36,775 nt of DNA from Bacteroidota bacterium. Lineage in GTDB: Bacteria > Bacteroidota > Bacteroidia > M30B66. The number at the start of each line of letters is the position of its first letter. The first letter of the stretch is position 1. The notes beneath the pieces were generated by a model that saw only the letters and a list, made by a program, of their open reading frames with translations, searched no databases and was not told where the DNA came from. The position numbers and the translations under genes were made by a program. The stretch spans positions 1-36,775 of the forward strand of contig CANHIS010000030.1 in assembly GCA_947460255.1 (NCBI GenBank). The letters run 5' to 3'. Of this stretch, positions 1 through 36,775 are shown piece after piece.

Positions 1-1161
1 AAGCCTTACAATTTCATGCCCTCTGAAAAGGCTGCTGCCATTGTGAAAGAGCTCTACAAGGTTGAAAAAGACACCACAATTCGATTCATCGAAGACACAC
101 GCCCAAACATCTGCCTCATCATTTTTGAAGGTTGGGCGGCCGATGTTGTGGAAGGATTGGGCGGTTATAAAGGCATGGCGCCCAATTTAACAGCGATGAT
201 CAAAGAAGGTGTGTCGTTCGACAGTTGTTATGCATCAGGCAATTTGAGCGACCAAGGCATGGGTGCCGTCTTCTCGGCATTTCCGGCTCAGCCACGCACC
301 TCAATTGTTACGATCCCATCGAAATATCCGGCACTTCCAAGTCTGGTGGAACCATTCAAGAAACTCGGCTACCACTCATCGTTCAAGTTTGGTGGTCAGC
401 TGATTTATGGAAACATTAAATCGTACATCTACCACAGCGGTTTCAATACAGTTGAAGAGGAAGAAGATTTTCCAGAGGGCGCTTACCGCGGAAGGCTTGG
501 CGTTCAGGACGACGAACTCTACAAGAAACAGCTGCAAGATCTTCAAAACGTGAAGCAACCCTTCTTTGCTTCCATGTTTACCCAAAGCACCCATGCACCA
601 TACGACATTCCAGTTCGCGGGAAGCTAACATGGGGCGCTCCACAAACCGATTACCTCAACGCATTGCAGTATGCCGATTCTGTATTAGGCGACTTTATCC
701 GCGGAGCGAAAAAACAAGCTTGGTTTAACAATACCTTGTTTGTGTTTGTTTCGGATCATCACCACAACACACCGCGCGATTACAACTATGTGCAGCCCGA
801 ATACCGAAGAATTCCGTTGGTTTTTTATGGCAACGTGATTAAACCAGAATTTCGTGGAAAGCAATACCACCGCATTGCTTCTCAACTCGACTTGGCTTCT
901 ACCCTATTGCATCAGCTCAACTTGGATGCAAGCAAGTTCAATTGGAGTAAAAACCTAATGAATCCATACACTAAAGAATTCGCGTTTTACTCGTTCGACG
1001 AAGGCTTGGGATGGAAAAGGCCCGAAGGAGAACTTGTGTATATGATCTCTGAAAAGCGGCTTGTTTTTGAAAAATACGTGGATCCTTTTGCCAATGTGAG
1101 GTTGTACGAAGAAGGAAAAGCCTATTTGCAAAAACTCACTGAGGATTTTGAAGCCTATTAA
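1..1161 (+). CDS. LTA synthase-like sulfatase-fold membrane enzyme, 3' part
   Basis: The frame is open to the first base of the window, so the gene starts upstream and about 386 C-terminal residues are visible. Numbering from the first visible Met (base 16), the alkaline phosphatase/sulfatase-type domain begins with RPNICLIIFEGW, whose Glu38 is the usual first metal ligand. The nucleophile motif usually written RTDQG reads NLSDQG, with Ser78 where this family normally has Thr. STHAPYDIP and FVSDHHHN supply the later metal ligands. Family members are 600-650 residue inner-membrane proteins with N-terminal membrane helices (not visible here) that move phosphoglycerol or similar headgroups in the periplasm. 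The substrate cannot be read from the sequence. The stop codon overlaps that of the convergent peroxidase gene by a few bases. Confidence 0.85.
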   Translation, partial: KPYNFMPSEKAAAIVKELYKVEKDTTIRFIEDTRPNICLIIFEGWAADVVEGLGGYKGMAPNLTAMIKEGVSFDSCYASGNLSDQGMGAVFSAFPAQPRTSIVTIPSKYPALPSLVEPFKKLGYHSSFKFGGQLIYGNIKSYIYHSGFNTVEEEEDFPEGAYRGRLGVQDDELYKKQLQDLQNVKQPFFASMFTQSTHAPYDIPVRGKLTWGAPQTDYLNALQYADSVLGDFIRGAKKQAWFNNTLFVFVSDHHHNTPRDYNYVQPEYRRIPLVFYGNVIKPEFRGKQYHRIASQLDLASTLLHQLNLDASKFNWSKNLMNPYTKEFAFYSFDEGLGWKRPEGELVYMISEKRLVFEKYVDPFANVRLYEEGKAYLQKLTEDFEAY

Positions 1162-1739
1162 ATTTTTTTCCTGATTACGTCTTCTAACGGAGAAACCGCG
1201 GGGCCGAAAACGCCGATCAACTCGCCTTGTTCGTTGATCAAATACTTGGTGAAATTCCAAACTGGTTCTTGGTCGTTCCAACCATTACTTTTTGGGTCGG
1301 ATAGCCATTTAAACACTGGATTCTGTGCGCCTTTTTTCACCACTACTGATTTTTTTGCAAGTGGGAATGTTACGCCATAGTTTTTTTGGCAAAATGCTGC
1401 AATGTCTTTGTCGCCTGCTTTTTCTTGTGCCTTAAAATCGTTGGCAGGAAAACCAATCACCACAAGCTTTTCGGGCATTTCAATTTGCAGTTTCTGCAAT
1501 TCTTCGTATTGGCCAGTGTAGCCGCAATCGGAAGCTGTATTCACCAGCAGAACTTTTTTACCCTTGTACTTGCTGAGTTGAATTTCCTCGCCGGTGTTGA
1601 GCTGCAGTGGCACTTGGTCGATCGGCTGCAAAGCTTGCGATTGAACTGGCTTTTCCAATACGATTCCGTTTCCTGTTTTACGGGAATTTTTAGCAATGAA
1701 CGGATACAGCTTTTTGAGAAGGATTTGTCGAAGAGTCAT
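1158..1739 (-). CDS. glutathione peroxidase family protein
   Basis: A 193-residue thiol peroxidase of the GPx family, which reduces peroxides. The peroxidatic cysteine is Cys72 in NTASDCGYTGQY. Gln105 in the FPANDFKAQE segment and Trp161-Asn162 in WNFTKYL complete the Cys-Gln-Trp-Asn tetrad. A second conserved cysteine lies in AAFCQKNYGVTFP (Cys117). Bacterial members with Cys instead of selenocysteine usually take electrons from thioredoxin despite the name. Residues 1-40 are a basic or hydrophobic extension before the domain; it could be a poor membrane anchor but has no clear signal peptide. The gene lies 41 bases downstream of a minus-strand miniprotein gene, so the two are probably co-transcribed. 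Its 3' end overlaps the sulfatase-family gene tail to tail. Confidence 0.93.
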   Translation of the reverse strand: MTLRQILLKKLYPFIAKNSRKTGNGIVLEKPVQSQALQPIDQVPLQLNTGEEIQLSKYKGKKVLLVNTASDCGYTGQYEELQKLQIEMPEKLVVIGFPANDFKAQEKAGDKDIAAFCQKNYGVTFPLAKKSVVVKKGAQNPVFKWLSDPKSNGWNDQEPVWNFTKYLINEQGELIGVFGPAVSPLEDVIRKKI

Positions 1740-1780
1740 ACAATCGAAACAAGCAACAAGCAGAATAGTTGGAGATCAAA

Positions 1781-1945
1781 TCACTTTGGGCAACTTCCGC
1801 AACGGCGGCCATGCTTATACTTCTTGCAACACTTTTTCTTTTTATGCTTTGAATCAACATCCAAACATGCGCAAAACATGCGACACAGCGCTACTGGCAA
1901 AGCTTTCGCTCCATCTTGCTCTTGTTCTTCACCGTTGAATTGCAT
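1781..1945 (-). CDS. 54-residue Cys/Lys-rich miniprotein upstream of the peroxidase
   Basis: A small ORF starting with ATG (complement of 1943-1945) and ending in TGA (complement of 1781-1783). It begins MQFNGEEQEQDG and ends in a run rich in Lys and Cys (SKHKKKKCCKKYKHG, then RRCGSCPK). Eight cysteines could be present across the protein as CxxxCxC, CC and CxxC groupings, which suggests metal or redox chemistry, but no family function is known to me. Support for a real gene: a TATCTTTG -7 promoter element ends 4 bases before the ATG, the frame is clean, and the peroxidase follows on the same strand. Small proteins with similar Lys/Cys tails seem familiar from other Bacteroidota; that is recollection, not a search result. 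The start near the promoter implies a very short or absent leader. Confidence 0.7.
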   Translation of the reverse strand: MQFNGEEQEQDGAKALPVALCRMFCACLDVDSKHKKKKCCKKYKHGRRCGSCPK

Positions 1946-1949
1946 GCGG

Positions 1950-1957
1950 CAAAGATA
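1950..1957 (-). promoter_or_regulatory. Bacteroidota -7 promoter element (TATCTTTG)
   Basis: On the minus strand the sequence reads TATCTTTG, an exact match to TAnnTTTG, the -7 element used by the Bacteroidota primary sigma factor. It ends 4 bases upstream of the miniprotein ATG. I see no convincing -33 TTG at the right spacing. It would drive the miniprotein-peroxidase pair with a nearly leaderless transcript. Confidence 0.6.
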
Positions 1958-1996
1958 AAAAAGGAAAGTTATTTGGAATGATTCTACACAAGAAAA

Positions 1997-3070
1997 TTAC
2001 TTGATTCTAAACTTCAATACAACTGGCTGATGATCAGACCATCTAAATTGCATGTCGATACCTCTCACACTGAGCACTTCGATGTTTGGGGAAGTCATAT
2101 AATAATCAATCAGCGTGGTGTAGGTTGTTGAAGGGTCGAATACCTCATCGTTGCTACGGTTGGTGGCCAATGTGCTATCGAAACTCACGGTAAAATCTTT
2201 AGCAATTTGATCAATGCTCAACGATTGTGGCGTGTAACCTTCAGGCATTTGTTGATTAAAACGTTTAGAGTCGAAACCTGGTGGCACTTGGTTCCAGTCG
2301 CCGCCCATCACCACATAGTTACCATTGGCAACTTCGGCTTCGTAACGTTTTTTCATGAACGCCATTTCTAGTTTTTTGATCTTACCAGTTGCATCGTAGG
2401 CGGTGTTGTGGGTGTTTACAACAATTAGCTCTTTCCCTCCGGGGATAGGAAAACGTTGCTCAAGTGCGCAGCGATCTAGCATGTAGAGTTTTGTTGGCCA
2501 ATCGAAACCACCTGGATACTGCACGCGAACGCTGGATGATGGCTTGAACCGTGAGTAGCTGGCCAATCCACCGTAGGTTTTGCCATAAGGTGTGTAAGGA
2601 AATCCGAAAGGCACAGGCACGAATTTTACATCATAATTGAGCGCGAACGTGGAATTGAAACCTAGAAGTTCTTGCTGGATGATCGCAACTTGATCGATGT
2701 TGCAGCTCCTTTTGCTGTTTCGATCTACCTCTTGAAGCAACATGAAATCTACCGAATCGCGCATGTTTTTCGCGAAAAGAGAAATGGCTTTCAGGTATTT
2801 TGCTGCTTGCTCTTCATCGGGGCGCACCATTTTTCCTCCGTCGTTAAAGAAATCCATTTCAGCACCTAAGCCACCATAACCAACATTCCAAATGAGCACC
2901 GAAAACGTATCACCAGCGAGTGCTAAACCTTCGCCAATTGTTTCGGTTGCTTCAACAGCGCCGGGCTCTGGCGAATAATCTGTGATCGTGGAAAAGGCTA
3001 GCAACCCACCGAAAAGTAGTAAAAACAAAATGAAAATTCCACCAATTATCTTGAAGATGCGCTTGATCAT
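1997..3070 (-). CDS. membrane-anchored endonuclease/exonuclease/phosphatase family protein
   Basis: A 357-residue protein of the DNase I-like fold. An N-terminal hydrophobic helix (residues 7-27, IFKIIGGIFILFLLLFGG) is an anchor or uncleaved signal. Catalytic landmarks follow in order: SVLIWNVGYGG, LLQEVDR (metal-binding Glu), VVNTHNTAYD, MGGDWNQVPPG, LIDYYMTSP, and WSDHQPVVLKF (Asp-His pair). The family cleaves phosphodiesters or phosphomonoesters in nucleic acids, sphingomyelin or inositol phosphates; the anchored, exported form suggests an extracytoplasmic role, but the substrate is unknown. I chose the ATG at 3070. A TTG at 3088 extends the frame by six codons but lies inside a -7 promoter element, so it cannot be in the transcript made from that promoter. 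Confidence 0.88.
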   Translation of the reverse strand: MIKRIFKIIGGIFILFLLLFGGLLAFSTITDYSPEPGAVEATETIGEGLALAGDTFSVLIWNVGYGGLGAEMDFFNDGGKMVRPDEEQAAKYLKAISLFAKNMRDSVDFMLLQEVDRNSKRSCNIDQVAIIQQELLGFNSTFALNYDVKFVPVPFGFPYTPYGKTYGGLASYSRFKPSSSVRVQYPGGFDWPTKLYMLDRCALEQRFPIPGGKELIVVNTHNTAYDATGKIKKLEMAFMKKRYEAEVANGNYVVMGGDWNQVPPGFDSKRFNQQMPEGYTPQSLSIDQIAKDFTVSFDSTLATNRSNDEVFDPSTTYTTLIDYYMTSPNIEVLSVRGIDMQFRWSDHQPVVLKFRIK

Positions 3071-3085
3071 AACAAAACCTTTGCT

Positions 3086-3093
3086 CAAACCTA
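3086..3093 (-). promoter_or_regulatory. -7 promoter element (TAGGTTTG) of the endonuclease-family gene
   Basis: The minus strand reads TAGGTTTG, an exact TAnnTTTG match, 15 bases before the ATG at 3070. No good -33 element is visible. It decides the start codon of the downstream gene, because the upstream TTG candidate overlaps this element. Confidence 0.5.
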
Positions 3094-3289
3094 CGAATTG
3101 AATTGGAATGAAAAAGTGAAATAAATGTGAAGGCTTCTATTTACTCGCATCAAGCCAACACGTATCTGCCTGTTTATCATTTTGATAAATGGCCAAATGA
3201 AAAAATATCGTGTTTAGATTTAGATATTTATCAATCGTTTAATCAAATGATGTTACATATTTCTATTTTTACCCAAAGCACAAATCCCC

Positions 3290-4135
3290 ATGCAACACAC
3301 CAACTTTAGCTGGCGAACCGGTTCTGATCAGTTGAAAATCCACGGACAGGTTTGGCAGCCATTGCCAGGCACGGAGACCATTGCTGTAATTGCTTTGGTG
3401 CACGGCATGGGCGAACACAGTGGCCGTTACAGAAGATTTGCTGAGTTTTTTGCCACGCATGGAATTGCAATAATTGCATTCGATCAGCGCGGCCATGGTA
3501 AATCGGAAGGGAAAAAGGGGCATATCACCCACTACAATCAATTGTTAGATGGCATCGATGAGCTTTTGGAACGCGCGCGTTTACAGTTTAAAGACAAGCC
3601 TGTTTTTCTTTATGGGCACAGCATGGGTGGGAATTTGGTGCTCAATTACGCGCTAAAAAAACCCAATACGGTGAAGGGTGTAATTGCCACTGGACCATGG
3701 CTGAAACTGGCCTTTGATCCGCCAGCATTTCAGCTGAAACTGGCGCACTTGATGCGTAATCTTTATCCTGGTTTTACACAAGGATCTAAGCTTAAAACAG
3801 CGCATTTATCGCACGATCCTGAAATCGTAAAGGCATACGAGCGCGACCGTTTGGTGCACGACAAAATTTCGGCTTCGTTCTTTATGAACCTTTACCAAGC
3901 TGGACTTTACGCGATGCAACATGCCAACGAATTGAAAGTTTCATCGTTGATTATGCATGGTGGCGACGATAAAATCACTTCCCAACCTGCTTCGGAAGAA
4001 TTTGCTCGGAAAGCCAATGTGGTTGCCGAATACAAGCTTTGGGACGGCATGTACCACGAAATCCACAACGAACCCGAAAAGGAAGCAGTACTTCAACATG
4101 TTGTTGATTGGGTTCAACGTCAAGTTCAACGATGA
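3290..4135 (+). CDS. alpha/beta hydrolase, monoacylglycerol lipase/lysophospholipase-like
   Basis: A 281-residue protein of the serine aminopeptidase S33/monoglyceride lipase group. The oxyanion-hole motif is LVHGMGEHSGRY. The nucleophile elbow GHSMGG places Ser111 at the active site, Asp227 in MHGGDDKITS is the acid and His256 in DGMYHEIHNEP the base, so the triad is intact. The FDQRGHGKSEGKKGHI segment is also typical of this group. There is no signal peptide, so it is probably cytosolic or membrane-peripheral, hydrolysing monoacylglycerols or lysolipids. The exact substrate is inference. Its TGA overlaps the ATG of the following transporter gene in an ATGA arrangement, so the two are probably translated together. 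Confidence 0.9.
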   Translation: MQHTNFSWRTGSDQLKIHGQVWQPLPGTETIAVIALVHGMGEHSGRYRRFAEFFATHGIAIIAFDQRGHGKSEGKKGHITHYNQLLDGIDELLERARLQFKDKPVFLYGHSMGGNLVLNYALKKPNTVKGVIATGPWLKLAFDPPAFQLKLAHLMRNLYPGFTQGSKLKTAHLSHDPEIVKAYERDRLVHDKISASFFMNLYQAGLYAMQHANELKVSSLIMHGGDDKITSQPASEEFARKANVVAEYKLWDGMYHEIHNEPEKEAVLQHVVDWVQRQVQR

Positions 4136-5421
4136 ATCGAATTTTTGCAAAAGAAAACAGATCCGCATTGCTGCTGATCACTGTTGCTGCTTTGGGCTAT
4201 TTTGTAGACATCTACGATTTGATCCTTTTTAATGTAGTAAAAAAAGAAAGCCTCATTAGTTTAGGCTACACCTCCGAAGCTGACCTCAAAAACTATGGCC
4301 TTCAGCTGTTCAATTGGCAAATGGGTGGAATGCTCGTTGGAGGTATTTTGTGGGGAATCTTGGGCGACAAAAAAGGGCGACTCAAAGTGCTCTTTGGGTC
4401 TATATTAATGTATTCGGCAGCCAATATTGCCAATGCATTTGTAGGCGACATTACCTCTTATGCCATAATCCGCTTTATTGCAGGTGTTGGTTTGGCGGGC
4501 GAATTAGGCGCTGGAATCACCATTGTAGCCGAAGTCATGAGCAAAGAAACTCGCGGTTACGGCACGATGATTATCGTGACATTTGGAGCGCTTGGCGCGG
4601 TGCTGGCTGCAGTAGTTGGCGGCGAAAGTGCAGGCATTTCACAAGCCATAGAATCCATTACTTCAATACAACTCGAAAATTGGCAAGTTGCGTATATAAT
4701 TGGTGGCGTGCTCGGCTTGCTTTTGTTAGTCTTGCGGATTGGCACACTCGAATCAGAAATGTTCAAAAAAGTGCATCAAGAAGAAGCTCCACGGGGCGAT
4801 TTCCTTTCGCTCTTTAAAACCAAAACCGTGTTTATCAAATACCTGAAGTGCATTCTTATTGGCTTGCCTGTTTGGTATGCCATCGGAATCCTGATTGCCT
4901 TGGCAGAAAACTTTGGAGGATCGTTGCTCCAAGTGAATGGGAAAGTGATTAACGCACAAGCGGTGATGTATGCCTATTTAGGTTTATCTGTGGGCGATTT
5001 GATTAGTGGAATGCTAAGTCAGTTATTTAAAAGCCGCCGCAAAGTGGTGATGCTTTACTTGTTCTTTTCGGCTGTTGTTATGTGGATGTATTTTGGTACA
5101 ACGGCGGGCAGAAGTGCCGAATGGTTCTACTTCGTATGCTTTTTGGTGGGCACAGGAACTGGCTTCTGGGCGCTTTTTGTTACCATTGCTGCCGAACAAT
5201 TTGGCACCAACATCCGCAGCACTGTTACGACCACCGTTCCAAACTTTGTGCGTGGCGCAGTGATTCCAATTACCGCAGGATTTAAAGCGCTTGAAGCCCC
5301 TATCGGAACACTCGGTGCAGCAGTTGTAGTTGGCATAATTTGTTTACTGCTTTCCTTGTGGGCAATTTGGGGTGTAGAAGAAACTTTTTCGAAAGAACTC
5401 AACTATACCGAAACCCTGTAA
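4132..5421 (+). CDS. MFS transporter, substrate unknown
   Basis: A 429-residue polytopic membrane protein with about 12 hydrophobic segments. The MFS motif A equivalent after TM2 reads GILGDKKGRLKVLFG, and the N-terminal TM1 contains GYFVDIYDLILFN, a pattern common in sugar- or metabolite/proton symporter branches of the superfamily. A long loop with ESAGISQAIESITSIQ interrupts the N-terminal half. I start it at the ATG that overlaps the hydrolase stop (ATGA). The eight-codon TTG extension inside the hydrolase has no support. The pairing with a lipase-like hydrolase suggests that uptake and breakdown of a lipid- or ester-derived compound are linked, but this is only context. Confidence 0.87.
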   Translation: MNRIFAKENRSALLLITVAALGYFVDIYDLILFNVVKKESLISLGYTSEADLKNYGLQLFNWQMGGMLVGGILWGILGDKKGRLKVLFGSILMYSAANIANAFVGDITSYAIIRFIAGVGLAGELGAGITIVAEVMSKETRGYGTMIIVTFGALGAVLAAVVGGESAGISQAIESITSIQLENWQVAYIIGGVLGLLLLVLRIGTLESEMFKKVHQEEAPRGDFLSLFKTKTVFIKYLKCILIGLPVWYAIGILIALAENFGGSLLQVNGKVINAQAVMYAYLGLSVGDLISGMLSQLFKSRRKVVMLYLFFSAVVMWMYFGTTAGRSAEWFYFVCFLVGTGTGFWALFVTIAAEQFGTNIRSTVTTTVPNFVRGAVIPITAGFKALEAPIGTLGAAVVVGIICLLLSLWAIWGVEETFSKELNYTETL

Positions 5422-5507
5422 AATGATTTTTTGTTGGTTGTTCGAAAGATTCAATCCGATAAAAGAAAACATCTCCACTTTGACGATTTCCAACACCATT
5501 TTTACTT

Positions 5508-5515
5508 TACATTTG
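5508..5515 (+). promoter_or_regulatory. -7 promoter element (TACATTTG) before nuoA
   Basis: An exact TAnnTTTG match. The nearest TTTG upstream (5479-5482) is 25 bases away, longer than the usual 17-23, so the -33 box is weak. It would start transcription around 5521, giving nuoA a leader of about 70 bases. It lies after the MFS gene, with no terminator seen between them, so some read-through is possible. Confidence 0.55.
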
Positions 5516-5527
5516 CACCCAAATTCC

Positions 5528-5571
5528 CTAACGGATAAAACAATGCACAACCGTTGTTGTTAGTTTATCCG
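5528..5571 (+). promoter_or_regulatory. inverted repeats in the nuo operon leader
   Basis: CGGATAAA (5532-5539) is perfectly complementary to TTTATCCG (5564-5571) with a 24-base loop. CTAAC (5528-5532) can instead pair with GTTAG (5559-5563). The two pairings share base 5532 and cross one another, so they are either alternative folds or a pseudoknot-like arrangement. The structure ends 19 bases before the nuoA ATG and is not followed by a T-tract, so it is not a terminator. No known riboswitch was recognised. Regulation is inference. Confidence 0.35.
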
Positions 5572-5590
5572 CAGGAAAAAACGAATAGCT

Positions 5591-5950
5591 ATGTTTACAA
5601 GTGAATACTTCCCTATGCTTATCCAATTGGTGTTTGCATTGGGTTTTGTTGTACTAGTGCTGGTAGTTACGCACTTAATCGGCCCATCTAGAAAGACCGA
5701 AAACAAACTCGACAGCTTCGAATGTGGTATCGAGTCGAAAGGCAATGCCCGTTTACCGTTTTCGATCAAGTATTTTCTTACCGCTATTTTATTTGTGCTT
5801 TTTGATGTAGAAGTTATTTTCTTCTATCCATGGGCAACCAATTTCAAAGAACTTGGTTGGTATGGCTTCTCAAGCATGGGGATTTTCGTAGCCCTTTTCC
5901 TGCTCGGTTTCCTTTACTTGAGGAAAAAACAAGCATTTAAATGGGAATAA
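5591..5950 (+). CDS. nuoA: NADH-quinone oxidoreductase subunit A
   Basis: A 119-residue membrane subunit of complex I with three transmembrane helices, of usual length. The signature FECGIESKGNARLPFSIKY in the first cytoplasmic loop and FDVEVIFFYPWA in the second helix identify it. The cysteine in FECG and the acidic residues near FDVE sit close to the quinone cavity in known structures. It is the first gene of the nuoA-I operon, with the promoter element and a structured leader just upstream. nuoB follows after 21 bases. Confidence 0.97.
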   Translation: MFTSEYFPMLIQLVFALGFVVLVLVVTHLIGPSRKTENKLDSFECGIESKGNARLPFSIKYFLTAILFVLFDVEVIFFYPWATNFKELGWYGFSSMGIFVALFLLGFLYLRKKQAFKWE

Positions 5951-5971
5951 TTTAAACAAGGAAGCAAGATC

Positions 5972-6514
5972 ATGAGCGACGTGAAATTGGTTGAAGCCCC
6001 AGAGGGCATCCAAGGTGAAGGGTTCTTCGCCACCAGCCTTAACAAAGTAATCGGAATGGCCCGCGCAAATTCGATGTGGCCACTGCCTTTCGCAACATCA
6101 TGCTGCGGAATCGAATTCATGGCAACCATGGGTTCTAACTACGACTTAGCGCGATTTGGTTCCGAAAGAATGAGTTTTTCGCCTCGTCAGGCTGATTTAC
6201 TCATGGTAATGGGAACCATTGCCAAAAAAATGGGACCCGTACTTCGTCAGGTTTACGAACAAATGGCCGAACCGCGTTGGGTAATTGCTGTTGGAGCTTG
6301 CGCTTCTAGCGGTGGAATTTTCGATACATACAGCGTGCTTCAAGGCATCGACAAGATCATTCCTGTGGATGTTTACGTGCCTGGCTGTCCGCCGCGCCCG
6401 GAGCAAATTATAGATGGTGTGATGCGTATCCAAGATCTCGTTCGCGATGAAAGCCTACGCCGCCGTCATTCACCTGAGTACAAACAACTTTTGGCCTCTT
6501 ACGGCATCGTATAA
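5972..6514 (+). CDS. nuoB: NADH-quinone oxidoreductase subunit B
   Basis: A 180-residue peripheral subunit that carries the terminal cluster N2, which hands electrons to quinone. The ligands are visible: the tandem pair Cys44-Cys45 in ATSCCGIEFM, Cys110 in VGACASSGG, and Cys139 in VPGCPPRPEQ. Together with NuoD it forms the quinone-binding pocket at the junction with the membrane arm. The C-terminus (LRRRHSPEYKQLL) is of normal length for short bacterial forms. The stop is 2 bases before the nuoC start, indicating tight coupling. Confidence 0.98.
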   Translation: MSDVKLVEAPEGIQGEGFFATSLNKVIGMARANSMWPLPFATSCCGIEFMATMGSNYDLARFGSERMSFSPRQADLLMVMGTIAKKMGPVLRQVYEQMAEPRWVIAVGACASSGGIFDTYSVLQGIDKIIPVDVYVPGCPPRPEQIIDGVMRIQDLVRDESLRRRHSPEYKQLLASYGIV

Positions 6515-6516
6515 CC

Positions 6517-7020
6517 ATGACGCTGAACAACGATATAGTACTGAGTCGCTTGCAGGAAAAATTTGCGGATGGAATTCTTGAAGCTTACATCAATTTCGAT
6601 CAATTAAACATCGAAATCGTACCAGCATTTGCTGCAGAAATTCTTCGTTTTTTGAAAGAAGATGAAGAAATGGGCTTCAATTATCTCACCGATCTTACTG
6701 CGGTACACATGCCCGAACAAGCAGGGAAGGAAATTGGCGTTGTATACCATTTGCACAACCTTTATGCAAACTACCGTCTCCGCTTAAAAGCTTGGATTCC
6801 AGAAGCTGATCCAGTAATTTCAACTGCTTCAGGTATTTGGCTTGGCGCTAACTGGATGGAACGTGAAACTTACGACAATTTCGGTGTGCGCTTCGATGGG
6901 CACCCTGACTTAAGAAGAATCCTCAATGTAGACCACATGGAGATTTTTCCTCTCCTCAAACAATATCCGCTGGAAGATTCCAGTCGTGACGATAAAGACG
7001 ACCGATTTTTTGGCCGCTAA
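6517..7020 (+). CDS. nuoC: NADH-quinone oxidoreductase subunit C
   Basis: A 167-residue peripheral subunit (30 kDa-subunit family) that packs against NuoD. The family signature ERETYDNFGVRFDGHPDLRR is present, followed by the usual C-terminal KQYPLED segment. NuoC is separate here and not fused to NuoD as in enterobacteria. The nuoD reading frame opens inside the end of this gene, but I place the nuoD start just after the stop. Confidence 0.97.
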   Translation: MTLNNDIVLSRLQEKFADGILEAYINFDQLNIEIVPAFAAEILRFLKEDEEMGFNYLTDLTAVHMPEQAGKEIGVVYHLHNLYANYRLRLKAWIPEADPVISTASGIWLGANWMERETYDNFGVRFDGHPDLRRILNVDHMEIFPLLKQYPLEDSSRDDKDDRFFGR

Positions 7021-7030
7021 TCCAGAAGCA

Positions 7031-8242
7031 ATGACAGAACAATCAATCTTCGGAGAAGACTTTTTAAAAACGGAAGAGAAACAGTACAACACACTGAATC
7101 TTGGTCCAACGCACCCTGCAACCCACGGTGTATTTCAAAACATCCTGCAAATGGATGGCGAAATAATCATGTCGGCCGAACCTACCATCGGTTACATTCA
7201 CCGTGCTTTCGAAAAGCTGGCAGAGCGCCGTCCTTTCTACCAAGTAACTCCTATCACAGATCGTCTCAACTATTGCTCTGCGCCTATCAACAACATTGGA
7301 TGGCACATGACAGTAGAGAAACTCCTGCAAGTTGAATCCCCGAAAAGGGTCGATTACATGCGCGTGATTATCATGGAGCTTGCACGTATTTCCGACCACC
7401 TTGTATGCAACGCAGTATTGGGCGTTGATGCAGGTGCACTCACAGGATTCACCTACATGTTCCAAGAGCGCGAACGTATCTATGACATGTTTGAGGAGCT
7501 TGCAGGGGCGCGACTTACGACCAATATTGGTAGAGTTGGAGGATTCGAACGCGATTTTACGCCAGGTTTCCATGCCAAATTGAAAGATTTCTTGGCGGGC
7601 TTCCCGAAAAGATTCGAAGAATTTGATAGACTCATTACACGCAACCGTATCTTCATGGATCGTGTAGTAAACGTAGGACCAATCAGCGCCGAAAAAGCAC
7701 TAAGCTACAGTTTTGCTGGACCGAATCTTCGCGCAGCTGGTGTAGATTACGATGTGCGTGTGATGAACCCATATTGCTCTTACCAAGATTTCGATTTCAA
7801 GATTCCTGTAGGAACCCAAGGCGATACATTCGATCGTTTTATGGTGCGTCAGAATGAAATCCGCGAAAGTCTTAAAATCATCAACCAAGCATACAACAAT
7901 CTTCCAGAAGGAAACTTCCATGCTGATTGTCCAGAATTTTATCTTCCTAAGAAAGAAGAAGTTTACAATTCGATGGAAGCCTTAATCTGGCATTTCAAAA
8001 TTGTAATGGGCGAAGTTGATCTTCCTCCAGGTGAAGTGTATCATTCGGTAGAAGGCGCAAATGGAGAACTTGGATATTATCTGATTTCGGATGGTGGAAG
8101 AACTCCTTACCGTTTGCATTTCCGCCGCCCTTGCTTCATTTACTATCAAGCATATCCGGAAATGATTAAAGGTCAAATGCTTTCCGACGCTATCCTCACG
8201 TTGTCGAGCATGAATGTAATTGCAGGTGAACTGGACGCATAA
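7031..8242 (+). CDS. nuoD: NADH-quinone oxidoreductase subunit D
   Basis: A 403-residue 49 kDa-type subunit, related to the large subunit of [NiFe] hydrogenases but without metal-binding cysteines. GPTHPATHGVF near residue 25 carries the His (about residue 32) that lines the quinone site. GYIHRAFEKLAERR, VGGFERDFTPGFH and the C-terminal DPVMGEVDLPPGEVY-like region (here KIVMGEVDLPPGEVY) are typical. The start is the ATG 10 bases after the nuoC stop. A GTG at 6986 extends the frame by 15 codons back into nuoC; it is possible but less likely, and the extension has no family similarity I recognise. Confidence 0.97.
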   Translation: MTEQSIFGEDFLKTEEKQYNTLNLGPTHPATHGVFQNILQMDGEIIMSAEPTIGYIHRAFEKLAERRPFYQVTPITDRLNYCSAPINNIGWHMTVEKLLQVESPKRVDYMRVIIMELARISDHLVCNAVLGVDAGALTGFTYMFQERERIYDMFEELAGARLTTNIGRVGGFERDFTPGFHAKLKDFLAGFPKRFEEFDRLITRNRIFMDRVVNVGPISAEKALSYSFAGPNLRAAGVDYDVRVMNPYCSYQDFDFKIPVGTQGDTFDRFMVRQNEIRESLKIINQAYNNLPEGNFHADCPEFYLPKKEEVYNSMEALIWHFKIVMGEVDLPPGEVYHSVEGANGELGYYLISDGGRTPYRLHFRRPCFIYYQAYPEMIKGQMLSDAILTLSSMNVIAGELDA

Positions 8243-8253
8243 ATAAGAACAGC

Positions 8254-8835
8254 ATGGCAGCTCCAACACAAGGAACCAGAGAATTTAACCCCGAAGTAAG
8301 GGGCAAAATCCGATTTAGTGATGAAGCGCTTCAAACCATAGAAGCACTCATGAAACGCTATCCTGAAGGAAAGCACAAATCGGCTTTGTTGCCTGTTCTT
8401 CACGTTGCACAAGCAGAAGCTGATGGCTGGCTGAGTGCTGAAGTGATGGATTATGTAGCCGAACTGATGAAGATTTCGTCGATCGAAGTTTTCGAAGTGG
8501 CTTCCTTCTATTCAATGTACAACCTCAAACCAGTTGGTAAATGCGTACTTGAAGTTTGTCGTACGTCTTCTTGTTGGACGCGCGGTGCAGAAGACATCGT
8601 TGTTTACATTGGCAAAAAATTAAACATCCGCGAAGGCGAAACAACGCCCGATGGAATGTTCACCTTAAAAACTGTAGAATGCCTTGGTTCATGCGGATCA
8701 GCGCCAATGCTTCAGTGCGGTGCAGAATACCACGAGAACCTTACCGAAAACCGCGTTGATGCTCTCCTCGACAGATTGCGCACCGAAGGCAAACGGAAGA
8801 GTTATACTGATCTTGATTTTCAAAATACGAAGTGA
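8254..8835 (+). CDS. nuoE: NADH-quinone oxidoreductase subunit E
   Basis: A 193-residue thioredoxin-like ferredoxin subunit (24 kDa family) carrying cluster N1a. Its four ligands are visible: Cys102 and Cys107 in EVCRTSSCW, and Cys143 and Cys147 in VECLGSCGSAP. The N-terminal helical bundle is normal, with VASFYSMYNLKPVGK leading into the cluster domain. It pairs with NuoF, encoded 8 bases downstream, in the NADH dehydrogenase module. The first ~15 residues are a variable extension. Confidence 0.97.
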   Translation: MAAPTQGTREFNPEVRGKIRFSDEALQTIEALMKRYPEGKHKSALLPVLHVAQAEADGWLSAEVMDYVAELMKISSIEVFEVASFYSMYNLKPVGKCVLEVCRTSSCWTRGAEDIVVYIGKKLNIREGETTPDGMFTLKTVECLGSCGSAPMLQCGAEYHENLTENRVDALLDRLRTEGKRKSYTDLDFQNTK

Positions 8836-8843
8836 GCTGAAAC

Positions 8844-10205
8844 ATGAGTAGAAAACTGCTTTTAGCCAACGACCATATTCCAGGTATCCAGTCTTACGAG
8901 GTGTATCGCTCCAATGGAGGATATCGCTCGGTTGAAAAGGCGCTCAAAACCATGAGCCCTGACGATGTTGTGGAAGAGGTGAAAAAATCCGGCCTGCGTG
9001 GTCGCGGTGGTGCTGGTTTCCCTACAGGGATGAAATGGAGTTTCTTGGCGAAGCCAGAAGGCGTTCCACGCTATTTGGTGTGCAATGCCGATGAATCGGA
9101 GCCAGGCACCTTTAAAGATCGCTACTTGATGGAACACATTCCTCACATTCTTGTGGAAGGAATGATTACATCAAGCTTTGCACTTGGTGCGAATACTTCC
9201 TACATATATATCCGTGGTGAGTATTTTTACGTGGCTCGAATCGTTGAAAAAGCGATCGCTGAAGCCTATGCAAATGGCTGGCTTGGAAAGAACATTCTTG
9301 GAACTGGCTTCAACCACGACATGTATGTTCAAGTTGGTGGTGGAGCTTACATCTGCGGCGAAGAAACGGCATTGCTCGAATCGTTGGAAGGCAAGCGTGG
9401 AAATCCACGCATCAAACCACCTTTCCCGGCTATCGCGGGATTGTATGGCTGCCCAACTGTTGTAAACAATGTAGAAACCATCGCAGCTGTAGTTCCAATT
9501 GTGAACGATGGAGGCGATGAATATGCTAAAATCGGAATCGGTCGTTCAACTGGAACAAAACTGATTTCCGCTTCTGGAAATATCAACAAACCTGGCGTTT
9601 ACGAAATCGAACTCGGTGTGCCAGTTGAAGAGTTTATTTTCTCCGATCAATATTGTGGAGGAATTGCTAATGGAAAGCGCCTGAAAGCTTGTGTTCCAGG
9701 AGGTTCTTCTGTTCCAATTTTACCTGATTACTTGGTTTGCAAAACCGCTACAGGTGAAGATCGATTAATGACTTACGAATCGTTGAGCGATGGTGGTTTC
9801 GCAACCGGCTCGATGCTCGGTTCGGGAGGATTTATCGTGTACGATGAAAACCAATGTATCGTAAGAAACACTTGGAATTTCAGTCGTTTCTACCACCACG
9901 AAAGCTGCGGACAATGCAGCCCGTGTCGCGAAGGAACAGGTTGGATGGAGCGCGTTCTGCACCGCCTTGAAAAAGGGATGGGCAATATGAGCGATATCGA
10001 TTTGTTGGTAGAAGTGGCTAAGAAAATTGAAGGCAATACGATTTGTCCGCTCGGTGATGCTGCTGCATGGCCAGTAGCTGCTGCAGTTCGTCACTTCCGT
10101 CATGAATTTGAACACCACGTTCTACATCCTGATAAAGTAAAAGATCCAAAACACGGTCACCGCGAACCGATTATGCCGGTAAAACCTCAACCAGTTACCG
10201 CCTAA
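8844..10205 (+). CDS. nuoF: NADH-quinone oxidoreductase subunit F
   Basis: A 453-residue (51 kDa family) subunit that binds NADH and FMN and carries cluster N3. RGRGGAGFPTGMKW (from residue 52) and CNADESEPGTFKDR (from residue 80) form the nucleotide and FMN sites. GAYICGEETALLESLEG is the second FMN/NADH motif. N3 ligands are Cys355, Cys358 and Cys361 in SCGQCSPCREG, plus Cys401 in TICPLGD. The length is normal. It is the entry point for electrons from NADH and works with NuoE and NuoG, both adjacent. Confidence 0.98.
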   Translation: MSRKLLLANDHIPGIQSYEVYRSNGGYRSVEKALKTMSPDDVVEEVKKSGLRGRGGAGFPTGMKWSFLAKPEGVPRYLVCNADESEPGTFKDRYLMEHIPHILVEGMITSSFALGANTSYIYIRGEYFYVARIVEKAIAEAYANGWLGKNILGTGFNHDMYVQVGGGAYICGEETALLESLEGKRGNPRIKPPFPAIAGLYGCPTVVNNVETIAAVVPIVNDGGDEYAKIGIGRSTGTKLISASGNINKPGVYEIELGVPVEEFIFSDQYCGGIANGKRLKACVPGGSSVPILPDYLVCKTATGEDRLMTYESLSDGGFATGSMLGSGGFIVYDENQCIVRNTWNFSRFYHHESCGQCSPCREGTGWMERVLHRLEKGMGNMSDIDLLVEVAKKIEGNTICPLGDAAAWPVAAAVRHFRHEFEHHVLHPDKVKDPKHGHREPIMPVKPQPVTA

Positions 10206-10216
10206 CGCATTGAATC

Positions 10217-11188
10217 ATGAGTTTACTCAAAGTTACCATCGACAATAAAACCATCGAAGTAGAACCGGGAACCACGATCCTTCAGGCAGCCAGAATGATT
10301 GGTCCTGACGTGGCACCACCTGCGATGTGTTATTATACAAAACTGAAGACATCAGGCGGTTACTGTCGTACTTGCTTGGTGAAAGTTTCGAAAGGTTCAG
10401 AAAAAGATCCACGTCCGATGCCCAAATTGGTGGCTTCATGCAGAACTACTGTGATGGATGGAATGGAAGTGGAAAATTTCACATCACCAGAAGTAGTTGA
10501 TGCACGCAATGGAGTTGTTGAATTCTTGTTGTTGAACCATCCACTCGACTGCCCTATCTGCGATCAAGCGGGCGAATGCCACTTGCAAGATTTGAGCTAC
10601 GAGAACGGCAAAAGCAAAACACGTAACGAATTTGAGCGTCGCACCTTCGAGAAGATCGATATTGGCGACAAGATTCAATTGCACATGACGCGCTGCATCC
10701 TTTGCTACCGTTGTGTAAAAGTGGCAGATCAATTTACACCTGAGCGTGTTCACGGGGTGATTAACCGCGGTGAAGTATCTGAAATCAGTACATATATCCA
10801 ACACGCAGTCGACAATGACTTCTCAGGAAACATGATCGATGTTTGTCCGGTAGGCGCTTTAACCGACAAGACCTTCCGTTTCAAAAGCCGTGTTTGGTTC
10901 CTTAAACCAGTTGACGCACACCGCAATTGTGACAAATGTTCTGGTAAAACAGTTTTGTGGAAGTATGGACAAGAAATTTACCGCATTACAGGCAGAAAAG
11001 ACCAATGGGGCGAAGTTGAAGAGTTTATCTGCAACACTTGTCGTTTCGATAAAAAAGCACCTTCAGATTGGACAGAAGAAGGCCCACGCAAGCTATCTCG
11101 CCACTCAGTAATTTCGCAAGGACATTATGGTACAAAAACCAAGTTCGTTGCGTCTCCAGTAACCTTACCTAACAAACAACTGAGCTGA
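10217..11188 (+). CDS. nuoG: NADH-quinone oxidoreductase subunit G, short form without molybdopterin domain
   Basis: A 323-residue iron-sulfur subunit. A ferredoxin domain holds cluster N1b (Cys38, Cys50, Cys53, Cys75). A His-Cys3 motif gives N5 (His108, Cys112, Cys115, Cys121). A further motif gives N4 (Cys160, Cys163, Cys166, Cys210). After these, two CxxC pairs (Cys238/241 and Cys272/275) sit where the [4Fe-4S] domain of molybdopterin oxidoreductases begins in longer NuoG proteins. The large C-terminal molybdopterin-like domain of E. coli NuoG (about 900 residues in total) is absent. The frame ends cleanly and nuoH follows after one base, so this is not a break. Short NuoG proteins are known in flavobacteria. 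Whether the four extra cysteines bind an N7-like cluster or zinc cannot be told from sequence. Confidence 0.95.
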   Translation: MSLLKVTIDNKTIEVEPGTTILQAARMIGPDVAPPAMCYYTKLKTSGGYCRTCLVKVSKGSEKDPRPMPKLVASCRTTVMDGMEVENFTSPEVVDARNGVVEFLLLNHPLDCPICDQAGECHLQDLSYENGKSKTRNEFERRTFEKIDIGDKIQLHMTRCILCYRCVKVADQFTPERVHGVINRGEVSEISTYIQHAVDNDFSGNMIDVCPVGALTDKTFRFKSRVWFLKPVDAHRNCDKCSGKTVLWKYGQEIYRITGRKDQWGEVEEFICNTCRFDKKAPSDWTEEGPRKLSRHSVISQGHYGTKTKFVASPVTLPNKQLS

Positions 11189-11189
11189 A

Positions 11190-12236
11190 ATGGATTTGTT
11201 GTTCCTCCTCGATAAATCGGTAATTGCCTTTGTGGCTTTTTCGATTACATTGCTCATCGCTACTTACAGCACTTACGCTGAACGTAAAATTGCAGCCTTC
11301 CTTCAAGACCGAGTTGGTCCTGACCGTGCGGGTCCTTTTGGGATTTTCCAACCATTGGCTGATGCTGGTAAGTTTTTCTTCAAAGAAGAGATCATCCCAA
11401 ATACATCAGACAAATTCTTATTCATCATCGGGCCTGGAATCGCGATGCTTACAGCATTGATGACCTCTGTTGTAATTCCATGGGGTGATACATTAGAAAT
11501 TGCTGGCCGACAAGTTTCACTTCAAGTGTCGGACCTCAACATCGGCGTGCTCTACGTTTTTGGAGTTGTTTCGTTAGGTGTTTACGGGATTATGATCGGT
11601 GGATGGGCATCGAACAACAAATTCTCCTTGTTGGGTGCGATCCGCGCTTCATCGCAAATGATCAGCTACGAACTTAGTATGGGCTTGGCGCTTATCGCTT
11701 TGATCATGATGACTGGCACTTTGAGCGTTAAGGAAATCGTTGACCAACAGCACGGTTTCTGGCACGATGGCTGGTTTACTTGGAATTTCTTTAGTCAGCC
11801 GCTAGGCTTCATTCTCTTTATCGTTTGTGCATTTGCTGAGTGTAACCGTACGCCATTCGACCTTGCAGAATGTGAGGCTGAGTTGGTTGGAGGTTATCAC
11901 ACAGAATACAGTTCGATGAAGTTGGGCTTTTTCATGTTTGCTGAATACATCAACATGTTTATTTCTTCGGCATTTATGGCGAGTTTGTACTTCGGAGGCT
12001 ACAACTTCCCATTTATGGATGATCTTGGCTTGTCGCAAAACTGGATCACGATTATCGGAACCATTGTGTTCTTCATGAAAATTTTTGCCTTCATCTTTTT
12101 CTTCATGTGGATTCGTTGGACGCTTCCGCGTTTCCGCTACGATCAATTGATGCGCTTGGGATGGCAATACATGATCCCATTGGCATTGATCAATATATTT
12201 ATCACAGGAACTGTTATTTTACTTCGCCAACCATAA
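11190..12236 (+). CDS. nuoH: NADH-quinone oxidoreductase subunit H
   Basis: A 348-residue membrane subunit with eight predicted helices, linking the peripheral arm to the proton-pumping arm. Signatures: ERKIAAFLQDRVGPDRAG in the first cytoplasmic loop, SQMISYELSMGLAL, and RTPFDLAECEAELVGGYH, rich in the acidic residues of the quinone-side channel. MWIRWTLPRFRYDQLM near the C-terminus is also characteristic. The start codon lies one base after the nuoG stop. nuoI follows after 17 bases. Confidence 0.97.
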   Translation: MDLLFLLDKSVIAFVAFSITLLIATYSTYAERKIAAFLQDRVGPDRAGPFGIFQPLADAGKFFFKEEIIPNTSDKFLFIIGPGIAMLTALMTSVVIPWGDTLEIAGRQVSLQVSDLNIGVLYVFGVVSLGVYGIMIGGWASNNKFSLLGAIRASSQMISYELSMGLALIALIMMTGTLSVKEIVDQQHGFWHDGWFTWNFFSQPLGFILFIVCAFAECNRTPFDLAECEAELVGGYHTEYSSMKLGFFMFAEYINMFISSAFMASLYFGGYNFPFMDDLGLSQNWITIIGTIVFFMKIFAFIFFFMWIRWTLPRFRYDQLMRLGWQYMIPLALINIFITGTVILLRQP

Positions 12237-12253
12237 CAGGAAAATCTTAAGCT

Positions 12254-12784
12254 ATGAAACCTTTAAGTAACCGATCGGTAGTTGTTTCAGACAAGAAGTT
12301 CACATTGGCAGAGGGATCTTACCTCCCTGCAGTGATCAAAGGCTTAGGCATTACGATGAGCCACTTTTTCAAGCGTCCCGCAACGGTAAAGTATCCTGAG
12401 CAACAACGTGAGTTTTCGGAAGTTTACCGAGGCAAGCACGTTTTAAAGCGTGATGAAAATGGCGCTGAGCGCTGCACTGCATGCGGATTGTGTGCTGTAA
12501 GTTGTCCGGCAGAAGCCATCACTATGGTGTCGGATGAACGGAAGAAAGGCGAAGAGCATTTATACCGCGAAGAAAAGTATGCAGCGATCTATGAGATCAA
12601 CATGTTGCGTTGTATTTTCTGTGGTTTGTGCGAGGAGGCTTGTCCGAAGCAAGCGATTTTCCTCACCAAAGAAATTGCTCCAGCCAATTACGAACGTGAG
12701 GATTTCATCTACGGGAAAGACAAACTCGTGGAAGGTGTAGAACCGATGAAACGCATTGATATTTCGAAAAGACAAGACCGCTAA
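12254..12784 (+). CDS. nuoI: NADH-quinone oxidoreductase subunit I
   Basis: A 176-residue 8Fe-ferredoxin subunit carrying clusters N6a and N6b, the last relay before N2. Ligands: Cys74, Cys77, Cys80 with Cys130 and Cys84 with Cys120, Cys123, Cys126, in the paired motifs CTACGLCAVSCP and CIFCGLCEEACP. The N-terminal amphipathic segment (residues 20-45, containing GLGITMSHFFKRP) touches NuoH. It is the last gene of this operon part: a strong intrinsic terminator lies about 50 bases downstream, whereas nuoJ, which normally follows, is more than 23 kb away. Confidence 0.97.
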   Translation: MKPLSNRSVVVSDKKFTLAEGSYLPAVIKGLGITMSHFFKRPATVKYPEQQREFSEVYRGKHVLKRDENGAERCTACGLCAVSCPAEAITMVSDERKKGEEHLYREEKYAAIYEINMLRCIFCGLCEEACPKQAIFLTKEIAPANYEREDFIYGKDKLVEGVEPMKRIDISKRQDR

Positions 12785-12832
12785 AAGCAGAGCCTATTTA
12801 ACCTTGGCTTACAATTATTCACAAATATTCTT

Positions 12833-12861
12833 AACGCTCACATAACCTGTGGGCGTTTTTT
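12833..12861 (+). terminator. intrinsic terminator after nuoI
   Basis: AACGCTCACA (12833-12842) pairs with TGTGGGCGTT (12848-12857) as a 10-base-pair stem with one G-U pair and a TAACC loop, followed by a run of T. It would end nuoA-I transcription before the surface-protein block. Confidence 0.9.
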
Positions 12862-12983
12862 GTTCCGTTAATTTTTTCGGCAAATGCTTGTCGGAGTAGC
12901 TATGCGCAAGTTTGTTTCATGTTTGTTGTTGATTAACCAAATCATAATATTCTCTACAGATACATAACCAATCGGTTGTAGAC

Positions 12984-13013
12984 TTTTACGGCGTTGTTCT
13001 AACCACCGTAAAA
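12984..13013 (+). promoter_or_regulatory. inverted repeat before the first surface-protein gene
   Basis: TTTTACGG (12984-12991) and CCGTAAAA (13006-13013) are perfectly complementary with a 14-base spacer, ending 19 bases before the ATG at 13033. No T-tract follows, so it is a leader hairpin or a protein-binding operator rather than a terminator. I found no convincing TAnnTTTG promoter in 12862-12983. Confidence 0.35.
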
Positions 13014-13032
13014 CCATCATACACAACCGAAA

Positions 13033-14124
13033 ATGAAAAAATCTTTACTCCTCTCTGCGCTTGCATTTTGCTCATTTACTGCATTTTCTCAAAATGGACT
13101 TGAGAATATCATTGTTGAAACTTATTATGTGTCTGATGCAAACGATGCAACAGTTGATGGCGATGGCGGAGTTTTGCCAGTAGGTTCTGTTACACGCAGA
13201 GTTTATGTTGACATGTTACCTGGATATAAACTCCAAGCTGTTTATGGTGCTCCAGCGCCAAATTTTCATGAGTTAAGAATTGCCACCACTACATTGTTTT
13301 TCAACAACGAAGACCGTGGAGCAATTGCTCCAACTTACACCAAAACACAAGCTCGTGGCAACACAGTTATGTTGGATACTTGGGTTTCTGTTGGTGCAGC
13401 ATGTGCAGGTCAGTTGGGAATTCTTAAAGCATCCGACGACGGTGTTGCTACCAATGTGAACAATGACGGAGTTTTATTGAATGCACATCCTGCTGCAGGA
13501 ATTCCTTTAACAGAACAAGATGGAATGGTTGCAGGTACTCCAGTAAGCGTAACTAGAGTCGGTGCTGATGATCAATTTGCAAAATTTGATGCTCAAAATG
13601 ACGGAACAAATGGTCCGGAATTTCTCACTTCTGATGGGTCTTGGGCTGCTCTAGGAGGCGCAATGGGCCCTGATGCAGCCACAAACCAAGTATTGATTGG
13701 CCAGTTCACAACTGATGGAATTTTGTCGTTCGAATTAAACATCCAACTTGGAACACCTGATGGAGGTGTTGAAAGATATGTTGCTTCTAACCCAGTTGAT
13801 GCAGAAATCGAATTTGCTGGATTAACTTATGTTTCCGACGTAATTACCAAAGCACATTACCAACTTGTAAATAGTCAAACTGTTTCCTTATTCCCAAATC
13901 CAGCATTAGACGAAATTTCCTTTGTGCTTGATGGCGCTAACAATAGCCCTTTGAGATATTCAATCTTTAACATGAAAGGCGAATTGGTTTCTGTAAGAAC
14001 AACTGGGAATTATTCGTCTGACAACGCTGAACGCATCGATATTTCTTCTTTGGCGAAAGGGCAGTACATTCTTGAAGTTATCTCGAATGGAAAACGTTCA
14101 ACAAACAAATTTGTAAAGAACTAA
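13033..14124 (+). CDS. secreted T9SS type A sorting-domain protein, paralog family member 1
   Basis: A 363-residue protein. Residues 1-19 are a Sec signal peptide ending FTAFSQ. Residues 20-275 form a domain I cannot name, starting NGLENIIVETYYVSDANDA and including YVDMLPGYKLQAVYGAP, FFNNEDRGA and TKTQARGNTVMLDTW. The same domain opens the proteins encoded at 17244 and 27981. The last ~75 residues (SLFPNPALDEISF to RSTNKFVKN) are a T9SS type A sorting domain, which routes the protein across the outer membrane and is removed or used for anchoring. It may be secreted or surface-bound; its activity is unknown. A terminator follows closely. It is the shortest family member, with only the shared domain and the sorting tail. 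Confidence 0.9.
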   Translation: MKKSLLLSALAFCSFTAFSQNGLENIIVETYYVSDANDATVDGDGGVLPVGSVTRRVYVDMLPGYKLQAVYGAPAPNFHELRIATTTLFFNNEDRGAIAPTYTKTQARGNTVMLDTWVSVGAACAGQLGILKASDDGVATNVNNDGVLLNAHPAAGIPLTEQDGMVAGTPVSVTRVGADDQFAKFDAQNDGTNGPEFLTSDGSWAALGGAMGPDAATNQVLIGQFTTDGILSFELNIQLGTPDGGVERYVASNPVDAEIEFAGLTYVSDVITKAHYQLVNSQTVSLFPNPALDEISFVLDGANNSPLRYSIFNMKGELVSVRTTGNYSSDNAERIDISSLAKGQYILEVISNGKRSTNKFVKN

Positions 14125-14143
14125 TTCAAAAGTAAAACAAGGG

Positions 14144-14170
14144 AAACAGGGCTCAACAGTCCTGTTTTTT
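14144..14170 (+). terminator. intrinsic terminator between secreted protein and TonB receptor genes
   Basis: AAACAGGGCT (14144-14153) pairs with AGTCCTGTTT (14158-14167) as a 10-base-pair stem with one G-U pair and a CAAC loop, followed by T's. It lies only about 20 bases before the receptor ATG, leaving no room for a separate promoter between them, so the receptor would be expressed by read-through or from a promoter overlapping the hairpin. Confidence 0.8.
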
Positions 14171-14189
14171 GTTTTAATCCCAGACGATC

Positions 14190-17100
14190 ATGAAATGCAT
14201 TATTGCGAGTGCAATTGCCTTGCTGGTGATGGCCATAAACGCTGGCGCACAAGGTACCTTCAGAGGAAAAGTTTCCGATGAAAATGGAGAAACAATTATT
14301 GGAGCGGCAGTTTACCTCAAAACAAATAAATCGGTAGGTACAACTACAGATTTGGATGGTAATTTCTCGCTTACAATAAAAGACAGTTTACCGCAGGTAA
14401 TTCAGATTTCGTTCGTGAGTTACTTATTGATTGAGGAAACAATCCAAGTAAAGAAAGGCCAAGTTTTGGTGAAGAATTTCACAATGAAGCCCAAGGAAAA
14501 CATTATCGGCAACGTTGAAATTATTGCGGATGCTGCAAAAAACAAAGACTACTATTTAGAGAACATTAAAAAGAAATCAACCACATCTATCGACTATATA
14601 TCATCGGAAACGATGAAAAAAACAGGCGACAACAACGTAACAGCTGCGGTTGCCCGAGTAAGTGGCGTTTCTACAAACGGATCCTTTATTACCGTGCGTG
14701 GTATTGGAGACCGTTATTTAAAAACGAATATCAATGGAATGAGAATTCCAACGCTAGATCCATTTACCAATAACATTAAACTTGATTTGTTTCCGGCTAG
14801 TTTAGTGGACAACATCATCATCACAAAAACAGCATCTCCAGATTTACCGGGCGATTGGGCTGGTGCGTATTTGTCTGTTGAAACAAAAGATTACCCAGAT
14901 AAATTAACCATTAGCTTTGAAAATGCATTCACCTACAACCCTCAAACTACAGGTGAAACAATATTATCTACTGATAAAAGCAGTACAGATTGGTTAGGAT
15001 ACGACAACAACTTTAGGGATCTAGATCACAGTAATTTTGCAGCCTTTAATAAAAACATTACACCTTATCAAGAGCTTGCTGCCAATGGGTTAGAAGCTTA
15101 TTATAATTCAATTGGCGTTACTGCTAATACCCAGTGGAATGATACCTACTTTAAATTGGGTTTAGTGCAGCTCGGTTTACTTTCTCCCGGAAATTTTAAT
15201 AATTCTGAAGCTTTTAATCTTGCCAGAAACGAATACAATGCGGGGAACTATAAAGTTGAAGCTTACCAAAAAATCAATGGTGCTTCAGGCGAATCAGGAT
15301 CAAAGTTTGCAAATAACTGGCAGAATAAAACTCAAACTGGCCCGGTAAACTTTTCTCAAAGTTTCAGTATTGGAAATCAATTAAAACTTTTCGGTAAACC
15401 ACTTGGCTTTTTTGTTGGGTACAGATATAACAGCACTTTCAGAAATGATCCAAGTGCGATCGCACAAAGAGCCGCAATCGATAACAATGGAAATGTATTT
15501 AAAATTAATGATGTAACGCAACACGCTACAAGACAGTCGAATGGCTGGAGTGCCCTTTTGAATTTAGCTTATAAGCCATCACCAAATCATTCAGTTGCGC
15601 TAATGTTCATGCCCAATCAAAACGGTGAAAACAATATTCGTAACGATGCAGAATTTGATGACTCTTTCCAAACCCAATTTATCTACACACAAACTCAATT
15701 TTACGAGCAGAGAAACCAAATGGTCTATCAGTTAAAAACGGATCATTATTTCCCTAAATCGAAGTTAAAAATTGACTTTAATGCGTCATATACGAATGGT
15801 AAAAGCAAGGCTCCAGATTTTAAAAGCTTTAACTACTTTTTAAACAATGATGGCCTTTATGAAATTGATAAAACAGCATCACGAACTAGTCGCTTTTACA
15901 GGTATTTATCTGAAAATCTGTTAGACACTAAAGTAGGTTTTGAATTGCCTATTGCAAAGCAACGTGCAGGACTTATCAGAAAAATAAAATTTGGTGGTGC
16001 ATATCAATATTTAGACAGAGATTACGATCAATACAATTACCTACTTCAATTCACCAAACCAGGTAAATTTATTATTGAGAACAATGATATCGCGGCGTTT
16101 TTTGACCTATCGAACTTTGATTATAACGAAGAAGGTCTAATCGATGCATATTACGAAAGAGATGAAAATCCAGGAAACAGAAGCATAGGAAACAGCGCAA
16201 TATCAGCTGGTTTTGCGATGATCGATTACAACTTCAATCCGCAGATCAGAGTATCTGGAGGCTTAAGAGTTGAGCATGCGAACATGTTTACCGACGTTAC
16301 TTTGTATGATTCTTTGGGATATGCGGATGATGATGGAAGACGATTCTTCAAAGACGCGCTTATTGCTTTGTCGCCGATTTCAGGCAAACTAAACGAGACA
16401 AGTTTTCTTCCAAGTGTTAACTTCATTTATAAGCTACGCGACAATGAACAAGCTCCAATTAATTTAAGAGTGAATTACTCGGAAACTGTAGCAAGACCAA
16501 GTCTTCGCGAGCTTTCTGAGGTTTTCATCCTCGACTTTGAATTGCGTGTTCCAGTGTTTGGTAATGCTGACTTAAAAATGGTGAACATCCGGAATTATGA
16601 TATTCGTTTAGAGAATTATTTCAAGTCTGGCGACAACGTTTCTTTGAGTTTATTTTACAAGGATTTTAAAAATCACATCGAATTAACCAACTCGAATTTC
16701 GGATTTAGTTGGCAAAACGTCGACAAATCGATGGCATCAGGTTTCGAAATTGAAGGCCGGAAAAAAATTGTGAAAAACCTTGAATTCAGAGCAAATGTCA
16801 CCCTAACACAATCTAGAACAGAATTCACTCAAACAGTCTTGCAGCTTAACAATGGCGTAAAAACATACCTTCCTATTGAAGATGTAAGTAGACCAATGTT
16901 TGGTCAAGCACCATATGTACTCAACGGTATTTTGAATTACACTTCAGATACATTGGGATTGACTGCAACGATCAGCTACAATCGCCAAGGAAAAAGACTT
17001 GTAATTACCAATGGTTTAGGTATTCCTGACGTGTACGAGATGCCTCGTGATATGATCGATATTAAAGTGAGTAAAAACGTAGGGAAACATTGGTTATTCT

Positions 17101-17231
17101 CTTTAACAGTAAGGGATTTACTAAATACGGCTATCCAAAGACGGTACAACTTTACAGACGGCACAATCATCGATTTCGACAGTTTTAGATTTGGAACCTT
17201 CTATCAATTTGCTGTTCAATACCGACTATAA
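14190..17231 (+). CDS. TonB-dependent outer-membrane receptor with carboxypeptidase-regulatory-like domain
   Basis: A 1013-residue protein. The signal peptide ends near residue 20 (INAGAQ). Residues 22-107 are the CarbopepD regulatory-like domain (GTFRGKVSDENGETIIGAAV, then TTTDLDGNFSL). The plug domain follows (about 125-230), with VARVSGVSTNGSFITVRGIG and LPGDWAGAYLSVETKDYP. The rest is a beta-barrel ending in an aromatic-rich strand (FGTFYQFAVQYRL). The family imports substrates across the outer membrane with TonB-ExbBD energy. No SusD homologue lies beside it, so it is not a classical SusCD pair, and the substrate is unknown. It sits between two genes of the same secreted paralog family, and the next gene begins 12 bases after its stop, so the gene products probably act together. 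Confidence 0.92.
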   Translation: MKCIIASAIALLVMAINAGAQGTFRGKVSDENGETIIGAAVYLKTNKSVGTTTDLDGNFSLTIKDSLPQVIQISFVSYLLIEETIQVKKGQVLVKNFTMKPKENIIGNVEIIADAAKNKDYYLENIKKKSTTSIDYISSETMKKTGDNNVTAAVARVSGVSTNGSFITVRGIGDRYLKTNINGMRIPTLDPFTNNIKLDLFPASLVDNIIITKTASPDLPGDWAGAYLSVETKDYPDKLTISFENAFTYNPQTTGETILSTDKSSTDWLGYDNNFRDLDHSNFAAFNKNITPYQELAANGLEAYYNSIGVTANTQWNDTYFKLGLVQLGLLSPGNFNNSEAFNLARNEYNAGNYKVEAYQKINGASGESGSKFANNWQNKTQTGPVNFSQSFSIGNQLKLFGKPLGFFVGYRYNSTFRNDPSAIAQRAAIDNNGNVFKINDVTQHATRQSNGWSALLNLAYKPSPNHSVALMFMPNQNGENNIRNDAEFDDSFQTQFIYTQTQFYEQRNQMVYQLKTDHYFPKSKLKIDFNASYTNGKSKAPDFKSFNYFLNNDGLYEIDKTASRTSRFYRYLSENLLDTKVGFELPIAKQRAGLIRKIKFGGAYQYLDRDYDQYNYLLQFTKPGKFIIENNDIAAFFDLSNFDYNEEGLIDAYYERDENPGNRSIGNSAISAGFAMIDYNFNPQIRVSGGLRVEHANMFTDVTLYDSLGYADDDGRRFFKDALIALSPISGKLNETSFLPSVNFIYKLRDNEQAPINLRVNYSETVARPSLRELSEVFILDFELRVPVFGNADLKMVNIRNYDIRLENYFKSGDNVSLSLFYKDFKNHIELTNSNFGFSWQNVDKSMASGFEIEGRKKIVKNLEFRANVTLTQSRTEFTQTVLQLNNGVKTYLPIEDVSRPMFGQAPYVLNGILNYTSDTLGLTATISYNRQGKRLVITNGLGIPDVYEMPRDMIDIKVSKNVGKHWLFSLTVRDLLNTAIQRRYNFTDGTIIDFDSFRFGTFYQFAVQYRL

Positions 17232-17243
17232 TACAAATCAGTC

Positions 17244-18584
17244 ATGAGAAAATTTCTTTTATTACTGTTGAGCTTGATGGCAATTAATCAGGCAAATGCA
17301 CAACTCGAGAATATCGTCGTTGAATTGTATTATATCTCCGACGCCAATGATGCTACCGATACCCTCGGTGGCGGACTCCCAATTGGAAGCAAAACATACC
17401 GCGTATATGCCGATTTAGCGCCAAATGCAAAAATCAAAAGATTGTACGGCGATGCGAACCACCCATTAATCGTTAGAAGTACTGAGAATTTCTTCAACAA
17501 TAAAATTGATGGAAAATCTTTTGGTTACGAATTCCCGAAATCAAGATTAGATGAGAACACTGTTGCATTAGACACATGGCTAACCATCGGACAAACTACT
17601 ACCAATTCTTCTCGCCAAGCTGGCGTGCTTAAGGTAAACGATAGCGATGGATCATTTATCGCAGGTATTGGTGTGAATGACGGAGGAAGCGCAGAAATTG
17701 CGGATGGCCTTTTAAACAACAACGATCCACTTGCTGGAATTCCATTGAGCACTTCCGATGGGAACGATACCCTTGATAATTTACCTACAGCATCTGGTTC
17801 AATTGGAATTGTAAATATTATCGATGAATCCGATTCAACCATTTTTGGATCTATAATTCCTGGAAATAATTTTGAAAGCAGAAATGCTTCAGTATTTAAT
17901 TCCGGAACAAAAGGAGTTGATACCACGCTCAATCATGTGTTGCTCGCTCAATTAACCACTTTAGGGGAATTGTATTTTGAATTAAATATTGAAGTGGAGA
18001 TTGAAACACCAATCGGAAATCAAATAATTAAATACGTTGCAAGAGATTCTGTTTTAGCTGCCGATGAATTGCTAAATCCCGCACTGGTGTATCCTCCTCA
18101 GTGCGGTTGCCAGGATCCGGATTATCTAGAGTTTAGTCCGACTTATGCCTGCGGAAGCCCCGATTCTTGTCAAACTTTAATTGTATTTGGATGCCTTGAT
18201 CCAATCGCTTGCAATTATGATCCATCTGCAAACTTCAACATCATCGATTTGTGCTGCTATATTGGAGACTGCAATGATTTTGATATTTCTGTTGTTTGTC
18301 CTGAATTATCTATCAACGATCTTGATAACACCAAAAACGCCATCCAATCTTTCCCAAATCCCGGAAAAAACAGCGTTTCTATCACAGGCAATTTTACACC
18401 GTTCTCACTGTACAATGTTTCAATTTGGAACTCCGTTGGCGCCAATGTGCTCAACCAATCGAATGTTTCAACATCAGCCGGAGGCACAATTCTTTTAAAC
18501 AACCTAAACTTAGAACCAGGCATTTATTTTATTTCTGTAGAAAATAATAAACTGCGCCAATTCGGTAAATGGGTTAATCAATAA
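17244..18584 (+). CDS. secreted T9SS type A sorting-domain protein, paralog family member 2
   Basis: A 446-residue protein. The signal peptide ends INQANAQ. The shared domain (about residues 21-285) begins LENIVVELYYISDANDA and keeps FFNNKIDGK, ENTVALDTWL, HVLLAQLTT and LYFELNIEV, but is more divergent than the other two copies. Residues about 286-356 are a cysteine-rich insert with CGCQDPDYLEF, GCLDPIACNYDPSANF and CCYIGDC, a pattern repeated in many secreted Bacteroidota proteins. The end (IQSFPNPGKNSVSI to GKWVNQ) is a type A sorting domain. It lies directly downstream of the TonB-dependent receptor gene with no terminator between, suggesting a surface partner of that receptor. Function unknown. 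Confidence 0.88.
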   Translation: MRKFLLLLLSLMAINQANAQLENIVVELYYISDANDATDTLGGGLPIGSKTYRVYADLAPNAKIKRLYGDANHPLIVRSTENFFNNKIDGKSFGYEFPKSRLDENTVALDTWLTIGQTTTNSSRQAGVLKVNDSDGSFIAGIGVNDGGSAEIADGLLNNNDPLAGIPLSTSDGNDTLDNLPTASGSIGIVNIIDESDSTIFGSIIPGNNFESRNASVFNSGTKGVDTTLNHVLLAQLTTLGELYFELNIEVEIETPIGNQIIKYVARDSVLAADELLNPALVYPPQCGCQDPDYLEFSPTYACGSPDSCQTLIVFGCLDPIACNYDPSANFNIIDLCCYIGDCNDFDISVVCPELSINDLDNTKNAIQSFPNPGKNSVSITGNFTPFSLYNVSIWNSVGANVLNQSNVSTSAGGTILLNNLNLEPGIYFISVENNKLRQFGKWVNQ

Positions 18585-18592
18585 CTACGAAA

Positions 18593-19309
18593 ATGATCAA
18601 ACATTTCCTACTTTGCTTGTTGTCGCTCAGTTTATTTTCCTCTTGCGAGGATGATGTAGTGGAAGAGGTGCGACCAACTATCGATTCAATAATGGACATT
18701 GAAGGCAACACTTACCTCACCGTGAAAATCGGAGAACAATGGTGGATGGCAGAAGATCTGAAAGTAAAGAAATATCGAAACGGAGATTTAATTGAGCAAG
18801 CACAAAGTGAGGCTGGATGGGCAAATACAGCCGCTGGCTATTGTTTATTAGAAAACAATCCGTCTGCTCCAGGTTTGCTTTACAGTTGGGAAGCCGTAAA
18901 CCACAGTTCAGGCTTAGCACCCAATGGTTGGCATGTTGCCACTGAAGCCGATTGGCAAGAGCTAGAAAAACATCTCGGCATGAGTGACGAGGATGTTCAA
19001 AAAGTCAATTGGAGAGAAAGTGGCGCTTGTGGCGACCAACTCAAAGTGAAAGGCCCAGAATCATGGCTTAGTTTTGAGAATGTTTGGGGCAACAACAAGA
19101 GCGGATTTACCGCCCTCACTCCAGCTTGCAGACTCGATAATGGTTCTTGGGCAAGCCCAGGACTTGGAAGTTGCGGGTATTGGTGGAGCGCAACAGAAAA
19201 AGAACACAACACAGCTTATTTCAGAAATTTAGATTACAAAAAAAGCGGTGTTTTTAGATACTATATCAGTAAGAAATACGGAATGGCAGTGCGTTGCGTG
19301 AAGAATTAA
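18593..19309 (+). CDS. FISUMP-domain lipoprotein
   Basis: A 238-residue protein with a lipoprotein signal peptide: hydrophobic stretch, then LFSSC with the lipidated Cys at about residue 18, followed by acidic EDD. The body matches the Fibrobacter succinogenes major paralogous (FISUMP) domain: DIEGNTYLTVKIGEQWWMAE, then LYSWEAVNHSSGLAPNGWHV, EADWQELEKHLG, WGNNKSGFTALTPACR and GYWWSATEKEHNTAYFRNL. The domain is common in surface proteins of Bacteroidota and Fibrobacter, and is related in fold to C-type-lectin-like or formylglycine-generating-enzyme-like modules; its role is not established. Spacing of 8 bases from the previous stop implies one transcript. Confidence 0.88.
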   Translation: MIKHFLLCLLSLSLFSSCEDDVVEEVRPTIDSIMDIEGNTYLTVKIGEQWWMAEDLKVKKYRNGDLIEQAQSEAGWANTAAGYCLLENNPSAPGLLYSWEAVNHSSGLAPNGWHVATEADWQELEKHLGMSDEDVQKVNWRESGACGDQLKVKGPESWLSFENVWGNNKSGFTALTPACRLDNGSWASPGLGSCGYWWSATEKEHNTAYFRNLDYKKSGVFRYYISKKYGMAVRCVKN

Positions 19310-19359
19310 TTTAAAAGCCGGTTGATAAGTGCTAACTCGTTTGCATTTAGTAAGACATT

Positions 19360-22300
19360 TTGAAGAAATCTCAATACAATCATTTTATTGAAGTCTGTCT
19401 TCTTTGTTTAAGGTATTTCAAACATAAATATCTGATTAGGAATCTTGCGTCCTTTCTTGTCTTACTGCAAACCACTATTCCATTAGAATTTAAAGGCAAT
19501 TCATTCGCACCACCGCCCGACGAATATTCATTGGTTCCCGTTGCCGGGGATATCGTTTTCACCTGTTTCCAGTCGGCATATCCCGACGCGATCGAATGGA
19601 TTACCCTAAGACGTCTCGACCTGAGAAATCTTAAGGTTACCGACAACGGAATCGCCAGCAGTGGACTGTTACTTTCAGCAGAAGGAACCTACACATTTCC
19701 AAATATTTCATCACTTGCAGATGTTCCTGCTGGAACGATTGTGCGCCTCGACGAACTTTCAGGCACCAACGATTTTGATCCAAGCGATGGTGTAATTCAC
19801 ATTTTTGGAAGCGGAACCACAATAGCTTCAGCACCAAATTTCAACTTAGGAATTAACGGCGATCAAGCCATTGTTTATTCAGGCACTAGCACCTCGTCAA
19901 TCTATATTGCAGGAATTACAGGTGCTTCGTCGGTTGCAAACTGGAACTCAGGTGCTACCGGTGTAACCACAAGCAGAGCACCGGGCACTTCATCGGATCT
20001 TTACTTTAGTTCGAACGACAATGCTTTTTACAATGGTACTGCCTCAGGAAACTCCACGGTAATTAAATCTTCGGCCCTCAATACTTCATTTTGGAATGTT
20101 TCTGCAAGTTCACAAGTAGCGCGATTCGACAGAAAAAACATTCTTTTCGATGAACCGATTTATGTTTCTGGAAACCTTGTGGTTTCGAATGTTACTTCAA
20201 CATCGCTCAGTATCGATGCTTCTTCAATAGCATTTATCAACGAATTTCAAGCAACAACGCGCTACGCAATACTTGTACGACAGGGTGCTGTATCGTCAAA
20301 TCCAGCCGATCGTTATACCTGTTACCCTACTGGAATTTCTGATTTAACCGAGAATTTCTCCACTGCTAATTCTGTTGTTTCTTCTGCAACAAACATTTGT
20401 ACTGGCACAAATGGAACTGGCAAAATCGTTTACTTGGGCTATGATAAACCATCCAACTTTGTTGTGAATGGACTTGCACCAAATACGAATTACCATATTT
20501 CATTTTATGCCTTAAATGGCAACGGCTGGAGCACCAACTTTTCCTCCTCGTTCGTTTCAATTCCTCAAACAACACTCATTTCGCCGCCATTCTTGGTGAA
20601 TAGTCCCATTGGTGCAATTACAGAAAACAGTGCAGCACTTCAAAGTCAAGTTGTGGCAGATGGCGGATCGGCTGTTGTTGAACGTGGATTTTTTTGGGAT
20701 ACTTATCCAAATCCTGATTTCCCAGGCTTGGGAAGCACTTGGGACGGAACAGGTACAGGATTTTTCAACAACACCATTTTTGGCCTCGATCCACAAACTC
20801 AATATTGGAGCAATGCCTATGCAGCAAATGCAGCCGGAATTGGGCTTGGCATGTATCAATCATTCTTTACACTTTCGAACCGCCCAACAACCCAAGTTTC
20901 CGAGTTTTTAGCTGCCGGAATGAGTGCGTCACAAATTAATTTGGCTTGGGAAATAAGCGAATTTCCTAGTACTGGTGCCACAGTGAAAGGCTATGTATTG
21001 ATTCGTGCTGCCAACGGATTGAATCCAACATTTTCGGCACAAAACGGGAATGCACCATCGGTATCGGTTGGACAAATTGTAGCTTCAAACATTAGCGCAT
21101 CTCAAGCTGTCTTTTCCGACTTGGCGCTAACAGCCTCTACAATTTATACCTATCAAATTATTCCATTTTGTTGGGATGGGGTAAATCCGCAAACCTATCA
21201 TTATCTGAGTGCAAGTGCCCCATTTGCAACGGCCAACACGTTTTCAATTGGCTGCTCAAAACCTACTGTTCAAGTTCAAAATCCAGTTGCAGCACAGGCA
21301 TCGATAACATCAATAAATTTAGTTTGGCAAAACGGCTCAGGTAACCAAACCTTGATTATTGCTAGAGAAAATTATCCAGCGTCATCCATTCCACAAGACG
21401 GTTCCAACTATACTGGCAACTCCTTATTCGGCGAGGGAACTCAAATTTCAGCCAACGAATTTGTTGTTTTTAACGGTACCTCAAATTCGGTAACGATCAA
21501 CAACCTGAATCCAGGATCCACCTACTTTTTTAGCATTTACACCTTGAATTCGAGTGGCTTTTGTTATTTATCTGACTCACCATCAACAACCTTATTTCAG
21601 TTGATGATGTCGAATTCAGTAATCGAAACATTCGAGCCTTCATTAAAGCCAACTTATGCAACGGCGGTTGTTCAGGGTAATTTGGGCTTGTGGACATTCA
21701 ACGATGCATTAATTGGATCGACAGCAGGCGAAGATCAATTCAATGGAACCCGATCCGCAAGAATCATCAACGGTGGTTCTATCGAAATGGCATTCGAAAA
21801 GCCTAACGGATTGAGTGAAGTTTCCCTTCAGCATGCTTCATTCGGTTCAGATGGAAACTCTACTTGGCAACTCGAAGTTTCCAACAATGGCGGATCCAGT
21901 TTCGATGCATTTGTGAGTCCGATTTTTACATCCTCAACGAATGCTTCACTAACACAAGTTACACTTCCAACCTCCATCACAGGAAACATTAAAATCCGAA
22001 TCCAGAAACTATCAGGTGGATCCAACAGAATCAACATCGACGACATTTCCATTGTGAGCTTGTTGCCAAATCAAACCATCGAAACACTGCTCCCATCAAG
22101 CAGCACGCTGTGTTTATCGGCAACCGGAAATGTGAGCATCCCCTACTCGATCACTGGAGTGTTTGAAGCATCCAATATGTTCTTTGCCGAAATTTCCGAC
22201 CCTTCGGGAAGCTTCGAAAACCCCACGCTCATCGGGCAACTTTCTTCAAATGTATCGGGCAGTATAGGTGGAGCCATTCCGTCGAGCATCCCATCGGGAA

Positions 22301-25224
22301 ATGGATATAAAATTCGTGTAAAATCAACCGCTCCTGCCATTGTTGGAACAGAAATCTCAAATCCGATAACGGTAATAAGTAGTGTGCCCAATGTGAATGG
22401 ATTTTTCGCTGAAGTGATCAATGGCAGCAGCGTGAGGCTCAACTGGCAAAACCCATCAGCTTGCTTTGATGAAATCTTAATCGTTGGAAAATCGGGAAAC
22501 ACCGTAACTGCTTCACCTTCAGGAAATGGCGCCACGTATGTGCCCAACAGTACTTTTGGTTTTGCGGGAAGCGGAAGTGGTTTGCCTTCGAACGAATTTG
22601 CTGTTTTAAAACAAGCAGGTGCATCCACCGTAATTGTAAATGGTTTAAGCAATCTCAACACTTACTATTTCAAAGTTTTTGTGCGTAGTGGCAACACTTG
22701 GAGCAATGGTTTAGTGGTTTCAATTAGTCCTTTCGCCCCACAGTTTGGAGATTTTCAAACTGTGAGCTCAGGCAATTATACCAATCCTGCTATTTGGTTA
22801 ACCTACAATGGCGTTTCGTGGGTGGCGGCGAATAGGTATCCAAATCAATTTGGAGCTATGCCAGCCAATATTAACGTGAAAATTAGAACTGGGCATACCG
22901 TGGTGCTCGACAACAATTTACCTACTAAACCAATTAAAAATCTCACCCTCGAAGTTGGAAGCAGATTGTTTACCAACGACAGCACCATCAATGCGAACAG
23001 ATATCTCACTGTGTTTGGAAACATCCTCTGCAATGGAAATATCGGCAATAGTTTTAATCGTTACGACAATATCAGTTTCAATATCGAAGGCTCCAATTGC
23101 ACCATCAGTGGTACGGGAACCTTTAATTGCGGCCGGATGCGCAAAAACAGCACAACCAATGCAAGTACACGGCTCATTTTTGGCATGTCGGCAGCCATCA
23201 AGTATGGATCTGGAACGGGGCGAGGTTGTGGATTGTATAACAACGCAAACGGAGATGGCGAATTTTCGATCACCGTGAACGCCAATTGTACACTCGACTT
23301 ACTTGCTCCGACCAACGAAATGGCCGATTTCGCCCTTGACGGAACCGATGGAGAAGCACCTCAACAACGCTTCGGCACCTTAACTGTGTTAGGCAGCATG
23401 AACGTTTCAGGTACTATTTATGCGCTAACCAACAACATCAACCATGCGGTAAAAATTGAAGTGGAGCAAAACGGGAAGTTAAGTTGCTCGGCAATTTGCA
23501 CTGCCAATGCAGGAAGTTTAAGCAGCTCAGTTCATCAAGGAAGCAACGTTGGCGGATCAATCTTGCGCGTAAAGTCGAGAGGTATATTAGAAATTACTGG
23601 TGGGAAGTTGGAAAATCCGAGCATTCACAACCTTGGGTTCTGCAAAAGAAATAGCAACTCATGGCCTGGAAATTTTACGTCGGGCCTTGGCACTCAAAAT
23701 TCGATCTTCGATTTTCAAGCCTCATCAACAGTAGTGTATTCGGGAAAAACCGGAAAACTGTTTGTGCAAGCCGACAAATTGAATTACGCCAACTTAACCT
23801 TCACCAACAGAGGTGCAAAAGAGATTGTAGATACTTTGCGCGTTTCGGAAAACTTGAGCATTATGACTCCGAGTGTGTTTAATGCACAAAACAACTTGAT
23901 TTACTTGGGTGGAAATTGGATCAACCAAAGCGAGAAAAGTTTTTCGGAAGCAACCTCAACGGTGATCTTCGAAGGCAGCAGCAGCCAAATGATCTCCAAC
24001 AGAGGTGGTGAAGTTTTTTACAACATTTCTTTGCAAAATCCTGCTGCAATAAATTCACTTGGCGATTTACAAGTTCGAAATCAACTTGAAATGGTACAAG
24101 GAAATCTGCAAGCAGAAAATCTTTTGGTGACCCTCGGAGAATCCGTTACTAACACTGGAAATTTGCAGTACCAAAACGGTCGAATCATCGGCAAAATGAG
24201 AAGGTGGTTTGGATCGGCTTCGAATTCGGGCTCTGAAAGCGGATTGTTCCCGATCGGCAATTCGCTTCACGATCAGTTTGTTACTGTTGAGTACATGAGT
24301 GCACCATCTTCAGGCGGTACCTTAACTGCTGGATTTGTGCCTGAGAACATGGCTCAATTTGGCGTACCTGCAAATCCATTCCCGATTGCAGCATCAGGAA
24401 GCTGCCCCGAATTTTTAGCCACAAATCTTTCAGAACAAGGCTATTGGGAAATGGTTGATGCAAGCGGATTAAGTGGAGGTAATTACGATATCACTTTCGA
24501 AGCTGGTGGATTTTCGATCGTTACAGATCCTTGCTTATTAACTGCGCTCAAAAGAGTTGGGAGTGGCTCTTGGGAAGAAAGTGGAAGCCACGCGGCATCA
24601 TTGGGAATCGCTAACCGTCCAATTGTAAAACGCGAAGGAGCATCAGGTTGGAGCAATTGGGGCTTTGGTGCTGGAGGATTAAATCCGTTGCCAATCGAGT
24701 TAATTGATTTCACCGTTGAGCAAAAAGCTACATCCGTAGAATTAAAATGGCGAACAGCTTCTGAACTTAACAACGCGCAATTTGTAATCGAACGCAGCAG
24801 CAATGCCGTAAACTTCGATGCGCTTCTTTCAGTGCCCGGCGCAGGAAACTCGAACGTGGTGCTCGAGTATATGGAGCAAGACCAAAATCCGCTTGCCGGA
24901 ATTAGTTATTACAGGTTAAAGCAAATCGACTTTAATGGCGATTTCACTTACAGCCCAATAAAGCCTGTGAATTTCTCTGCATCGAACCGCCTGTTGCTCA
25001 ATTCGTGGAGCATAAGTGAAGGAACATTGAATTTGGATATCTCAACCACCGAAAAGGCAGTAACAGTTGTTGTGTACGATATTTCTGGGCGCACAATTAA
25101 GAAATCAGATTTCAATGGATCTGACAATTCATTTCAAATAGGACTTCCATATTTAAGCCACGGAATTTACATGGTTTCAATTTCGGATGGTAAAGATTAT
25201 TTGAACTTCAAGGTTTTTCGTTAG
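19360..25224 (+). CDS. 1954-residue multidomain T9SS type A surface protein (TTG start)
   Basis: One very long frame. An in-frame TAA lies 9 bases upstream of the only plausible start, a TTG; the first internal Met is near residue 498, well inside the folded region. Residues 1-28 are an unusually long basic leader before a hydrophobic signal segment (LASFLVLLQTTIPLEF). Order of modules: an N-terminal domain (AGDIVFTCFQSAYPDAIEWITL, TDNGIASSG, LSAEGTYTF) common in Bacteroidota surface proteins; several fibronectin-III-like modules to ~750; a jelly-roll domain (~750-900, ETFEPSLKP to INIDDISIV); further Fn3-like modules; a beta-helix-like stretch (~1128-1560) opening FGDFQTVSSGNYTNPAIW; the linker LKWRTASELNNAQFVIERSS; and a type A sorting domain to the end (YDISGRTIKKSDF, LSHGIYMVSI). 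It is likely an adhesin or matrix protein; the activity is unknown. Confidence 0.85.
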   Translation: MKKSQYNHFIEVCLLCLRYFKHKYLIRNLASFLVLLQTTIPLEFKGNSFAPPPDEYSLVPVAGDIVFTCFQSAYPDAIEWITLRRLDLRNLKVTDNGIASSGLLLSAEGTYTFPNISSLADVPAGTIVRLDELSGTNDFDPSDGVIHIFGSGTTIASAPNFNLGINGDQAIVYSGTSTSSIYIAGITGASSVANWNSGATGVTTSRAPGTSSDLYFSSNDNAFYNGTASGNSTVIKSSALNTSFWNVSASSQVARFDRKNILFDEPIYVSGNLVVSNVTSTSLSIDASSIAFINEFQATTRYAILVRQGAVSSNPADRYTCYPTGISDLTENFSTANSVVSSATNICTGTNGTGKIVYLGYDKPSNFVVNGLAPNTNYHISFYALNGNGWSTNFSSSFVSIPQTTLISPPFLVNSPIGAITENSAALQSQVVADGGSAVVERGFFWDTYPNPDFPGLGSTWDGTGTGFFNNTIFGLDPQTQYWSNAYAANAAGIGLGMYQSFFTLSNRPTTQVSEFLAAGMSASQINLAWEISEFPSTGATVKGYVLIRAANGLNPTFSAQNGNAPSVSVGQIVASNISASQAVFSDLALTASTIYTYQIIPFCWDGVNPQTYHYLSASAPFATANTFSIGCSKPTVQVQNPVAAQASITSINLVWQNGSGNQTLIIARENYPASSIPQDGSNYTGNSLFGEGTQISANEFVVFNGTSNSVTINNLNPGSTYFFSIYTLNSSGFCYLSDSPSTTLFQLMMSNSVIETFEPSLKPTYATAVVQGNLGLWTFNDALIGSTAGEDQFNGTRSARIINGGSIEMAFEKPNGLSEVSLQHASFGSDGNSTWQLEVSNNGGSSFDAFVSPIFTSSTNASLTQVTLPTSITGNIKIRIQKLSGGSNRINIDDISIVSLLPNQTIETLLPSSSTLCLSATGNVSIPYSITGVFEASNMFFAEISDPSGSFENPTLIGQLSSNVSGSIGGAIPSSIPSGNGYKIRVKSTAPAIVGTEISNPITVISSVPNVNGFFAEVINGSSVRLNWQNPSACFDEILIVGKSGNTVTASPSGNGATYVPNSTFGFAGSGSGLPSNEFAVLKQAGASTVIVNGLSNLNTYYFKVFVRSGNTWSNGLVVSISPFAPQFGDFQTVSSGNYTNPAIWLTYNGVSWVAANRYPNQFGAMPANINVKIRTGHTVVLDNNLPTKPIKNLTLEVGSRLFTNDSTINANRYLTVFGNILCNGNIGNSFNRYDNISFNIEGSNCTISGTGTFNCGRMRKNSTTNASTRLIFGMSAAIKYGSGTGRGCGLYNNANGDGEFSITVNANCTLDLLAPTNEMADFALDGTDGEAPQQRFGTLTVLGSMNVSGTIYALTNNINHAVKIEVEQNGKLSCSAICTANAGSLSSSVHQGSNVGGSILRVKSRGILEITGGKLENPSIHNLGFCKRNSNSWPGNFTSGLGTQNSIFDFQASSTVVYSGKTGKLFVQADKLNYANLTFTNRGAKEIVDTLRVSENLSIMTPSVFNAQNNLIYLGGNWINQSEKSFSEATSTVIFEGSSSQMISNRGGEVFYNISLQNPAAINSLGDLQVRNQLEMVQGNLQAENLLVTLGESVTNTGNLQYQNGRIIGKMRRWFGSASNSGSESGLFPIGNSLHDQFVTVEYMSAPSSGGTLTAGFVPENMAQFGVPANPFPIAASGSCPEFLATNLSEQGYWEMVDASGLSGGNYDITFEAGGFSIVTDPCLLTALKRVGSGSWEESGSHAASLGIANRPIVKREGASGWSNWGFGAGGLNPLPIELIDFTVEQKATSVELKWRTASELNNAQFVIERSSNAVNFDALLSVPGAGNSNVVLEYMEQDQNPLAGISYYRLKQIDFNGDFTYSPIKPVNFSASNRLLLNSWSISEGTLNLDISTTEKAVTVVVYDISGRTIKKSDFNGSDNSFQIGLPYLSHGIYMVSISDGKDYLNFKVFR

Positions 25225-25339
25225 ATCCATAAATATCTGTTTCGGCAGTTCTTCGGGCCTTGAAAATAATTGCAGAATTAAAGAAGCCATTTACATTCGG
25301 TTTGCATTTCATTCCTTTTCCCGATGTATGCATTAAAAT

Positions 25340-25396
25340 GAGAAAACACTTGCTCATCAGTTAAAGCTTCATGACAAATGCAAAGTGTTCTCTTTT
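25340..25396 (+). terminator. possible terminator-like hairpin after the 1954-residue gene
   Basis: GAGAAAACACTTGC (25340-25353) pairs imperfectly with GCAAAGTGTTCTC (25380-25392), with small bulges and a ~26-base loop, followed by TTTT. It lies about 115 bases after the stop codon at 25224. The long loop and bulges make it weaker than the other terminators in the window. Confidence 0.4.
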
Positions 25397-25511
25397 GCAG
25401 GAATGGACAGGATATTTTACAAGGGTAAAAAATCAGTTATCAGCATTTTGTTGTTTCTACATTTAGCCAGTGGACGCTTAAACCAAATTTGAATTTGAGG
25501 CACGAACTTAT

Positions 25512-25553
25512 TCGCCCTTCAATTCAATTTCTAATTGAGGGTGCGATTTTTTT
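25512..25553 (+). terminator. intrinsic terminator in the 25.2-26.2 kb gap
   Basis: TCGCCCTTCAATT (25512-25524) pairs with AATTGAGGGTGCGA (25533-25546), with one bulged base and one G-U pair, followed by seven T's. It is about 290 bases after the nearest upstream stop, so it either ends a long 3' untranslated region or closes an untranslated transcript. The 3' arm can alternatively pair with a downstream copy-like sequence starting TTCGCCTCA (25552 onward). Confidence 0.65.
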
Positions 25554-26181
25554 CGCCTCATAATTCGTTATTTAAACAAAGGTCCGATTTTAATCTAAAA
25601 CCAATTTGGCGCTATATCTAGTCTGGTTGTGAAACCAATAAATGGGATTTGAATTAAAAGTTGCCCTACGAAATCATCCAATTGATTTTACTGTATGAAG
25701 TTGTTTTTAGGACTGCTGCAATAGAATAAATAACCATTACAAGGATTAATTTAAAACTTTCCAACAGTGCTGCTTTATAAAATTCATTATTGATGTTTTT
25801 CATCAAATTAAAAACTGAGAATCACCTCCTATTTAAATTCGCGAAACATTGTTGTACATTATTTAAGCACAATTAACAATTGTCGGCTTTCAAGGATGAA
25901 TTTATTAATATCGAATTAACAATAAAGCGCAATTGGCTGTAAACGCTAAATCAATTCGCCGTATTCAACAGCAACAGAACGACCTTAATAGTGTGAAATA
26001 AACAACAAATCAATCGATTTAATGAATTTTCTATAATTTAAAAACAAGATACACTTGTTCTCCATAATTACAGAAAAAGGAATTTACATCATCATTCAAT
26101 ATTAAATTATGGTTTAATTAATGTTCTTGGTAATAACAATTGGTTCGTTCATTCATAATAATTGAATAATCCAATTACTCC

Positions 26182-26210
26182 TTTGAGCAAACACTGCCGA
26201 GCAATATTTG
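26182..26210 (+). promoter_or_regulatory. promoter of the codon-biased gene pair
   Basis: TTTG (26182-26185), 17 bases, then AATATTTG (26203-26210): a good -33 element and a -7 element one base away from TAnnTTTG, at accepted spacing. Transcription would begin near 26216, 30 bases before the ATG at 26246. The leader then contains a perfect short palindrome, ACTCAATTTTGAGT (26215-26228). The position also argues against the upstream TTG start at 26162. Confidence 0.5.
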
Positions 26211-26245
26211 CAGCACTCAATTTTGAGTCAACAACCAATTTTTTT

Positions 26246-27940
26246 ATGAAAACACAAATTACCAAAATGGCTGCTTTGGCAATTATTGCTTTGGCTGCTA
26301 ACACCCAGGCATCTGCTCAGCTAGCGTCTCAGCAGAACCTTGGAGAAGCGTGTGGATGTCCTCCAGTGGCATCAAGAACTACAGTTTCTATGTCAACATT
26401 AGCTACCATCGGTGGTGCTAATGATGGCGATTTAACTGCTACCAATACGATCTTAACTTGTGACAAGACGTATATCCTTGACAACAAAATTTATGTACCT
26501 GCTGGTAAGACTCTAACCATTCAGCCAGGTACAGTAATTAAAGGTGCTCCAACTGGAACTACTTTGGCTGCGAATGCTATCCTTGTAATGCGTGATGGTA
26601 AAATCTTCGCTAGCGGAACAGAAAGCTGCCCTATCGTTTTCACTGCTCAAGCAGATCCACTCGATGGTACTTACGCTTTGACTAACAAAGGTCAGTGGGG
26701 TGGTATCGTAATTCTTGGAAAAGCAACCAATAACTTAACTACAGCTGCAAACTACAGCCCAACTGGTGCTGCTGGTTTCTTCGGTACAGCTCAAGTTGGT
26801 GGCGTTAACTCTGTAAATGGTGGTGATGGTATTGGTTTCATCGAAGGTTTCACTTCAGCAGATGCACGTAACTTATACGGTATGCCTCCAGGCCAAGCAG
26901 ACGATAACGATAACTCTGGTGTTATTCGTTATGTATCTATTCGTCACGCTGGAGCTTCTGTAGGAGCTAACAACGAGTTGAATGGTCTTACTTTAGGTTC
27001 AGTAGGTCGCGGAACTACAATCGAAAACCTTGAAGTTGTTGCGAACGACGATGATGGTGTTGAGCCATTCGGAGGTACTGTGAACATGAAATATCTAACA
27101 TTGATGTTCAATAACGACGACAACTTTGACTATGACTTAGGTTACACTGGTAAAGTTCAGTTCATGCTTTCTGTTAAGCTTGATGCTGCAACTTTCACAG
27201 GTGGAGATAGCGGTATCGAAGCTGATGGTGACGATAACAAAGCAAATCCAACTTTGCTTTCTCGTGCTACTATCTACAATTCAACTTTCATTGGTAACGG
27301 TTCTAACACAACTCCAACAGGTGGTGGATCTGGTCCTTGGGCGATCAACGCAAAAGAAAAAGTTGAAGGTTCAATCTACAGCTCAATCTTTGCTAACTAC
27401 CGTTCAGGTTTGAACTTGATCAAATCAATGGGAACTAGAACAGGTACTGCTGAGTCTTACCACAACTGGAGAGGTCTTAACACTGCAGGTAATGCAATTA
27501 CTCCTACTTTAGTTATTGAGTGTAATACATTCGTTGGTAACACTGCTTCTTTAACTGTAGGTGGATCTACTGCTAACCTTGTTGCTGGTGATGAGGCAAA
27601 ATTCCTTGCTGATGGTAACGTTGTAGCAGCTACTGTTGCTGGTTTAGATTTCAACTTTGCTGCTTCTGGAACAACTGTTTCTGATCAGTACAATGCAGTA
27701 CCAAGCCCACAATTGGCTTCTACTTGTGTTCCTCCTGCTGATGGATTCTTCGTTTCTACAAACTACCGTGGTGCTTTCAAACCAGGTCAAACTTCTTGGT
27801 TGTCTAACTGGTCTTACTCAGCTCTTTTAGATGCTACTAACGGTCTAGTTGCTTGTCCTACCGACATCAACAAAGACGGTCAAACCAACACAAACGACTT
27901 CCTTGATCTAGTTGGTCAATTCGGAACTTCTTGCGACTAA
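26246..27940 (+). CDS. secreted beta-helix-like protein with C-terminal dockerin-like calcium loop
   Basis: A 564-residue protein. The signal peptide ends TQASAQ (residue ~25). Most of the protein looks like a repetitive right-handed beta-helix or related surface fold: LDNKIYVPAGKTLTIQPGTV, GQWGGIVILGKA, GVIRYVSIRHAGAS, NLEVVANDDDGVEPFGG and NNDDNFDYDLGYTG. The C-terminus (residues 537-564) contains DINKDGQTNTND, a complete 12-residue EF-hand-type loop (Asp540, Asn542, Asp544, Asp551) followed by FLDLVGQFG, as in one half of a type I dockerin. A cysteine lies on each side. There is no T9SS sorting domain, so its route across the outer membrane is unclear. Codon use is strongly biased (Ala GCT, Gly GGT, Thr ACT), suggesting high expression. 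The next gene starts 40 bases later with no terminator. Confidence 0.85.
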   Translation: MKTQITKMAALAIIALAANTQASAQLASQQNLGEACGCPPVASRTTVSMSTLATIGGANDGDLTATNTILTCDKTYILDNKIYVPAGKTLTIQPGTVIKGAPTGTTLAANAILVMRDGKIFASGTESCPIVFTAQADPLDGTYALTNKGQWGGIVILGKATNNLTTAANYSPTGAAGFFGTAQVGGVNSVNGGDGIGFIEGFTSADARNLYGMPPGQADDNDNSGVIRYVSIRHAGASVGANNELNGLTLGSVGRGTTIENLEVVANDDDGVEPFGGTVNMKYLTLMFNNDDNFDYDLGYTGKVQFMLSVKLDAATFTGGDSGIEADGDDNKANPTLLSRATIYNSTFIGNGSNTTPTGGGSGPWAINAKEKVEGSIYSSIFANYRSGLNLIKSMGTRTGTAESYHNWRGLNTAGNAITPTLVIECNTFVGNTASLTVGGSTANLVAGDEAKFLADGNVVAATVAGLDFNFAASGTTVSDQYNAVPSPQLASTCVPPADGFFVSTNYRGAFKPGQTSWLSNWSYSALLDATNGLVACPTDINKDGQTNTNDFLDLVGQFGTSCD

Positions 27941-27980
27941 TTATCACAAACCAAAACCTTAAATAATAGAACTTTCTATC

Positions 27981-30900
27981 ATGAAAAAATTAATGTTAGG
28001 CCTTGGTTTGCTTTTGTCGGCAGGCTTGGTTAACGCACAAAATGGTCTTGAGAGCATCATCGTAGAGAAATACTACGTATCGAATGCTGTTGATGCCGCT
28101 GGTTCAGTTGGAACACTTCCAACAGGATCTGTTACTTACCGTTTCTATGTTGACATGTTGCCAGGATACAAATTCCAGGCTGCATACGGTGCACCAGCTG
28201 GTGGCGACGTACTTACGTTCTCAACAACTACTACATTCTTCAACAACGAAGACCGTGGTGCTGCAACTCCTACTTACACTAAAACTCAAGCACGCGGAAA
28301 TTCTGTAATGCTAGATTCATGGTTGTCGGCTGGTGGAGCTGCTGTTGGAAACTTTGGTGTTTTGAAATCAGAAGATGATGGTGTTGCTACTGTAGTAAAC
28401 AACTCTTCTCCAGTAATGCTTCAGAATGCTGATGCTTCTGCAGGTATTCCTTTAACTACGCAAGATGGTCTTTTATTAGGATCTCCTTCTTCTGTAACTT
28501 TCGTAGGTCAAGCTGAGCCTCAAGCTCTTGCTGCATTAGATGCTACAAGCCAAGCAGGTTCTTTGTATCAATTAACTGATGGTGCTTGGTCATCATTGGT
28601 TGGTGCTACTGGCCCAACTGCAACAAACCGTGTATTAATTGCACAAATCACTACTGATGGTATCCTTTCTTACGCGTTGAACATCCAGATCGGAACTCCA
28701 ACTGGTGGTGTTGAGCGTTACGTTCACGACACTCCAACTGGTGCTGAGATCGATATCGCTTCTTTGTCAGGAACTTTGGGAGCTCCAAACACGCTTCCTA
28801 CAGTATCTATCACTTCACCAACTAACGGTCAAGGTTTCATTACTGGTTCTACCATCAACATCGCTGCTACTGCTGCTGATGCTAATGGTTCTGTTGCTTC
28901 TGTTGCTTTCTTCAACGATGGCGTTCTTATTTCAACAGATAACACTGCTCCTTACGAAGCTTCTTACACTGGAACAACTGGAACAGATGTTCTTACTGCT
29001 GTAGTAACTGATAACGAAGGTGCAACTGTAACTTCTGCTGGTGTTACAATCAACATCGCGAGCAATCCTCCACCATCAGTATCTATCACTGCTCCAACAG
29101 CAGGTGCTTCTTTCATCACTGGTGATGTTGTAAACATTACTGCAACTGCAACCGATAACGGAAGCGTAACTGGTGTTGAGTTCTTCGTAGATGGTAACTT
29201 GTTGTCTACTGATAACACTGCTCCATACGCAGCTACTTACACTTCAACTTTGGGTAACCACTTGATCACTGCTCGTGCAACTGACAATGCTGGTCTTCAA
29301 GCTACATCTGCTGCTGTTTCGATCGTTGTTGTAAACAACATTCCTCCAACTGCAGCTTTAACTTCACCAGCTGCTGGTTCATTGTTCACTGCTCCTGCAG
29401 TAGTAGCAATTTCTGCTAACGCATCTGATGCTGACGGTACTGTTACGCAAGTTGAGTTTTTCGTAAACAACGTATCAATCGGTGTAGATAACTCTGCTCC
29501 ATATTCAATTAACTGGACAAGCGTAATCGGAAATGCAAGCATCGTTGCTAGATCAACAGACAACCGTGGAGCGGTTACAGCTTCTGCTGCTGTAGTTCTT
29601 AGCATCGCAGATCCAAATGCACTTCCTTACAACATTGGTTCTTCAGTAAACGCTTGTAACGATACTTCATTCTGCTTGCCATTAAACGTGGTTGACACAG
29701 TAGCTAACATTATCGGTTACGACGTTGTTTTGAATTTCGATCCTACACGTGTAACTCCAACTGGAGTTGTTACAGTTGCTTCTGATTTGGTTAACGCTTC
29801 TTTCACTGAAGTAAGTAACTCAATCAACCAAGTTGCTGGAACAATGAACATATCTGTTTATTTCAACGGTTCAGCTCCTGCTTCAACTCGTTTTGCTGGT
29901 GCAGGTGAATTGTTCTGCGTACAGTTTACTAAAAATGCTGGATTTGCTCCAGATGATACTGCAAGCTTTACTGTTCCTTTCCTACAGGAATCATACTTTA
30001 CAGGTGTTCAGTCTAAGCTAGTACAAGAAGGTGACTATGTATCTTTCCGTGACTCTTTGTACACAGGTACTTTGAAGCTTTGGTCTGATAACAGCGTTAT
30101 TCCATACAACGTTGCTAATCCTAACGAATTCTTGATCACTAATATCCGTGGTACAGATGCAAATTGTGCAAACCCATCAGTAGTAGCAGTTCAACCTGAT
30201 ACAAACGGTGTATTTGTTTACAGTTCATTCAATGGTTTGAGCATCAACATCGACAAAGACATCCTAGGAACAACAGATGTTCAGGCTGTAGTTAACGGTT
30301 TCGACGCTTTATTGGCTCGTCGTGTTCTCATCAATGACGTAACATTGGTTCCATCAATCTACCAAATGGTTGCTATGGATGTAAACATCGATGGTGTTGT
30401 AAGTGCAGGAGACGTTTCTCAAATCAATCAGCGTGCTGTATTGTTCATTCCTGAATTCAAGCAAGCTTGGAACTACGACATCAACGGAGTATCAAACGGT
30501 TCTTTGTCGAAAGACTGGTTGTTCATCGATTCTTCAACTGTAGCTTCAACTCCAGCTTACTCTATCTCTGCAACTTACCCTGCAAATGATGGTGTTGGTT
30601 TCTCTAAATCAGTTGTTCCAACAATTGATTTCTGCTTGCCAATTATCGTTGCTGATTTCGCAAATTGTCCTGACTACACTCCAGAAACTTATGTAGGTAT
30701 CATGGTAGGTGATGTTAATGGTGACGTTGCAACAGCTAACCCAAGTGCTGGTTTCAAATCAGCTACAGAAAAAGTGATCTTCGATCTAAACCGTGCAGTT
30801 TATACAGCAAATTCAGTTGAAGTTCCTGTAACTGTTATGTCTTTGGATGCTATCAACGCTATCGACTTCTCTTTGAAGTTCAACGAAAACAAACTTTCTT

Positions 30901-31391
30901 TTGCTGGTGTAACTGGTGTTGCTTCTAACTTAGAAGCATTGAGCCACTTCAACACAAACGACAAAACGCTTCGTTTCACTTCAAGTTCACTTGACAATGT
31001 TGACGCTGCTCGTGCAGTTGCATTTGTAAAATTCAACATGAACGGTTCAGTTGATGCTTCTGATTTGATGAACACATTTGGTTACATCAACGGTACTCAA
31101 GCTGAAGTAGAAGTTATCGGTAACTTCGTAACAGGAATTAGCGCAAACGATTACAACGAGGTTGTAGCGGTATTCCCTAACCCAGCTACAAGTGTTGTTA
31201 ACGTTATCGCTCCAGAAGCAACTTCTATCCAAATGATGGATGCTGCTGGTCGTGTTATTTCTGAATCAGTTTCAGTTCCTGCAGGTCAAACACACAGCAT
31301 TTCAACTTCTGAATTTGCTGCAGGTGTTTACTTCGTAAAAATCAGCAACAACAATTTCTCAGTAATGAAGAAAGTTGTTGTTAACAAGTAA
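27981..31391 (+). CDS. T9SS type A protein with shared N-domain, Ig repeats and cohesin-like modules; paralog family member 3
   Basis: A 1136-residue protein. The signal peptide ends LVNAQ. Residues 20-265 are the shared domain of unknown function (NGLESIIVEKYYVS, FYVDMLPGYKFQAAYGAP, FFNNEDRGA), much closer to member 1 than to member 2. Residues ~270-545 are three bacterial Ig-like repeats of about 90 residues (SITSPTNGQ, VAFFNDGVLISTDNTAPY and equivalents). Residues ~547-690 look cohesin-like (GYDVVLNFDPTRVTP), then comes a dockerin-like loop DVNIDGVVSAGD (Asp800, Asn802, Asp804, Asp811) and a partial one (GDVNGD, ~912). A second cohesin-like segment spans ~930-1050 (IDFSLKFNENKLSFAGV). The type A sorting domain begins at VFPNPATSVVNV. 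Codon use matches its upstream neighbour: extreme GCT/GGT/GTT/ACT preference. It is probably an abundant surface protein that can bind partners. A very strong terminator follows. Confidence 0.87.
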   Translation: MKKLMLGLGLLLSAGLVNAQNGLESIIVEKYYVSNAVDAAGSVGTLPTGSVTYRFYVDMLPGYKFQAAYGAPAGGDVLTFSTTTTFFNNEDRGAATPTYTKTQARGNSVMLDSWLSAGGAAVGNFGVLKSEDDGVATVVNNSSPVMLQNADASAGIPLTTQDGLLLGSPSSVTFVGQAEPQALAALDATSQAGSLYQLTDGAWSSLVGATGPTATNRVLIAQITTDGILSYALNIQIGTPTGGVERYVHDTPTGAEIDIASLSGTLGAPNTLPTVSITSPTNGQGFITGSTINIAATAADANGSVASVAFFNDGVLISTDNTAPYEASYTGTTGTDVLTAVVTDNEGATVTSAGVTINIASNPPPSVSITAPTAGASFITGDVVNITATATDNGSVTGVEFFVDGNLLSTDNTAPYAATYTSTLGNHLITARATDNAGLQATSAAVSIVVVNNIPPTAALTSPAAGSLFTAPAVVAISANASDADGTVTQVEFFVNNVSIGVDNSAPYSINWTSVIGNASIVARSTDNRGAVTASAAVVLSIADPNALPYNIGSSVNACNDTSFCLPLNVVDTVANIIGYDVVLNFDPTRVTPTGVVTVASDLVNASFTEVSNSINQVAGTMNISVYFNGSAPASTRFAGAGELFCVQFTKNAGFAPDDTASFTVPFLQESYFTGVQSKLVQEGDYVSFRDSLYTGTLKLWSDNSVIPYNVANPNEFLITNIRGTDANCANPSVVAVQPDTNGVFVYSSFNGLSINIDKDILGTTDVQAVVNGFDALLARRVLINDVTLVPSIYQMVAMDVNIDGVVSAGDVSQINQRAVLFIPEFKQAWNYDINGVSNGSLSKDWLFIDSSTVASTPAYSISATYPANDGVGFSKSVVPTIDFCLPIIVADFANCPDYTPETYVGIMVGDVNGDVATANPSAGFKSATEKVIFDLNRAVYTANSVEVPVTVMSLDAINAIDFSLKFNENKLSFAGVTGVASNLEALSHFNTNDKTLRFTSSSLDNVDAARAVAFVKFNMNGSVDASDLMNTFGYINGTQAEVEVIGNFVTGISANDYNEVVAVFPNPATSVVNVIAPEATSIQMMDAAGRVISESVSVPAGQTHSISTSEFAAGVYFVKISNNNFSVMKKVVVNK
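28789..29611 (+). repeat. three tandem Ig-like repeats within the 1136-residue gene
   Basis: Three in-frame units of about 90 codons begin near 28789, 29065 and 29335. Shared features are a (V/A)SIT(S/A)PT-like opening, a V(A/E)FF(N/V)(D/N) strand, the phrase (S)TDNTAPY or VDNSAPY, and a closing TDN(E/A/R)GA. They resemble bacterial Ig-like (Big_7-type) domains, normally spacers or carbohydrate- or adhesion-related modules. The DNA of the units is also visibly similar, for example around GATAACACTGCTCC, indicating fairly recent duplication or strong codon constraint. Confidence 0.8.
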
Positions 31392-31416
31392 GATTAACTT
31401 CGGTTAGTTTTTGTTT

Positions 31417-31453
31417 ATAAGCCCCGGTCAGCAGAGCCGGGGCTTATTTTTTT
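31417..31453 (+). terminator. strong intrinsic terminator after the 1136-residue gene
   Basis: ATAAGCCCCGG (31417-31427) and CCGGGGCTTAT (31437-31447) form a perfect 11-base-pair stem with a 9-base loop, followed by a run of T. This is the most stable terminator in the window, consistent with a highly transcribed gene pair. Confidence 0.95.
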
Positions 31454-31959
31454 AAATTAACTTTTAAATATTACAATGAATTCAATTATATCTGCTAGTG
31501 CATTATTTCTTATTCAATTCATTGATATCGTTGAATAATTTACCAAGGTCTTATGAATATTCAATTTCTGATTTCATTGCGCATCGCCAAATAAATGCTA
31601 GATATTCAAGTAAAAATTATGAGAATAAAAAATCTAAATCCTTAATTTCTAAAAATAATTGCAGAAAAGAATTAAATAAATAACTGAAATTAAAGAACAA
31701 CGAATGTGTATTAAAAGCCAAAATATCAAATAACTACAGCATTAATTCATTAACGTATTGGTAACAATCAAGTGATAGCTTGCTTATAATTTGTTGATAC
31801 TTTCGCCCGTGAGGGAAAGCACGATTTTCAAACAAAAGGCTAACACACCAATTAATCATTTATTTATTTTAATTGCTCAATTAATTATTCAATTATGGAT
31901 GCTGTATTCAAATTTTATTCTTCTATGAAATCTAACAGACATCAAACAATTGTTGAATA
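31454..31959. other. AT-rich intergenic region before the type B sorting-domain gene
   Basis: About 500 bases without a credible gene. A 61-codon frame at 31498-31683 is only Asn, Ser, Lys and Ile codons typical of AT-rich noncoding DNA. Near 31798 is a possible -7 element. The last ~150 bases are rich in AATTAATTATT-type sequence and probably form the leader of the gene at 31960. Confidence 0.5.
31798..31805 (+). promoter_or_regulatory. possible -7 element (TACTTTCG)
   Basis: TACTTTCG differs from TAnnTTTG at one base and has the same TTCG ending as the element before nuoJ. It would give the gene at 31960 a leader of about 150 bases. The -33 box is unclear (a TTG lies 15 bases upstream). 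Confidence 0.3.
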
Positions 31960-34929
31960 ATGACTTCATCTAGAATCTCAAAGCTAAGTTTCTCTTCAAT
32001 ATTAAACTTAGCTTCTGCATTTAAAGGGATAAAAAATTCTTTGAAATTTATTCCGCATTTAATTGCAATTTGTGTGTTTAGTTTAACTGCTCTTCCTGCT
32101 AATTCAACGGCACTCCCTACAGCTGCAGCAGTAATCGATTTAAATGATACTATTTTTATTGATGTCGAAAATGCAATTGTTGGAGCTGGTTTTATTGATT
32201 ATCCTGTTTACATTAATTCTGATGATCCTATTCAAACAATGGATTTTCAGTTTTTCTTTAACAATGCCGAATTTACATTTAGCAGCATTATCAATGTTGC
32301 AGGAATTGAAACCGTTTTAGGCAACGTGGGTCCAGATGCTGCCTCTGGTGGATTTATTGAATTCCGATTCACATCGCTCGATATCGGATCAACTTATCCA
32401 AATGGAACAACATTGGTTTTTCTTCGCTTCAATACCACCTCCACTGTTCCTTGCGAACTTAACCCAGTTATCAATCAGTTTTCTGTAATAAAATTAGGCA
32501 CACTCAACGCCATCGGAAACGCACAAGCCACTATACTAGGATGCGCAAATCCACCTGCGGCAGCTGGTGCAGACCAAGAAATTTGTGGCGCAGAAGCTAC
32601 ATTGCAAGGCAACGAACCATTTATTGGTGCAGGTTCTTGGAGTGTAATCTTAGGAACTGCCACTGTACAAGATCCAAATCTTCCAAACACAAACGTAATT
32701 GGATTGTCGCCAGGCATCAACACTTTTCGTTGGACTATGCCTGCCACAAGCAATTCGCCAGTTACGTTCGACGATGTAACAATCACACGCTACGAAATTC
32801 CGAGCACATCGGTTGCTGGAGAAAATATCATACTGTGTTTGTCCAATGGCGTTTTAAATGCTGAAACACCAACTGTTGGTTCAGGTATTTGGGAAATCGT
32901 TCAAGGATCTGCCGTTTTCGAAGACGAAACCAGTCCGTTCTCTAGCGTCTCTAGTCTAACACCTGGCGACAATATTTTCAGCTGGACCGTTACAAACGGA
33001 ACTTGCCCCGAATCAACATCACAAGTAATTGTTTTTAGAAAAGATTCAGTTTACGCTGGTATTGATCAAACAATTTGCGCCGACACCATTACACTCGGTG
33101 CTGCAGAACCTGCAGAAGGAACTGGTGTTTGGTCGGTGATTTCAGGCGATGGAACATTTGCAGATGCAACACTCTTCAATACAATTGTTACCAATCTTGC
33201 AGCAGGAGAAAATGTTTTTCAGTGGACCGTTACAGGCAGCAATTGCCCCGATTCAACAGATCAAGTTTCAATTGTAATTCAGTGCAACATTCCTCCAGTA
33301 CTCATTAACGATCTTGTTGAATTACTCGAAGACGGCGATGGAAGCGGTAACATTCTAGACAATGGAGACAATGATCCTGATGGAACTACACTCTTGGTAA
33401 GCACAACAGCGCTAAGCGGACCATCAAATGGAACCATTACCATCAATTCTGATGGAAGTTTCACATACACACCCGATCTAAACTTTTACGGCTCCGATAC
33501 AGTACTCATCGAAGTTTGTGATCAAGGCCTTCCGCTTCCCGGCATTTGTGGAGTAGACACCTTGATTGTTTCAGTGTTGCCAGTTAACGACGCGCCAACA
33601 GTTGAAAATGAGAACATTGTTGTTTTAGCAGGTGTACTTTACAATGGAAACCTTTTAGACAACGACTCAGACATTGAAAACACAACCCTCACTGTTGATC
33701 CAATTGTTGTAGATGATGCCAACAACGGTGTATTTACTTTCAACAGCGACGGATCTTTCAGCTACACTGCCGATGCAGGTTTCACAGGCTTCGACACAGT
33801 AATTGTTTCTGTTTGTGATTCAGGTTTCCCATTGCCTGCCATCTGTGTTAATGATACTATTGTATTCGATGTTCAAGCGTTCACTTTGGTTGTTTTTGCG
33901 GGTGATGACATCACAATCTGCGATTCAACATACTTCTTAGAAGGTTCAGAAATTCCAGCTGGAGGTACAGGTACTTGGACGCAAGTCACAGGAACTGGAG
34001 CGTTTGTCGATCCTACATTGGCTTTGGCAGAAGTAAACAATCTAAATCCTGGTGAAAACACCTTCGTTTGGACAGTTTCATTGGGCAACGTTACAGTATC
34101 CGATACAGTTGTGGTTACAGTGAGTGAACCTGTTGCTCAGGCTGTTGCAGGATCAGATCAAGATGTTTGTTTGAATGAAGCTTTGTTAAACGCTACGGCT
34201 CCAGTAATTGGAACTGGTGTTTGGAGCATATTCTCCGGATCATCGATCATTGTTGATCCAAACTCAAATACAACCGCAGTAAATGAACTAAGTCTTGAAA
34301 ACACTTTCATCTGGACCGTTTCAAATGGGGCTTGTAGCTCTTCAGATTCAGTGACAATCAACCGCTTGGAACAACCATTTGTAAATGTAGGATCAGATAC
34401 TTCGATTTGTGCTTTCGAATTACCAATCAACCTTCCAATTACGGTAACTGGCACAGCAACTTGGACTTGGGATGTGCTTGCAGGAACAGCGCTAATTGAT
34501 GGTGCACTTTCTACCTCTCCAACCTTCTCAGGTTTGACTGCAGAGATTACAAATACTTTGGTGCTTACCGCACAAAATGGAAACTGTATTGCTACCGATA
34601 CATTAAACATCACCTTATTTAGCGATGAGTCTGACCTCTGTACAAGCCAAGAAATATACATCCCTGAAGGGTTCTCTCCAAATGGTGATGGTGTGTTTGA
34701 CTTTTTTGAAATCCTAAATCTCAACGGAAGAAATGCGGAGGTTAGAGTTTATAATCGTTGGGGTAATCTTGTTTATGAAAGCCTCGACTATCAAAACAAT
34801 TGGGGAGGCACCTCAGATATAGGCTTACAATTCGGAGGTAACAATTTGCCAGAAGGCACATACTTCTACCAAATTCAAATCGAAGGTGAAACTGAAATCA
34901 GAAACGGCATTTTGACAATATGGAGATAA
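31960..34929 (+). CDS. large surface protein with T9SS type B (gliding-motility-associated) C-terminal domain
   Basis: A 989-residue protein. A long N-terminal leader (residues 1-50, hydrophobic core IPHLIAICVFSLTALPA) serves as signal peptide. Residues ~60-195 are a cohesin-like or similar beta-sandwich (VPVY-like FIDYPVYINSDDPIQTMDFQ is the key part). Six PKD-like repeats of ~80 residues follow at about 204, 286, 366, 648, 730 and 810, each with AG.DQ..C, a G.G.W strand and a closing F.WTV..G.C. Two cadherin/VCBS-like modules (~445-640, NDPDGTTLLV, NSDGSFTYTPDLNFYGSD) split them. Residues ~896-989 are the type B sorting domain (IYIPEGFSPNGDGVFDFFEI, VYNRWGNLVYES, LPEGTYFYQI). Proteins of this class include SprB-like adhesins and usually depend on a SprF partner, which is encoded immediately downstream with overlap. 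Confidence 0.92.
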   Translation: MTSSRISKLSFSSILNLASAFKGIKNSLKFIPHLIAICVFSLTALPANSTALPTAAAVIDLNDTIFIDVENAIVGAGFIDYPVYINSDDPIQTMDFQFFFNNAEFTFSSIINVAGIETVLGNVGPDAASGGFIEFRFTSLDIGSTYPNGTTLVFLRFNTTSTVPCELNPVINQFSVIKLGTLNAIGNAQATILGCANPPAAAGADQEICGAEATLQGNEPFIGAGSWSVILGTATVQDPNLPNTNVIGLSPGINTFRWTMPATSNSPVTFDDVTITRYEIPSTSVAGENIILCLSNGVLNAETPTVGSGIWEIVQGSAVFEDETSPFSSVSSLTPGDNIFSWTVTNGTCPESTSQVIVFRKDSVYAGIDQTICADTITLGAAEPAEGTGVWSVISGDGTFADATLFNTIVTNLAAGENVFQWTVTGSNCPDSTDQVSIVIQCNIPPVLINDLVELLEDGDGSGNILDNGDNDPDGTTLLVSTTALSGPSNGTITINSDGSFTYTPDLNFYGSDTVLIEVCDQGLPLPGICGVDTLIVSVLPVNDAPTVENENIVVLAGVLYNGNLLDNDSDIENTTLTVDPIVVDDANNGVFTFNSDGSFSYTADAGFTGFDTVIVSVCDSGFPLPAICVNDTIVFDVQAFTLVVFAGDDITICDSTYFLEGSEIPAGGTGTWTQVTGTGAFVDPTLALAEVNNLNPGENTFVWTVSLGNVTVSDTVVVTVSEPVAQAVAGSDQDVCLNEALLNATAPVIGTGVWSIFSGSSIIVDPNSNTTAVNELSLENTFIWTVSNGACSSSDSVTINRLEQPFVNVGSDTSICAFELPINLPITVTGTATWTWDVLAGTALIDGALSTSPTFSGLTAEITNTLVLTAQNGNCIATDTLNITLFSDESDLCTSQEIYIPEGFSPNGDGVFDFFEILNLNGRNAEVRVYNRWGNLVYESLDYQNNWGGTSDIGLQFGGNNLPEGTYFYQIQIEGETEIRNGILTIWR
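32557..34640 (+). repeat. six PKD-like repeats in two blocks
   Basis: About 80-codon units start near 32557, 32812, 33052, 33894, 34145 and 34384, interrupted after the third by two cadherin-like modules. Each has an AGxDQxxC-like opening and an F-WTV-x-G-x-C close; the second and third units share nearly identical DNA around their close (32985 and 33225). The last unit is the most divergent (VGSDTSICAFELP, TWTWDVLAG). Confidence 0.75.
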
Positions 34930-35855
34930 GCATTACCCGTCGCATTGTAAAATTACTTTTACTTCTGCTGGCACCGTCGGCGCTAAGCGCTCAACAAGAT
35001 CCGATGTACAGTATGTACATGTTTAATCCGCTTTCGATTAACCCAGCTTACGCGGGTTCACTCGATCAATTTCAAGCAGTTGGAATGTTTCGTAGACAAT
35101 GGATGAAATTTCCGGGATCTCCAGGAACATCTACCTGCACTGTGCATGGTCCGCTCAAGAATGAAACAATGGGCTTAGGACTAAGCATGATGAACGACCA
35201 AGTTGTTTTTTTCAAAACAACCAGCTTTATGGTATCGTACGCCTACAAGTTGAAGTTAGAGAAATCAACCTTAGCCTTCGGGCTTCAAACAGGCGTTCGC
35301 AATTTCAATGTCAACCTCACTGAAGTGGAATTGTCGCCCGATTACAAATACGACGCAGCATTTGCCAACAATTTTTCGAGTTGGAATTTTAATTTCGGTG
35401 CCGGAGTATTCTGGTATGGCGAAAAATGGTACGGTGGATTCAGCATTCCGCACCTCAACAACCACTTATTGCGTGATGATTTGTTAAATTCTGACGATGT
35501 AGCGCGCCTTCGAACACACATGAATCTTTATGGAGGTTATGTGTTCGATTTAGGTTCTGATTTGAAACTAAAGCCATCAGTTCTTTTAAAAGGCGTTGCT
35601 GGAGCTCCAGTTCAGATGGATATCAATTCGAATCTTTACTACCAAGATTTATATGGAATTGGCTTGAGCTACAGAACTGGAAATGCCATTCTTGTGCTTG
35701 CAGAAGTGAAGGTGAATAAAAATTTCAGATTAGGTTACGCTACCGATTTCACCGTAAATAAACTTTCTGGAAGAGTTGGGGCAACGCACGAAATCATGGT
35801 TCGTTATGATTTCATGACCAACAAATCAGGCACTTTCACACAAAGAGATTTTTAA
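34920..35855 (+). CDS. PorP/SprF family outer-membrane protein
   Basis: A 311-residue protein. The signal peptide ends ALSAQ, directly followed by QDPMYSMYMFNPLSINPAYAGS, the signature opening of the PorP/SprF family. The body alternates polar and hydrophobic residues as expected for an outer-membrane beta-barrel (GLGLSMMNDQVVFFKTTSF, FGAGVFWYGEKWYGGFSIPH, LRLGYATDF-like NFRLGYATDFTVNKLSG). SprF-type proteins assist the export or surface attachment of type B sorting-domain proteins by the T9SS. Its first 10 bases overlap the end of the 989-residue gene, a strong sign of functional pairing and translational coupling. A terminator follows. Confidence 0.94.
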   Translation: MEISITRRIVKLLLLLLAPSALSAQQDPMYSMYMFNPLSINPAYAGSLDQFQAVGMFRRQWMKFPGSPGTSTCTVHGPLKNETMGLGLSMMNDQVVFFKTTSFMVSYAYKLKLEKSTLAFGLQTGVRNFNVNLTEVELSPDYKYDAAFANNFSSWNFNFGAGVFWYGEKWYGGFSIPHLNNHLLRDDLLNSDDVARLRTHMNLYGGYVFDLGSDLKLKPSVLLKGVAGAPVQMDINSNLYYQDLYGIGLSYRTGNAILVLAEVKVNKNFRLGYATDFTVNKLSGRVGATHEIMVRYDFMTNKSGTFTQRDF

Positions 35856-35907
35856 TTCTGAGTTGATCTAAATTCATCATTTCTCAAAGAATATTTCACT
35901 CATTTAC

Positions 35908-35938
35908 ATCCTCCGGCAGAAATTCCGGGGGATTTTTT
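35908..35938 (+). terminator. intrinsic terminator after the PorP/SprF gene
   Basis: ATCCTCCGG (35908-35916) pairs with CCGGGGGAT (35925-35933) with one G-U pair and an 8-base loop, followed by T's. It closes the surface-protein block. Confidence 0.88.
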
Positions 35939-36024
35939 GTGCTCAATTGCCAGTAAAATCGCCGATTAAGCAATAAACAAATTCGAAAATAGGCTGTTTA
36001 TTCGCAGACTTTAAAGACAGTATA

Positions 36025-36053
36025 TTGTATCGAGTTAAAATTGCATAATTTCG
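36025..36053 (+). promoter_or_regulatory. separate promoter for nuoJ
   Basis: TTG (36025-36027), 18 bases, TAATTTCG (36046-36053): correct spacing for a Bacteroidota promoter, with one mismatch in the -7 element (TTCG for TTTG). It ends 18 bases before the nuoJ ATG. It lies after the SprF terminator, so the second part of the nuo cluster has its own transcription start. Confidence 0.5.
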
Positions 36054-36071
36054 CGCCACCCAAGTAAAGGT

Positions 36072-36569
36072 ATGTCCTCTATCATTTTCCTCATCCTCGC
36101 AGTCCTAACCCTTGCATCGGCATTGATGGTAGTTTTTTCTAAAAGCCCCATCTACAGCGTGCTATGGCTCGTGATCTGCTTTTTCTCCATCACAGGACAT
36201 TACATCCTGCTGGACGCCCACTTTCTGGCAATTGTTAACCTGATCGTATACGCCGGTGCCATCATGGTACTGTTCCTGTTTGTGATCATGTTGCTTAACC
36301 TTAACAAAGAAACAGAACCCCATAAGCCTTTCTTGCTCAAACTTGCAGCAGTTGTTTCAGGCTGTTTGTTGATGCTTGTTTTGGCCGCTTCGCTGAAAGA
36401 TTTCTCAATCAGTTCAAGCGCTCCGCTTACCGACGGCTTCGGAACTGCCAAAGAGGTTGGGATGATTCTCTTCAAAAAATTTCTTGTTCCCTTCGAAGTC
36501 GCTTCCATCCTTTTCATCTCTGCGATGGTAGGAGCGGTTATCCTTGGTAAAAAATCTGTTAACGACTGA
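36072..36569 (+). CDS. nuoJ: NADH-quinone oxidoreductase subunit J
   Basis: A 165-residue membrane subunit with five hydrophobic helices. The recognisable region is [32 protein letters not shown], containing the pi-bulge helix with [10 protein letters not shown] that is conserved in complex I. The C-terminal helix ([22 protein letters not shown]) is also typical. Length is normal. It normally sits directly after nuoI. Here it is preceded by its own promoter and 23 kb of surface-protein genes. nuoK follows after 11 bases. Confidence 0.96.
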
Positions 36570-36580
36570 TCACGGCAACT

Positions 36581-36775
36581 ATGGAAAATCTCCTCGGACC
36601 AATCAGCATCAACCACTATCTCTTTTTGAGTTCCATCCTCTTTTCAATTGGAGTGATGGGCGTTCTTTTGAGAAGAAACTTCATCGTCATTTTTATGTCG
36701 ATCGAACTGATGCTCAATTCAGTAAACATACTTTTGGCTGCCTTCTCTAGATTTAATGGCAACCAAGACGGACAA
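36581..36775 (+). CDS. nuoK: NADH-quinone oxidoreductase subunit K, 5' part
   Basis: The first 65 codons of a small membrane subunit, cut by the window end. Complete NuoK is about 100-110 residues. It shows [20 protein letters not shown] as the first helix and [19 protein letters not shown] as the second, with the conserved Glu in SIELMLN that takes part in proton translocation. The third helix lies outside the window. nuoL, nuoM and nuoN would be expected next. Confidence 0.95.

Follow-up and report, generated by a model that had tools for sequence, protein, structure and literature searches.

A dockerin-like C-terminal tail and neighbouring cohesins in a probable T9SS surface-assembly locus of Bacteroidota

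Organization of the locus

The window analysed here is a 36,775-nucleotide stretch of contig CANHIS010000030.1 (GenBank assembly GCA_947460255.1, Bacteroidota bacterium). A T9SS translocon was found in the genome to which it belongs, and the gene set listed below is best explained as a T9SS surface-assembly locus. The locus begins at position 13033, upstream of the span covered by the preliminary description of this DNA (26246-34929). Its features and flanks are as follows.

12254-12784 and 36072-36569: nuoI and nuoJ, flanking the locus
13033..14124, + strand: 363-aa protein with a VEKYY domain (see below) and a T9SS type A domain; start of the locus
13081-13845: VEKYY copy of the 363-aa protein
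14190..17231, + strand: TonB-dependent receptor (CarboxypepD_reg and Plug), locus member
17244..18584, + strand: 446-aa protein with a VEKYY domain and a T9SS type A domain, locus member
17298-18107: VEKYY copy of the 446-aa protein
18593..19309, + strand: 238-aa Fib_succ_major protein, a conserved member of the locus
19360-25224: T9SS protein of fibronectin type (1954 aa), within the locus
26246..27940, + strand: 564-aa secreted beta-helix-type protein (weak G8), without T9SS domain and without lipobox
27854..27937, + strand: half-dockerin tail of the 564-aa protein (28 residues, C-terminal, Cys-bracketed)
27863-27898, + strand: calcium loop of this tail (residues 540-551)
27981..31391, + strand: 1136-aa scaffold-like protein (VEKYY, three Big_7, cohesin, dockerin-like segment, cohesin, T9SS type A)
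28032..28790, + strand: VEKYY domain of the 1136-aa protein (residues 18-270, ~250 aa)
29613..30056, + strand: cohesin 1 of the 1136-aa protein (residues 545-692), by predicted fold against 5nrk_A
30318..30740, + strand: dockerin-like segment of the 1136-aa protein (residues 780-920), with loop 800-811 at 30378-30413
30753..31148, + strand: cohesin 2 of the 1136-aa protein (residues 925-1056), by Pfam and profile-profile comparison
31170..31388, + strand: T9SS type A sorting domain of the 1136-aa protein (residues 1064-1136), by TIGR04183
31960..34929, + strand: 989-aa protein with an N-terminal cohesin, PKD/Ig/cadherin repeats and a T9SS type B domain
32137..32550, + strand: cohesin 3, in the 989-aa protein (residues 60-197), by profile-profile comparison with cohesin 2
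34920..35855, + strand: PorP/SprF protein, the expected shuttle for its type B neighbour

In the window's genus this 23-kb surface locus is lodged in the complex I operon, with nuoI on one side and nuoJ (Oxidored_q3) on the other. Genome G001 shows this placement too, and in G004 nuoI and nuoJ flank the two contig pieces; in G006, from another genus, the surface locus sits elsewhere. Among the loci compared, the 1954-aa protein is confined to the window's own genus.

The N-terminal ~250 residues of the 1136-aa protein are found again in the 363-aa and 446-aa proteins and were named the VEKYY domain, of which three to four copies are present per locus. A Pfam scan of this domain (~250 aa) matched no family. 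It was modelled as a beta-sandwich (pLDDT 89.7), for which a fold search against the PDB gave no confident match; comparison with several cohesins gave a VIA Z of about 5, tied with unrelated Ig-like folds.

A single dockerin-type repeat at the end of the 564-aa protein

It had been proposed that the 564-aa protein ends in a complete dockerin-type calcium loop (Asp540 to Asp551) and carries no T9SS sorting domain. Both statements were confirmed, the latter by domain searches: neither a T9SS domain (domain profiles) nor a lipobox was found in this protein. The loop (D-I-N-K-D-G-Q-T-N-T-N-D) lies within the final 28 residues (CPTDINKDGQTNTNDFLDLVGQFGTSCD) and is bracketed by two cysteines, which probably form a disulfide. 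Together with the loop at residues 800-811 of the 1136-aa protein, it fits the canonical calcium loop D-x-N-x-D-G-x-x-N/S-x-x-D (PF00404), and the Asp and Gly residues of the tail loop as well as both cysteines are retained in all 7 of the 7 closest orthologues.

A classical dockerin has two repeats and the 564-aa tail has one. The window tail scores below the cut-offs of both Dockerin_1 (PF00404; 14.1 bits, cut-off 22.9) and NF041540 dockerin_GC (14.8 bits, cut-off 29). Its double-repeat relatives clear the Dockerin_1 cut-off with up to 34.7 bits, and five of them clear that of dockerin_GC with 29.2-41.7 bits. Because these relatives pass both cut-offs, the tail can be identified, on the level of sequence, as half of a dockerin, i.e. 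a calcium loop plus helix. The carbohydrate-degrading enzyme bearing a dockerin that would define a cellulosome is not seen here, the 564-aa protein having only a weak G8 match in Pfam.

The tail motif is present in a single copy in the 4.1-Mb genome (E = 1.4e-16), and a DNA pattern for the tail gave 1 forward match and 0 matches with the reversed control. This single copy rules out a genome-wide sorting tag in the window's organism. Several variants of the module were observed in other loci. Both cysteines are lost, with the calcium loop kept, in the tails of L081-L083, L200 and L204 (NPTDLNNDGITDINDFSIFIGKF). In L063, L064 and L065 the module has other settings: it directly follows the signal peptide in a formylglycine-type protein, is duplicated at a C-terminus, or stands, again duplicated, ahead of a T9SS domain.

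The tail in place of other anchors

Anchors were compared in a sample of 30 proteins of the 564-aa family that came from the genome of the window and related genomes, with some of the lipoboxes identified by eye. The seven tail-bearing members have neither sorting domain nor lipobox, and each of the remaining intact members shows either a sorting domain or an N-terminus of lipoprotein type. Since T9SS domain, lipobox and tail are mutually exclusive in the sampled members, with never two together, the tail acts like an alternative kind of anchor, in place of the T9SS domain with which relatives of the 564-aa protein are equipped.

Among the 92 distinct tail-bearing proteins that were collected, the tail is at the extreme C-terminus in 86 and occurs together with a T9SS domain in only 2. 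The remaining 6 tails are internal or N-terminal, and a strictly C-terminal signal was therefore ruled out as a general description of the module. In the 1.6 Mb searched of genome G291, 13 tail proteins and 60 sorting-domain proteins were found, and no protein had both.

Cohesins of the two neighbouring proteins

The preliminary description had also pointed, on pattern, to two cohesin-like segments in the 1136-aa protein and one at the start of the 989-aa protein. Our results support all three as cohesins, the first by predicted fold and the others by family. A structure model of residues 545-1056 of the 1136-aa protein was built from 17 orthologues, in which cohesin 1 (545-692) has a pLDDT of mostly 90-96. 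The best VIA-align match was 5nrk_A (Z 16.1, rmsd 2.4 Å over 134 residues), and all 50 PDB entries among the matches listed are cohesins, which rules out a plain Ig or invasin fold for this segment. Foldseek likewise ranked cohesins of cellulosomes at the top, with a lowest E of 6e-11. The assignment of cohesin 1 rests on structure because its profile-profile match to cohesin 2 is weak.

Cohesin 1 fills the structure match list of the 545-1056 model, and cohesin 2 was assigned by Pfam and profile-profile comparison. When the segment was scanned alone, residues 944-1024 exceeded the PF00963 cut-off (26.9 bits, cut-off 24.1); the match appears only with the isolated segment, no cohesin being reported in a Pfam scan of the full-length 1136-aa protein, and it fell slightly below the cut-off in a six-frame genome search (22.1 bits). 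Pfam Cohesin matches were obtained in 7 of the 17 scaffold orthologues. The N-terminal domain of the 989-aa protein aligned with cohesin 2 by hhalign with a probability of 99.9% (E = 3e-33). Scanning this domain of the window protein with PF00963 gave no match, and 13 of the 20 members of its family do match Pfam Cohesin. The window's genome contains two members of the cohesin family of the locus (A9), both within the locus.

A second dockerin-like loop, between Asp800 and Asp811 of the 1136-aa protein, is present as had been described (D-V-N-I-D-G-V-V-S-A-G-D), with its Asp and Gly residues conserved in the orthologue alignment. The dockerin-like segment around it (780-920) shows the highest conservation in the scaffold (68% mean column identity versus 55% and 44%) and was modelled at a pLDDT of about 40. 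Dockerin_1 matches this segment in 17/17 orthologues (best E 3.4e-6), with the window's own copy at 17.6 and 20.7 bits and thus under the cut-off of 22.9; it is the sole Dockerin_1-like segment of the window's genome. The type A sorting domain attributed to the 1136-aa protein was recovered with TIGR04183 (51 bits), and a type B domain was detected in the 989-aa protein (TIGR04131, 48 bits; PF13585, 78 bits).

Conservation of the tail, the VEKYY domain and the cohesins

A sequence scan gave 24 relatives, all in records of metagenome-derived or uncultured Bacteroidota or of unclassified bacteria. In a class-level survey of 395 genomes, the tail module was found in 41 and the VEKYY domain in 42; both were present in 38, compared with 4.4 expected (hypergeometric P = 8e-45, relatedness being ignored). 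The tail gene lies directly upstream of the VEKYY scaffold gene in 35 of these 38 genomes. The order tail gene, then scaffold gene is held wherever a contig has both, and gene order is kept across many Bacteroidota families. The locus is common in environmental Bacteroidota, and its gene set is conserved in freshwater Bacteroidota. Cohesin, dockerin-like segment and cohesin are all present in 26 of the 31 complete scaffolds beside a tail gene, a count in which some genomes are included from two collections. Genome G375 has two additional double-tail genes that alternate with two additional genes for cohesin plus T9SS-domain proteins, in what seems to be the rest of the locus beyond a contig break; this arrangement speaks for a cohesin as the partner of the tail.

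In five of the sampled loci (G196, G110, G138, G263 and G328) the tail protein is kept and no cohesin or dockerin-like segment was detectable in the scaffold. These scaffolds retain the VEKYY domain and the sorting domain, and Ig, PKD, beta-helix-like or Cys-rich regions replace the cohesin-dockerin-cohesin part; the tail sequence is unaltered in three of the five loci. The same apparently holds for the f52 lineage, where a tail protein has a neighbour with VEKYY and T9SS domains and neither cohesins nor dockerin-like segments were seen in the part searched. The 1.6 Mb searched of G291 contained, besides the 13 tail proteins, no cohesin of the locus families, although the models may miss diverged cohesins. 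In family f52 (L158-L192; G069 and G291), dozens of unrelated secreted proteins carry the tail, single or doubled, at their C-terminus, and several of these proteins adjoin proteins with VEKYY and T9SS domains.

As the tail occurs without detectable cohesins, either the cohesins of these lineages have diverged or lie elsewhere, or the tail has another receptor. The constant partner of the tail in the loci without detectable cohesins is the VEKYY domain of the neighbouring T9SS protein. From the persistence of the tail where cohesins were undetected, and the constancy of its VEKYY neighbour, it follows that the tail is best regarded as a surface-docking tag.

Codon bias

The genes for the 564-aa and 1136-aa proteins have the strongest codon bias among the window genes for which it was computed (Nc 36.8 and 34.3; fraction of C-ending codons, counted over six NNC/NNT codon pairs, 0.64 and 0.67). 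Corresponding values are Nc 41-52 and 0.33-0.43 C-ending for the other surface genes of the locus, 0.44 C-ending for PorP/SprF and 0.48-0.62 for the nuo genes, at higher GC3; in the ribosomal-protein operon the values span 0.32-0.71. In 5 other lineages, too, the bias of the pair exceeds that of neighbouring locus genes, in one of them weakly. Since both genes share this strong bias, joint high expression of the two proteins is suggested.

How the 564-aa protein may be held at the surface

The 564-aa protein is probably docked at the cell surface, because its anchor has been swapped for a half-dockerin and the next two genes encode exported cohesins. We favour, at roughly an even chance, the reading in which the tail docks into a cohesin of the T9SS-exported neighbours, with the sorting-domain proteins holding the 564-aa protein on the surface. 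The tail would then bind one of these cohesins, presumably in a calcium-dependent manner, and the 1136-aa and 989-aa proteins would retain the 564-aa protein. The dockerin-like segment of the scaffold may link to a second cohesin, in another scaffold copy or in the 989-aa protein, giving a small meshwork. Several observations weigh against cohesin docking: five scaffolds, and apparently f52, keep the tail and its neighbour without detectable cohesins; the part of G291 that was searched has 13 tail proteins and no cohesin of these families; the tail is a single repeat; and both cysteines are lost in L081-L083, where the calcium loop stays. To cross the outer membrane, the 564-aa protein may be carried with the scaffold through the T9SS or take another route. 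The T9SS transports folded proteins and requires a C-terminal domain (PMC9251779), so a tail protein could conceivably cross as a passenger. More speculatively, and rather doubtfully, the tail may be an export-and-anchor ticket, binding in the periplasm to the cohesin or VEKYY domain of a folded T9SS substrate and hitchhiking with it through the SprA pore, a tag that some lineages would have spread to dozens of proteins.

Were the tail a general surface-docking tag whose receptor is VEKYY or another constant protein of the locus, with cohesins and dockerin-like segment serving scaffold-scaffold contacts, its persistence in lineages without detectable cohesins would be accounted for: proteins with both a VEKYY and a T9SS domain are found in 38 of the 41 tail-positive genomes, these lineages included, and VEKYY proteins adjoin tail proteins in f52 genomes. 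The VEKYY beta-sandwich is weakly similar to cohesins among other folds, but within the range of a common arrangement; co-occurrence may merely reflect a conserved locus, and the extra tails of G375 accompany extra cohesins, not extra VEKYY domains. We consider this reading unlikely. A reading without any role for cohesins, in which the secretion machinery itself recognises the tail as a third type of C-terminal T9SS signal or as the signal of a different export route, seems to us more unlikely still. The C-terminal position of 86 of the 92 tails and their near exclusivity with the T9SS domain, together with the lack of overlap in the searched part of G291, are what such a signal would give, but dockerins are typically C-terminal anyway. 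Moreover, N-terminal and internal copies of the module exist, two of the proteins carry it ahead of a genuine T9SS domain, and the tail, with its dockerin calcium loop, is a member of a dockerin family. Finally, the cohesins may bind the scaffold's own dockerin-like segment, with the 564-aa tail only a calcium-stabilised cap. The high conservation of that segment would fit such self-assembly, which nevertheless leaves unexplained both the replacement of an anchor by the tail in the 564-aa family and the tails on dozens of unrelated f52 proteins, and which we regard as improbable.

Significance and comparison with known systems

T9SS substrates are recognised via their C-terminal domain, and proteins without this domain are therefore not counted as surface proteins. 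If true, a docking tail that replaces the T9SS domain would add a class of Bacteroidota surface proteins and a second, non-covalent tier of attachment; if the hitchhiker route is true, proteins without any sorting domain would reach the Bacteroidota surface. Codon usage in the core pair, the 564-aa and 1136-aa proteins, is of the kind that marks very highly expressed genes. With a single client and three cohesins, their binding being predicted, the locus would offer a natural cohesin-dockerin system that is small, can be tested and lies outside the breakdown of carbohydrates. In a literature search, nothing was found on cohesin-dockerin docking in T9SS-bearing Bacteroidota.

The pairing of T9SS type B substrates with PorP/SprF is known (PMC12618676), and the 989-aa gene followed by PorP/SprF has the same arrangement but differs by the N-terminal cohesin of its product. 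The fold of cohesin 1 and the calcium loop of the tail are shared with type I cellulosomal cohesin-dockerin pairs (5nrk, 1ohz; fold Z 16), whereas identity is about 9-16%, no cellulase is present and the dockerin has one repeat. With the NF041540 GC-type dockerin domain-anchored proteins the tail shares C-terminal, Cys-bracketed dockerin loops, although it has one repeat and scores 14.8 bits versus 29. Two further systems are non-cellulosomal cohesin-dockerin complexes. For the Cloacimonadota 'Ca. Stygibacter', a cohesin scaffoldin that is attached to the surface by a C-terminal domain has been proposed (PMC8542988), so that cohesins on a surface-anchored scaffold with a C-terminal sorting domain are common to both. 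The 'planctosome' of freshwater Planctomycetes is a cohesin-dockerin machinery without a link to cellulose (PMC6461901) and is in this respect similarly non-cellulosomal. The locus described here differs from both in having one presumably abundant beta-helix client instead of several enzymes, a single-repeat dockerin, a scaffold that bears VEKYY and a dockerin-like segment of its own, and a fixed, conserved gene set with a TonB receptor in many Bacteroidota families.
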